64,000 nucleotides of DNA from Ascaphus truei (lineage: Eukaryota; Chordata; Amphibia; Anura; Ascaphidae), in NCBI GenBank assembly GCA_036426205.1, contig CM071573.1, forward strand, positions 47,312,387 to 47,376,386, read 5' to 3'. This document shows, in pieces, positions 1 through 64,000 of this stretch (position 1 is the first letter of the stretch; every line of letters starts with the position of its first letter). Made by a program: the position numbers and the translations under genes. Below the pieces are notes generated by a model. That model worked only from the letters and a program-made list of their open reading frames with translations, had not been told where the DNA came from and made no database searches.

Positions 1-42
<42 letters not shown>
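1..42. repeat. (TA)n microsatellite
   Basis: Uninterrupted AT dinucleotide repeat that begins at or before the window edge. Confidence 0.97.
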
Positions 43-46
<4 letters not shown>

Positions 47-99
47 ACATCTGTCTCCGTTGTTTGGGAGCAAGAATAGGGGTATATATAGGTACCCCC

Positions 100-675
100 C
101 ACCCGGCTAGCTAATGTTCGGTGGTGTTTATTAATACACCACGCCGGGTGGAAGTCTCCCATGTATGTATGCGAATTGAATCTGACACTGAGTGTTCTGC
201 GTGCATTACAATGTTGGATGATATCGCAATGCAGACCTACTAAGTGTATATTTATTCATATGGTACATACTTACTTATAGAGGGGGAACTGAGCTATCTA
301 TACCTTTTAAATCAGGCTCTAAAAACGCTATCACCCACCTGACACAGCATTAGAAACGCAATCTATTATTTCTCTCCCTATCCGGTTAACTAAATGTCCG
401 GTGGTGTTCACAAATACACCACATCAGATGGGAGTTGTATACAGTACACTGGACCTATATTAAGTGGGCTGTTTAAGCTAGGGCTGTTTAAACTAGGGCA
501 CACTCATAGAGATTCTACTTATTTATATATATATATATATCATCTAGTGAGTCCCAAAATAGACCTTAGGGTAAACTCCTAATACTTGACCAATGAGTGT
601 TACCCAACATTAACCTCCTCCTCACCCGGTTAACTAAATGTCCGGTGGTGTTCATTAATACACCACACCGGGTGG
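100..675. repeat. Three dispersed copies of a ~52-bp hairpin repeat
   Basis: Near-identical blocks start at about 100, 381 and 623. Each has an ACCCGG-type left end, a CCGGGT-type right end (altered in the middle copy), and an inner palindrome TGGTGT / ACACCA around an AT-rich loop. Spacing is about 281 and 242 bp, and the sequence after each block is weakly similar, so this may be a decayed tandem array. No coding potential is visible and the family is not recognised. Confidence 0.7.
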
Positions 676-1480
676 GAGGTGTATAGAGTACTTTGGAGTT
701 ACACTGAGTGTATTTGGAAATCCAGCCCAGACCTCTATATCAACCCACTCTATACTACGCCACAATGTGGGTTCAGTGATCAACCCTGTTGCACTTAGAA
801 ATAGAAACTGCATATACATTTGTTTGCTAACGATACTGTGCCGTTTCCACGGAAGTTCGTGGGAAGTTACTCACTCACCAATATTTACTGTACTTATATG
901 AGAACTCCCAAACAGGCTAAGGCACTATATTTTTGACAGAGACTGTGAATGTGTTATTATGAAATCTCTTGTACATATTATGTATTTGGCCTTCAGCCTT
1001 TTCTTAGCTACATAGTAGGCTTTTAACTTTACGTTATACAATCATGCGTCGTTTCTAGGGACCTTTATATTTTCACTGATTCATATTCATTGGGGTACCC
1101 AGTTGGATGTATTGATCTGTATACATACTTAGTATGTGAGTGTTGTGACATTGTACATCCATCACTCACGAGATGTTTTCCACGAGTACCCCCATTTGAA
1201 TCAATTTTTCACCCAGTGTAGGTATATATTTCTACACCTCTATACCTCACTGAGGCATAAGCTAAATATCCATCCTGCACATGCCAGTCAATTGGGATTC
1301 CCTAGATTTACATGGCAACCAGCCTAGTATATAGGACTGGGAGCTAGCTATTTAATCCGGTTTTAAGTGTTTTGTGTTCACCGTTACCCTTACTATTTAT
1401 TAAAGGTTCATTTATTTATACCCTGTATCACCTTACGAGTGCTTGTTCTAAAGGGGTCCTCTTTCTTGCCTATGCAAGTA
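676..1480. other. Unassigned non-coding stretch
   Basis: AT-rich sequence with only short, low-quality ORFs. I see no recognisable gene or element. Confidence 0.5.
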
Positions 1481-2055
1481 CTTTATACATAATGTAATAC
1501 GATAAATAAACTTACACTGGCGACACAGTTTATTGCACTGCGGCCAGATCCGCAAGCCGGGAGATTTCCCGGCTTGCTAGTGGCCGCCCCTCGGTGTGCC
1601 GCGCGTCACCGACGCGCGGTCACGCGTCATCGGGAGCGTGCGCCCCCTGCACGCGCGTCCAGGGCTCCCCGAGGGAGCCCTGGTGTCCCGCGATGTGGGG
1701 GACGGCGGCAGGGGGTTCCGGGGGACCCGGCGGACCCGGCAGCGGGAGGGAGAGCGCCCCGATCGGAGGGCGCTCTTCCGCTGCTTCGGCGCGCGCCCGT
1801 CACCCTCCGGCGCGCGCCAGGCTACTGCTGCGGCCGAGAACGGGCAAATGCTCGAATAAACTCGGCCGCAGCAGTATGTCAAAAACGAACGTTGTTCTTA
1901 CTAGGAATTTATTCAATTTTTAATTTTTTTTTTAAAGCGGGCCTGGGGCGGGTTTGGGTTGGGGGCGGGACTAGGGCGGGGTTGGGGGTGGGACTAGGTG
2001 GCGAGTAGATTTTTTTGTTCGGCGAGTAGATTTTTGGGTGATTTGTCGACCACTG
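1480..2055. mobile_element. hAT-like MITE, right-end fragment
   Basis: The last part (about 1877-2055) matches 33140-33336 closely: a G-rich GGGGCGGG-type tract, then two copies of GGCGAGTAGATTTTT, then the terminus GATTTGTCGACCACTG ending at 2055. The terminal CACTG is the reverse complement of the CAGTG expected for hAT superfamily ends. The match continues left of a GC-rich insertion (1515-1874) to about 1490. No left end is visible, so this copy is truncated or too diverged. Confidence 0.6.
1515..1874. mobile_element. GC-rich TA-flanked DNA element, copy A (360 bp)
   Basis: The 360-bp insertion is flanked by TA on both sides (1513-1514 and 1875-1876). The related 33.15-kb sequence lacks it and reads straight through, giving an empty site. 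The left end CACTGGCGACACAGTTTATT and the reverse complement of the right end are imperfect terminal inverted repeats. The body is a series of hairpins: 1555-1575, about 1600-1622, 1661-1684 (CAGGGCTCCC / GGGAGCCCTG), about 1750-1775, and 1824-1838 with 1861-1875. ORFs across it are by-products of GC richness. Probably a non-autonomous DNA transposon; superfamily unassigned. Confidence 0.7.
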
Positions 2056-2139
2056 ACTATGTTTGATAACATCCTCCGATATGTACAACATAAATCCCAT
2101 TAGCATTACTGTAGAACTGAAGATGGAGCTCCACTACCT

Positions 2140-3771
2140 TAAAAAAAAAAAAAAAGCTGCCAAGATCCATCTCTTTGTTCATTCCCATTGGGGAGATGGT
2201 ATTCAGTCTCTTGATCCATTGGATTTGACTTTGGAGTAGTGCTTTGACCCTATTGCCTCCCCTCCTTAGTTTTTGTGTGGAATCGGGGAGTGCGTCCCTT
2301 GCGGCGCGTCCCCTCCTCGACCTATCTATAGTACTGCAGCGGCAGCTGCCAAATATTCGCCCCCCGCTGATGTGCGCATCACCGTTCCTGTTACAGAGCG
2401 TGCGCGCACCCGCTCTTTCTATGCACGGTCACTGAGCATAGCTCCGCCCCCTCGGGACGCACCGCACCTCCGCTGTGCGCGGTGCACGCGCATGACAGCG
2501 TGCAACGAGCCCCAGCTACGTGTCAAGCTTTGCTATGAGCCTTGTCTCCTGCAGCCTATCCTGGCATCTGCGGAGGCCCCGCCTCCGCTCCCTCCCCTAC
2601 TGGTTCCTTCTCCTATATAAGACTGCCTCTTCCTGGCATACCTTGCTGAACATAGACTTTGTGTAGCCTTGTATGTGCCTGGCTTGTCCAGCCCTGTCTT
2701 GCTTTGTTTTCTACAGTTACCTCTCGTGTACCGACCTGGCTTTGGATTTGGATTCTCTCTGGCTCCTGACCCTTGGCTTATGGATTAACCTCTCGTGCAC
2801 CGATCTGGCTTTGCATTTGGATTCTCTCTGGCTCTTTACCCCTGGCTTACGGATAACGACTACGTGTACCTCTCCTACCCTTGGAACCTGGCGAGTATTG
2901 GATTAACCCTTTTTCTTATACCCAGACCCAGCTACACTACAAACCACCTACTGGGCCCACCTTCGCTACTGTGGGTGTGTGGCATTGTCCTTCCCACCTC
3001 AGTGCCGGGGTCAGGTCTTGTCTGTGGGCTCGCACAAGCGTGACAGTTTTCCAACCCCATCTATAACTTGAAACCTGATTTGGTTAGCCTGATGACCCTG
3101 AGTGACAAAATGGTGGGCAACAGGTGCTACAATATCGCCTCTTCATGTTGTCTGAATCGATCCTTTACCATCAATATCGCCTCTTCTTATCGCGGCTTTA
3201 TGTTGCCTGAATCAATCCTTTACCATCTGTGTTGTTTCGCCCACATAACCATTCCCACATGGACATTTTATAAGGTAAACAACATACCTAGAGGTGCATG
3301 AAAAATATTTTTTAATGGCATACCTGTGTCCTGTCTGTGAATGTGAGAAAAACTGACCTTCATGGACACTACTACATTGGGCACAAGCAGAGCATCTGTA
3401 CTATAAGTACTACATTTAGGTGGCCTAAGATGCTGTTGGATGATATTCTTTCCCCCAAGATCAGCTCGGACAAGAGAATCTCTCAAATTCTTGCCTCGTT
3501 TGTAGGAAAATAGGGGTGGAGACTTAAATAGATCCCCTAAACTCTCATCATCAGAGATGAGTGTATGATGATGTGATAAATGAGATTCTTGATTTTGCCA
3601 CTCCAAGAATTGTAATCTGATACGAACGATACCGAAAAGGCCTTCTTAGCTTTTTTTAACACCAAAGTCAGATTTGTTCAATAATGTTGGTCTGGGTAAG
3701 GATACCACCTTCTGGAGTTGTTGGTCTGAAGACTTTGTGGATATCTTCGCTCAGAGAAACATCTATGAATT
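2140..3771 (-). pseudogene. PLE-5: Penelope-like element C-terminal fragment, broken by an LTR
   Basis: Minus-strand translation right of the LTR gives the PLE linker (PPLFSYKRGKNLRD, about 3470-3530), then a GIY-YIG endonuclease core YVVYLIKCPCGNGYVGETT (about 3225-3285). After removal of the LTR at 2274-3045 the C-terminal end follows, with RRGGNRVKA and QWIKRLNTISPMGMNKE (about 2160-2265). This matches the end of PLE-1 (RGGDRIK, then L-x-T-x-x-P-x-G-L-N). A ~60-bp tandem duplication lies at 3130-3225. Frameshifts and stops are present, so the copy is dead. The reverse transcriptase is missing upstream. Confidence 0.75.
2274..3045 (+). mobile_element. Ty3/gypsy-type solo LTR 1 (772 bp)
   Basis: Starts TGTGTGG, ends GTGACA, and is flanked by a 5-bp target duplication GTTTT (2269-2273 and 3046-3050). 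It contains a CpG-rich promoter region, a TATA box (CCTATATAAG, about 2610-2620) and a ~69-bp tandem duplication in the downstream half (about 2721-2860). The pyrimidine-rich CTCTGGCT/GACC style is common in amphibian and fish gypsy LTRs. It sits inside the endonuclease region of PLE-5. Confidence 0.75.
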
Positions 3772-4551
3772 TGTAAGGAATCGGGATGTGCACCCCCTGC
3801 GGCGCACTCCCTCCTTACCTGATGTCTTGCGCAACCCCGCTGTCCTTACTGTGTGCGCGTGCTCCCGCAGGAGCTTTTCTGACATTGCGGAGATTGGCTC
3901 CGCCCCTGCTTGCGACGCGCATCAAATTTGCGCGTCGTGCACACGTGATGCGTGTGCACCGCTCCCAAGCTGTTTGCCAACTCTCTTTATTATGCCCATC
4001 TGTCTCCTGTGTCTCTCCTCCTATCCATGCCTCTGCGGAGGACACACCTCCACTCCGCCCCCTCTCTCATTGGTCATGCTCTCCTATATATGCTCAGCTA
4101 TGCCACTTGCACTTTAGCTGAGCATAGTTCCACTTAGCGCTGTTCTCCCACTTCCTGGTTCCTTGTCTTGCCTTGCCTTGCCTTGTCTCCAAGCTCCTTG
4201 TTTCAGATTGACCTCCTGTGTACCGACCCGGCTATTACTTTGGACTCCGCACTTCTGGCTTACCGACCAAACTTACCTCTGACCTTCCGCATCTCTCCAA
4301 TCCTGACCATGTCTTACGGACCTCTACGCTTCTACTGGCTCCAACCCCTGACCACGGCTAAACGGACACTGACCATTCTACTGGCTCCTACCTCAGACCT
4401 CGGCAAGTACCTAACCACTCTACTCTCTCCAATCCCGACCTGGCTGCCTGACCATCTGCACTTCAAATGTTCCCCCGTGGATCTGGGTGGCGTTTATACC
4501 CATCCCTACAGTACCTCAGTACCGGTGTCACGCCATGTTTGTGGTGATCTG
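3772..4551 (+). mobile_element. Ty3/gypsy-type solo LTR 2
   Basis: Related to LTR 1: it begins TGTAAGGAATCGGG where LTR 1 begins TGTGTGGAATCGGG, with the same CpG-rich block, TATA-like CCTATATATG (about 4082-4092) and pyrimidine-rich 3' half ending near GTTTGTGGTGATCTGAC. The canonical GTGACA end is degraded and no clear target duplication is visible, so the right border is approximate. Confidence 0.6.
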
Positions 4552-4695
4552 ACTATATGTTAGTCCCTTGATTGTACCAGGGGGGTTAATGTTAAAGCAA
4601 AGAAGAGTATTTCTATCAGTATCCTTCTGATAAATATCTGATTGTAATATGCCCTCCTGTAGGCATATTGTAGTATCCAAAACGTTAACCCTATT
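4552..4695. other. Unassigned, PLE-associated sequence
   Basis: The stretch GTACCAGGGGG...GTTAAAGCAAAG near 4577-4605 is repeated near 12490-12525, next to another PLE fragment. It is probably PLE-derived but not placed within the element. Confidence 0.4.
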
Positions 4696-4886
4696 CTCAT
4701 GATTTATTTATTTATTTATAAAATATTTTACCAGGAAGTAATACATTGAGAGTTACCTCTCGTTTTCAAGTATGTCCTGGGCACAGAGTAAAACAAATAA
4801 TACATGGTTACAAATACAGTTACATAAATGAACAAGGTATACATTTATATACAAGACATTGCATGCACAGTTAAAGAAAATATATA
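4695..4886 (-). mobile_element. 3' UTR and (AAAT)n tail of L2/CR1-type LINE
   Basis: On the minus strand this follows the stop codon of the LINE ORF and ends in a short TAAATAAATAAATAAAT tail. The segment reading CTTCCTGGTAAAATATTTTA is a familiar tail of anuran L2-like elements. That recognition is from memory, not from a search. Confidence 0.7.
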
Positions 4887-7800
4887 TTATGAGCTTATGA
4901 AACAGTTACAGACCAGATTAAAGTGTGAGACAGCCTTAGATTTGAAAGAACTTAAGCTGGTGGTGGATATGAGAGTCTCTGGTAGGTTGTTCCAGTTTTG
5001 GGGTGCACGGAAGGAGAAGGAGGAACGTCCGGATACTTTGTTGAGTCTTGGGACCATGAATAGTCTTTTGGAGTCTGATCTCAGGTGATAGGTACTGCAT
5101 GTGGTAGGGGTGAGGAGCTTGTTCAGGTAGCTGGGTAGCTTGCCCAGAAAGTATTTGAGGGTGAGACAGGAAAGGTGAACTTTGCGCCTAGACTCTAGTG
5201 ATGACCAATCTAGTTCTTTGAGCATTTCGCAGTGATGTGTGTTGTAGTTGCATTGGAGAACAAAACGACAAATTGAATTGTAGAGGGTGTCAAGTTTGCT
5301 AAGGTGGGTTTGAGGAGCCGAGCCATATACTATGTCTCCATAGTCAATAATTGGCATTAGCATCTGCTGTGCAATACGCTTTCTGACCAGGAGACTTAGG
5401 GAGGATTTGTTCCTGTAAAGTACCCCTAGTTTGGCATAGGTCTTGGTTGTCAGGGTATCAATGTGCATCCCGAATGTTAAGTGGGAGTCAAACCATAAGC
5501 CCAGGTATTTAAAACTAGTGACAGGTGTTAGGGTGGTTTTAGCGTTGGTTCTAATCAGGAGCTCAGTCACTGGAAGCTTTACAAATTTAGTCTTGGTCCC
5601 AAATACCATTGTTACAGTCTTGTCAGTGTTTAAAAACAGTTTGTTTTGGGAAATCCAGTTTTCGAGTCTCAAAAAGTCAGACTGAAGTATGTGTTGAAGG
5701 TCAGAGAGGCTATGGCTGTGTGCATACAGGATTGTGTCATCTGCATACATGTGTATTGAGGCTTCCTTACAAGCTGTGGGAAGATCATTAATGAACACTG
5801 AGAAGAGTAGGGGCCCCAGAACAGAGCCTTGCGGGACATTTTTTTTTTTTTTTTTAGGGTTGGAGTTAGAGCCTGAGATGGACACATGTTGGGATCTTCC
5901 TGATAGGTAGGACTGAAACCAGTTTAAAGCATGTTTCCCTATTCCAGAGCTCTGGAGTTTGTTAAGCAGGATAGCATGATCAACTGTGTCAAAAGCCTTT
6001 GCAAAATCTAGGAATACTGCACCAGTGAGTTGTCCCCGTTCCATTCCACACTGGATTTCATTGCAAACTTTTAGCAGGGTAGTTACGGTGGAGTGTTTGG
6101 GACGAAACCCAGACTGGAATTGGCTAGGGAAATTTGTCTTGGTGTAGAACTCGCTTATTTGGGAGTGGACACATTTTTCCATAACTTTGGATAGAATTGG
6201 GAGAAGTGAGATTGGCCTGTAGTTTGAGACAGTGTTTTTGTCCCCACTTTTGAAGATTGGGACAACTCTGGCAGTTTTCCAGGTCTTAGGGATATGGCCT
6301 GCAGACAGGATAGAGTTGACTATGGACGCAATTGGTTTGGCAATGGCTGGGGCACCAAGTCGTAGGAACCTAGATTGTAGTAAGTCGGGTCCACATTGGC
6401 TGCTTAGTTTTAGTTTGAGGAGCGCTTGTGTAATCTCCTCTTCAGATACTGGGCTAAATTGAAAATTGTGGGCAGTGTTGGGAGGGGGTGGGACAATAGG
6501 GGTACTCCCAGGATGAGATTCAGGTTTGGGGTTTGTGCTGCGTTTCGCTAATAGGTTAGTGGCACACCCCACAAAGTAATCATTGAATGCATTTGCAATG
6601 TCAGTGGGGTTTGTCAGAGTAATATCCCCCTTAGTGATATTACTTGGTTGTTGATGGTTATGAGGCTGGAATATATTGTTGATAACCTTCCAGAAATTAG
6701 CTGGGTTTGATGTATTCTGGAGGAGATTGTCAGAGTAATATTGTGCTTTTGCATGCCTTGTTTGCCTTGTGCACACGTTCCGCAGGCATCTGTAGTGATT
6801 GAGATCCTTGGTAGTGCCAGTTACTTTGTAGCTTTTCCACAAGGCATCCCTGAACTGGTAGAGTGCTATAAGGTCAGGTGTAACCCATGGAAGGTGGGCC
6901 CCCCGTACCCTTATTTTGCGTAGTGGAGCATGGGTATCGCAGAGTTTTAAGAACTCGGATTGGAAATAGTCGAGCGCAGAATCAGGGTCGGGAATTAAAT
7001 CGATTCTGTGCCATGGGCAGTTGGTAAGGTCATCCAGAAACTGTTGTGGGTTAAAGTTTTTAAATGTTCTAGTGAGGAGAACTTTGGGGCTTGAATGGGG
7101 CGGTTTAATTTTCCTTACACAGTACACTATTGCATGGTCACTGAAAATGTCAGGAAGGATGCCAGAGGATTGGATTCTGCTGGGGTTTGAGGAGAGAATC
7201 CAGTCTAGCAAGGAATGGTTATGCGACTTCGGGTTTATTCGTGTGGGTTGGGAAATGAGTTGCGATAGGTTAAGTGACTTGAGTTGTATCTGGATTTTGT
7301 GGTTTTTAGGGTCAAGCCAATTGAAGTTGAAATCCCCAAGAACTAGCAGCTCACTCTTCTCATTCAGAGAGGAAATGGAGGCAAGAAATTGGGTGATATC
7401 AGTCAAGGATTGTAGAAGGGCTTTAGGGGGGCGGTAGATGCCAGCAAGCAAGATGGGCTTAGAAAAGGGGAGGCAGATTTTGCCAACTAGAGTTTCAAAA
7501 GAGGGTGGACTTGGTGGGCAATGTAGCAGTGTAAATTGTAAGGTGTCTGCAATATAAAATAACACCCCTCCTCCTCTCTTTGACCTATCTCTCCTAAAAA
7601 TGGAGTATCCCTGAATGGCGATATTTGCATCAGGGGTTTTAGAGGATAGCCATGTTTCTGTAAGAACGATGGCTTTGGGTTTATGCATAAGGCACCATGC
7701 CCTTAGTTCGTCTAGTTTGGGCAGCAGGCTCCGGATGTTTATATGGGCGACAGATAGCCCTTTTTGGAATTTAAAGGTGGAATTCTCAGGGGCATGGGAC

Positions 7801-8114
7801 GGAGCTGAAATGGGAGGGCCTGGGTTAGTTTCAATATCACCTGCTAGAGAGAGTAATAGTATGAGAAGAAATTTGGGTAGTTGTTTACAAGTTGTAAATT
7901 TGTGGTGTTTTCCATTAGAGTGAGCAGTGGTTGGTGTGCTGGTTTTTAGAGTTCTCCACCAACATTCAGTAGATAGTGCAAGGCTTTTGAGTAGTCCAGG
8001 GTGTATGGTGATGTTGGGTGTGGGCCAGGATGGAGGAGTTTGTAGTGGGTAGAGGGAGTAACATTTCCATGAGGCCAGGAGAAAGAAAAAAGTTAGAAGA
8101 CATAGCAGGTTCAT
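4887..8114 (-). CDS. L2/CR1-type LINE polyprotein: 2A-like motif, AP endonuclease, reverse transcriptase
   Basis: 1075-residue ORF of a non-LTR retrotransposon. Residues 1-24 form a hydrophobic signal-anchor-like segment. A second hydrophobic run (about 80-91) leads into GDIETNPGP (92-100), which fits the 2A ribosome-skipping consensus D[V/I]ExNPGP. An APE-type endonuclease follows, with AHINIRSLLPKL (123-134), TETWLS, GDFNFNW (260-266) and SDHAIVY (325-331). Reverse transcriptase motifs are NYRPISLLP (631-639), QSGFRPKHST (667-676), LDFAKAFDTVDHA (702-714), NVPQGSVLGP (759-768) and the catalytic YADD (790-793). The reading frame is uninterrupted, so this is a young, possibly active copy. A run of 17 A (5839-5855 on this strand) encodes five lysines just before the NVPQGSVLGP motif. 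Known for this class: nicking of target DNA and target-primed reverse transcription. Confidence 0.93.
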   Translation of the reverse strand: MNLLCLLTFFFLLASWKCYSLYPLQTPPSWPTPNITIHPGLLKSLALSTECWWRTLKTSTPTTAHSNGKHHKFTTCKQLPKFLLILLLSLAGDIETNPGPPISAPSHAPENSTFKFQKGLSVAHINIRSLLPKLDELRAWCLMHKPKAIVLTETWLSSKTPDANIAIQGYSIFRRDRSKRGGGVLFYIADTLQFTLLHCPPSPPSFETLVGKICLPFSKPILLAGIYRPPKALLQSLTDITQFLASISSLNEKSELLVLGDFNFNWLDPKNHKIQIQLKSLNLSQLISQPTRINPKSHNHSLLDWILSSNPSRIQSSGILPDIFSDHAIVYCVRKIKPPHSSPKVLLTRTFKNFNPQQFLDDLTNCPWHRIDLIPDPDSALDYFQSEFLKLCDTHAPLRKIRVRGAHLPWVTPDLIALYQFRDALWKSYKVTGTTKDLNHYRCLRNVCTRQTRHAKAQYYSDNLLQNTSNPANFWKVINNIFQPHNHQQPSNITKGDITLTNPTDIANAFNDYFVGCATNLLAKRSTNPKPESHPGSTPIVPPPPNTAHNFQFSPVSEEEITQALLKLKLSSQCGPDLLQSRFLRLGAPAIAKPIASIVNSILSAGHIPKTWKTARVVPIFKSGDKNTVSNYRPISLLPILSKVMEKCVHSQISEFYTKTNFPSQFQSGFRPKHSTVTTLLKVCNEIQCGMERGQLTGAVFLDFAKAFDTVDHAILLNKLQSSGIGKHALNWFQSYLSGRSQHVSISGSNSNPKKKKKNVPQGSVLGPLLFSVFINDLPTACKEASIHMYADDTILYAHSHSLSDLQHILQSDFLRLENWISQNKLFLNTDKTVTMVFGTKTKFVKLPVTELLIRTNAKTTLTPVTSFKYLGLWFDSHLTFGMHIDTLTTKTYAKLGVLYRNKSSLSLLVRKRIAQQMLMPIIDYGDIVYGSAPQTHLSKLDTLYNSICRFVLQCNYNTHHCEMLKELDWSSLESRRKVHLSCLTLKYFLGKLPSYLNKLLTPTTCSTYHLRSDSKRLFMVPRLNKVSGRSSFSFRAPQNWNNLPETLISTTSLSSFKSKAVSHFNLVCNCFISS

Positions 8115-8590
8115 GATGCCAGAGGTAGGCAGTGTTGCATGGAGCTGTTATGAGCAGAGTGAGTGTGTGCAGACTAAACAGCAGGGGTGAACCTGTACCT
8201 TGTCATGTGTTTTGCTGCATTGCAATGCTAGGGTCAAGTCAGGGTTTCAGTGTTTTGTGCAGTCAGTTTTGGGAGAGGCTGCAGTGAAAGAAGTTGTAAA
8301 GGGGTGGGGGGTTAAAATATGCAGGCTAACAAGCATGGGATCATAGTGTGATCTGAATAGCTTACCGATTGATGTCTTGAGTAAAAGTGTGTGCAGAAGA
8401 TCCAGTCCCCAGTCACCTCTAGTCAAACTGTAGTCTAACTGTATCACTTAAAAAGCTCACTTTAAATGCCTCACTGCCTAATGCAGTTCCTGCCCAATGC
8501 AGCTGAGCTGTTAGATAAACCAAAGAAAAGCCAATGGTGGGTCGTGCCCCATTAAAATCATCTACAAATTGGGTGAGTGAGTCAATATCA
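8115..8590 (-). mobile_element. Probable 5' UTR of the L2/CR1-type LINE
   Basis: Non-coding sequence directly upstream of the LINE start codon on the minus strand. The 5' limit is not defined; I saw no promoter motif or target duplication. Confidence 0.4.
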
Positions 8591-8613
8591 CCAGACCATA
8601 CTATAAAGATTGT

Positions 8614-8632
8614 GTGTGTATATGTATGTGTA

Positions 8633-8680
<48 letters not shown>

Positions 8681-8681
8681 T

Positions 8682-8724
<43 letters not shown>
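8614..8724. repeat. Compound (TG)n(TA)n(TAGA)n microsatellite
   Basis: TG/TATG repeats, then a (TA)n tract to about 8678, then (TAGA/GATA)n to 8724. ORFs made of SIYLSIYL or YIYIYI repeats are by-products of this tract. Confidence 0.95.
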
Positions 8725-8894
8725 TCTCGCACCCACATATGTCCAAATCCTCGAAAAGCAGGGTGAACATATTCAAAAGTATAGTACAAAATTGGGTGGT
8801 GTTCCCAGCAATCAATGTAAATATAACGAAATGACACTGGAATATGCCAAAAGAATAAGTTGTATTGAAATAAGCATATACAGTACAAAATATG

Positions 8895-10870
8895 GCGTAT
8901 GTATTTCTTTATTTATATAGCGCCATTAATGTACATAGCGCTTCACAGTAGTAATACATGTGACAATCATTTAAATACCAAATAATTTAAATAACAGATA
9001 ATGGGAATAAGTGCTTCAGACATAAATGTAACATTTAGGAAAAGGAGTCCCTGCTCCGAAGAGCTTACAATCTAATTGGTAGGGGGAACATACAGATACA
9101 GTAGGAGGGCGTAAGTGCGTCTACAAGGGACCAAGCTTTATGTATAAGGTGTATAGTGTTAGCCACAGAGCTACTCATATGCTTCGTTAAGCAGGTGGGT
9201 CTTAAAGGTGGATTGAGAAGGTGCTAGTCGGCTGTTGAGGGGAAGGGTATTCCAGAGGTGTGGGGCCGTCAGTCAGAAAGGTTTAAGGTGGGAGAGGTCT
9301 TTGGATACAAAGTGGGTAGGTAGAGGACATCCTTGAGTGGAACGCAAGAGTCGGGATGGTGCATAGCGAGAAATTAGAGCTGAGATGTAAGGAGGGGCAG
9401 AAGAGTGTAAAACTTTAAAAGTGAGGAGGAGAATTGAATGTGTGATAGGAGGCCAGGAGAGGGATTTCAGCAGGGGAGGCGCTGAGACAAATTTAGGAAA
9501 GAATAGAGTGATTCTGGCAGCAGCGTTTAGAAAAGATTGTAGGGGAGACAGGTGAGAGGCAGGAAAGCCGGACAGCCGGATGTTACAGTAATAGAGACAG
9601 GGAAAAAATGAGGGCCTGTGTCAGAGTTTTAGCAGTCGAGCAACAGAAGAAAGGGCGTATCTTTGTAATATTGCAGAGGAAAAAGCGACAGGTTTTAGAT
9701 ACATTTGGAATGTGAAAAGCGAAAGTGAGAGAGGAGTCGAGTGTGACCCCTAGGCATCATGCTTGTGCTACTGGGTGTATGACTGAACTTCCAACAGTAA
9801 TGTGGAAGGAGGTAGTGGAACCAGGTTTGGGAGGAAGTATGAGGAGCTCTGCTATTGCCATGTTAAGTTTAAGTCAGCGGAGGGCCATCCAGGATGATAT
9901 CACAGAGAGACATTCAGAAACTTTGGTCTGTACAGCAGGTGAAAGGTCGGGGGTTGAAAAGTAAATTTGTATGCCATCAGCATAAGGCAATAATTGAACC
10001 CAAGAGATGTCACCTAGAGAGATTGTGCACAGAGAAAAGAGGGGAGGTCCCAGGACAGAGCCCTCGGGTACCCCCACAGAGAGATCGGTAGAGGAAGAGG
10101 AGGTGTTAGCAGAAGAGACGCTGAAAGCACAATGGAAGAGGTAAGATGAGATCCAGGGTAGAGCTTTGTTATGAATACCTAGAGTATGGAGAATGTGAAG
10201 GAGAAGAGGGTGGTCCACCATATTAAATGCTGCAGAGAGGTCGAGTTGTATGAGCAGAGTGTCTTTGGCAGCATGGAGGTCATTAGTTATTTTAGTGAGT
10301 GCTGTTTCGGTGGAGTGAGCAGTACGGAAGCCAGATTGTAGAGGGTCTAGGAGAGAATATATGTTGAGAAAATGGAGCAAGCGAGAGAATACAAGACGTT
10401 GAAGGAGTTTAGAGGCAAAACGAAGGAGGGAGACAGGCCGATAGTTAGAAAGACAGGTAGGGTCAAGCTTGCTGTTTTTGACTAATGGTATGACTGTTGC
10501 ATGTTAGAAGGAGGAGGGAAAGGTACCAGAGTAGAGGGAGGAGTTAAAAATATGTGTGCGCATAGGGATTATTGTAGGAGCAAGAGGATTTAGGAGATGG
10601 GAGGGAATGTGGTCAAGAGGGCAAGAGGTAGATGGAGAAGAGGAGATCAGCAGTGCCACATCCTCCTCTGTGACAGTGGAAAAAGAGTCAAGGAAGGCAG
10701 GAGGAGAGTTAGGAAGACGTGTAGGATGGGAGGAGGAAACAGAGGGGATGTCCTGACATATGGATTCCATCTTTTCCTTGAAATAGTCAGCAAAGTCCTG
10801 AGGTGAGATGGAGGAGGAAGAAGAGGCAGCTACGGGTGGTCTATGTAGGGAGTCAAAGACAGAGAAGAGT
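8895..10870 (-). pseudogene. Second L2-type LINE, 5'-truncated and decayed
   Basis: Minus-strand fragments give reverse transcriptase sequence. The 9874-10380 piece carries QSGFRTAHSTETALTKI, LDLSAAFNMVDHPLLL, GVPEGSVLGP (usually GVPQGS) and YADGIQIY, where the catalytic YADD is changed to YADG. The 10504-10890 piece carries the upstream linker (DFADYFKEKME). Frameshifts separate them. The 3' part near 8905-9080 (TTTATATAGCGCCATTAATG...) resembles a common frog L2 tail. The 5' truncation falls near 10870, against the inverted repeat at 10876. Confidence 0.8.
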
Positions 10871-10875
10871 TGGAG

Positions 10876-11100
10876 TGCAGAACAGTACAAGTACAGTACA
10901 ATGCAATCATCAATATCAAGGTTAACAAGAGCTCAGTTCATAAAGTCATATGTGTCATAGTAACAGTGATAAGATCCAGCCTCTGATGTAGCCAGAGGCC
11001 GGATCTTATCAATGTACCTGGGAAACATATGACTTTATGAACTGAACTGCTCTTGTGAACCTTGATATTGACGATTGCATTGTACTTGTACTGTTCTGCA
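10876..11100. repeat. Long imperfect inverted repeat
   Basis: Arms of about 100-110 bp (10876-10985 and 11000-11100), roughly 90% complementary by eye, around a short centre CCTCTGATGTAGCCAGAGG that can also pair. The outer ends are TGCAGAACAGTACAAGTACA and its complement. It could be a foldback element or an inverted UTR duplication from a PLE; no target duplication was identified. Confidence 0.8.
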
Positions 11101-12050
11101 TTATTTCCCCATGCATTGAGATTTCTGTTTATTGGGTTAGCCACATTGAACATAGCTCATGATATCAGTCTGATCTATCCACATTAGGACCTCTAGCCTG
11201 ATATATTTTTGCATACTGGTTTAGTGTTTATATTGACACTTTGATATAGGAATATTTATCTTAGGACCCTTAGCCAGATATACCTACTTTAACTGAAGTT
11301 GTTATCCATTTAGCATCCTGTTTCAAGAATCTTACAAGTATTAGTGACCATATTTTTATGAAGATTTAGTGTGGTTTTCTGACTCTGTGATTTCCCTGTC
11401 TTTGACAGTACAGTACTACCTAACATTGCTGTGTTTTGGTGGTTAGTTAAACCAATTTTTATTCAGTTAGGAGGGAGGCCGATGTGGTATGGTTTGAAGG
11501 GAAGTACGGCAGGTTCCTTTTTGGGGGGAGGGGGATCTGTTGGAACGGGCCTGAGGAAGGGGTAAATTGCTCCAAAACGTTGCCCCCTTAACTCTATCAC
11601 ATTCGTTCTATCCGGCTTTTTGCCATCAAGGCATTGTGCCACTCCCCTTTTTTTGTTTTTTCCTTGTTTCCCTTATTCCACCACCCCCCTCCCTTTCCAC
11701 AGCACCATTTGGGCATTTGTTTGTACGCATAGACCCATTTACATATAGTCTAAGCATCCACCATATTTTGTACTGCAGTTCATATGCTTATTTCAATACA
11801 ACTTATTCTTTTGGCATATTCTAGTGTCGTTTCGTTATATTAACATTTGAGTGCTGGGAACACCATCCATTTTTGTACTGCCGTTCCCTGGCACCAAACA
11901 CTTTATATCTTGAATTGTATTTAGGATGGCTGCCTGTAACACAATACTTGTACAGTATATACAAAAGTATGCTCAAAGTTGTCCATATAGATGTTGGCGT
12001 ATGTGGGTGCGACATTAGATCCCATGGCCGTTCCCTGCTGCTGAATGAAA
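11101..12050. other. Unassigned; PLE-like untranslated sequence
   Basis: No coding sequence. At 11551-11583 CTGAGGAAGGGG...CTCC followed by AAAACGTTGC resembles a degraded hammerhead core of the type seen in PLE untranslated regions (GAAA changed to AAAA). The rest is not recognised. Confidence 0.4.
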
Positions 12051-12074
12051 AACTGGTCTTAAAAGAAAAAAAAA

Positions 12075-12415
12075 TCCTCTTTAATAGAACTGATAGTAAA
12101 TCAATAGACCAGCACATTTGAGGGCCTCCTGGACAGCGGCAATACCCTCTGAGTGTGGAATAGATGTATATAGACTATTCACATTGAGGTTTGCAAGTAT
12201 CAGTGGTCCCTCCAAACCTGTCAATCCATCCATTTTTAACAGAAAATACACGCTGATGTATGACCGTGATAAATCGACCAAAGGTCTCAACAGTTTATCC
12301 AGAAAGATGGATATAGGCTGGAAGATAAAGTCTGACCCAGCGATAATAGGACGCCCAGGGGGATAAACTGCTTTTTTATGGAATCTTCGGGAGTGTGTAT
12401 AGGACAGGGATCACC
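12075..12415 (-). pseudogene. PLE-4: Penelope-like reverse transcriptase fragment
   Basis: Minus-strand translation reads PGRPIIAGS (about 12330-12360), then LRPLVD, then NVNSLYTSIPHSEGI (about 12140-12185). These match PLE reverse transcriptase motifs (PPGRPI-[IV]-S; D-x-x-[SA]-LYT-x-I-x-H-x-x-G), although the catalytic Asp is Asn here. Only about 110 codons remain, so it is inactive. Confidence 0.75.
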
Positions 12416-13270
12416 GTATCTTTCTTACACAGAAAGCTATACTGTTTTTTTAGAGATTACCCCTCCTGCAAGTGCCTCTTTACAGATAGTACCAGGGGGA
12501 TGGTTACTGTTAAAGCAAAGACTATCAAGGGACTACCATATAGTCAGTTTTTGATGGTTAAGAGAATTGTCAGTTCACCTGAACTTTTCTTATTTGTTAT
12601 ATAAGTAACTGTATGTATCTTAATATTATCTTTAAACTTCTAATGGTCCGGTGGCAACACATTGCTTTCTAATATTTATTTAATAATTTCCATGGTAAGA
12701 CTGTTTTGTTGATCTTGGAAAGCAGGTATTTATTTTGTTTCTTTGTTTGTAAATGAATCATCAGGTCGTCATTAGGCCACAATTACATATGAAGAAGGAA
12801 ACCAATGACACTGATACAGCCGGTCCCTGCAGTTAGGCAGGGAACTAATGGCGTGCGGGTGCCCCTCCCCCTTCCTTACTGCAGAGGGCTTTGTACAGCC
12901 TTCCATCACTTCCCTCCCTGGCAGCTAAGGAGTTAAGCCCAGAGGAGAGGGCTGGGCTTAACGGAAGGCTAGAAGTTAAGGAATTTGACATATGCTTGTG
13001 CGGGGCCATTTTAAAACGACCCTTCAGAAGTTGAAGATGCTCACCCACCCCCCTGTTTCTTTGCAGAATATGTTTGTGTTTTAAAAAAAAATTGTTTCAA
13101 AATGTTATTAATATATATTTTATTGTTTATAGCACTAGCATGCGAGTGGGAACTCAAAGATTTCATCAATCACCACATTTTTGCAAAGTTGCACTATGTA
13201 TATTTGTTTCTATTTTTTATGATTGCGGGGAGTCCTTGCGCTTTGACGTTCTGTGACACCATTTAGATAG
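12416..13270. other. Unassigned stretch
   Basis: Contains the GTACCAGGGGG...GTTAAAGCAAAG stretch shared with 4577-4605, then AT-rich sequence, then a moderately GC-rich block (12820-13050) followed by a CTTTGCAG splice-acceptor-like string at about 13065. No exon or known family could be identified. Confidence 0.4.
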
Positions 13271-13553
13271 CAAAGGACTCCATCAAATTTTTAGGTATTT
13301 ATCATTCACCATAAACTCACTAAACTTTACACGTTAAATTTCAAGCCGATTGTAGAAAACATTAGAAAGGACTTGGAATATTGGAGCGCACTTCCGCTCT
13401 CACTATTTGACAGAATCGCTTTACTGAAAATGAACCCCATTCTTCTCCAGCATCCTTACATGATAATATGAAAATAATATCTTATTAATGGACTCTTAAG
13501 GCTTGGAAAGGGCTTAAGAGAAGAATAAAATGTCATCCTAATCATAGTGTATA
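13270..13553 (+). pseudogene. L1/Tx1-type LINE ORF2 fragment, 5' piece
   Basis: Plus-strand translation gives NFKPIVENIRKDLEYWSALP followed by LSLFDRIALLKMNPI. This is the post-RT region of L1-clade ORF2 proteins (x-DL-x-x-W-x-x-L-x-LS-x-x-GRI-x-x-x-KM). The element resumes at about 14850 after a 1.29-kb insertion. Stops and frameshifts are present. Confidence 0.6.
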
Positions 13554-14846
13554 TTATGTTTACCTTTCTGAGGAAACCCAGATTTCCTGGGCTGGAGACA
13601 TGCATGATGTATGTAGCGCAGTTTCCCCCACCCTATGGAAGATGTGGCAGCTACTGTGTGTGCGGTGTGTTACCTGCGACTCACTGAAGGCCTGAGCCTC
13701 TGCTGCTGGGAGCCTGGGGTGTGCCTGATCCGTCTGGTGACAGTGTTTCCACCTGTGCGGGATCCTATTATGTTGGAGAACCCTGTCACAGGACCCAATG
13801 CAATAACACACACAATGATATAGATAACAGTTTACTGCATGCATATGAAAATGGAAATAACAATATACCATCCACACAAATAGTCCACGCACGTCCGTAA
13901 CCCCACAGTGCCCTCAAACACAGTGTCCACCCTTGGATGGGAAATTTCCCCAAAGTAGTTAGGTGCCGTGGGCACCAAACCACCCTGGTATCCACAAGCG
14001 TCAACCCACCCAAAGTGTGTGTTACAGCGCTGCCCACAACCCGTGTTAAAATTGGTGCACTTGTAGGTGTGATTCCTGCTGGATACTCCAGCACCCGTTA
14101 GCGCCGACTGAAGACAAAGGAGCCGTCTGGTCCCATGCCGTCATCGTCAGCAATGAGTCCACCTCCAAATGGGGTGGTAATCAGCTGGAGGGTTCCACCA
14201 TGAAAAGAGTCTCTTATCTGCGGGGTGCTGGTCCCAGACCATCGGAATGCCAATTTGCCGCCATGTCTTGGCTTTGTCCCTCACACTTGGCACTACATAG
14301 GTAGTGTCCCTATCTAATGGGCCTGTCTCTGCAGCAGCCACAAGGGAGTCGGGGCCTATTTGCATCTCTGGCCTAGTGCAGGGGCCACAGACACCTTGCA
14401 CACACACCCTACCCTTTCCTTGTCCCAGCTCCAACTGGCGTGGTCCTCAGCATGTGAAATGTAGCAATGTGAGAGCTGGAGAATCCAGGAGCTCTATTGG
14501 CTGTAGTGCAGCATTTGATCCACAGCCCCGGGGACTGCTGGGAACTGTAGTTCCCCTGCGGGGCTTATTGGTAATGGCCACCGCTGTTCCTGCTCGTTGC
14601 GTGAGCGTGCGCTGCACCTAATGGTCGCCGCAACCTGGCCCAGTCTGTGCATGCGCAATGCAACTCATGCGCCAGCGCCAGTCTCAACATGGCGGGCCCC
14701 ACTTGCCGGGTGCGCCGCCAAGCCTCCGGAGCACCAGAGCGCTCCCTGCACATTGCCCCCACCTTTCAGCTCCTATAGGAGGTTCCCCCCGCAGCGCAGA
14801 GGTAAGTGGGGAACCAAGGGGGTGCCTGGAGGGGAGACCTGGACAC
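13554..14846. mobile_element. 1.29-kb insertion splitting the L1/Tx1 fragment; LTR-like, class unresolved
   Basis: The two halves of one L1-like reading lie on either side, and GTATA occurs at both borders (13549-13553 and 14847-14851), a plausible 5-bp target duplication. The right part is CpG-rich with an ATTGGCT (CCAAT-type) box near 14500. On the minus strand GAACTACAGTTCCCAGCAGT (about 14528-14548) resembles the ZNF143/SBS motif. An internal TGTCACAGG at 13784 could be an LTR 3' end read on the minus strand. No coding sequence. Confidence 0.45.
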
Positions 14847-15680
14847 GTATATAAAATCTGGGATAAATCTGGTCTGGTTTCTATATATGATTTCATAGAC
14901 AAACTCAACTTAAGTATCCTGACTTTCAATGTTTTCAAGGAGACGTTTGCTTTGTCCAACAACATAGTTTATGTACTTACAATGCAGGCAATATATTCTT
15001 AATGTCCTATTTTCAACCCCTAGTCTTTTCCAAAAGGCTAATCTAGACAAATTACTCAGGAGCTCAATAAATAATGGATTCTCTATGGCTTTAGTCACAG
15101 GTATGCTTAAGGAGAATCGAGAGAATGCTAATTCAGATTACTTGCTTAATAGGTGGATCATAAACTTTCCAGATATCACTGACTTTGAATTCATATTTAA
15201 AGGTTATAATAATATGAGAACGGCTACAGTATTCAAGATCCTTCATAGAGCTTTTATCTCCACATCTGTCTATAGTAAATTTCATCCAAACTCAAGTAAC
15301 AATGTCCCAAAAAGTAAACACCTGAAAGCAGACTTTATATATTGAATATGGCATTGCAAAATAAATCTTCTGGGGTAAAGTAGTGGGATATTGAACAGAC
15401 TTCTTGGCTTATCTTTAATTTATCATCACACACACTAATATTATTTGGAGACATCTGTATGGTCAAGTATATCTCTTTCTAATAGAAAGCTAATAGACTT
15501 TACTCTCATTATGGCAAATAAATCTTTGTTGACAAATTGGCTAAAAGCTAAATCTTCCACTACTGGAAAACTTAAAGATCTTCTGTGTAGAGTTTTGTCT
15601 ACAGAAATGATTGATGCCTCTTTTGACCAGGATGTTAGGAGAAGCAAATTTGGGCAGAAATGGAAATCCATTATTTAGAA
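14847..15680 (+). pseudogene. L1/Tx1-type LINE ORF2 fragment, C-terminal piece
   Basis: Translation gives FIDKLNLSILTFNVFKETFA, then after frame changes a His-containing ADFIYWIWHCKINLLG, then SNRKLIDFTLIMANKSLLTN and a C-terminus near DVRRSKFGQKWKSII at 15677. The ADFIYWIWHC pattern is the C-terminal Cys/His region typical of L1/Tx1 ORF2. The longest open piece is about 124 codons, with several stops. The clade is a best guess. Confidence 0.6.
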
Positions 15681-16120
15681 AATATGATAGGTGTGATAGT
15701 TATTTAGTTTGTTTTAGGCTAGTTACATAGACTTCCCATAAGCTGATGCCTTAACACATAGACCCCAATGAATGAGTCAATTACATAATACATAGAGCAC
15801 CATGATCCTAAGTTATTAAGCTATCAAAGACAGAATTAAAGATACTATCTATATATATTCTTAAGTGTGGCTGATTGTGAATTGGAGACAAAATCAAAAG
15901 ACTGAGGGTGATATTCACTAACCGGTGCTAAGCCATTAGACTCACTACAGCCCATTCATTTGAAATATTGTATTGTCACACTCATGCCAAACAGCAGGAA
16001 AGTGTGAAAAAAAATCAAACATATATATATATTTATATGCACAAAGAAACCAGTAGGCAAACAAAACTCAAGCAAAAAACAGATGCTTATCCCATAAAAA
16101 TAATGTAGAGATAATAATTA
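15681..16120. other. Unassigned stretch
   Basis: AT-rich, non-coding; a short (TA)n at 16021-16036. No recognised element. Confidence 0.4.
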
Positions 16121-16289
16121 CCAGAAGGATGTCCGATAATAAGAGACAGCACACTGAGGGTTAAATCCAAAACAAAGTCTGTATTGTAGACAAGAGAGGC
16201 ATTGCAACCGCCTCTCTTGTCTACAATACAGACTTTGTTTTGGATTTAACCCTCAGTGTGCTGTCTCTTATTATCGGACATCCTTCTGG
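16121..16289. repeat. Perfect palindrome, 80-bp arms, 9-nt spacer
   Basis: The left arm 16121-16200 is the exact reverse complement of the right arm 16210-16289; the spacer is ATTGCAACC. I compared the arms base by base and found no mismatch. It abuts a hexanucleotide repeat on the right. The identity contrasts with the decayed surroundings. Confidence 0.97.
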
Positions 16290-16551
16290 GTCTCTGTCTC
16301 TGTCGTCTCTGTCTCTGTCTCTGTCTCTGCCTCTGCCTCTGCCTCTGTCGTCTCTGTCTCTGTCTCTGTCTCTGCCTCTGCCTCTGCCTCTGCCTCTGCC
16401 TCTAACTCTGTCTCTGCCTCTGCCTCTGCCTCTGCCTCTGCCTCTGCCTCTGCCTCTGTCTCTGTCTCTGCCTCTGCCTCTGTCTCTGTCTCTGTCTCTG
16501 CCTCTGCCTCTGTCTCTGTCTCTGCCTCTGCCTCTGCCTCTGCCTCTGCTA
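16290..16551. repeat. (TCTCTG/CCTCTG)n hexanucleotide repeat
   Basis: About 260 bp alternating between runs of TCTCTG and CCTCTG units. The Arg/Gly/Asp-rich minus-strand ORF and the Ser/Leu/Pro plus-strand ORF here are by-products. Confidence 0.95.
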
Positions 16552-16639
16552 ATTGGGCAGGAGTTGGACAAATAACTTATCTTATTTGAGCAGGGTGCTA
16601 GCAGTGCAGAAGGGATCACCATCCAGCGACAATGATAGA

Positions 16640-19037
16640 TAGACAGGTAAAAAGATCCGCAGCACTCTCTGGTAAGTATCCAATGTAAAAAGGTTTATTG
16701 CATCAATCTAACATCAAGGGTGAAGTACAGGGAAAAAATGGAGCAACGTTTCGGACCTCTCGGGCCTTTGTCAAGACCTTACAGCAGTGTGCCTCACACT
16801 GGGTTTAAATATAGTGCATTAGACATTTTAATTCGGCGCAAAAAACACAGCTGACTCTCCTATGGTGGCTCCAGAGGGACAAAAAGCAGCAACCCTTGTA
16901 TTTAAAAACGCAATTTTTCGTCCTCCCAATTGGAGCTTTACGCAGTGAGTAAACTTAACAACTTGCATAATGCTATCACTCTATTGTCCTAGCAGATAGA
17001 GGACAGAGCCCAAAGTCCTTAACCTCATAGTGCCCCCCTACCTCAGATTGTGTGCTGCGCTGTTTGTATAGGTTTGTTTATGTTGCACTGCGCATGTACA
17101 TAGGTCCCTGCACAATGTGGGCAGGTTCATGCTAAACTGTCCCCCTGGAAACCAAACCCAGCCAAAATGGCCAATAGACACTACTGCCTCACACAACCCT
17201 CATCGCCCCTCCAACCACAAAACAACTGATCAGGGGGAATACAGAGGGAAATGGAGGTAGGGGAGATGGGGAGAGGAAAAAACAGTAGTACAGTAAAAGT
17301 ACAGAGCTCAGGGAAGGTAAACACATGAGCAGAACATTCCTATTCTGCAATCCCTGTGAAGTCCCCTGGGCAAAGCCATCTTCCCAACAAGAGGGAAACT
17401 TATCTCAAAGAGCCTCCAGTCCCTGATAAAGATAAGTAACTTCTATTTAGAAAAAACTCTAAGGAAAAGTCAGCACTCTCAAGCACCGATACTCACAACA
17501 AGCATCCTGATAGCGTCACCTACTGGACCCTTCTAAAATTCCAACAATAAAAGAAGACAATCTACCTAATAGCAGAATAAAAACTATATCCTGGAGTTCA
17601 TCAATCATATGAATCCCCTTGTTACCCAACAGCGCTCCATCTAGCCTATACACAGACTCTGTTCATCTTTCTTCCATAGACAAGCACTGTGTGCTCATTA
17701 TTTGAAATCCCCTATTGTAAGCATAATTACCCAGGTACCCAGCATTATATACTAAAGTTCAAGTCATCCTGTCAGAGGACTAGAAAACAACACCTTTCAA
17801 GTATAGAAGTCTGCCACCCCACTCACTCACCACCGTGTACGGCAGATAGTACAGGGATCCATGGTAGTCCAACTTCCACCATCTGCACATTTTGGGATGT
17901 CATGGGTAACCTGCCGCAGCAGAACACGGTACCAGATCGGTAGATACAAATGGCCCAGAATCCAAACAGGGTGGCTTCTTAAAGAAGAAGGATTATATCC
18001 AATCCTCCAAGTGTAGGGAGCCAACAGAACCAGGTCTGAGACAAGAAGCAACCTGTGGCACTTAACACTCACCCTAGAGGTCATTATTAAATCCCTGGTC
18101 CGAGTTGATCCTTGGCCTAGTAGGGACCTACAAGATACAAGTTACCCAGCTCACAGATCCAAAAGGCCTCCCTTTTCTTCAATAATAGTAACCTGTTACC
18201 ATCTTATCGAGGTTTGGGAACTACCTCTATGATCTGATACCGCAGCTGACTTATGCTATGCCCGGCTTGTAAGAAATGTGCAGACACGGGTTGGTCCAGC
18301 ACCTTGCAAAATATTGTAGACTTGTGCTGGCTTATCCACTCTTTAACCTTACGTATAGTTTCTCCTACGTAAGCCCACCCGCAAGGACACCAGGCGATAC
18401 ACCACAACGTATGAATTGCATGTGGCATAATCTTTAATGCCATACCTTTTGCCCGTGCGAGGGTGAGTGAATGTTGGGCCCTTCGGTGCATTCCCACATT
18501 GGGCACATGTGAGACAGGGAAAGGTACCTTTAATAGGCACCCCTTTGAAACGTGACCCCAAGGTTTTTGCAGATCCCAAATCTGCCCTTATCAGGTGTCC
18601 CTTATCGTAGGAGCCTTCCTTTCTGCCATTAAAGGAGGAGCTGTAAGAACCTGACCCAACAAAGAGTCTGAGTTGATCAGGTACCAGTTTATCCTAAGAA
18701 TCCTGCTAATCCTTGGACTCGCTGTATTAAAAGTGCTCACAAACGGTATTCTCTTAGTTTTCTTTTTTAACTGTACAGGGTGTATTAAGGTCTCCTTATC
18801 TAGAACCTTCATTCTCTCCAACTTACCACTAAGTTCACCCTCTGGGTATCCACATGCTAAGAACTTCTCAGTCATAGACCTCAGCCTTCGCATGAGTCTA
18901 GATGGTTCGCTCACTATTCTTTTGACTTTATATAGTTGGCATCTAGGTAGAGAGCGAATATTACTGGAGGATGAAAGCTATTGGTAAACAAATGCTATTG
19001 TGCTTTTGGTAAACAGGTCAGTCTGCAGCTGACCCTC
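16640..19037 (-). pseudogene. PLE-6: Penelope-like element, C-terminal half and 3' UTR
   Basis: Minus strand, right to left: the post-RT linker (RRLRSMTEKFLACGYPEGEL, about 18830-18890), the Cys-rich segment GTFPCLTCAQCGN (about 18500-18540) with FTHPRTGK, then a GIY-YIG core CPCGWAYVGETIRKVKEWIS (about 18330-18390). Frameshifts separate them. A long 3' UTR ends near 16640 with CTTGACA...GGTCCGAAACGTTG (minus, about 16745-16780), a hammerhead-like remnant, and an AATAAACC polyadenylation-type signal (minus, about 16690-16700). The RT is lost; the gypsy LTR begins at 19038. Confidence 0.75.
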
Positions 19038-19791
19038 TGTCACGGTTGTGCTCGCCACAAACTGGGACCGGACCGCGGGGCTGAGGCTGGGTTATGAAAT
19101 CACCGACCTTAGACCGCGCAGACTGGTCCGGAGTGCGCAGTTCATAGTCAAACAGGCCAGGTTCAGGACTGGAGATAACAGCATAGTTGTTGGACAAGCC
19201 AGAGTCGGGGTAGGAGATATCCTGGTAGTCGTAGTCCAAGCAGGGAGTCGGCAACAGGAAATCAAGCTGGTCCTTTTGCGTCAGCGCAATCGCTGCAGAT
19301 AGGGAACGAGGTTTACGCGAGTGGCGTCCACGACCCATGGCGCCGGTCTAGGAGAGAGAAGACTGACCGTAATGGGCACACCACCAGGCAGCACTAGTAA
19401 CCCCGTGTTATAGCGCAAAAGTAAGCAAGTCTCTAAGAACCAGGAACTCAGCATAGCAGCAGCAGGCCTGGAGGAAACTGGACGACTACAACGAACTGGA
19501 ACAAAAACAGAGAGATACGTAACGAGAGAACAAGCCAGGGCTCGTGGCAGAAACACAGGTAACATCCCATAAGGATCTTATGCTTGGCAGAGATGGATTG
19601 TGAGAATGCAGTACTTAAAGGCCAGCGGGCCAAACCCCGGAGGAGGGTGTGAGGGCACTGCTCCAATGAGAGAGTACAAGGCTAGGTTGCAGTGATAGCC
19701 CACATAGCTGCTGTTGATTGCCAAGAGGGAATTGGTGAGAACAACAGCACCCTGCAAGGCAACGAGAAAAGCCAGGAGTTGATTCCCGACA
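19038..19791 (-). mobile_element. Ty3/gypsy-type 3' LTR (754 bp)
   Basis: On the minus strand it runs TGTCGGGAATC...GAGCACAACCGTGACA, with TG/CA ends. Directly upstream (19792-19813) lies a polypurine tract, AAGGGGGGGGGAGGGTAC, which is where plus-strand DNA synthesis starts in LTR elements. This identifies the LTR as the 3' copy, with internal sequence to the right. The terminus GTGACA matches LTRs 1 and 3. Confidence 0.75.
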
Positions 19792-21373
19792 GTACCCTCC
19801 CCCCCCCTTCAGGTGAGACCTCAGGGCGAACACAACCACTCCTAGAGTTGGGGGACCTGGAATTGTTCCGGAATTGTCTAGGATGGAGAGTAGAGTTGTG
19901 GTCCAGAGACTCGTGGGCACTCATTGGTCTCGGAGACATGGAGTTATTCCTAAATTGTTTTAGGCAAGCAGGGGATCCGTAAACGAGCAGTTCATTGGCG
20001 AGTGGTGGCACAGACATTTTTGGTACGGGGCTCGCCACGCGAAATGACTTGTAAATCCAGAGCTGTGGAGAAGGAGGCGTTTCCAGAATAGAAACGGCAG
20101 AGGGGCCCCAGCTGGGTACCCGGTCCCCAGTAAACGTACCAGAGTGCGGGCCAAGATGCACAGATAATTGACCGGGTATAACAGGGAGACCCTCCGGACA
20201 GGCCAAGTTTTTGCTGACATCTGCACGTGGAAATTTGAGAGGGTCTTCTCCTCCAGAGGTTTTCCGGGTAGTGGTCAGCGAGGGTATAGGGTGGGTGGGT
20301 GCATTGCCAGGTATTGGTATAGTAGATGACAAGGTGAACAGTAAACCAGGCTTAGGGACAGAAATCTTGAGGTGCGAACTGAGTATTTCCAACACAGAGG
20401 ACACAGGCACAACAGAAGGTTCCGTGAGGGATAACCATGGGTTCGCTGAGGCAGAGAAGCAATCAGTAGTGGAGCTCCCCAATACTGTAGAACGCTCAGA
20501 GAGAGTCAGTATAGTCTGTGATCTCCACTTCCCAGAGTCCAAGCCAGTGACAATAGGGAGAGAAACCCCATAGTTAAAGTCATACTGAGGTACTTCAGGG
20601 GCCATCGAATGGTCCGTGAAAAGAAACTGCCCTCCCGCACCAAGGATTTGGAGCGCGGCAAGGGTTACTTCAGATATGGCACCAGAGTCCGGGGAAGGTA
20701 TACAGGGCCTTGCAGAGATTTGAACAACCGCATGAGGCGGATTACGTGCTGCAACGAACTCCAAGGGCATCGTACTTGTCATAGGAGTGGGAGTAGGCTC
20801 TGGAGCTTTAATATCTGGAACTTGACAATCAGGCAGTGCAGGGGCAGCAGAGGGAGGGGAGCTAGTGTCTGGAGCTGGAGGCTCAGAATCTGTAACAGGG
20901 ACATCTGGCACTGCAGGGACACTGGTAGAAGGAGAACTAGTGTCTGAAGCTGATGCCTGGGAATCAGTGACGGGTACTGGGGAAGTTAGAGGGTCAATAA
21001 GCGGTAAGTTGGAACCGGGAAAACTCTTAATAGCAGAAGGAAAAAGAGTTTTATCAAAAACTGCAAGGGCCATAACTGGGGTACTTGTCATGACAAAATC
21101 AGAAATAGGTATGTTTACTTGTGCAAAAATTCTGATAACGGAACTGCTAGCCAGTGATGTGGGTGTAAGAAAATCAGATACTGTGGAAAGTGACTTAGGA
21201 CTAATCACGGAAGTTCTAGGTTTGCAGGATATGTGTGAGAAGGTACCCTTTAACACAGGGGTTTTAATCTTAGCCCTGAATAACACAACGGTTGCTGGAG
21301 CACATTTAGATGCAGTGCTAAAGGACTGAGGTTTAGCAAGTGAAGGAAGACAAAATAACTCAGATTGATACAC
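19682..21373 (-). CDS. Pro/Ser/Thr-rich ORF upstream of the gypsy 3' LTR
   Basis: 563 codons, low complexity, with repeated PVTDSExxAxDTSSPxSxxPALPD-like units around residues 150-200. It lies between where pol would end and the 3' LTR, and reads through the polypurine tract into the LTR. I recognise no domain, signal peptide or membrane segment. Its position is that of an env or accessory gene, but composition does not support env. It could be a Pro-rich tail of pol, or a chance ORF in repeat-derived DNA. A second open piece with the same composition and orientation lies just upstream (21412-21975), suggesting one longer ORF with a single break. Confidence 0.4.
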   Translation of the reverse strand: MYQSELFCLPSLAKPQSFSTASKCAPATVVLFRAKIKTPVLKGTFSHISCKPRTSVISPKSLSTVSDFLTPTSLASSSVIRIFAQVNIPISDFVMTSTPVMALAVFDKTLFPSAIKSFPGSNLPLIDPLTSPVPVTDSQASASDTSSPSTSVPAVPDVPVTDSEPPAPDTSSPPSAAPALPDCQVPDIKAPEPTPTPMTSTMPLEFVAARNPPHAVVQISARPCIPSPDSGAISEVTLAALQILGAGGQFLFTDHSMAPEVPQYDFNYGVSLPIVTGLDSGKWRSQTILTLSERSTVLGSSTTDCFSASANPWLSLTEPSVVPVSSVLEILSSHLKISVPKPGLLFTLSSTIPIPGNAPTHPIPSLTTTRKTSGGEDPLKFPRADVSKNLACPEGLPVIPGQLSVHLGPHSGTFTGDRVPSWGPSAVSILETPPSPQLWIYKSFRVASPVPKMSVPPLANELLVYGSPACLKQFRNNSMSPRPMSAHESLDHNSTLHPRQFRNNSRSPNSRSGCVRPEVSPEGGGRVLSGINSWLFSLPCRVLLFSPIPSWQSTAAMWAITAT

Positions 21374-21411
21374 CTGAATTTGTAATGTAGGCAGGGTGGT
21401 TGCTGACTGTA

Positions 21412-21975
21412 CTAAGGGGGTGACAACAGATACGCTGATCTCTGGAGGGGTTGCTTGGGAGGAGTGTCTGGGAAAGCAGAAAAGACTACAGATTCCATGA
21501 CAAGGGAACTATGTGCTGAAGCAGGGATCTCAGCACTCTGAGTGACAGACTGGGTCAGCGAAATACCTGGGAGTGGGGATTCTGCGAACAGGCTTAGGGA
21601 AAAACCCGGTTCCTGAATACCTTTAACTGGAACTAGTATTTTAGCAGAAGTTTCAGGGGACACGGCAACGGAAACTGGAGCTGAAGCAGGGGGATTATAG
21701 TAACGAAAATCCAAGGACTCCGCAAGCTTAGGGGAGTCATTCAGTGCAACCTCTGCTGTCAGACTTGGGGATTCATTCTCTGATGCTAGAAAGGATGCAT
21801 TAGCCTGGGGGCAGCAAGGATTTACAGGGGTCAATGCAGATAGTACCTGAGAGTCAAAAAGAGGGAGATTTGCCTCTGAAATTGAGGATGCAAGGAGTTC
21901 CTCCTCTGGAGCCAAGGATGTGGCCTTAGCTGGCGAACAGGGGATTACCAAAGGAGGCTCATAGGGCTGACCCAC
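21412..21975 (-). CDS. Pro/Ser-rich ORF, upstream piece of the same gypsy element
   Basis: 187 codons, rich in Ser, Pro and Ala, with no recognisable domain. It ends 38 bp before the 563-codon ORF starts on the same strand and probably belonged with it. Truncated on the right by the PLE beginning near 22030. Confidence 0.35.
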   Translation of the reverse strand: MGQPYEPPLVIPCSPAKATSLAPEEELLASSISEANLPLFDSQVLSALTPVNPCCPQANASFLASENESPSLTAEVALNDSPKLAESLDFRYYNPPASAPVSVAVSPETSAKILVPVKGIQEPGFSLSLFAESPLPGISLTQSVTQSAEIPASAHSSLVMESVVFSAFPDTPPKQPLQRSAYLLSPP

Positions 21976-22029
21976 AGGGGTTAATATAGGAATGAGCTCG
22001 GGAACAGAGCTTAGGGATTCTAACTTAGA

Positions 22030-23570
22030 AAGTTGAAGCAGAAGAGGTTCCTTCTACACACTCCTCAAAATTCACAAAGAGGGTAACGCTGGGTGCCCTA
22101 TCATCTCTTGATCTGGCACACTGATTGAGAATATTTCTGGCTGGGTGGAAGTCATTCTAAAACCACTTGTCAGGAACACATCCAGCTATATCCAGGACAC
22201 CACGGACCTGCTAAACAAATTTAATGCTATTGGCCCCCTCCCAACAGGAATACTACTACCATGGATGTAGAATCATTCTACACAAACATCCCCCACACAG
22301 ATGGAATTTCAGCCTGCAGAAACTTTCTGAGACGCAGGAGCACTCACAGAAACAGTGACTAAATGCATTGAATTTATTCTGACCCATAACTACTTCACAT
22401 TTGGAAATGACACATACCTCCAGACAACCGGGACCGCTATGGGAACTCAGGTGGCGCCACAGTATGCCAATCTGTTCTGTGCAAAACTGTCACTTGAAGC
22501 CCCTTAAATACCTTTGGTACATCGATGACATCAACCTGATCTGGTGAACAGGACCTTCTACAGTTCCATGAGAACTTCAATACGTTCCACCTGACCATCA
22601 AACTCACCCATTCCCCGGACGAAGTATATTTCCTAGACACCACCATTACTATAAAGAACAACCAACTACAGACTTCTGTATATCGCAAACTATAAATAGA
22701 GCCAGCTATTTGAGGGACAACAGCTTCCACCCAACGCACACGAAGCATGCAACATCTCCAGTCAAGCCATACGATACAACCGGATATGCTCCAATATAGC
22801 AGACAGAGGCCAGCGGATTACAGCCTTGAAATTGGATTTCATAAACCATGGATATAACCACAGAATTGTAGACCAGCAAATCCACAAAGCCACCAGAATA
22901 CCAAGAAGTTATCTCCTTGAATACAGACAGAAAGAGACAAGCAACAGGGTACCTTTGGTGGTCACATATAACCCACACCTAGAAGCCCTACACAAAATCG
23001 CCAGGGTACTACAACCCATTCTCCAGGAAGATACAAGACTACAACAGGTCTTCCCTGAAACACCCTTATTATCATACAGACAACCTCATAATCTCAAGGA
23101 ATTGATGGTGAGGAGTAAAGTATTCAACAGTACAAATTAATGTGGGACAAGACCATGCCAGGACGAAAGATGCAAAACCTGCGCAATGCTCCGCACAGCG
23201 GACACAATACACATACCACACAGAAATCTGGAGTACAAAATCACAGGAAGGTTCACCTGTTTCTCCAGCAATGTCGTGTACCTCATCATGTGCATGAAAT
23301 GCCCAGGGGGATGCTACTACATAGGTGAGAGGGGACAGGTGCTAAACAAGAGAATGAATCTGCATTGCCAAACCATCACACGTGGAACAAGAGACAGTCC
23401 TGTCGGCAATCATTTCTCTGACTCTGGCTAAAAAATGAACGATCTGAAGGTGGCCATACTCAAAAGTAATCTTAGAACACCGAAAGAGACGGTTGCATGA
23501 ATACAAATTTATGCAACTGTTCGGGAAACTTAGCGGCGGCCTAAATCAAGACCGAAGTTTAATGAATCAC
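22030..23570 (+). pseudogene. PLE-3: Penelope-like RT and GIY-YIG remnant
   Basis: Plus-strand reading with several frameshifts: KIHKEGN (about 22065-22090), LIENISGWVE, then MDVESFYTNIPHTDGI (about 22262-22310; the D-x-x-SFYTNIPH-x-x-G RT motif), QTTGTAMGT (RT motif, about 22420-22445), LDTTI near 22640, the cysteine pattern C-x(3-5)-C-x-x-C near 23140-23190, and the endonuclease core NVVYLIMCMKCPGGCYYIGE (about 23270-23325). The N-terminal third is missing. Closely related sequence recurs at 45410-45600 on the minus strand. Confidence 0.8.
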
Positions 23571-24107
23571 TTCTAACACGAGAACTCTCTTCCCATGAGT
23601 GCTAAGGGCCATGTCTATACATACTGCGCTATATGTATGCACACACAGCTGTCTCCTGCACATACAAACACACAATGTAATTCCATCCCTATAGACCAAT
23701 AGGGATCACATAGTATCTACACACACTTATAGTAATGCAACACCCTCTTACATTTCTACACCTACCCACACCACTATATACACGTCCACTCCACACACAC
23801 CTTTTGTAATGTGCTGTATACTCTGTGGGCGCTTTACAAATTTATATTTACATACACACACACACACTCTTACATCGCTTACATTCAGGGACCATTTAAC
23901 ACCTCAAGTCATAAAACGTATACTGCACAGGGGGAGGGAAAAGCTTAAATTACAGATCACATTCCAAGATGCACTGTTTTAAAGTAAAAACCCTTTTTTG
24001 GCTTCATTCGTTGTACCATCGCCGGAAGAAGAGATCAATGTATCTCGAAAGCTCGCAGAAATATAAGCATTTAGTTAGTCACAGAACGGTATCGTCTATT
24101 CGTTTTT

Positions 24108-24111
<4 letters not shown>
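23571..24111 (+). mobile_element. 3' UTR of PLE-3 with hammerhead-like remnant
   Basis: Non-coding. At about 24020-24058 CGGAAGA, a GAGAT/ATCTC stem, GAAA and GCTCGC follow each other in hammerhead order, with U4 changed to G in the first core element. It ends at a (TA)n tract. Confidence 0.5.

Positions 24112-24144
<33 letters not shown>
24112..24144. repeat. (TA)n microsatellite containing the hAT target duplication
   Basis: TA repeat; the last 8 bases TATATATA (24137-24144) match those after the element's other end (33337-33344). Confidence 0.9.
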
Positions 24145-24147
<3 letters not shown>

Positions 24148-24479
24148 TGTTCGACAATTCATTATAACTACTCGCCCGTGGCGGGTGGATTTAGGACGCT
24201 GGCAAGCCGTTGCTGCGGCTCTATGAATTCTCCTGCTCGCGCCAATTTTTTTTTCCAATAAATAAATAATCCCCCTCCCTGATTGGGTTAACGCGAGGAA
24301 GAAGGCCGGCAGGCAGCGCTGAGTTAGCCCCTTCCCCGGATCTCCTCCCCCTCCTGCCCCTGATCTCCTCCCCCTGATCTCCTCCCCCTCCTGATCTGGG
24401 GAGTCCGCCACCTGGGATGCAGGGGGGGGGGGGGGTTGTGTTGCGCGGCTGTGCACGTGGGTGGGATGGTGGTGGTTCC

Positions 24480-24776
24480 TGCTCCCATGTGCTGCTCCGC
24501 TCCAGTGCTGCCCCGTGCCCTCTCCCATGTGCTGCCCTGCTCCCGTGTGCTGCCCCGTGCCTGCTCCCGTGTGCTGCCCCGTGCCTGCTCCCGTGTGCTG
24601 CCCCGTGCCCGCTCCCATGCTTGCCCCGCTCCCGTGCTTGCCCCGCTCCCGTGTGCTGCCCCGTGCCCGCTCCCGTGCTTGCCCCGCTCCGGTGTGCTGC
24701 CCCGCTCCCGTGTGCTGCCCCGTGCCCGCTCCCGTGCTTGCCCCGCTCCCATGTGCTGCCCCGTGCCCGCTCCCGT
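24480..24776. repeat. GC-rich minisatellite (GTGCTGCCCCGTGCCCGCTCCC type)
   Basis: Tandem units of about 12-24 bp built from CCCGCTCCCGTG and CTGCCCCGTG, inside the hAT-like element. ORFs across it (GAGTGQHT repeats) are by-products. Confidence 0.93.
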
Positions 24777-25040
24777 CACCCACCCAGTCAGTCAGTCACC
24801 CACCCAGTCAGTCAGTCACTCACCCACCCAGTCAGTCACCCAGTCAGTCAGTATGTCACCCACCCAGTCACCCAGTCAGTCAGCCACCCACCTAGTCAGT
24901 CAGCCACCCACCCAGTCAGTTAGCCACCCAGTCAGTCAGTCAGACACCCAGTCAGTCAGTCAGCCACCCACCTAGTCAGTCAGGCACCCACCCAGTCAGT
25001 CACCCACCCTGTCAGTCAGTCACCCTGTCAGTCACCCACC
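24777..25040. repeat. (CAGTCAGTCACCCACC)n minisatellite
   Basis: Tandem arrays of CAGT and CACC words in varying number, inside the hAT-like element. Confidence 0.93.
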
Positions 25041-25445
<405 letters not shown>

Positions 25446-25463
25446 CCGCTTTGAACTGTGTGC

Positions 25464-28400
25464 TTATGAAATCATACCCGACCACTTGACGCGCAGACTG
25501 GTCCGGAGGTTTGCTGGTGCGCAGTACATAGGTCAAACACGCCGAGGTTCAGGACTGGAGAAACATGCTAGTGTGGTGGAGCAAGCCGCGAAGTCGGGTG
25601 GTAGGAGATATTCCTGGTACGTCGTAGCTCAAAACGTCAGGGAGTCAGAAAGAATGGAAATCAAGCGGGCTTGGTTGCGCAAGCGCAACCCGCTGCAGAT
25701 AGGAACGACGGTTTAAGGCGCAGACTTGGCACGGCAACGGACCATGCGCGCACCCAAGGCAGTCTCAACACCGAGCGGTACTACGCGAGACGAGAAGACG
25801 TATGACGACGTGGCGACCCCACCAGCAGTCAGCACTAAGTAAACCCCGTGTTATCACGAAAAGTAGCAACGTCTCTAAGAACCAAGGAACTCAGCAATAG
25901 CTAAACGAGCAGGCAGGCCTGGAGGTAAAAACTGGGACGACACCAACGAACTGGAACAAAAACAGAGAGGTAGTAACGACGGAGTAACAAGCGACAGGGC
26001 TCGTGCAGCAATCAAAGGTAGTGGTAACATCCCATGAAAGGATCTTATGCCTTGGCAGCAGATGGATTGTGAGAATGGAGTACTTAAAGGCCAGCGGGCA
26101 AACCCCCAGGAGGGGGCTGTTGACGGGGGCCACGCATCCAATGGAGAGAGTACAAGGCTAGAGTTGCCAGTGATAGCCCAACATAAGCTGTGCTTGTTAG
26201 ATCATGCAAGAGGGAATGGTGAGGAACAACAGCACCTGCAATGGCAAACGAGGGACACGCTAAGGTAGTTAGATTCCCGACAGTACCGCCCCCCTTAGGT
26301 GAGAAATCAGGGTGCGAGAGCACAACATCCTAGAGTTGGGGGACCTGGAATTGTTCCGGGAATTGTCTAGGACTGGCAGAGTAGAGTTGTGAGTCCAGAG
26401 CGACGGGCGGGTGGGCACTCATTGGGTCTGGAGACCATGGAGTTACTACCACTAATTGTTTGAGGCAGCAGGCGATCCGTTAAACGAGCAGTTTCAAGTT
26501 GTGGTACGCGTGGTGGCACAGAATTTTTGGGGTACGGGGCTACGCCACGCGAAAAGACTGGTCAAATCCCGAGCTGTGGAGACGAGGGTTTCCAGATAGG
26601 AACCGGCCCGAGGGCCAGCTGGTACCCGGTCACCAGTACAAGCGATTACCAGAGGCGGAAGCTGCCGAACAGATATGATCCGGGGTTGATAACAGGTTGC
26701 ACCCTCGGACAGGCCAAGTTGACTGATGACATCTGCCGTGGAATTTGAGAGGGTGGCTTCTCTCCAGAGGTTTTTCCGGGTCACCGTAGGGGAGAAAGGA
26801 CCCGGTGGTACTGGGGTAGGTGGTCACGAGGGTATAGGGTGGGTGGGCGGTGCATTGCCAGGTTAGTTGGATCTAGTAGATGAACGAAGGTGAACAGCTG
26901 AACCGAGGACTTAGGGAAGAAATCTGGAGGTTGCGAAAATGAGTATTTCCAACACAGACGGACAACAGCAAAGAGAGGTTCCGTGAGGATAACCATGGGT
27001 TGCGCTGAGCCAGAGAAGACAATTCATGTAGGTAGGAGAGCTCCACGCGCAAAATAAATGGTAGAATGGAGCTCAGAGAGCGGTCTAGGTATAGTGGTGG
27101 ATGAGTCACTTACCAGTAATCAAGCCAGTGACAGATAGGAGGATCGAAACCCCATAGTTAAAGTCATACTGATGGTACTTCAGAGGACATACGAAATGGT
27201 CCGTGAAAAGAAAGCTGCCCTCCCGCAACCAAGGATTTAGGTGAAGCGCGGCATAGTGGTTACTTCAGACTATTGGCACAGCGGTCGGTGGGGAAAAGTT
27301 ATAGAGGGCCTTGCAGAGATAGAACAAAACGCAGGAGGGCTGGACTCTACAGTGCGTGAACGAACTCAAGGGCAATCGTACTTGTCATAGGAGGGGAGTA
27401 GGCATCTGGAGCTTAATATCGTGGAACTTGACAATCAGGGCAGTGCAGGTGCAGCAGAGGGGGGAGACGTTAGGTTGGAGTGGAGGCTCAGGAATCTGGG
27501 ACAGGGGACATCTGGCAGCAGGGGACACTGGTAGAGGAGAAATATGTTTCTTTTGAAGCGCTGCGGACACTCAGGGAACGGGTGACTGGGGAAGATTAGA
27601 GGGTCACCCTAAGCTGTAAGTTGGAACGATGGAAAAAATCTTAATACAGAAGGAGGAAAAGAGGGTTTGTATCAAAAACTGTGAAAGGGGACCATAACTG
27701 GCGTGGGAACGTGTCATGACCCAACATCAGAGCAAGAATAGGTTATGTGTTACTTGTGCAAAAATATCTGATACAGAGGAAGCTGCTAGCCAGTTGATGT
27801 GGGTGACGTTTTGTAAGAAAATACAGTAACTGTGGAAAGGACTTAGGACTAATCACGGAAGTTCTAGGTTTGCAGGATGATGTGTAGAGAAAGGGGGAGC
27901 CTTTAAAACCAGGGGTTTATACTAGTTAGCTCGTGTAAACATAACACAACGGTTGCGGAGACGGCAGTATAGCGCAGTAGCAAAGGTGAGTGTTAGCAAG
28001 TGAAGGAAGACAATCATAAATAAGATGATACACTGAATTGGATGTAGCGCAGGGTGTTTGCTCTGACTGTAACTAGGGGGTGGACACACAGATACGCTGA
28101 ACTCTCTGGGAGGGGTGTGCTTGGAGGAGTGTCTGGAAAGCAATAAGACTACAGATTCCATGACAAAGGAACTAGGTCGCGGAAGCAAGTGGATATCAGC
28201 ACTTGTAGGTCGAAAGATGGGTCAGCGAAATACCTGGGAGTGTGGATTCTGGACAGGCTTAGGAAGAAACCCGGTTCCTGAATACCTTTAACTGGAAACT
28301 AGTATTTTAGCAGAAAGTTTCTAGGGGGAACGGAAACGGAAAATGGAGATGAAGCAGTGGGATAATAGTAAGCACAGAAAGAAATCCAAGGGAATCGCAG

Positions 28401-31400
28401 TTAGGGGAAAGTCATTCAGTGCAACACGCCTTTGGTCAGACTTGGGCGTCATTCTCCTGATGCTAGAAAGAAAGGAGTGCATGCCACGGCCACGGGGGGC
28501 AGCAAGGAGTTTTTACGGGGGGTCAATGCAGATAGTACTGAGAGGCAAAAAGAGGGAGATTTGCATCTGAAATTGAGGACGCAAGGAGTTCCTCCTCTGA
28601 GCCAAGGATGATGGCCAGAGCTGGCGAACAGGGGGAGACGCACCAAAGGAGGCTCATAGGGCTGGGACCCACAGGGGGTATAATATAGGATATGAGCTCG
28701 GAACAGAGCGTAGGGATTACTACCTTAGAAAGTTGAAGCAGAAGAGGTTCCTTCATACACACTCCTCAAAATTCCACAAAGAGGGTAACGTGGGGTGCCC
28801 TATCATCTTGATCGAGCGCCCACTGATTGAGAATATTTCTGGCTGGGGGGGAAGGTCATTTAAACCCACTGTAAGGACACATCCCGCTATATCAGCGACA
28901 CCACCGACCGCTCAACAAATTTAATGCTAAGTGCCGCTCCGTCCCAACAGGAGATACTACTACTTCATGGAGTGGGAGAATCATTCACCCATAAAATCCC
29001 CCCCACACAGATGGAATTCAGCATGCAGAAACTTTCGGAGACGAGGAGCACTCACAAGAAACAGTATGACTCTACAATGCACTTGAATTTATGTCTGACC
29101 GATAAGACATTTCATTTCCATTGGGAAAATGAAACACATACCTTCCAGGACACACCGGCGAGCCGCTATGGGAAACTCAGGTGTGCGCCAACAGTCAGGT
29201 TATGCCAAGCTGTTTGTGCCAAGATATACTGTACTTGAAGCCCTAAATAACCTTTACGTTACATCAGGAGACGATAAACCTGATCTGGTTGAACAGGACG
29301 CTTACTACAAGTTCACATGAGAAACTCAATACGGTACACCTGACCATAAAGCTCACCCATTCCCCCGGACGAAGTATAGTTTCTAGAACACCACCATTAC
29401 TATAAAGGAGAGAACCAACTGATAAAACTTCTTGTATATCGCAGAACTATAAATAGAGCCAGCTATTTGAGGGACAACAGCTTCCACCAACGCACACGCA
29501 GAGCCCAACATCTCCAGTCAAGCATACGATACAACCGGATATGCTCCATATAGCAGACAGAGGCCTAGCGGATTACGCCTTGTTGAAATTGGAGTGCATT
29601 AAACCATGGATATAACCGACAGAATTGTAGACCAGCCAAATCCACAAAGCCACACGAATAACCAAGAAGTTATCTCCTGAAAAATTTTTTTAAAAAACAC
29701 CCCCAGACAGAAAGAGAAGAAGACAAAAGCGGTAAGCTGGTAGGGTTGTCAACTTAACCCACACCTATGAGCCCTACAGCAAAAATCGCCGCGGTACGTA
29801 AAACCAATTCTCTAGGAGATACAATGGAAACAACAGATCTCCCGAAACACCGCGCTTTATTAGTCATAGAGAAAAGCCTCCATAATTAGAGGAAATTGAG
29901 GGAGTGAGGAGTAAATGTATTAAAAAAGACAAATTAATGTGGGACAAGCCACGCCAGGACGAAAGATTGCAGAACCTGCGCAATGCTTGACCGAACAGCG
30001 CGGACAACAATCACACATATCCAAACAGAAGTTGGAAGTACAAAATCCCAGGAAGGTTCACCGTTTCTCCAGCAATGTGGTGTACCTCATCATGTGCATG
30101 AAATGCCCAGGGGGGCGGAGCTATAAATAGGTGAGAGGGGAAATGGGCTAAACAAGAGAAGTGAATCTGCCATGCGCAAACCCATCACACAGATGGAACA
30201 AGGGACAGTCTGTCGGCAATCATTCTTTGTGACTGCTGGCTAAAAAATGACGATCTGAAGGGGCCGCATATCAACAAGTAATCTCTAGAACCCCGCGAAA
30301 GAGACGTTGCTGATAGACAAATTATGCAAACGGTCGGGAACTTAGCGGCGGCCTAATCAAGACCCGAAGTTTTAAGGGAATCACTTCTAATAACACGAGA
30401 ACCTCCTTCCAGGAGTGCTAAGGTGACGAATGTCGTCTCACATACTGACGCTAGTATGTATGCACACACACAGAGTGTCGACCATGCAGGCATACAAACA
30501 CACAATGTGAATTCCCATCCCTATAGACAATAGGGATCACATAGTGATCTACACACGACTATAGTAATGCAACACCCTCTTACATTTCTACACTACCCAC
30601 ACTACAATACACGTCAATCCACCCACACCCTTTTGTAAAGTGTGACTGCTTATACTCTGTGGACGTTTGATAAAAATGTATAGCTTCATCACCACACACA
30701 CACACTCTTACATCGCGTGACGAGGTACAGGGACCATTTGTAATGTTTAATCAAAGCAAGTAATAATAAAACGTTATTTATGCACAGGGGGGGAGGGAAA
30801 ATAGGCAAAACTATAATTACAGATAACATCGAAAGATGCACTGTGGTTAAAGTAAAACCCTTTTTTGCTTCATTTCGTGGGACCTCAGCCGGTAAGAAGG
30901 ATCAATGTAGCTCACGAAAGCGTCGCCAGAAATATCACGAATTAGTTAGTCCAGCACGAACCGGTACGTTATTCGTTTTTTATTTAGATATAGATATATA
31001 AAATATATCTATATCCTTCTTATATATGACAGGAGTTCGACAATTCCATTATACTACCGCCAGTAGGCGGAGGGGATTAGGACGCCTGGCAAGACCGGTT
31101 GACTGCGGCTCTATGAATCTATCCTGCCGCGACAATTTTTTTTCCAATAAATAAACTCATCCCTCTCCCTGAAGTTGGGTTAACGCGAGGAAGAGGCCCG
31201 GCAGGCAAGAGCTGATGTTAGGTTTAAGGCCCTTCCCCGGGATACTCTTCCACACCCTCCTGCGCCCTGATCTCCTCCCCCCTAGATCACGTCCCCTCCT
31301 GGATCTGGGGAGTCCGCCACGGGAGATGAAGGGGGGGGGAGAAGGGGTACATGTGTGAAAAAAAGCAAAAGGCTGTGAATAACGTGGGAATGGAGATAGG

Positions 31401-32690
31401 TTGGGTGAGGTCTGTAGACTCGCTAGGTGGGGTCGTGCGCTGCATAGCCGGCTCCAGTGCTGCCCCGTGAACTGTCTCCAAGTGTGGGATTGCCCTGCTC
31501 CGCTGGTGCTGCCCTGTGCCTGCTCCGATGTGCTGCCACGTGCATGGCTACGAGTGATGGCCCGTCGCCGACTCCATGCTTGCCCCGCATCCGTGCTTTT
31601 GCCCGGGCTACGTGTGCTGCCCCTGTGCCAGCTTCCGGCGTGCTTGCCCAGCTCGGTGTGCTGCCCATGAGTCGCGTGTGATGGCACCGCTGCCACGCTG
31701 CCGTTGCTTGGACACCGACTGTCCCATGTGCTGCCCGTGAAGCGGCATACCGTATAAACCACCAGTACAGTCATGTCCCACCCACCCAGTCAGTCAGTCA
31801 CTCACCCACACCAGCAGTCAGTCACCAGTCACGTCGTAATGCACCCACCCAGCACCAGTCAGTCAGGTCCAACCTCAACTAGTCAGTCAGGCCACCCAAC
31901 CAGCAGTAGCCACCAGTCAAGCAGTCAGAACCCAGTCAGTACAGGTCAGCCAACCCACTGAGCAGTGAATGGAGAAAACCACCAGGTAGTGCAACCCACC
32001 CGGGCAGTCCGAGTCACCCCTGTGACAGGTCACACACCATCTCTCTACTGATACTCTGGGTAATCAACACGCAGTGGGTGGGTGTGTGTCGCTCTCCACC
32101 ATACTGTGTACCCACACTCTCTCTCGCTCCAATAACCTCTTCTCCCACACTCGCTCCCACACTCCTCTCTACCACCTCTGTGCAATCCCACACTCTATCA
32201 GCCCTCAACACGTCTCGATCGCTCAAAACTCGCTGGATCCCTCTCCATCCAATCTGTCTGCCCACTCACCAATATATCGATTCACCACCACCGTCGCTGC
32301 AGCAAATCATACGAACTATCAGAAGTGAGGTTCGAGTACAACAGAGGACGAAGTAGTGAGTACTGGGAAGAAAGCGAGGGGGGGTATTAGGTCGATCCAC
32401 GCGCCCACTGTCGAACGAGACGGGTGCAAATTAAAGGGAGTGGCGAGCTTGGGTAAGGAGGGGGGCTGGAGTCGGCCGGGTGCTACGTAATACGCAAATG
32501 GCTCCATATTTGACTGCTAGCTGCGACTAGCGCGACTTGCTCCACTCTATGACACGATGTTGGCCTCTAACTGCTCTCGTAATCTCACAATCGTATTATC
32601 TCTGTCGCTGATCTAGTCGAGCGCCTCTCTGGTCTCTATACTAGTCTGCTCTCATCATCTTCTCTCGTCGACCACTCTCTTACTATCTAC

Positions 32691-32726
<36 letters not shown>

Positions 32727-32790
32727 TCTCTCTCTCTCACTCTCTCTCTCACACTCTCTCTCTCACACTCCCGATCTGGATATCTTATTT
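25464..32790. other. Indel-riddled second copy of 19090-25445 (probable assembly artefact)
   Basis: Collinear with the preceding 6.35 kb: LTR (25464-26290), Pro/Ser-rich ORF region (26290-28730), PLE-3 (28745-30400), hAT left end (about 31035), minisatellites and CT tract. Differences are mostly single-base and short insertions and deletions every few bases. Paired anchors drift from an offset of about 6375 at the start to about 6990 near 24800/31790. All reading frames are destroyed. Roughly 32300-32690 is CT-like sequence degraded to near noise. No genes should be called here. Confidence 0.85.
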
Positions 32791-33144
32791 ACCCTATATA
32801 TCTTAACTGCCCTATACTACACCGAAATAACCTATAGTGCTTTCTTCCAGATCTGACTCAAGCTTCACACGGAAGACATCAGAATCCCCCCTAACCCAGA
32901 AGACAGGTAGGGAACACATCCCCTCCAATGTATAACATTGCCGGAATGAGGGTACCTGCGATCAGGTAAGATCCCAGACGGGATTGCTGCTTTAGATATT
33001 ATGAAGCGGGGACGTCCAGACACTTGTTAAGAGGTTCAGGAAACTAGTCATTCAAACCTGGCTTTTATTTCTAGATCCGACATTTAAACACACACATACA
33101 CACACACATAACAAGGACGAATTGTAGTATAATGTAATACAATA
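32791..33144. mobile_element. Internal right part of the hAT-like element
   Basis: Clean sequence resumes after the CT tract. Non-coding. From about 33130 it matches the 1490 region and forms the empty site for the 360-bp GC-rich insertion (AATACAATAAATACATTTAT, directly joined to GTCAAAAAC). Confidence 0.5.
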
Positions 33145-33499
33145 AATACATTTATGTCAAAAACTAATGTTCTGACTAGGAATTTATTAAATGTATTTTA
33201 TTAATATATTTTATTTCAAAGCGGGGTTGGGGGCGGGACTAGGGGCGGGACTAGGGGCGGGGTTGGGGGCGGGACTAGGTGGCGAGTAGATTTTTAGGTT
33301 AGGCGAGTAGATTTTTGGGTGATTTGTCGAACACTGTATATATATATATATCAAAGAGAGTGGCTCACCAGAACACATTTCTGTCTTTGACAGAAGGGGA
33401 TAAAAAGACATTTAGCATAGAAATGAAGGTTACTACAGTACTAGCAAAAAGGAGACTGCGGTCAGTTTTAGAGGCCACATCCTAAGGAAATATCCATAG

Positions 33500-33900
33500 A
33501 ATTGCAGATCCTTGAAAAAGCGCCAAAGTGGGCGTGAAACGCGTGGGAGAGTAGTTTGTGCTGTCAGTTTTTTTGTTTTTTATGTAGTTTAATAAAGAAG
33601 ATTTTTAACCTCTTTGCTGGTGAGTTCTTACCTTTTTTCACGGAGCGGATGGACAACTGATCCTTACCCTTTCCTGTTGTCACGTGAGAGGATCAGTGTT
33701 CACCACCGGATATTCACACAAGGGAGACGGTTCTGAGCAGCGTCAGGACTGCAGCTGGAAGGAAGGGGAGCAAAGCGGTGTTCTTACTGTGAGTAGCGCG
33801 TACTCCACACCGAGCACAGCCGGGGCTAGGGTGACAGAGTGAGTTATCTTCACATTACATTGTCCCCATTGCGTAGAATGGAAGGGCTCCGGCGCAACTG
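33500..33900 (+). mobile_element. PLE-type tail (plus strand) with hammerhead-like motif
   Basis: CCTTGAAAAAGCGCC...GGGCGTGAAACGCGTGGG (33513-33547) has the order core-stem II-GAAA-CGCG-U seen in PLE hammerheads, with a degraded first core. AATAAAG follows near 33590, then TTCTTACC. The same layout appears at 16640-16780 (minus), 48680-48760 and 53940-54040. Confidence 0.5.
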
Positions 33901-33904
33901 CGCA

Positions 33905-34662
33905 TGACAGACTCCAGAAGGTCCCGGATGAATTCAACAAACTTTATTGGCACAAAGAACACACTGGGGCTACACCACGATCTCCCCCTCTACGCATTTC
34001 ACCCTCTAGGATAGGGCTTCATCTCGGAGTGGGGAGACGTGGTATACGCCTGAACATTTATAATAAAAAGCCCGTGAAAACGGGTAAAGGTTATTAACCC
34101 CTTCATGGAAAAATTGCACATAGCGCCATAACATAATCATACATATGAGTATAAAGTACATATCTTTTATACTGTATAGGAGCCTGCATAGTGGGTTATA
34201 TCTATAATAACCACATTTGGCTCATCTCATTGCAAGGCAATTACATGAAGGGTGCTTAAAAAACTGTTTGCAACATTTCAAAGTGGTGTTATGCCCCTGA
34301 TCTTGTTAATCCATTGATAAACATGCAGCCTCAAAACATTTAGTCTAGGTAAGGCATAATTAGATGCATATAACACTAGAAATAAATTTTAAGTTATAAA
34401 TTGGAGCTGCTAACTGGAGTCATAATATTATGCAGGGGAAATGGCAAGAAAAAAATAGAAAAGGGGGGGGATGAGAGGGGGGGAGGGAAAGGGGAATAGG
34501 GGTTGGGAAAGGGAAAGAAAAGGAAAGAACAGACACGGTGGATACATAATAGAATATCTTAATCAAACAATTGTCTAGAATATTAAGATATGCAGAAAAC
34601 ACGGCATGTCGCAAAAACCTTACAGACTAGGAGATACATCTTATATTACATTATAAGAAACA
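33905..34662 (-). mobile_element. PLE-1 3' UTR
   Basis: Follows the PLE-1 stop codon on the minus strand. It contains a hammerhead-like motif (minus, about 33988-34026: GATGA, CCCT/AGGG stem, GAAATGCGTA) and then CAATAAAGTTTG, a polyadenylation-type signal, near 33945. The end of the element is near 33905. Confidence 0.5.
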
Positions 34663-36897
34663 TCATAGTTCCCATTCTATATTAAGTCCATTGGGTTGCA
34701 GGGTGTTCAATGCAAAAATCCAATGAGCCTCTCGTTGATACAAGATTTTGATCCGATCTCCTCCGCGAGGAGGTAAAGGAATGTGCTCAATGGCTAAACA
34801 TTGCAAAGAACCTACTGAACCCAATGGACAGGTGTTAAAATGTGAGGATACCGGATGCAACATATCATGATTACGATTAAGTCTCAGGTGCTCCAAGATG
34901 CGAATCTTAAGTACTCTGCTTGTAAGACCAACGTATTGTTTATTACATCCACATTGTAATAGGTAAACCACAAAAGATGTCTGACAAGACATAAAGGATT
35001 TAATCTTAAATGTACGTGTTTCATCACGGTTGGTAAAATATGTTGATTTTCTCATAAAGGAACAAATCTTACAATGACCGCATTTAAACGAACCCTGCAA
35101 TTTAGGATATAAGGATAATCTATTTTTCTTATGCGTATTGGGCTGTAACATACTCGGTGACAAGAGATTACCTAATGTAGCCGCTTTGTGAAAGACTACA
35201 CGAGGGCCAGTACAAACCATTTTTTGTAGCAATGGGTCCAAAGATAATGTGACCCAGTGCTTCTGAATTATTGATTTAATGGCATTGGCTTGTTCGCTGT
35301 AATTGGTAATGAAGTAGGGCGCATCAGTGTTGTCGAAAGGTGTACCTAGGCCAGATTTATCTAAATCCATATTGATTAGCAAATCTCTTTCAGTGCCCAG
35401 GGCTATTTCATAGGTTGTATCTAGGTCTTTTGTGGCATACCCTCTCGCCAGAAATCTGTCCCTCATCTCACCCGCCCTGTGTATAAAGGCCTCCAGAGAG
35501 GAACAGTTCCGACGCAAGCGAAGGAACTGGCCTCTCGGGATGCCTCTAACCAGAGGGCGGGAGTGACAACTTTTAGCATGGAGTAATGAATTCCTGGCAT
35601 TTTCTTTTCTAAAAATATCAGATTGGATTTTATTGTCAATATCAATATATAAATTGAGATCAAGAAATTGTATTTGATACATATCAAACACATGTGTAAA
35701 TCTGAGATTTAGTGTGTTGTCTGCCAGATAGACAAAAAACTTTTTTAGGTCCTCCTCCCCACCACTCCAAATCATGAGCAGGTCATCTATATAGCGCTTG
35801 TAGAATGCTATATGATGCCTGAAGGGATTTGAATCTCCAAACACGTGGGACATCTCCCACCAACCCATGAATAGGTTGGCATAGGAGGGGGCAAAAGAAG
35901 TCCCCGTGGCTGTCCCACGTGTTTGGAGATAAAACTGACGATCAAAGAGAAAATAATTGTGAGTGAGTGAAAATCTGATGCTGTCCAATAAAAAAGCAAT
36001 ATGTGCAGGGGAAAGAGAAGAATGATCAGTGAGAAAGAACTCCACAGCTGTGAGTCCATGGTCATGGTGAATAATGTTGTAAAGAGAAGCTACATCCAGT
36101 GTAACCCAGATGTAGTGAGTGTGCCACGTGAAAGGTGCTAAAAGTGCTAAAACATGCTTGGTATCCAAAATGTGTGAAGGTAAGGTGTGCACAAGTGGTT
36201 GTAAAAAGTGATCTATGTATTGAGAAAGGTGCTCTCCCAGGGATCCAATACTGGAGATGATTGGTCTACCTGGGGGTGAATGAAGTGTTTTGTGAATTTT
36301 GGGGAGGTGCTGAAAGATGGGTCTGATGGGATCTGGAGTAGTGATGAAGTCTCGCTCAGTGGGTGTGAGAATCTGTAAAATCCCACCTTCATCCATAAGG
36401 TCAGCAAATTCTCTGGGGAATTGAGGGGTCGGATCGCTGGCAAGGGCTTCATACGCCTCAGGATCACCAAGCTGCCGCTGAGCCTCTGACACATAGTAAT
36501 CCCTGTCGAGAACCACTGTTGCGCCCCCTTTATCAGCTTTTCTAATAAGAATAAGGTCATTGTCAGCAAGTGATCTAATGACCACCCTTTGATCTAATGT
36601 AAGATTATCAACATGTGATCCATATGTTCTGGATCCTTTTTCTCCTACTCCCTTTGCAAGAAGTGAAATATCTCTTTCTATGGCTTTTTGAAAGATGTCA
36701 ATGTATTGCCCCTTCATATGAGAAGGGTTGAATGTAGATTTCTTTTTGAAACCCGAGTTGGTTCTGCCCTGAAAATCTATAGGGTTATCTACCGTGTTAT
36801 TTTCCGTAAAGAGATCTGTCAGATCTTGCTGGTAGCATTGATCTTGAAAGCCTAAGGGGATAGAAATAACAGGGTTAACGTCAAAAATTGGTAACAT
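34663..36897 (-). CDS. PLE-1 reverse transcriptase with GIY-YIG endonuclease
   Basis: 744 open codons from a downstream Met. Domains in order: DKGGATVVLD (122-131), LPKIHKTLHSPPGRPIIS (198-215), VTLDVASLYNIIHHDHGL (265-282; RT motif A), TRGTATGTSFAPSYANLF (326-343; motif B), the catalytic YIDD (369-372), QFLDLNLYI (410-418), RGQFLRLRRNCS (455-466), the zinc-finger-like CGHCKIC (606-612), the GIY-YIG core VVYLLQCGCNKQYVGLTSR (643-661), RGGDRIK and LNTLQPNGLN at the C-terminus. PLEs use the RT and endonuclease together for target-primed insertion. The annotated Met is probably not the native start: the same protein continues upstream to the ORF1 overlap, across an in-frame TGA (36942-36944) and a one-base shift at an A-run (36924-36930). 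The KCGHCxxC pattern suggests the Neptune group. Confidence 0.92.
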   Translation of the reverse strand: MLPIFDVNPVISIPLGFQDQCYQQDLTDLFTENNTVDNPIDFQGRTNSGFKKKSTFNPSHMKGQYIDIFQKAIERDISLLAKGVGEKGSRTYGSHVDNLTLDQRVVIRSLADNDLILIRKADKGGATVVLDRDYYVSEAQRQLGDPEAYEALASDPTPQFPREFADLMDEGGILQILTPTERDFITTPDPIRPIFQHLPKIHKTLHSPPGRPIISSIGSLGEHLSQYIDHFLQPLVHTLPSHILDTKHVLALLAPFTWHTHYIWVTLDVASLYNIIHHDHGLTAVEFFLTDHSSLSPAHIAFLLDSIRFSLTHNYFLFDRQFYLQTRGTATGTSFAPSYANLFMGWWEMSHVFGDSNPFRHHIAFYKRYIDDLLMIWSGGEEDLKKFFVYLADNTLNLRFTHVFDMYQIQFLDLNLYIDIDNKIQSDIFRKENARNSLLHAKSCHSRPLVRGIPRGQFLRLRRNCSSLEAFIHRAGEMRDRFLARGYATKDLDTTYEIALGTERDLLINMDLDKSGLGTPFDNTDAPYFITNYSEQANAIKSIIQKHWVTLSLDPLLQKMVCTGPRVVFHKAATLGNLLSPSMLQPNTHKKNRLSLYPKLQGSFKCGHCKICSFMRKSTYFTNRDETRTFKIKSFMSCQTSFVVYLLQCGCNKQYVGLTSRVLKIRILEHLRLNRNHDMLHPVSSHFNTCPLGSVGSLQCLAIEHIPLPPRGGDRIKILYQREAHWIFALNTLQPNGLNIEWEL

Positions 36898-37166
36898 GGT
36901 GTTTTTAGTTCCAATCCTAGAGGAAAAAAATGTTTAAGAGTTCATTTACGTGTAAATTTGTAAACATCCACCATGGTGGAGAAGAGGTTAAATTGTGTAC
37001 TGGGTGCAAAGGATAGTCCAAGATGTAAGATAGACAATTCGGACTGTGTAAGTTCATACTTAGAGATATTTATGACGTTACTGTTCGTAATGTCTAGGTC
37101 TTTAATCTCTTTGACGGCTTCCCACTGTAAATTTTTCCTTCTGCCTTTTCGTGTCTTTCCCCGTTT
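36898..37166 (-). pseudogene. PLE-1 ORF2 N-terminal part, overlapping ORF1 in the -1 frame
   Basis: In the frame one base upstream of ORF1, minus-strand translation gives a basic stretch KKRGKTRKGRRKN, then VKEIKDLDITNSNV, then LGLSFAPSTQFNLF and VDVYKFTRK, where a TGA stops it. The LGLSFAP segment matches ERGLSFAPTHR of PLE-2 ORF2, so this is real coding sequence, not UTR. The TGA and a one-base loss at the following homopolymer disconnect it from the 744-codon ORF. Confidence 0.7.
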
Positions 37167-37714
37167 TTTGAAGACTTTTGACTGGCCGCTCTGCTCGGAT
37201 GAATCATCTCACTGGATGCAGCATTGTCCTCTCCGGATGATGGACAAAAGTCACTCTCAGAAAAGGAGAAAGAAACTGCATGGGGTGTTATTTCATTATC
37301 TTTTGAACCCTTAAGGATGGATTTATTGCCACTACCCTCTTTATAGGATTTCTTTGATCTCGGTTTACCCTTATTTCTAGAGGATAATTTTTGCCATATG
37401 TAAATTTGGTGTGCCTCATAGTCAGCTTTATCCCTCTCGAATTTCGTTTGTTTGTTTAACATAATGATTTTTTCTTGCTTATTCAGTTTGTTGGCTATTT
37501 TGGAATCAAGTTCTTTGAAATTCTCCATATGGGAAAAGGCTTGTAATTTCTTTTGTAATTCTGCCACTTGTTTGGACACAGCCTTATTTTCTTGGGCTTT
37601 ATATTGTATAATAAAGTCCATTAACTTAAACGAACAATCATTAAGAATGAGGCACCACTGTCGTTCAAATTCTCCATTGACAAATCCAAAAGATGGTGTT
37701 TTTGTGTGGCGCAC
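37094..37714 (-). CDS. PLE-1 ORF1: coiled-coil, basic, RNA-binding-like protein
   Basis: 206 codons. Residues about 45-95 are heptad-like and charged (coiled-coil likely: VAELQKKLQAFSH...), followed by KQTKFERDKADYEAHQIYIW (about 89-108), which matches KKGKFDRDLSDYKLGKVYKW in PLE-2 ORF1. A Lys/Ser-rich tail and an acidic Ser patch follow. Near the end the heptamer A AAA AAC (37169-37163) is in the phase required for -1 frameshifting, and the -1 frame carries the N-terminus of the RT ORF. The role is unknown; a gag-like or nucleic-acid-binding function is an inference. Confidence 0.75.
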   Translation of the reverse strand: MRHTKTPSFGFVNGEFERQWCLILNDCSFKLMDFIIQYKAQENKAVSKQVAELQKKLQAFSHMENFKELDSKIANKLNKQEKIIMLNKQTKFERDKADYEAHQIYIWQKLSSRNKGKPRSKKSYKEGSGNKSILKGSKDNEITPHAVSFSFSESDFCPSSGEDNAASSEMIHPSRAASQKSSKNGERHEKAEGKIYSGKPSKRLKT

Positions 37715-38750
37715 CTCCTACCCAGCCCACATGATTACACTGACACCATTTGGTGCAATTGCTGAACACCGAAGCGCAGGACAGGCTTTTCTTTGGATTT
37801 GGATTTTGTCCCCATTGCGGTTAGCCCTCTTTGTTACCCCCATCATTATGCTTTGTATTCACAGCCCTTCAACCCACATGTTCCGGTGTCAACTCCTTTG
37901 AATATACATTATTCGTTATTGCCTTTTCAGGCATTGTTGCCCATTACTCTTGGAGCTTGTACACGGTTGTCTTTCTAGGTAGTACTGTAGAGTTTGAATA
38001 AAAATAATAATAATAATAACAGAAACCCTATCAGGGAGGACGCTCAGTGAATGCACTAAAAGGAAGCGCATGGCAATAGGAAAAATACCTCTCACCAATT
38101 AAGTGGAAATATTGACATCTACCTAGAAAAAGGGCACACAGTCTTGCGTGATGGTGACATAACAACATAGTTTTGCTCCTTTTAATTATCATGCCAGTGA
38201 GGTACAGTATAATTATTTAATGGATGTACGCGATAACCTCAAATTTCTATACTGCTCACCCACACCTTCTCCTGGAGAGGTGCTAATTAAAAGCTAAACT
38301 GTCTTACCATCTAAAAATAAATGATGTGCATTTAAAAGATGAATTATAAGTTGACCTACATTGTGGGCGTGTTCCATAATTTTCCATGTTTGGCCATAAT
38401 AAATAATGTTTTTCTCCTTGGCCAACAACCCCGGCCAGTGACATGTATGTGAAGTAAAACGCATATCTTCCATAGGACTTATTCCCCATTCTTACCAAAA
38501 ATCTTTGAGGTAGACACAAGTTAAGGAAAACACGCAGCCTTGTGTTTATGGCTCAGGAATATTAATTGAAGCAGATCGAAACCTCCATGTTCAAAGTCAC
38601 CGTGTCAATTAGTATATACACATGAAATAATTATTTCATTTACTGGTCCTTGATCATTATAAAAAAAAGCAGAATTGTTTAGGAATATGTTGATGCCTTT
38701 AATTCTGAGCATGAGTTAGTTCCCTCAGGTTTAGTGAATGGACTTTATTC
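37715..38750. other. PLE-1 5' flank, then unassigned sequence
   Basis: 37715-37980 may be the 5' UTR of PLE-1. The rest is AT-rich with no recognised gene or element; a short (AAT)n lies at about 38003-38020. Confidence 0.4.
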
Positions 38751-38956
38751 AAGTCCCCGTTTGCCGCAAGGATACTGCGATCAACGTTGTTCAATGGCGA
38801 CCATCAGCACTTCCGCGTCTGCGCATGCAGCAGGGTACGGTGGCTCACGAGGGACTGGACTCTTCCTCACCAGCTAAGGAGTCTTCAGAGGACCAAAAAC
38901 CCTACACGTTTTGCCTACTTTCCAGTTCGGCTTCCCCTTGCGGCAAACGGGGACTT
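38751..38956. repeat. Inverted repeat pair, candidate small MITE
   Basis: AAGTCCCCGTTTGCCGCAAG (38751-38770; pairing extends one base further) is the exact reverse complement of the sequence at 38936-38956, 206 bp outer to outer. The interior is CpG-rich with GCGCATGC. No target duplication was found. Confidence 0.7.
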
Positions 38957-39486
38957 ACACTATGACTATTTCGGTTCCAGAGGCAGTTCCAGAGTGGCGA
39001 GAGTGTGCCCTTGAAGCACTCATTATGATTTACTTTTCGGGAGAATGTGAGTGTGTCCATCCCCCTTGAATCTAATAATTTGTGCATTAAAACTGTATTA
39101 TGCTATGTACTCCTCTTTGTTTTTCAAGAGAGAGTCACGCGTGATCAGACCATCTTTATGCAGACATATGTGAGTGATTTGTTCACTTAACCACTTTCAC
39201 ACCACTTTCACTGGGTTAATCTTAGTAAAAGTTCATTGTGTGCCAGCACTCTATTGCGCTTTATATTTTTCCACTAACACTTTTACATGATATTCTAGAT
39301 ATTGTTTATTTAAAGCTGCACAGAGGCTTATTTTGTTTTAGTTTTGCGCTTCTCTACAGTATATCACTTATTTCACTTCATTTGATACCTTTTATATCTT
39401 AATGCATAGAATCAAAACCTCTGTATTTACAGTTCCAACAGCTGGATCTTCTTGCTTGAATAACTTTGATATGATATAGATTCACA
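38957..39486. other. Unassigned stretch
   Basis: AT-rich, non-coding, nothing recognised. Confidence 0.4.
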
Positions 39487-39488
39487 TA

Positions 39489-39885
39489 CTGCACCGACAC
39501 ACTTTATTCGAGCAAATACCCAGTATGTACCTGGCAGATACCTGGAATGCGCCACTCCTCACCTCTGACAAGCCCCGTTGCGTTTGCCTTCCCAGCCTGG
39601 GTTCATGCCTGGCTGACGGGCGGCTGATCTGTTAAATGATAATGATTAGGATTTAATAGGCTGCAATGCTTCGCGTGTCTACCAGATGGCATAAATTCAT
39701 GAATTGTAATGCAGTATATATATATATACTGTGCAGTATTGCAGCCAGCGGGAATAAAATGCTTCAATCCCTGCTTGGAAAATACCTCAATGCACTCGGG
39801 CAGAAAACAGTCACAAACCTCAATACACCCGGGTATACCCGAATTCGTGGGACTAGCCGAGCTCGAATAAAGTGTGTCGCCAGTG
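39489..39885. mobile_element. TA-flanked DNA element, copy C (397 bp)
   Basis: The left end CTGCACCGACACACTTTATT and the reverse complement of the right end CACTGGCGACACACTTTATT are terminal inverted repeats, followed by CGAG on both arms. TA flanks both sides (39487-39488, 39886-39887). The termini match the 360-bp GC-rich elements at 1515 and 48100, but the body is different and less GC-rich. Non-autonomous. Confidence 0.75.
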
Positions 39886-39899
39886 TAAGAACCTGAGGG

Positions 39900-40960
39900 C
39901 CTGTCTGTAATGAATGGTACAAAGGAAAGCTGACATTGTACATGCAACAGCAAAATAACAAAATCCACAGTTCTGAAGACTTTCCTGTTGGTTGTTTGTA
40001 GAGGGAGAAAGGGGGTGGCCCGGTATTAAAGGGGTTGCACCCCATATGGCATTCCCCTGACCTCACCAGAGAGACAAGGGGTAAACTGGACTGCGGTCCA
40101 GGGATGAGGTTTGCACCTTGTTTGTTGTACCTTGAAAATGTCTGTTCCCCTTTTACCATGTTTCATTATAATCCTGTATTTTAATGTTTTAAAGTGCATT
40201 TCTGTATCTCCAGTTCTGGAGGTCACAGAGAGTTCATATTTGGCCAATATGTGGAGTCACGGTAGGCATTAAAACTGGCAAAGGTCGACCCACTGAGCCC
40301 ACCAGAATGGAACTTATTAGTATGTGTAGATATTAAAGTGTATATGTATTTTATTTTGGATCTGTTCTGAAAATGCAGACGCCATTTGCTAGACTTATAG
40401 GTCATGAAGGGCAGACGGCTTAGTAGCCTAAGCACGGTGATCAAAAAGTCAACTGCCTTGATTGTTACCCAATGTCTAGGGATTAAGTGTTAATCAATCA
40501 ACAAATTCTGCCAGTCTGATTGTTGCCTGAGGGCATGGGTTAGTCTGTTAGTCTGTGTCTCCACATTAGAGAGTGAATACAGATAATTGTTCACCAATAG
40601 GCTGTGTTCAATGTTAAGAATAGGGTTGCACAGGTATATAAACTGTGTCAACCCTACAGTTTTTAGTTGTGCTGGAGTTGTGCTTCTGATACCATCTTGA
40701 ATGTCACTGGATTGCTGGAGTTGTGCTTCTGATTCCACCTGGAATGTCACTGGATTGATGGAGAATTGCTATTGGATACTTCTCCATTCCCCAACCCTAA
40801 GTAAGTGTTATCTTCTTGCCTGTTAATTGTACTATATTGCTGTGTTCACCTTATTTAAGGAATAAATTATATTTTATTATATCTAAGCCTCGTTCAGTTC
40901 AACCCAGATATTTGGTGTTCAATATATCTTGTCATAAGCTACCGTGACATTGTTATTGTA
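39900..40960 (+). promoter_or_regulatory. Candidate LTR or promoter-like region
   Basis: A TATA-like GGTATATAAAC (40633-40643), a polyadenylation-type AATAAA (40861-40866) and a terminal CCGTGACA near 40950 are arranged as in an LTR. A 43-bp unit is repeated exactly in tandem position (40671-40713, 40714-40756). Ends are not established. Confidence 0.35.
40671..40756. repeat. Two-copy 43-bp tandem repeat
   Basis: Both units start GCTGGAGTTGTGCTTCTGAT and end GAATGTCACTGGATT, with a few substitutions between them, just downstream of the TATA-like box. Confidence 0.9.
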
Positions 40961-41980
40961 TGCTAGAGACAAGCAGCTGCAGGGAAACTTTCGCATGAGC
41001 TCACAAACTAGGCAAAATGTGCCCCCTTTGATTCGCGTAAAAAGTCATGGCTGAGTCAGAGTTTGTAGTTACCGGAGATAAGGAATGTGCATTGCAATTT
41101 CTTGTAATATGTCAATTTGCTAAAATCTTTAAAATCACTAGATTTGTCTACTGACTGGAAATTTGCTTAAGATTCACTTAATTAAACTATAAAAAGGGCA
41201 CACACGCCATGTGTCGCTCAGTGCATGACAATATTTTGCTTAAACCTGCAGTCCAAGCAATATCCTACGTGTATGTGTGTTTTTTTTTTCAAATAAATCA
41301 GTTCTGTACTTTGAGAAAGTACTTGTAGCATTTTTTTAAAACAACTCGGAATGACATTTTTAATGTATTATAATATAACAAGCATTTTTTGTTTCTATAG
41401 CAACCATTTACAAAGTCCATCCCCTTCCTCTTCTGAAACAGACTCTGGCACACCCCTTTTTGAGCACTGTCCTCTCTCTCGCAGTGCACCAATTGTATCT
41501 AGTGACTGCCTGGTTACAAAAATAGCCAGCTTGGACTGCTGTTTTAAGGCCTGCAAAATAACAACATTATTAGCCGTTGATGAAAAAATTAACAAGAACT
41601 CAAATTTGGGGAAAAAACGCTTGAAAGTTTGCACAGTTTTATCCATCTGGATTTAGCACCTGCAGTAAACAGAGTCCAAGCTGTGCCAGAACGGGGCCTT
41701 CACATGGCTGCATTAAATAAAGACTCATTATATCTGGTATTTTTCGGAAGTATCGGCTACAGTAAAGGTTTCAGCACACCCACTTAGTATTAAAAACATT
41801 CTCCTTAATACAGCACCACCCACACCCTCTTTCCTTACTGGTCACTGCCCATTACAGGAGCAATCACTCCAAAGACCAACGTGCACTAATGACTATGACA
41901 TGTTTAAAGGGTTACATCTGGGTGATTGGTGCTCTTTATTTTAGTTACTGTATAAACAGGGTGAGAGGAGACTCAAAGCG
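40961..41980. other. Unassigned stretch
   Basis: No convincing coding sequence. An AATAAAGACTC signal at 41715-41725 resembles one at 42707, suggesting a related decayed LTR. Confidence 0.35.
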
Positions 41981-42290
41981 GTTTTACATAGTTACATAGT
42001 AGATGAGGTTGAAAAAAGACATACATCCATCAAGTTCAACCTGTGCTAAATATAGACAACAGATACGTTATCCTATATCCGTACTTACAGTATATTGATC
42101 CAGAGGAAGGCAAACAAAAAACCCCAGTGAAATATCACCTAATGATATCTCATAGGGGGAAAATAAATTCCTTCCTGACTCCAAATATTGCCAATCAGAT
42201 TACTCCCTGGATCAACATCCTTCCCATGTTTACTTATTTGGTATATCCCTGTATACCTTTCTTTCTAAAAAATGTCCAACATTTTTTTTT
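41981..42290. repeat. Dispersed amphibian repeat, unclassified
   Basis: Includes ACATAGTTACATAGTAGATG, GAGGTTGAAAAAAGACATAC, CCATCAAGTTCAACCT and TTCCTTCCTGACTCCAAATA. I recall this block as common in frog genomic sequence. The class is not certain, and a repeat-library search would settle it. Confidence 0.6.
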
Positions 42291-42349
42291 TTAAATATAG
42301 CCACGTATGGTCCAGCTAATTTTCTGCCCTCCTGTCGCATAAGTTCTGA

Positions 42350-42975
42350 TAACTACAGACAGTGACAGGCTATCCTGTGGGGTTTAACCGTCCCCCCCAC
42401 CTCACGCAGCCTCCCTGAGTGGCAGGAGAGGTGGTGACATTAGGTCTGTGTTGCAGCCAATCATGGTCCAGGCCCTGTGCCATCCCCTTTTGAATTATGG
42501 AGGATGCCTTCCAAATTATAGTGTCAGTGTGTGCCTTCCCACTCGGGGAAGGGAGAGGAGCTCAGCCCCTCCTGGGGCAGAGTGAACCAAGATCTGTGCA
42601 GAATACAAGGCCTCAACATTATCTGCTGGCCAGCACCATCCAAGGGCCTGAAACCCATTCTCCACTATATGCAACGCTGTTATACCATCTGCAGTGACTG
42701 CATCAAATAAAGACTCTTTTATATACTTCTGACTAAGTCGCAGTCTATTGGACAGAAGTATAGGAGAAAACAACTGTCATGGTAGGGACTGTCTGCAGCT
42801 CTGCTGTAGCCTTCCATGACTGGAGGCGCTGTCACCGAATGAAAAGAACCTGAGGATCACCTAAAGCCTGTCCTGTTCCCCACAACATTGCGGACGCTTA
42901 TCTCTCCTGGACCCTCACTGGTAACCAGCACCACACGGACCTGTTGCCTAGGCAAAATCTCCCGGGGGAGGGAGG
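42350..42975 (+). mobile_element. Candidate LTR with leader
   Basis: Contains AATAAAGACTC (42707-42717) and, at 42822, CATGACTGGAGGCGCTGTCA, which could be an LTR end followed by a primer-binding site. The block 42790-42975 recurs at 45242-45380. LTR start not determined. Confidence 0.4.
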
Positions 42976-43192
42976 GGGGGAAGAAGCAGTGCTACAAATG
43001 GAGGCGATGCTGATATGCAGCAACAGGGCAGGCTTTCAGAGACTTTGCAGCCAGCAGCAGTAAAAGAGACTGGGGCTGAGCCCCTGATGCTACTCCAGGG
43101 ACCCTGGGCACCCATCCGCCTTAGGAAGGGGACCCCTCTCCCTGAGGCGACACCAGGGAGGGGGTTGCCTAGACCCTTACAAGGATAGGCTG

Positions 43193-43640
43193 AGTTGGGG
43201 CGCACCCTGAGGGCATGTTACCAGGGAGCGTGTACCCTTCATCAAGGATCCAAGACAGGGATGGGCCCTTTCAGTTGCAGGTTGGTGACCCTGTGCACCT
43301 GCGCCCGATGTACTGTGCTAGTTGGGGCACACCCTGAGGGAGCTTGTACCCTTCATTTCAATACAGACCAGAGGTTGTGGCTCACCCCAACGGGAAATCT
43401 GGGGAGCGTGTACCCTTCCAGCTGCTAAACAAAGAAATTACTGGGGCCAGGAATCCTTTCAGTTATTGCTGGGGACCTTGCGGACCTGGACAAGTGCTAA
43501 TTGGGGGGCAGCCTGTGGGAAAGCATCCAGGGAGCATGAACCCGCATCTCACTTCAAGAAGGGATGGGCCCCTTTCAGTTGTAGGCTGGGGAACCTTGTG
43601 CACCTTAAAGGATCAGGACTGTGCTGTTTTACAATGTAAA
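43193..43640 (+). repeat. Degenerate ~125-bp tandem repeat
   Basis: At least three to four units. Each has GGGG(C/A)(G/A)CACCCTGAGGG-like, GGGAGCGTGTACCCTTC-like, GGGATGGGCCCTTTCAGTTG-like and GACCCTGTGCACCT-like segments in the same order (for example at 43195, 43322 and 43499). Possibly the leader of the upstream LTR element. Confidence 0.65.
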
Positions 43641-44022
43641 GTGTGAGGAACAGGCCCCTGAAGCATTGCCAGGAACCCTGTGTACTTTTATTTTCATGGA
43701 CTTTGCTGGGCACTCTAAAATGGAGTGCATAGCATGTATTGCACAATCAAGATGGCGTTCCCACCGAAACCCACGGGACCGCATGGGTTTTGCAAAATCC
43801 AGCTGCAAGTTTTGCAAAAACAGTTACATCCTATTCGGCCGCAAAATGCTGACACGCCCCTCATTGTGACTGGCTCAGTCGGAGCCTGGTCACTCTTTGG
43901 TCCTTCCTCCCCCTGCTCTGTGTTCCACCTACGGGAGGAACCACAACCTTGCACCAATCCAGGACTATTGTCTCAGCTATGGGAGGAGTTTGCCACACCC
44001 TGCTGGACTTTGGTTCTGCGGA

Positions 44023-44813
44023 TGTCACACTTGCCTCTGATCCGCGCGGAGATCGACTCAGGGAAGCACCACGGGGCAGAGTCATGCGCCCACGCACTGC
44101 CAGGGCAGTGCAGGCGCAGCGGCGTGATGGCGGAGCTCCGCGAGACACATCGCGCACGCGCACGGGTTGCTCGGCAACCAGGAAGCAGGAGAACGTGAGG
44201 GAGCTGCTGGAGCCTCCCACAGGCGGAGACTTGCTGAGTAAACCGCATGACGTCATCATGTCGCGACGCGCATCGCGCACGCGCGCGGGTTGCCCGGCAA
44301 CCAGACCTAGCATCAGGAAAGCCTAATTGCAAGCTGTTTTTGATCAGTGTCTCTCTGACACCATTGGTGGACCAGTACACACCCCTGCAAGGTAATTGGA
44401 TCCTTCCCACATATATACCTGCTTCTGCCTGTCCTTCATTGCTGAGCATAAACTCCTGTTTATGCATTGTGCTCACCGCTGCTGTCTAGTTTTGTCTTGA
44501 ACTTTGTCTGACCTGTTTGACCCTGCCTGTTACTTGGATTTCTACACTCTCCAGCACTTTGACCCCGGCTTCGTTACTCGACTACTCTACCTTCTATTAC
44601 CCAGGACCTTGGCTACGAAACTCTACCTACCCGGACTCTCCAACCCTGGAACACGGCAAGTACCCTGACTACCCTGACCTCTCCAACCCTACGACGCGGT
44701 ACGACTAGGACTACGCATTCCGGACAGGACTGCGTGGTTGTGGGTCGGTGCCTATCAATCCCCACCTCAGCCCCGCGGTCTTCCGTCCTGTTTGTGGTGA
44801 GCGCAGCGTGACA
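44023..44813 (+). mobile_element. Ty3/gypsy-type solo LTR 3 (791 bp)
   Basis: Starts TGTCACACTTGCC and ends GAGCGCAGCGTGACA. The flanks GCGGA (44018-44022) and GCGAA (44814-44818) are a possible target duplication with one mismatch. CpG-rich upstream part, TATA-like CACATATATACC (44407-44418), then the pyrimidine-rich GACC/CTCT downstream half typical of this LTR group. The CpG-rich part has two direct copies of a GGTTGC-NN/N-GGCAACC motif. Confidence 0.7.
44164..44300 (+). promoter_or_regulatory. Two X-box-like (RFX) motifs in LTR 3
   Basis: GGGTTGCTCGGCAACCA (44164-44180) and GGGTTGCCCGGCAACC (44285-44300) each fit the RFX-factor X-box (GTTGCC / GGCAAC inverted halves). Each lies in a larger repeated context, CATCGCGCACGCGC...CCAG, about 120 bp apart. 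Confidence 0.6.
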
Positions 44814-44818
44814 GCGAA

Positions 44819-45241
44819 CTGGACTCACATTGACGGCCCAGTGTGAAGAGCGAATTTATTTAAATCCAACACGCTTGCTACCTTGCCTTCTTTACCAGGG
44901 ACTTTCTATATGTCAGCGGCCCAGAGAACACATCAGAGAACACATAGCCAGGGGCACTGATGGAACATGGAGATTTTAATTTCCAGCATTACGGTCAGCA
45001 CGTCCGCAGGCAGGGCCGACGGGCCTCCCCCCCCGGCCCCTTTTTGCTGGTCAGCCCGGCTTTCTTTCGCGGGGTGCCCCCCCCGAGGGGCAGCGCACAG
45101 TTTTATGCCATTGCTCCCGGCGCCGTCCTGCCCTGCCCCCCCCCCCTTTTTTTTTTTTTTTTTTTTTCCCCCCTGCTTCGCCGGAAGGAATGATATCGAG
45201 GATTTTAGAGCACAGGCTGCGGCCCCCCTCCCGTAGTGTTT
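44819..45241. other. Unassigned; low-complexity C and T runs
   Basis: Non-coding apart from ORFs forced by homopolymers. Around 45136-45176 a long C run passes into a T run and back to C. Confidence 0.5.
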
Positions 45242-45380
45242 ATTTGTAGCCTACTATGACTGGAGGCGCTGTCACCGAATAATGTCACCTAAAGCCTGTC
45301 CTGTTTCCCCACGTGTAACCAGCACTACACGTACCTGAAGCCTAGGCAAAATCTCACAGAGGGGGAGGAAGGGGGAAGAA
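45242..45380 (+). repeat. Second copy of the 42790-42975 LTR leader segment
   Basis: Shares TGACTGGAGGCGCTGTCACC, CACCTAAAGCCTGTCCTGTT and GCCTAGGCAAAATCTC with the earlier block, in the same order and orientation. Confidence 0.75.
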
Positions 45381-45404
45381 GTGCTAAATTAAGGTATATT
45401 GATC

Positions 45405-45690
45405 TGCCTTCCCAGTCTCCATGGGTAACGAATTCCACAAGGTTTGCTAGTAGTGTTCCTGTGGTGAGGGGGCCAAGGCATTAAGTTTGTTAAGCAGGTC
45501 GGTGTGTCTGGATATAGCTGGGTGTGTTCCTGATAAAGTGGTTGTAGAATGCCTTCCACCCAGCCAGAAATATTTAGGGAGATTTAGAATGTGCCAGTGT
45601 TTTGGGTTAGCTGGTATCAGGTCCAGAATCTGTTCTTTGTGTGGATTGAGAGTATTTTAATGATCCTGTTGAGTTCTCTCATTGTTTTCT
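45405..45690 (-). pseudogene. PLE-7: Penelope-like RT fragment related to PLE-3
   Basis: Minus-strand translation gives NISGWVEGILQPLYQEHTQL and then a linker similar to PLE-3 (NISGWVEVILKPLVRNTSSY). Only about 60-80 codons remain. Confidence 0.7.
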
Positions 45691-45763
45691 TTGCCTTGTT
45701 CCTCCTGCAGTTTGGTGTATGTATGTATGGTTATGTATGTGTGTATATATGTATATAATTTTG

Positions 45764-45768
<5 letters not shown>

Positions 45769-45812
<44 letters not shown>
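45769..45812. repeat. (TA)n microsatellite
   Basis: Pure TA tract bordering the hammerhead repeat copy that follows. Confidence 0.95.
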
Positions 45813-45814
<2 letters not shown>

Positions 45815-45824
45815 TTAGTTAAGT

Positions 45825-46197
45825 TATGGTGGGTAAGTTATGGTTCCACTGCAGCAAGGGATTCTAGGAAATTATATGCAAATGAGCACACAGACATGCA
45901 AACCTCACACTGATGGGACCCATTAAGGTCGAAACAGCTGTCTGTGGGTAGGTTTACTGGTTATGCATCTTAACCCAGGCTGTGCTCAAAAGCCGTGCAA
46001 TGCAGCAAGCATAAGCTTATAGGGGACCATGTCATTTGGTTTTGAAGCAAAAGGTGGCACTGTGTGCTCATTTGCATGTTATTTCCCAGAATCCCTTGCT
46101 GCAGTGGAAGTGCAGTGTGCTGGGTGATAATGGTGAAAGGCGGGGTTGCAGACTTGTCCAAGACATGCAGATGAGCATACAGTAATATTTCCATTTG

Positions 46198-46200
<3 letters not shown>
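45825..46200 (+). repeat. Hammerhead-bearing repeat, copy 1
   Basis: Contains a hammerhead-like core at 45904-45948 and then the family body: TATGCATCTTAACCC, GTTTTGAAGCAAAA, GGTGATAATGGTGAAAGGCG and a GAGCATACAGTAATAT end before a TA tract. The flanks around 45850-45890 and 46055-46105 are inverted copies of each other (CACTGCAGCAAGGGATTCT and its complement). Confidence 0.8.
45904..45948 (+). ncRNA. Hammerhead ribozyme, degenerate copy
   Basis: Stem I CTCACA/TGTGGG (one G-U), core CTGATGG (A9 is G), stem II GACC/GGTC, GAAA, a short stem III CA/TG, then UC as the predicted cleavage dinucleotide (45941-45942). The A9 change should impair catalysis. Confidence 0.6.

Positions 46201-46246
<46 letters not shown>
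46200..46246. repeat. (TA)n microsatellite
   Basis: Pure TA tract between the hammerhead repeat and a PLE-type tail. Confidence 0.95.
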
Positions 46247-46252
<6 letters not shown>

Positions 46253-46690
46253 AGAAAAAGAGGAAAAGCGCCCGATCCATGTGTAAAATCCAATGATAAA
46301 GGTTTAATGACACGAACAAAGACAAATGCACACTCACACTTTGCCAATAAAATAAGAGCATTGTATGGGACAAGCCCATGCGCCAGCATGTACCAGACCG
46401 TGGTAAGTTCGTTCCGTCTCGCTGTGTGAACAATAAGGCTTCACTGCTGCTGGTGTCACCATCTCAGTGTATCTCCGGCAACCCGAATGAGCAGCCTGTA
46501 GTTCCTATTCAGCACGGCACGTCTTGGAAATGAGTCAGAGAACTTCCTCTCTGTTGTCTGGCTTCTGGCGTCTGAACTGCTCCACCACCGTAGTTCATTG
46601 ACCACGTGACCCTACGCGTTTCTTCCGACTCAGCGGATTTTAGCAGGGGATGGACTACACTCGTGATGGCTTACTATTTATAATGCCTCA
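46247..46690 (-). mobile_element. PLE-type tail (minus strand)
   Basis: On the minus strand: CGCTGAGTCGGAAGAAACGCGTAGG (about 46608-46632; CTGA, GAAACGCGTA but no stem II), then ATTAAACCTTTATCATTGG near 46290-46310 and a GGGCGCTTTTCCTC end against the TA tract. This is the same layout as the other PLE tails in the window. Confidence 0.5.
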
Positions 46691-48090
46691 GTCCAATTAG
46701 ATGATTACAAACATGATTGTTTAAGTAATTAATTCAGGTCATCTGTGCTAGATGATCCATACTGATGGTATTCAGATGACAATATGCTTATTGTTAGAAT
46801 AATAGAATAAGGATCAACAAATGAAAATGAAATTGATAAAGAAAACTAAATCATATATCATGAATTATTCTAAAACAGGAGTGATTGCAAAATGAATGAC
46901 ATTATTAGATACAACATTAATATATTAAACATTATGAACAACCCATATATCTAGTGCTAATACACCATATATCAGTCTGTCTAAAAACAACGATTTTAAT
47001 CTGGTGAATCGACAGGGTATGTGCATACATATTATATATATATACACTTCTATGTATTTGTCTATCCATAAATCTTCCTAATAACAGCTGTAAAGATGCC
47101 GTGAAAATAAAATATATATAATGACTATTCTATATTAGTATACTGAATTGATGATGAACTATAACTCTTAATAATCTTTGTATTTTGAATGTAGATTAAT
47201 TTGAAAGCTTGATAAATTGAATTACACATTATAAATAGAATATTATATATAAATAATTGATAATGTGTAATTCTAAGAAATGAAATGAAACTTCCCATAG
47301 GGAGATATAATTTGACAATTGAATACAACATTTCTATATTATATATAAAATAAATTAAATTAAAAATATTAATATAAACTGCATTGATTCTAAAATTAAC
47401 TAAATAAAAAAATATATATATATATATTCAATAAAAAATGAAAATATATGAATTAATGAATGAAAATATAAATGTAAAATCAAATGATAAAATGAACTGA
47501 ATATCATAAAATGAACAAAATATAATAAATTTGAAATTATTAATAAATGGAATGATTTAATTAGAAAAACATATTTGGACTATACTAGTTTGATAATGAA
47601 ACCGTATTCCCACCAATTTGAGAAATAATTTATTTGTAGTATATTAAGTGAAACATTATTGGATTTGATAAAAATATGCCAGTATGTGTGCAATTTGAAG
47701 AACAAACTTGACATGAATATGTCATGTACAGATGGAAAAAAGGTCAATATCGTTTAAAATCCAAAATGGATAATATCCAACCCAAAAAATGAGGATATTA
47801 CTTTGGTGAATGTAAACTAGTCAATTATAGTGAAAAGAAAAAGCAGAGAACAAAGAGCGGAGAACAAAATAAGATGCCAGCAATCAAATTGAATATGTGA
47901 AAATTTGCTTGATGTGTGTTAAATATCTATATGTGGATTACACTTTAGTGACGTAAATGTTTGTAATAATACAATTATAATGAAATGTATAATGAATTAT
48001 ATTCTTAATATGTTTTTTATTTAATTATGTATGTGTCTAATGATGTGCCTAATAATGACTAAATTAAAGTGAAAATGTTTGTATGTGCTT
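46691..48090. other. AT-rich kilobase, no gene
   Basis: Very A+T-rich, with many AATAAA, ATATAT and AAATGAA words and no ORF of interest. Nothing recognised. Confidence 0.6.
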
Positions 48091-48099
48091 GTGCTGATA

Positions 48100-48459
48100 A
48101 AGTGGTGACACACTTTATTCTCATCTGGCTAGAGCCGCAAGCCGCGAGGTTTCCTGGCTTTCTCGTTTTTTTCCCTCGGCGTGCCGCGCGTCATCGATGC
48201 GCGGTCACGCTTCATCGGGAGCGTGCGCACATGGCGCGCGTGCCCAGGGCTCCCCGAGGGAGCCCTGGATTCCTCTAATGTGGAGGATGGTGGTTGGGGG
48301 CTCCGGGGGACCCGGTGGACCCGGAGAGGGGAGGGGGATGCCTCGATCGGAGGACCGATCCTCCTAGGCTCCGGCGCGCGTGCGGGACAACTCGGCGCGT
48401 GCCCGGTATCTGTCGCGGCCGAGACCGGGCAAATGTTAGACTAAACTCGGCCGCGACAG
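48100..48459. mobile_element. GC-rich TA-flanked DNA element, copy B (360 bp)
   Basis: Same length and architecture as the copy at 1515-1874: left end AAGTGGTGACACACTTTATT, serial hairpins (including CAGGGCTCCC/GGGAGCCCTG near 48245-48270) and a terminal stem 48410-48423/48446-48459. Flanked by TA at 48098-48099 and 48460-48461. It stands out sharply from the AT-rich DNA around it. Confidence 0.75.
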
Positions 48460-48639
48460 TATATTCATATATGTGTATCAATATATGTTTGTGCATAAGT
48501 GAAAAGTGATGTGATCTCGTGAATGATTAAACTACCTATTGTGTATTATAAATCTACTAATAGTTAATATTATCTTTTTTATCTATTCTATATAACTAAA
48601 TAAGTATGTGATATGCTCCCAGCCAGGGGTCCCTTCAAC

Positions 48640-48800
48640 TGCCACCACACTGGGAAACAGAGGGAATCAAAGATTTTGATAAAGCGGTGGTTGCCACGTG
48701 AAACGCATCAGAGTGATCTTTTTGCTGTTTTTAATTTGCCTACAATAAATTTTTGCACCTAGTTCTTGGCAGTATTTGGTCTAAAGTTAGACAAGTTATA
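48640..48800 (+). mobile_element. PLE-type tail with hammerhead-like remnant
   Basis: TTTTGATAAAGCGGTGG...CCACGTGAAACGCATCAG (48673-48712) has a stem II GGTGG/CCAC and GAAACGC, followed by ACAATAAA near 48743. The core CTGANGA is degraded. Confidence 0.45.
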
Positions 48801-49250
48801 CAATTATTATTTTTTAATGTAAATTTTTTTTCATATATTTTTTATGTTGTTATTACTAATTGCACACTTTTTATATATTTTTGTCATAATATTTTTTCAT
48901 TTACATCCACCGTTGTAGTTAATACCATTTAAGATATTGTATTGATTGTTTACAGGCATCTGTGCTGGGTGTGGTATATTTTGGTAAATCAGTTTCAGTG
49001 TTGCAGCAATTTGGGTGTATGCTATCACAGGCGCTGTCTATAATTCTTTGTCTTTTTATATATATATATATACTAGCTGATATACCTGGCGTTGCCCGGG
49101 CGTGGAAGGGCAGGGGGCATGGAGTGGAAGGGTGAGGGGGGGGCAAAGGTCAGGGTATGGTCCAGAATAATTTGTCCAGCAGAATGGCAAAGCACAATCA
49201 TGCCATAAAAAGGTGCAGAGGAGATAACAAAATCCATACAAATATATACA
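48801..49250. other. Unassigned, with an ACTAGCTGATATACC / GTTGCCCGGG block
   Basis: After a TA tract, TACTAGCTGATATACCTGGC and GTTGCCCGGGCG (about 49071-49102) start a G-rich stretch. I recall similar starts in other animal repeats but cannot name the family. Confidence 0.35.
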
Positions 49251-49254
49251 TATA

Positions 49255-49500
49255 TATAGCAAATGGAAATTTTACTGTATGCTCATTTGCATGTCTTAGA
49301 CAGGTCTGCCATTCAACCTGGTTCCTCGATAGGCTTAAGCTTGCTGCATGTCAACAGCTTTGAGCACAGCCTGGGTTAAGATGCATTGCCAGTAAACCCA
49401 CCCAAAGACAGACTGTTTCGACCTTAATGGGTCTCTTCAGTATGGAGTTGGTTATACTGGCTATGCCAAAACAAAGCAAGGGATAGAGTTTACCATACTG
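49255..49500 (-). repeat. Hammerhead-bearing repeat, copy 3
   Basis: Minus-strand copy of the family: GAGCATACAGTAAAAT end at 49262-49285, CTTAAGCTTGCTGCATG near 49330, TGCATCTTAACCC near 49378, the ribozyme at 49401-49445, and GGTTATACTGGCTATG beyond. Confidence 0.8.
49401..49445 (-). ncRNA. Hammerhead ribozyme, core intact
   Basis: Minus strand: CTGAAGA core (49434-49440), stem II GACC/GGTC (49430-49433, 49420-49423), GAAA (49416-49419), stem III CA/TG with a 3-nt loop, then UC (49407-49408) as cleavage dinucleotide. Stem I CCATA/TTTGG has one mismatch, so stability is lower than at 61576. Confidence 0.65.
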
Positions 49501-49501
49501 A

Positions 49502-49832
49502 TGTAGCCAGGTCCCCATCTGTGTTGCTGCCCCCCCCCCCCCTCTGGGCACTCACTGTGGCGGTTGGGAGGTTAGCAAATCAGGTAACCTATGATCAAAT
49601 TGGGGCACCCCATTATGAGGCTCAGCAGTGGTCTCGCAGCAGAATACAGTCTGTCATTGTGATGTTCACTGAGATGTGCAATCTAATCTAGAAATGATAA
49701 GTTTAGAGCGCGTTGATTGTTACATTTTTATTATATAACGATGTTGTGCCATTTTCATTATATAACTTTTGTACATAGTTATAATGAGTTGTGTCCCAAG
49801 CGAGGACGTTGGGGTTTTTACCAGGGGGAGGA
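49502..49832 (+). mobile_element. Gypsy LTR 5' fragment, then 3' end of an internal region with polypurine tract
   Basis: TGTAGCCAGGTCCCCATCTG (49502) repeats the start of the LTR at 49833 for about 80 bp. After diverged sequence, CCAAGCGAGGACGTTGGGG and the polypurine-like ACCAGGGGGAGGA (49820-49832) precede the next LTR, as expected for the 3' end of an element. Confidence 0.6.
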
Positions 49833-51122
49833 TGTAGCCATGTCCCCGTCTTTGTTGCTGCCCCCCCTCCCCCTCTGGGCACTCACCGTGGCGGTTGGGA
49901 GGTTAGCAGCCGCGCGTGAAGAGGTGTGGGGGCGTGTGCGCGCGTAGCGCGTCTCTCTAGAAGACTGCAGGTTGCCAGGGATGCGTGCGGTCGCGTTGTT
50001 AGGGCTCCGGCAGGTCCTGGTGCAGGGCGCCGCCATAGTGAATTGCGCACACATGCGCAGTAGGGATTTCGGCGCGGGGACCGGCGGGAGTTTGCGCATG
50101 CGCAGGACAAGCGCACGAACGCTGGTCTACCAGGAAAGGCTCTTGGAAGGGACTACAAGTCCCATGAGCCTCAACAGTTCCCCATGTGACGCCAGGGAGC
50201 CAATAGGGCTGAAGTATTGCCCTGCAGGCAAGAAAAGATACATTTCGCGGGCTTGGAGCACGCTAGTCAGTCAGGACCAGGACAAGCTAGGGGAAGGAGG
50301 TGAGTGCAGGGGTCAGTGACCCACTGCATTAGGCCAGCAGCCCCCTAGGTCCCAGTTAGGTTCTGAGCCACTGTGTAGCTTGGCGTGCTATAGGGACAGG
50401 CCCTAGATAGGGACACTGCCCCATTAGCTATTTGGATAGTCAGGGACACAGCGCTGAAGCCGTGCTGCCCTGCGAGGTGGGTTCTGGGCTCAGAACGCCC
50501 CAAAGACACTAAGACTAAGGTGATATTATCCACGCGAGAATTCACCCAACGCGGTGCGGAGGACGACGTCGGATCGGGCAGAATCCCTGTCATAGTCTGC
50601 GGAAACCGGGGTGGGAGCCCCGGGCAGGTATCAATCTTCAAGTGCACCAACAATCCTACATTATACTCACACGGTACCAGTGGCTGCGCAGTCACACATA
50701 TCATCTCACCTAAAGAGTGCGGGACATATTGTGTGGGGTTATTGGATATATTGTGTGGGATCACCCGGTGTAGGTGGGAGCGTCCTGCGAGATGCAGTAG
50801 TTAGTGTCTCCTCCAGAGAGGGACACCTGTTATATATGAATACGTATTGCTACAGTAAAGTCATTGGTTATTTTACATACAGTGTGTTGAGTGAGATATA
50901 TATATATATTTGTTCTGCGAGGAACCACTCCTCCTCTGGCGGGAGCCATCGCAGGTGGAGGCGTTGCACCACGAGATTGTGTTATATGTATGTACCCCAG
51001 GTTCCCCGTGGCGGAAGCTCAGCCCTCCTGTGGGCCAACAGGTAACGCACCACACCAGGTAACACTGTATGTTCTCCGCACCCACACTATATATGCGATT
51101 GGGTGGGGGAATACCCGTTACA
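49833..51122 (+). mobile_element. Ty3/gypsy LTR (1290 bp)
   Basis: Starts TGTAGCC after a polypurine tract and ends CCCGTTACA before TTTGGAGGCGCTGCTGAGA, a probable primer-binding site (51123-51141). CpG-rich promoter part with GCATGCGCAG and ACTACAAGTCCCATGAG (50152-50168; ZNF143/SBS-like). A related LTR lies at 61830-62915, sharing GTGGCTGCGCAGTCACAC, GAGGGACACCTGTT and GTACCCCAGG segments. Confidence 0.75.
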
Positions 51123-51193
51123 TTTGGAGGCGCTGCTGAGAGCAATCCTGGGGTGCCCTACTCAGCAGTTAACGTAGTATTCTATCAGTCAGC
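51123..51193 (+). promoter_or_regulatory. Putative primer-binding site and gag leader
   Basis: TTTGGAGGCGCTGCTGAGA directly follows the LTR end. The tRNA was not identified. Confidence 0.45.
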
Positions 51194-52915
51194 ATGTCTG
51201 CCTCACACCCAAACAAGTGGCCGACTGGACCGAAAAGCTAGGAGAGCTCCTGCGACACGTAGTCGCCGTAGACGGGGTACCTGCCGATGTATCCATGTTT
51301 ACTGTCTGCAGCGCAGTAAGGACATTACCTGGTCTGGCGGGCACCCGCCTCATCAGCAAGCACTACAACATTGACCGGCATGAGAACACCCTATTGCTGG
51401 CCACCGAACAAGCTATACCCCCTGATAGAGGCCCACGAGTAGTGTATCTACCAGAGACTTTACCGCAAGGGTGCCCTCTAATCTACCCTGGAACCGTTTC
51501 CAGCCACGTAACTTCCCTTACCAGACATGCGGGTTGGGAGGACAAAGAAATGGCCACCAGTACTCCCATCAGATCAGACATATCTCTACCCCGAGTGACC
51601 TTCTCTTCTGATGCTAGGCAAGGGGCCACCAGCTGGGCCGGTAGCCCACCAACATCACCGGTCCCTAACCGGTTAGTGAACAGCTTCACCCCAACCCCTA
51701 ACAGTCAGAGAGTGGGGATCGCAAGTTCCTCAGACAGTGGCGGCTCCATGCTAGGAGTGACATTCCCGCAGCTTGTGGAAGCGATAACTACGTCCGCTCC
51801 AGCCCAAAATTATAGGAAGTTGAAGGCGTTTTCAGGAATGGTTCCTGTCCCCGCCGGCGAGGAAAGCATTGAGTCTTGGAAGGAACACACACTCAAGGTG
51901 ATCGATGAATGGCCCTGCTCTGAAACGGTCAGACGTCAGAGAATCCTGGAAAGCCTCCGACCCCCAGCAGCCACCCTGGTCAGTACACAGCGCGACCAAG
52001 ACCCTGATCTCTCTGCTCATCAGATGGTAGACTTGTTAGTCCGTATCTATGGCAAAGATGAAGAGGAGAGTGAGCTGTGGTTCAAATATTACGGTCTGCG
52101 ACAGAAGGAGAAGGAAGATCTGTCAGACTTCCTTCAACGAATCCAGCTGGTCCTGTGGAAATTGCGAACATGCGGCCTCATCCTAGCCTCAGAGATGGAC
52201 GAATACCGGCGCAAGCAGTTCCTCCGAGGGGCCATTCCCACTCATCACATAGTGATCATGACCAGGTGCTCACTAATGGAGGGGCCCCCCTACCTTCATG
52301 GACATTCTGGGGATCGTCAAAGGGCATGAAGTCTATACCAAGCTGCATACAGGCACCAAGGTCAAAGATCCCCCTGTGAATGACATCCCAGGAGTCTCCG
52401 CTCGCCAGATCAAGAAACCTGTCAAAGAGGAAGAGGAGCCACCCAAGTCGCCCTCGCTGAAAGGCCGGACTTCGGGGAGATCCTCCCCCACTTACTCAAG
52501 ACGACTGGATCCTAAAGATGTTGTCTGCTATGGCTGTGGACAGAAAGGTCATTTCTCCAGAGAGTGCCCTGATGGGGTCACCCAAGAAAAGAAAACGCCC
52601 AGCAAAGGGAGCTCGGTTAGGTCCATGATCTGTCGGATACTGACCACAGAAGCCAAGACATCCGACGCCACCCCTGTGCCTCCCGAAGCTCCTACTGACC
52701 TAAGCCCAGATGATGGAATTCCGTCCGGAGATGGGTACTGTCAGGTAGGCCCCTCTGCAATCGTTCATGTGGTAGTAGAAGGAGTCTATGCTTCTGCATT
52801 ATTGGACACCGGGTCCCAAGTGACCATAATCTACCGACCATTCTACGATCAACACCTTAAGCACTGTCCCCTGCGGTCGGCGGAACATATGAAGGTGAGG
52901 GGGTTGAGCAATTAA
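51194..52915 (+). pseudogene. Gypsy gag-protease with PNMA-like capsid (frameshifted)
   Basis: An ATG at 51194 opens MSASHPNK, then a one-base shift leads into the long frame from 51217. N-terminal residues resemble the PNMA N-terminal (RRM-like) domain. The capsid region (about residues 200-330: KLKAFSGMVPVPAGEESIES, ILESLRPPAA, LRTCGLI) is PNMA/Ty3-gag-like. A second one-base shift lies at the C-run 52286-52291 (GPPY... versus PPTFMDILG). The downstream frame carries a CCHC zinc knuckle CYGCGQKGHFSREC (52526-52567) and the protease active site ALLDTGSQVTII (about 52796-52831). An in-frame TAA at 52913 ends this part. The element is inactive. Gag would form the particle; the protease would process it. 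Confidence 0.85.
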
Positions 52916-53659
52916 GATTACCCCATCGATGGGATTGTGAGAATTCAACTGGAGATACTTCAATTGAATACCGGTAAGAAACATCCCATGCATGTGGAGG
53001 CAATGGTATGCCCGAAGCCTCAAGGACAGTGTCAGTACCCGGTCATCTTGGGAACAAATACGGATATAGTGCGAGCCGTAATCAGAGCCTACCTGAAAGA
53101 GACCAATGAATTGCCAATGGCCAATCCACTCCTTGACCCTGTACTGAGAGAGGAGTGCAACAGAGCATATGTTTTAGAGCGTCACGGGGACCTCTATAAT
53201 CGTCAACGCAGACTGACGACCATTTTACCAGGGAGAGTGCAACGCATGGCCGTCTGGTGCTGTTATCCGAATCGAGATGAGACTGATCATCTGTTCTCTC
53301 TGGAGAGTTCCCCTGAGGAAGAGACCCAGAGAGGGTATAGGGTAATACCCGAAGTGAGAGAGTGGACGACCAGAATTCCTCTACGAACCTACGTGTATGT
53401 TCAAAATATCTCTCCATTTCCGATGGACATTGATGTAGGACAAAATCTGGGCAGCATATATCCCATCAGCCCGGTAGAAATAGTGCCCCAGGTGAACGCC
53501 GCTGCAGTGGGTGAGCAGTTAGTCGATCTGGACTTCAACTTCGGAGACTCGACACTGCCAACCGAGTGGAAGGATCGACTGACGGTCAAGCTGAATGAAA
53601 GAAGGACCGCGAGATGGATGTGGGCCGCAGTCGCAGCGCCCAACACACCATTAGGTTAA
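52916..53659 (+). pseudogene. Gypsy protease C-terminal part and linker before RT, truncated
   Basis: Same frame as the preceding protease. It continues with RIQLEILQ, the protease flap-end signature PVILGTN (53040-53060), and a linker ending FNFGDSTLPTEWKDRL. The expected reverse transcriptase is absent: the reading stops at 53659, where a foldback sequence begins. Confidence 0.75.
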
Positions 53660-53900
53660 AAAAAAACGCCAGTTTGGCTGGCGGTTTTTTTTTTCCGCCG
53701 GTGGTGAGGCGAGAAGGCACTTTCCGCCTAAAAATGAAAAAATTTCCGCCACGCTGTATTCTAGTAGTGGCGAGTAGCTATGCGGAGCTTTTCGCCACTC
53801 TAGAATGGCGTTTTGCTGGCGAATCAGCCACGCAAGAAAAAGATGGCAAGTTGCTGCTGAGAGGCCGCAGTTGAATGTTTTTTTTACCCACATAACTTAA
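53660..53900. repeat. Foldback sequence with nested hairpins
   Basis: CGCCAG/CTGGCG with poly-A and poly-T flanks (53655-53695), then TTCTAGTAGTGGCGA paired with TCGCCACTCTAGAA (53758-53812). It replaces the 3' part of the gypsy element. Family unknown. Confidence 0.5.
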
Positions 53901-53909
53901 CTAAGTTTG

Positions 53910-54060
53910 TATATATATATATATATATATAAGGCACCACCTTGAGAAAGGTCCCACTGGGGGACCGAAACGTCGGTTTATGTGTCTTTTTCAATACAAA
54001 AACTTGTGATCAAACTTACCAGAGTGCTGTCTCCTGATCTCGTGCTTCAAACGGTATAGT
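53910..54060 (+). mobile_element. PLE-type tail with hammerhead-like motif after a TA tract
   Basis: (TA)n at 53911-53930, then CTTGAGAAAGGTCCC...GGGACCGAAACGTCGG (53940-53976) with a perfect GGTCCC/GGGACC stem, then TTACCAGAGTGCTG near 54020 as in the tail at 16640-16700. Confidence 0.5.
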
Positions 54061-54165
54061 ATGGTTTATTATTGCTTTATGGGACAAGCATCCAATTTTT
54101 TCTACTTGCAAGTGGAGTGCCGGCTGCTTCTGTGGATTCTATATATAAATATATATATATATATA

Positions 54166-54750
54166 TTGAAACACAAAATAGGTGCCGCAGTCAAATCACC
54201 CCTAAATGGTCGAATTATTGGGATAACCAGTGGTCAAGGTAAAAAATAACCCTCTGGTGGTGCTACCGACCCACAAAATGTATGAAACATGAAAAGAAAA
54301 AAGAAGGGTCAAAAAGGTGCACTCAAACAATATCTAATAAAAAATGAAATTTTTTTAACTTATTAGCAATGAGAAATAAAAAAACACACAAGACAGACCC
54401 AAACAACTACCACATAATAAATTGCTGTGCGTAAATGCGGTTATAAATATAGCACCAAGTCACATGGATTATGCACCAAATCACATGAAGGTCTGTTGAA
54501 AACCAATACATAAAGGTTCAAGTATGGCATAACAAAACCAGGGGAAAGAATAATTCCCCCAGTAATGAAACTAAGATCGGCCGATCTAAAAAAGGTATAA
54601 AACAAACCAGACCACATGAAAGAAAGTAATACCTCAAATGCCTGCTAGTCAAGCAGCAAGGATGAGAAATATACTCAGAATATTGCATGAAGTAACATAA
54701 ACATGAAAGGCACGGTAAATGGGTATAATAATAAGCATAATAAAACACAC
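54166..54750 (-). repeat. PLE-2 terminal direct repeat (3' side)
   Basis: 585 bp nearly identical to 59256-59839 in the same orientation. It starts TTGAAACACAAAATAGGTGC and ends near GCATAATAAAACACAC. The few differences include the poly-T area near 54345-54362. PLEs commonly carry such pseudo-LTRs because of tandem insertion. Confidence 0.9.
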
Positions 54751-55709
54751 AGCATGAATATCTAACTGGCTAGGAGAAAGGTCATAAATAATGTAAACAA
54801 AGCCACTCAGATATATGTACAAATTACCCTGCAAAGTTCTGCAAATGAAATGAATAAACTGATGCCAGCTTGGTGCTGCACCTATGGATTGAACAGCCAA
54901 GGGAGGGAGTCCAAATAGTGCACTGGTAGCACTCAAGATTAGTCCTCAATGGTGAGATAATACTGAGGATAAGCAGGGGTCAGGATATAGCAAACCAGGG
55001 GCAAAGCACACTGCAGATGAGGAATAAGCAGGGCAGTAGGGGAATCCCAATAAAGACCAGCGTCCCTTGCGTCCCTTGCGTCCCTTGCTCGGGCATCAGT
55101 AGTAGAACAAAGAAAAATCTGGAGGATAACAATGCAGCACACGAGTCAGGAAGAGGTAGGGGTGCTGTCACAGCTCTGCTCGACGGCCGTTTCGCCTGAA
55201 AAGGCTTCTTCCGGGAGCGTGTAGTGTCAGCCTCCATGACTGCTCTTTAAAGGCTCCATTTTCGCGGCAAAAATCACCCTGCTGCAATTAGCCAATAGGA
55301 AATTCTTGCTGCGATCAGCCAATAGGAAATTCTGAAAAGATAGAGACGCGTCATCTGTTGCCATGTTAGAGCAAGGAAGACTTTCAGAGACAATCTTACT
55401 TAAAGAGACAGTCATGGAGAAACCAAAAGAGTTTAAAAAGAATGTGAATACAAGGGAATAAATACTAAGCAAAAGATTAAAAGGTAAAGAGAAAATGAAT
55501 AAGGACAAAATAAATAGAAAAAACAATTAACAGTGAGATAAAAGGAAAAATTATATAATAATCATTGAGATTGATGAACTTGTTATCTAATGAAAAAGGT
55601 TATATATAAATATGAAAGATAATAAGTAATGAAAGGATACAGGAGAAGATTATTGAAGAATATCATTATGAAGAATCAGGAGCATAAAAAGAACACAGCA
55701 AATATGAAA
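54751..55709 (-). mobile_element. PLE-2 3' UTR
   Basis: Non-coding between the stop codon and the terminal repeat. Contains a triplicated GCGTCCCTT (55062-55086) and the hammerhead-like motif at 55178-55218. Confidence 0.6.
55178..55218 (-). ncRNA. Hammerhead-like motif in PLE-2 3' UTR
   Basis: Minus strand: GCTC stem I, core CGGAAGA (U4 to G relative to CTGANGA), stem II GCC/GGC, GAAA (55190-55193), stem III CG/CG with GC loop, then UC and GAGC closing stem I. The order and spacing are right, but the core substitution makes activity doubtful. Confidence 0.5.
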
Positions 55710-56745
55710 CTAAAGAAACATTGCAAAGCTAAGATAGTCATTAAGTCCTGTTGGGATCATAGTACCCAACTGTACTATCCATCTGCATTCCTTTTGTAGG
55801 AGAAGTTGTTCCACATTGCCGCCTCGAATGCCTATGTTGATTCTGTCAATTGCAAAGGCCACCGGGGATGAGGTGTCTGAGTTGTGCACATCACGAAAGT
55901 GACGTGCCACACTTGTGATTTTTTTGAAAGATGCCAGATCTTTGGTGGCATTTTTGATATTTCGTGTGTGCTCCAGAACCCTAACACGAAATTCCCTGGT
56001 GGTCATGCCAATGTAAATCAGGCCGCAAGGACAGCTGAGATGGTAGATAATGTTCTTGGACTTACAATTGAGAAAGTGGAAAATCCTAAATTCTCGGGTG
56101 CCTTTGGTATTATAAAAGATGTTAGTCTGTTTCATATATCTACAAGCGGAACAGTGTCCACATTTATAGTATCCTGTTACATTAGCTTGATTTAGAAAGG
56201 TGGTGCTTAATGGGGTAGTATAGTGACTCCTCACCAGTAAATTCTTTAGGTTAGGTGCCTTTCTACTTGTGAGGTTGACTCTGTCGTCCAGAATAACCCT
56301 GAGGTCCTGATCTCCCAAGAGAATGTCCCAATGTTTTTGGAGAATATTTTTGAGGCTGCTCCATTTGTTATTGTAGGTTCCGATGAACCTGATTGTTTTG
56401 GATGATGTTTGTTTAATTTTAGGTTTTAATAGAACTTGTCTATCCAATTGACAGCTTTTCCTAAGACCCCGCTTAATGACTGAACGACTGTAGCCCCTTG
56501 CTCTAAATCTGTTGGTCATCTCCATTGTTTGAGCTTTGAAGGTGTCCACAGTTGAGCAGTTACGGCGGAGTCTAATGAATTCTCCATTGGGTATTCCCCT
56601 GATCTGATGCATAGGAGGAAAACTGCTGGCATGCAGTAAAGTGTTGCAAGATGTTGCCTTCCGATAAACATCGGTAACTATACGCCCATCAGATTCAACA
56701 CTAATACTCAGATCAAGGTACTTGACATTGGTTTTGCTAAAGGTG
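55710..56745 (-). pseudogene. PLE-2 ORF2 C-terminal part with GIY-YIG endonuclease
   Basis: Open from a one-base frameshift near 56735-56745 down to 55710. It carries SKTNVKYLDLSIS, RGIPNGEFIRLRRNCS, the CGHCSAC zinc-finger-like segment, the endonuclease core IIYHLSCPCGLIYIGMTTRE, RGGNVEQLL and a C-terminus near TMIPTGLNDYL. The layout matches PLE-1 residue for residue in motif order. Confidence 0.85.
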
Positions 56746-57130
56746 TGAGCCTAACATTAATGCCATTGTGGTTGAGAACATCGATGAACTGTTTGAGCAG
56801 GGATGCGGTACCCTGCCAAAGAATAAAAATATCATCGATATATCTCAACCACAACAGCACATGGGACGTAAACTCACTATTAGCCTCTGAGAAGACCTCT
56901 TCGCGTTCCCACCACCCCAGGAAGAGATTCGCATAGGAGGGGGCACATGTTGCACCCATAGCCGTTCCTCTGATCTGTAAGTAATAAGTATTTTTAAATA
57001 AAAAATAATTATGTTTTAGAACAAAATCCAAAAGTTGTATTAAGGTATTGGTTAGATTTGTGCTCAGGTTCTGCATGGATATGAAGAATTTTGAGGCAAA
57101 AATGCCATCTTCATGGCGGATACAGGTATA
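56708..57130 (-). pseudogene. PLE-2 ORF2 central RT part, after the MITE
   Basis: Reads from TCIRHEDG (completing motif A after the MITE) through KHNYFLF, IRGTAMGATCAPSYANLFLG (motif B) and WLRYIDDIFILW (the catalytic YIDD). It runs into a one-base frameshift near 56740 (LTPLAKP in place of a TFSKTN-like reading). Confidence 0.85.
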
Positions 57131-57461
57131 CAGGCATACCCCGCATTAACGTACGCAATGGGACCGGAGCATGTATGTAAAGCGAAAATGTACTTAAAGT
57201 GAAGCACTACCTTCTTCCACTTATCGATGCATGTACTGTACTGCAATCGTCATATATGTGCATAACTGATGTAAATAACGCATTTGTAACATGCTCTATT
57301 GTCTCCCCGCTTGCACACAGCTTTGGTACAGGAAGGGGGCCGGTATTGCTGTTCAGGACGTGCTGACAGGCGCATGCGTGAGCTGCCGTTTTCCTATTGG
57401 GCGATGTGTACTTACTTGCGAGTGTACTTAAAGTGAGTGTCCTTAAAGCGGGGTATGCCTG
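57131..57461. mobile_element. 331-bp MITE inside PLE-2 reverse transcriptase
   Basis: Terminal inverted repeats CAGGCATACCCCGC[A/T]TTAA[C/G]G at both ends. The PLE reading frame is restored exactly if 333 bp (element plus one TA) are removed, so the target duplication is TA within TATATA. This points to a Tc1/mariner-like non-autonomous element. Subterminal CTTTAAGTACA-type repeats are present. Confidence 0.85.
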
Positions 57462-58546
57462 TATAGTGTTTCAACGTCACACGTTACTAGTATGGTATCA
57501 GTATCAGCAAACACATTATCCAGCCGTGAGAGTATATCCATGCTGTCCCTGAGATAAGATGGTAAGGTTTCAACAGATAAACGTAAAAAAGCATCAATGA
57601 AACAGCTAATGGGCTCACACAACCCTCCCATACCGGACACAATAGGTCTTCCTGGGGGGTGGGAGAGGTTCTTGTGGATCTTAGGTAAAAGATAGAGTGT
57701 GGGTGTGACTGGATACTTGGTGATTAAACCGTCATGATGACGTTTGGTGATAATACCCTCTGCCAATGCCTCACGCACCAAGATATCAAGTTCTTCCTTG
57801 AACTTACTGGTGGGATCCCGCTGCAACTGTCTATAACAATCTCTATCCCGTAGTTGTTTAAATGCTTCTGCTTCATATAACTTTCTAGGCCAGATGACAA
57901 TGTTACACCCCTTATCGGAGGGTTTTATTATAACATCAGGTAAAGATTTTAGTTCTTTAATCGCTGTCCATTCTGACCTAGAAATGTTACTGGGGCCTCC
58001 TACATCTGATAATTCAGAAATATCACGGATTACCATATTAGAAAATACCTCCACCTGTGATACCGCCTGAATAGGAGGGCAAAAGATGGATTTTGCCTTG
58101 AAGTTTCTCACAGGTTCAAGCTCGTTGATGTCATGAGTTGATCCCTCTTGTTCTTGCGTAGCGAGCACGGGATTAGGGACTGGGATTTCAGTCCCAGAGT
58201 CTGATGATTCCTCAATAGTAGGAGTTTTAAGGAAATGCTTATGGAGCAGGAGTTTCCTACAAAAAAGTTGAACATCCTTGATCCACTCGAAAGTATCACA
58301 GCGATGTGTAGGAGCAAAGGACAGGCCACGTTCTAGTACTTGGATTTGTATGGGACTGAGTATGGTGTCAGATAAATTAACAACAGCAGGAGGTTTTACT
58401 TCCGCTGCTGCTTGCCCTTCTGGTACTTGTATTCGAACAGGCCTCTGTCCCTTAGACTTCTTGCTCCCGCGTCTCGTCCGCCTCCTCTTGTGCCCATTGG
58501 TCCCTGATATAAAAAAGGGATTGATCCTGTTGCCTTTGTAGGTGGA
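57443..58546 (-). pseudogene. PLE-2 ORF2 N-terminal part (-1 frame relative to ORF1)
   Basis: Open on the minus strand from just after a TGA near 58557, through the ORF1 overlap (KRRRTRRGSKKSKGQRPV), LERGLSFAPTHRCD, VQLFCRKLLL, KPSDKGCNIVIWPRKLY, YLLPKIHKNLSHPPGRPIVS and CDVETLY, where the MITE begins. Only the MITE interrupts it. Same order as PLE-1. The most likely expression route is -1 frameshifting from ORF1. Confidence 0.8.
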
Positions 58547-59181
58547 TTCATTGTATCACAGTCAGAGGAATCCATCTCTGAAGTGGTTGCTCCTGATGAC
58601 ACTGATGTACCTGCTTTGGGGTTCTTCTTCTTTCTACGATAACCCGGTTTAGAGTGGATCCATTTGTAAACCTTCCCTAGCTTGTAATCAGATAAATCCC
58701 GATCAAATTTACCCTTTTTCATCAATTCAATCTCACTTTCATATTTCTCAAGTTCCACTTCAATAGTATCAAAAACATTTTTATCCATTAAATCCATGTC
58801 TTTACGTAAAGAATCAATCAAAGATGTAGTTTCTACCAAAGTTGTTTCATCATTAACAATGAGTGTGTTAATAAGTTCAATAGAACAAGTATTCAGGGCA
58901 CATTCCCAGCGCTCTTTCAGACCAGGATCATTGAAGGTAAAAGATGGAATAGTCTGTATTCTGAGCCCTCTCGGAATCATTTTAAATTCCAGATAGTTAC
59001 ATAAGGCTATTTTGTTCCACCAGACTCTCAATCTTTTTCTCATAAGTAATGTTAGCTCCTTGATTTGATCCTGATCTGAAGTTGCAATGGGATGCTGCGT
59101 CAGATCAACACAATCATCATTAATAGAAAAAATCCTTGCCGCATTAGCAAGACGCTTAGACTCATTGCTAGCAAAATCCAT
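58396..59181 (-). CDS. PLE-2 ORF1: coiled-coil protein with KF-RD-DY motif
   Basis: 261 codons. An N-terminal region of about 130 residues including KRLRVWWNKIALCNYLEFK and IPRGLRIQTIPSF is followed by a helical, charged segment (LIDSLRKDMDLMDKNVFDTI...VELEKYESEIELMK, about 140-180) with coiled-coil character. Then KKGKFDRDLSDYKLGKVYKW (181-200 region), a Lys-rich patch and a Ser-rich linker. The heptamer U UUU UUA (58516-58510) lies in the 0 frame as CCT TTT TTA, and the -1 frame is ORF2. The function is not known for this family; gag-like RNA binding is an inference. Confidence 0.75.
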   Translation of the reverse strand: MDFASNESKRLANAARIFSINDDCVDLTQHPIATSDQDQIKELTLLMRKRLRVWWNKIALCNYLEFKMIPRGLRIQTIPSFTFNDPGLKERWECALNTCSIELINTLIVNDETTLVETTSLIDSLRKDMDLMDKNVFDTIEVELEKYESEIELMKKGKFDRDLSDYKLGKVYKWIHSKPGYRRKKKNPKAGTSVSSGATTSEMDSSDCDTMNPPTKATGSIPFLYQGPMGTRGGGRDAGARSLRDRGLFEYKYQKGKQQRK

Positions 59182-59255
59182 TATAAAAATAAATGGTCAA
59201 ATGGGATGATTGAGCTGGCACCTGGAAATGACTGAAAGACCAGCCTGCAATTAAA

Positions 59256-59839
59256 TTGAAACACAAAATAGGTGCCGCAGTCAAATCACCCCTAAATGGT
59301 CGAATTATTGGGATAACCAGTGGTCAAGGTAAAAAATAACCCTCTGGTGGTGCTACCGACCCACAAAATGTATGAAACATGAAAAGAAAAAAGAAGGGTC
59401 AAAAAGGTGCACTCAAACAATATCTAATGAAAAATGAAAAAATGTACTTTATTAGCAATGAAAAATAAAAAAACACACAAGACAGACCCAAACAACTACC
59501 ACATAATAAATTGCTGTGCGTAAATGCGGTTATAAATATAGCACCAAGTCACATGGATTATGCACCAAATCACATGAAGGTCTGTTGAAAACCAATACAT
59601 AAAGGTTCAAGTATGGCATAACAAAACCAGGGGAAAGAATAATTCCCCCAGTAATGAAACTAAGATCGGCCGATCTAAAAAAGGTATAAAACAAACCAGA
59701 CCACATGAAAGAAAGTAATACTTCAAATGCCTGCTAGTCAAGCAGCAAGGATGAGAAATATACTCAGAATATTGCATGAAGTAACATAAACATGAAAGGC
59801 ACGGTAAATGGGTATAATAATAAGCATAATAAAACACAC
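59256..59839 (-). repeat. PLE-2 terminal direct repeat (5' side)
   Basis: Second copy of the 54166-54750 repeat, upstream of ORF1. It ends in a (CATA)n run at 59839-59855. Confidence 0.9.
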
Positions 59840-59859
59840 ATACATACATACAGCCATAC

Positions 59860-60180
59860 ATTGATATATAACAGACGACAGAGAAGCCCAATACTGTGTT
59901 CAGGAAAAAAAGGACGCCTTTCTTTTTTCTTCATATTTCTCACCCAATCCCCATGAAAATGTGTACAATTGCGTGTCTGTTATGTAGATTAACACTATAT
60001 GAGAAGCACAGTGTAGACAATAAACTGATGTTAACTAAATTCTTAACTATATTATGTCAACAAGTACCAGATACACTGCGGTAGGTTTATTTTTATTAAA
60101 CGAGAAATAGGGTTTTTTCCTTTGTAGATTGTAAATTTGTTTAACTGTTGTAATCTAATCTGAAACATTAAGATTATTAT
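59860..60180. other. Unassigned stretch
   Basis: AT-rich, non-coding; may contain the left end of the mariner-type element, but no terminal repeat could be matched. Confidence 0.35.
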
Positions 60181-60189
60181 AAAGTTTGC

Positions 60190-61100
60190 GTTCAGTGTGT
60201 TCTGAATGTCCTCCTGCTGAAACACCCGAAGACGAGAACACTACTGTCTGATTACATCATCGAGTGTGTTAATCCAGCTGCTCCCACTACTGAACGATAC
60301 GTTGTAGCAGCTCATCAACAGTATGATTCAACTCCAGCCTGTTAGGTGGCCAAAGGGTCAGTGGAATGAAGTCTGGTGTCTCTTTTTGAGTTGATAGACT
60401 GTCTCGCGAGCTCATGCACTGGTGCTCCATCTTGCTGGAAAGTGTAGAACTCTGAAAACTGTTGAATGTCTGGTAGTAGATCTCCCATAAGCAGCACATT
60501 GCGCTATCCCTTCCCGTTAATCTGTCACTTGGGTGCAAGATGGTTCATCCCAGGGCCGACACCAGCAGCGACTGGCCAAATACGCAGCAGATGACAAGTT
60601 GAAATGTCCTTCTCTCGAGAATCAACCGGTGTAGACACGATCGCTCTCAGTCAACCAGATGAAGTTCACCATGGAGGACGGTTAGCGTCTCTTCATTTGA
60701 CAAAAACGATTGCATTAATTTGTTTACCGCTGTTAACTCATGCGCTCTGCGCTTCTTCAGACACTTCAATCATAAATCTGTCTTGATGATCGTATTCACT
60801 GACGCTGCAGAAATGCCTGTCTGACGAACAGTTTGCCTCTGTGTGCTGTGGGTCTCTGGCTCATCTTCTTGGATAAACACCAGAGCTTCCACTTCATCAA
60901 TCTTGTCCACTCTGTGAACAGTGAACAGATTACTGCTACCCGGATGATGCTTGAAACTACCCGTGGCGTCAATTTTACAAATTATTTTTTTCAGTCTTCC
61001 TAGTGATTATTGTATTTGCGTTTGGGACGATAATTCTGGGTCTGTCACAAGCACTTTATAACGGCTTTATCTTCTTCACTAAACACCATTTTGTAACTAT
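60190..61100 (-). pseudogene. Tc1/mariner-superfamily transposase remnant
   Basis: Minus-strand reading with many frameshifts and stops: an N-terminus MVFSEEDKAVIKCL (about 61050-61091), a helix-turn-helix region near VEALVFIQEDEPETHSTQRQ and TGISAASVNTI (about 60790-60905), MVNFIW near 60670, and near the end ETPDFIPLTLWPPN (about 60345-60390), the mariner-type motif ahead of the last catalytic Asp. The sequence up to 61285 ends AGTATATATATA. Ancient and inactive. Confidence 0.75.
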
Positions 61101-61289
61101 GCACTTGATGAGGTCATCACACCGTCACCAATTCCAAAGAATATTTATTAGATTATCAAATAATTCTTAAATGTAATAATCAATTGTAACAGACCTAGAA
61201 TTGCTGAAATTTTCATGAAAAGGTTGTGATTTTTATGCAAGATATGCCAAAAAATTAAAGGGGTCCCATTATTTCTGAGCAGTATATAT

Positions 61290-61829
61290 ATACTTATAGG
61301 GAAACCATGTTGAATGGTCTGGAAGCAAAAAGTGGCACCGTGTGCTTGTTTGCATGTCATTTCCCAAAATCCCTGGCTGCAGTGGAAGTGCTGTGTGCTG
61401 GGTGATAATGGTGAAAGGCGGGGCTGCAGAGCTGTCTAAGACATGCAAATGAGCATACAGTAATATCTCCATTTGCTATGGAGGGTTTTTGTCACTTTTT
61501 TTACCCACCATAACTTAACCGAGTATGGTAAACACTGTCCCTTGCTTCTTTTTTACCATAGCTGGCATAACCAACCCCACACTGAGGAGACCCATTAAGG
61601 TCGAAACAGTCTGTCTGTGGGTGGGTTTGCTGGCTATGCATCTTAACCCTGGCTGTGCTCAAAGCTGTTACCATGCAGCAAGCTTAAGCCTATAGGGAAA
61701 CCATGTTGAATAATTTTGAAGCAAAAAGTGGCACTGTGTGCTTGGTGCTAATGGTGAAAGTCGGGGTTGCAGACCTGTCTAAGACATGCAAATGAGCATA
61801 CAGTAATATATCCATTTGCTATATATATA
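61290..61829 (+). repeat. Tandem hammerhead-bearing repeat, copy 2 (~396-bp period)
   Basis: TATAGGGAAACCATGTTGAA occurs at 61295 and 61691. The first unit is full and includes the ribozyme; the second is partial and internally deleted (TGTGCTTGGTGCTAATGG joins two parts), ending at GCATACAGTAATATATCC before a TA tract. The arrangement recalls PLE pseudo-LTR tandems or hammerhead satellites. Confidence 0.8.
61576..61621 (+). ncRNA. Hammerhead ribozyme, complete minimal type I core
   Basis: Stem I CCCACA (61576-61581) pairs with TGTGGG (61616-61621). Then CTGAGGA (61582-61588), stem II GACC/GGTC (61589-61592, 61599-61602) with loop CATTAA, GAAA (61603-61606), a two-pair stem III CA/TG with loop GTC, and UC at 61614-61615, with cleavage predicted after 61615. 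All conserved core bases are present. Such very short stem III forms, described in PLEs, are thought to act as dimers. Confidence 0.8.
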
Positions 61830-62915
61830 TGTAGCCGGGACCCTCTTTCCACCCATTTTGTTGTTATGGGTGGGTATGCTGCAGTTAGGGAACACTCCGA
61901 TAACGGAGGTTCCGCATAAGGGAGCCGCCATGTTGTGGTTGGCGTCAGCGCAGACTTAGCCTAGCAGAGGTTGCGCATGCACAGAGCGAGGGTGAGGAAA
62001 AGCCCGCGAAGGAGGTAGAGCACGACGGGTCCCAGCAGCCCCCGCGGGTCCCCGTGATGCGCCTGGACCAATGAGGTGCGAGGCCAGGAGGAAAAGGAAG
62101 TGGTTGCGCGCACATGAGGTCAGAGTTGGTTGGAGAGGAGAAGGAGCTTCGGTGTGGGGAGGCAGACCGCCCCCTACCTAGGCCGCATGCCCCAGGCCCA
62201 GTTAGGTCCTGAGTCCCCGTAGAGACAAGCGGAGCTAGGGACTGGCCATAGTTAGGTTCCGGTTCCCTTTATTGCCACACTAACACCACCGGGACAGTTC
62301 TAAGTTGGCGGGAGGTCTGGGCTCAGACCCCGCTATCAAGCCGCAGCGTGTCTGGGTGGGATCGCCCTAGACACCTACAGGTGACGTCATCTACACCTCG
62401 CTGATTCTTTGTGAAGATTGTAGCCGCACCGGGTACTGGAGTGCCCGGCAGGTAATTCTAAAGTGCACCAACGGTACCATCATTCATTCAGGACACAGTG
62501 GCTGCGCAGTCACACTCATACACATTCATTGAGTCACTTGAGGGTGGGAGAACTATTCCCAAGGGGAACTGGACACGGGGTGGGATCACCCAGTGAAGGG
62601 AGAAGGGAGGGTGAGCGTTCGGCGAGACGCCGAGTATAGTGTCTTCTCTAGGGAGGGACACCTGTTGGTATAACATATATGGTTACCGCAAGTATAGTTA
62701 ATTGGTTAAGGGATATTGCTGTGTGTGTGTTATGTACATAAGTCCTGCAAAGAACCACTTCCCCTCGGGCGGAAGCTGTCGCAGGTGGAGGCACTGCACC
62801 AAGTTATAGGTATTGTGTGTACCCCAGGCTCTCCGTGGCAGAGGCTCAGACCCTGTGAGCCTACATGTAATACAGCATATGGTAGTGGCCTGCGTTCGCT
62901 CGGAAGCAGGGCTAT
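61830..62915 (+). mobile_element. Gypsy LTR related to 49833-51122, 3' end lost
   Basis: Starts TGTAGCC and shares many ordered segments with the 49.8-kb LTR (GTCCTGAGTCC/GTTCTGAGCC, CTGGGCTCAGA, AAGTGCACCAAC, GTGGCTGCGCAGTCACAC, GGGATCACCC, GAGGGACACCTGTT, GTCGCAGGTGGAGGC, GTACCCCAGG). It runs into a TA tract without the TTACA end or primer site. CpG-rich first half. Confidence 0.7.
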
Positions 62916-63040
62916 ATATATATAAATATATATATATATAGGAGAAAAAGAAGAGTGCGTGCACGCCCCATAGCGTAAAATTGTACATTTAATGGTAAAA
63001 AAGAAGGAGGGAGGGGAGGACAAGAATAAGTAGAAAAGGG
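62916..63040 (-). mobile_element. TA tract and PLE-type tail (minus strand)
   Basis: (TA)n near 62916-62940. On the minus strand the adjacent sequence reads CATTAAATGTACAATTTTAC...GTGCACGCACTCTTC, similar in layout to the tail at 46247-46310. Confidence 0.4.
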
Positions 63041-63572
63041 CGCCAGGAACTTTTGAAACAGGATGCTTGCTTTATTGTCAGCAGGATCGGAATACCAGAC
63101 AGCATATAACGGACAGGTTTTCAGCTTGTCTCTTGCATCAGTTCCCCTATGCCTGCAGTTCCTCCCAGGACCCAACTTAACTCTGGATAAGATTGGAGTG
63201 GGCTCAGCCCCAAGTCCCTACTTAAACCTGGTTATAGCTTTGGTCCCTGCAGATGGGAACCTCTGTTGCACCGTGCACCTAGCACAGTCTGCCTCAGCAC
63301 ACTCTTTTTACACTCTAGGGTGGGTCCCCACCTCTTATACCCAGGTGGTTTCAACCATTCTCCTTCTCTGTCTCTGGGCAAAACATGCTGTAGCAATCTG
63401 TCACCCCACTGGTCACATGGCCTTATAGAACTTTCCTAGCTCTGGATCATGCCTCATGTGCCTGGGATCTGCAACATTGTATCCAGCTCACATGCAGGGC
63501 CCCTACACTGCCAGAATGGTGCCCTAACCGGCATGCTAAAACAGGCCTGGTTTTATCAGGGGGCTACATCCC
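63041..63572 (-). mobile_element. Candidate LTR (minus strand)
   Basis: On the minus strand TGTAGCCCCCTGATAAAACC begins near 63572 after a purine-rich AAGAATAGGGA. GACAATAAAGCAAGC (about 63063-63080) is a polyadenylation-type signal, and the sequence ends near TTTCAAAAGTTCC, followed by TGGCGCC, which could start a primer-binding site. Ends are provisional. Confidence 0.45.
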
Positions 63573-64000
63573 TATTCTTCTTACCTTAGCAATGCAGCCT
63601 TTTTTGTTTTTCTTAACCACTGTCAACTCATAGAAAACTATTTGATGGGATTTCTTACCTGATCACTAGTAATGTCCATACCCTGTATCATTGTATCCAT
63701 TAGTGGGGCCAAAATCCACAAACATTTATGTGGCAAATGTTGATTAAGAAAAGACTGCATACCTTACCAGGTGGAGTATGAAAGATTTTAAATTAAACGT
63801 CATATGCAGTGCAGAGACCAGACGGACATCATGCATCAGCAGGTGATTATTAGTCTGTGTAGATATAAACACTATTGTTTTTTAATTAACCTATCAATTT
63901 TGCTAAAATACTACATAAGGCTGAGTCCCCGCTTGCGCTGAGCGCGCTCATGCTTGGAGAGCGCTCCAAGAATGAGTGCCGGGTGTCCTGCTTGTACACG
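63573..64000. other. Unassigned stretch to window end
   Basis: No coding sequence recognised. The last 80 bp are CpG-rich with an AGCGCGCT/AGCGCT palindromic cluster, cut by the window edge. Confidence 0.4.

Follow-up and report, generated by a model that had tools for sequence, protein, structure and literature searches.

A conserved slippery heptamer points to -1 ribosomal frameshifting between ORF1 and ORF2 in Penelope-like elements of Ascaphus truei

Introduction

Canonical Penelope-like elements (PLEs) are described as a single ORF that combines a reverse transcriptase (RT) with a GIY-YIG endonuclease (PMC11167929, PMC3846280). A 64,000-nucleotide stretch of the Ascaphus truei genome (contig CM071573.1, positions 47,312,387 to 47,376,386; the window in what follows) carries two PLEs, PLE-1 and PLE-2, in which the ORF coding for the RT lies in another frame than the ORF before it. 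A reading of the window made from the letters alone, referred to here as the sequence-only reading, had noticed a canonical slippery heptamer in the ORF1/ORF2 overlap of each element and had taken this as a sign of selection for frameshifting. We have collected relatives of both elements and compared their junctions, and conclude, with a probability that we put at about 0.9, that the ORF1/ORF2 junction would be a -1 programmed ribosomal frameshift site in Neptune-type Penelope-like elements.

Two Penelope-like elements in the window

PLE-2 is located on the minus strand at 54162..59840, and is bordered by pseudo-LTRs in the form of a 590-nt direct repeat with 98.1% identity between the two ends (5' pseudo-LTR at 59252..59840, 3' pseudo-LTR at 54162..54751). 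Its ORF1 (58396..59181, ATG at 59181, stop at 58398-58396) codes for 261 amino acids, and the A. truei protein P0001, also 261 amino acids long, is 83% identical to it. Close to the end of ORF1, the TTTTTTA at 58516-58510 is read as CCT TTT TTA, i.e. in the X XXY YYZ phase of a U UUU UUA heptamer that is kept in relatives, and ORF2 runs without a stop in the -1 frame, from 58555, before this heptamer, to 57443 at the MITE, so that both of these elements of the sequence-only reading hold. The dual-coded stretch from the slip site to the ORF1 stop covers 58396..58516, where three PLE-2 groups show lowered synonymous change in the 0 frame as well as in the -1 frame. The RRTRRG codons of the -1 frame lie 33 nt past the slip site, at 58466..58483. 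The MITE (57127..57465, 23-nt inverted repeats; a few bases of target duplication may be included in these limits) sits within the RT and is missing from a close copy, L015, which has 97.7-98.3% identity to PLE-2. Beyond it, ORF2 continues in a second part that codes for RT (56708..57145, with the MITE edge at its start), is broken again near 56750-56708, and resumes in a third part (55710..56750) with the end of the RT, a Cys-rich stretch and a putative GIY-YIG-type endonuclease, assigned by homology from the conserved columns of relatives, by eye. Because of the MITE inside the RT and this second frame break, the PLE-2 copy in the window is dead.

PLE-1, also on the minus strand, carries the heptamer A AAA AAC at 37163..37169. 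The C-terminal part of its ORF1 is open at 37094..37717, the N-terminal part lying outside that frame, and it is homologous to the ORF1s of PLE-2 (profile match, E 2e-16). The N-terminal part of ORF2 is open in the -1 frame at 36942..37208, and the main part, an open frame running from RT to a putative endonuclease by homology, at 34663..36933. Pseudo-LTR repeats were not found around PLE-1 within 32000-41000 of the window. Two further retroelement-like regions were seen by eye: zinc-knuckle and protease-like open frames at 51178-53659 (plus strand) that resemble LTR-element gag/protease, and a 1086-amino acid open frame at 4887-8147 (minus strand) that resembles a LINE-type retrotransposon ORF2.

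The assignment to the Penelope class is based on homology. PLE-1 ORF2 matched at least 1339 proteins at E<=1e-20, those listed mostly carrying PF28514/PF26215, and the PLE-2 relative L010 falls in the same ORF2 tree. Pfam RVT_1 remained below the cut-off for PLE-1 and gave no match with the PLE-2 pieces. Likewise, no GIY-YIG Pfam match was obtained with the window pieces, and the domain was sub-threshold in P0064 and present as PF01541 in relatives such as P0011 and P0030. Between RT and endonuclease, C739, C742, C745 and C771 were invariant in 14 relatives, and the CGHCSAC and CPCG motifs of PLE-2 correspond to these cysteines by eye; such a Cys-rich stretch is given as a mark of the Neptune clade (PMC3846280). 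A hammerhead ribozyme has been reported for PLEs (PMC11167929), but in 54000-61500 Rfam matched nothing even with a threshold of E 1, and in 33500-39500 it gave no more than a weak match to a miRNA, these being regions that hold a single copy of PLE-2 and PLE-1, respectively.

Frame and heptamer at the ORF1/ORF2 junction

Searching the A. truei genome with PLE-2 ORF2 yielded 111 scored loci, the best of 37,431 candidates, all 111 of which were retrieved, including the window's own PLE-2 copy (L002). Since the genome searches score the best candidates only, the copy numbers reported here are lower bounds. At 19 of the 111 loci ORF1 could not be placed, and in the 92 that were placed for both ORFs, ORF2 was in the -1 frame relative to ORF1 in 78, in the +1 frame in 9 and in frame 0 in 5 (79 of 93 in -1 when PLE-1 is counted in), which departs from the single ORF of canonical PLEs. 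The 14 placed loci that are not in -1 count against the frameshift reading. An in-phase TTTTTTA was present within the overlap in 72 of the 78 loci in -1, and the remaining six were broken copies, several of them with the run nearby. A consensus that fuses ORF1 and ORF2 in one frame had been named beforehand as the observation that would point to an indel, and such fusions turned out to be rare in this genome: of the five loci in frame 0, three (L014, L021 and L023) read through the junction stop-free and two (L047 and L091) are interrupted. The junction itself is gone from L021. L014 and L023 still have TTTTTTA, not in phase with ORF2, and have the appearance of individual copies that suffered an indel.

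A second set of junctions was assembled blind to the heptamer, each being found solely through the basic motif and homology to ORF2. It comprised 99 of the 111 loci, after dropping five without an anchor, one that was too short and six without the basic motif. In 97 of these 99 loci TTTTTTA was found within 75 nt upstream of the RRTRRG-coding motif, in 93 cases at either 33 or 36 nt before it and in 91 in the expected phase, and in the two misses one base was changed. This is more than chance: in the ORF1 body of 43 non-redundant copies, preselected for TTTTTTA, the heptamer occurred in phase at 1 of 5678 codon positions, and any X XXY YYZ heptamer at 21 of 5678. In a set of junctions chosen for the heptamer, its seven bases were constant and the flanking bases variable, with the exception of a G at +14 that was also invariant. 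The PLE-2 sets used for start codons, peptide patterns, folding, synonymous change (pS) and ORF1-body background were all preselected for TTTTTTA (AAAAAAC for PLE-1 folding), so that conservation of the heptamer bases is circular in them; non-redundant sets were cut at 95% identity. Moreover, PLE-2 copies are related and not independent, and the weight of the comparison therefore lies in its spread over subfamilies with saturated synonymous sites (pooled dS ~3 in ORF1, 43 copies). Across many such subfamilies of PLE-2 relatives, arrangement, heptamer, phase and spacing were kept. The copies L007/L008 (G000:C825), and likewise those on G000:C11443, are separated by a few kb on the same strand in a tandem-like fashion.

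Coding constraint in the overlap

If both frames of the overlap are translated, protein-level constraint should be visible in each, a check that the sequence-only reading had proposed for the -1 frame. This expectation was borne out, except for the 0 frame of the P0020 family. In three PLE-2 groups, pS in the ORF1 frame was 0.54-0.73 ahead of the overlap and dropped to 0.29-0.42 within it, and pS in the -1 frame was 0.19-0.31 in the overlap versus 0.60-0.66 past the ORF1 stop. The fall was smaller when all 43 copies were taken together (0.74 to 0.54 in the 0 frame, 0.82 to 0.54 in the -1 frame). Comparable values were obtained from short stretches in PLE-1 (0.63 to 0.33 in the overlap, and 0.33 in the -1 frame; 29 of 40 junctions) and in the P0005 family (0.61 to 0.34, and 0.30 in the -1 frame; overlap side of the ORF1 stop only), and in the P0020 family, again over a short stretch, the 0 frame showed no fall (0.70) and only the -1 frame was low (0.38), which counts against the frameshift reading. 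The ORF1 body and the part of ORF2 beyond the overlap had dN/dS values of 0.07-0.21 in the three PLE-2 groups, indicative of purifying selection, and in the overlap this ratio was raised to 0.30-0.70 because dS falls there, as is expected under dual coding. At the peptide level, the -1 frame of the overlap retains RRTRRG and the 0 frame a GG..R.LRDR pattern.

Alternative routes to ORF2

Ribosomes could also reach ORF2 by finishing ORF1 and restarting at an AUG of the ORF2 frame near the ORF1 stop. In 18 of the 72 copies an ATG in this frame is found no more than 15 nt from the ORF1 stop, and in a subfamily with 106 nt between slip site and stop (e.g. L034, L039 and L042) it overlaps the stop in 7 of 15 members. 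However, the other eight members have GTG at that place, and 54 of the 72 copies have no near-stop ATG, so that termination-reinitiation, which is not even kept as an option within one subfamily, is not the shared route. Restarting near the stop would furthermore leave the conserved RRTRRG motif of the -1 frame, which is located upstream of the restart, untranslated, and the heptamer unexplained, and we regard this route as very improbable. Upstream of the slip site, as far as the preceding stop of the ORF2 frame, none of the 72 copies has an ATG in that frame.

Slippage of the RNA polymerase on the T or A run, which would bring ORF1 and ORF2 into one frame in some mRNAs, is to be considered since the run in both families consists of six identical bases. 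Yet the seventh base is conserved as well, an A after T6 (97 loci) and a C after A6 (37 of 40 PLE-1 junctions), and the codon phase is mostly kept, while a mechanism that depends on run length needs neither phase nor seventh base. The conserved seventh base makes tandem tRNA slippage the better fit, and transcriptional slippage would be just as surprising an outcome as reinitiation. Least probable of all is that the two frames go back to an indel in an ancestor with one fused protein, for although fused-looking Ranitomeya relatives (see below) and the one-frame copies L014, L021 and L023 would suit it, mere inheritance would neither preserve heptamer, phase and spacing through the saturation of synonymous sites, nor account for the low dN/dS that several groups show on both ORFs. 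That frameshifting has been selected for, as first suggested for PLE-2, and that the arrangement is not due to an indel, is strongly supported by the conserved frame, heptamer, phase and spacing, together with the synonymous drop in the overlap.

Turnover of the slippery site

The sequence-only reading had considered the heptamers of PLE-1 and PLE-2 to be independent. Genome searches with three further queries, each giving at least 150 scored matches from which junctions were chosen to spread identity, suggest that this is probably not so. With PLE-1 ORF2 as query, AAAAAAC was found at the corresponding place in 37 of 40 sampled junctions. In the three exceptions the place is taken by AGAAAAC (L146), CCCAAAA (L150) or unrelated sequence (L148). 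The P0005 family had TTTTTTA in 19 of 20 sampled junctions, and most top matches to the P0005 query started at residue 26, where FF lies over the heptamer. The twentieth junction, L171 (G000:C5:120919099-120919279), stands for a subfamily that has lost TTTTTTA, with Phe-Pro in place of Phe-Leu. Its AAAAAAC has the same phase and is located five codons downstream of the former Phe; this context occurs at 12 genomic places (<=3 mismatches in 36 bases). In the P0020 family the overlap is longer, and TTTTTTA was present in 17 of 20 sampled junctions (L173-L192), with other sequence at the expected site in L186, L189 and L190. Among 14 relatives with a long N-terminus, only the proteins P0005 and P0117 have FF followed by a codon that can start with A, a check in which protein cannot show the heptamer itself.

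In a tree of ORF2 proteins (33 rows, midpoint root for drawing only), PLE-1 grouped with P0003 to P0005 and P0028 (100/99), and this group was next joined by Xenopus elements and the P0020 group (95/91). The PLE-2 relative L010 and P0033 were placed beside elements of Ranitomeya, Hyla and Dendrobates (99/95). TTTTTTA, being found in P0020, P0005 and PLE-2, is probably the older state by this distribution. Together with the homology of the ORF1s and the same position of the site, its presence across separate clades makes the AAAAAAC of PLE-1 look like turnover of one site. AAAAAAC would then be a replacement in PLE-1, and a second time in L171, with convergence as the alternative.

Proposed mechanism and comparison with known systems

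What the sequences themselves display is the overlap, its frame and phase, the conserved heptamer, dual coding and an ORF2 without an upstream ATG. In the frameshift mechanism that we propose from these, most ribosomes would translate ORF1 and terminate, in the majority of PLE-2 relatives, ~25-42 codons beyond the heptamer, giving a mainly helical protein with a basic tail. On U UUU UUA, or in PLE-1 on A AAA AAC, a minority would slip back by a single base and go on reading in ORF2, giving a fusion of ORF1, the basic RRTRRG linker, reverse transcriptase and GIY-YIG endonuclease. We infer the slippage event, its efficiency and a Gag/Gag-Pol-like ratio from this arrangement; a conserved frameshift, if true, would mean that two products are made in a set ratio, as with retroviral Gag and Gag-Pol. 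ORF1 may have a role in assembly or RNA binding. Its predicted structure in L010 has helices at residues 3-17, 35-65, 86-128 and 134-167 followed by a low-confidence tail (mean pLDDT 63), so that PLE-2 ORF1 is predicted to be helical with a probably disordered tail; the best PDB match in a fold search (E 0.65) was not convincing.

A stem-loop 5-9 nt downstream of the heptamer had been suggested as something to look for. Folding did not reveal one. No shared or unusually stable fold was found in 80-nt windows starting at +7-20 (mean z -0.2 to -0.5; 22/43 non-redundant copies, nested folds), and the same scan gave lower values away from the site (-0.96 at +100, -0.64 at -120). Alifold values were near zero in most of the groups (six PLE-2 groups and PLE-1), without a fold common to groups. 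Windows that stood out in single groups were +7..+67 in B106 (z -2.0, n=10) and D121 (z -1.9, n=4), and +7..+112 (z -2.3) and +47..+112 (z -3.3) in F79 (n=4). The stretch downstream of the site is purine-rich because it codes for Arg and Gly in two frames. This absence makes the driving force of a shift a matter of interest in its own right.

The two heptamers are familiar from other systems, U_UUU_UUA being the HIV site and A_AAA_AAC being among the sequences that are shifty with mammalian ribosomes (PMC5009743). With retroviral and LTR gag-pol of the HIV-1 type, the A. truei elements share these heptamers, the proposed -1 shift and an RT behind a structural-type ORF (PMC5009743), but the host element is Penelope-like and not LTR, and a conserved downstream structure was not found. 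RT, a putative endonuclease (by homology) and pseudo-LTRs are shared with canonical PLEs, from which the A. truei elements differ in that they have two ORFs, overlapping and in different frames, where canonical PLEs have one. As in Neptune, there is a Cys-rich stretch between RT and endonuclease, and there are amphibian and fish relatives, whereas the account of Neptune given in PMC3846280 makes no mention of an ORF1 or a -1 overlap in the sections consulted. PLEs that carry more than the RT ORF are known as well, namely Athena/Terminons of rotifers and Neptune-like elements with esterases in fish and molluscs (PMC5408684), but the extra ORFs of these PLEs are enzymes and others, and the consulted part of that paper mentions no frameshift junction. 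Among non-LTR retroelements, Drosophila HeT-A is reported to need a frameshift, yet it is a telomeric element of another class, without RT, and its frameshift serves its gag (PMC5009743). The word 'Penelope' is absent from the consulted text of this frameshifting review, and among the titles and abstracts listed in the searched literature none dealt with frameshifting in Penelope-like elements, with an earlier mention being possible. A conserved frameshift would also give these elements an ORF1 for study, in a class whose canonical members, with their telomerase-like RT, are portrayed as having a single ORF.

Relatives outside A. truei

A profile search with ORF1 reached A. truei proteins and two further proteins only, with length limits that put fused proteins outside the search, so that ORF1 outside A. 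truei was hardly sampled by it. In eight gene models of the poison frog Ranitomeya imitator, a region resembling ORF1 is followed by ORF2 within a single protein, which is the order of the A. truei elements; the ORF1 match was tested for P0064 (E 8e-23), P0073 (E 2e-28) and P0098 (E 8e-20), and made by eye for P0090, P0095, P0100, P0104 and P0107. Unlike the A. truei elements, these relatives of PLE-2 appear to be fused in one frame. They are annotation models, in which an artificial intron is possible, and several copies agree. Frameshifting would therefore not be universal, and the continuous frame of the gene models would give both parts as a 1:1 product.

Taken together, the frameshift could be an old and general route of RT expression in one large branch of PLEs, with a site that was already there before the clades of PLE-1 and PLE-2 diverged, a heptamer that has undergone two or more replacements with frameshifting kept throughout, no need for a downstream stem-loop, and a later loss by ORF fusion in elements of poison frogs and perhaps other hyloid frogs. 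We consider the odds of this combined scenario to be about even. What looks like an exchange of heptamers (P0005 to L171) and a loss by fusion (Ranitomeya) would make these elements natural experiments on the evolution of frameshift sites.

Scans of viral contigs found no relative. The scan of genome contigs yielded one distant Penelope-like element, L001, on contig JAAXHD010000147.1 of a sponge-symbiont Poribacteria MAG, in which ORF2 lies in -1 to a long overlapping ORF, without a good heptamer; this element is probably eukaryotic contamination. Finally, an A. truei protein annotated as 'calcium uptake protein 2, mitochondrial isoform X1' (P0017) matched PLE ORF2 over most of the query, and is apparently a chimeric gene model.
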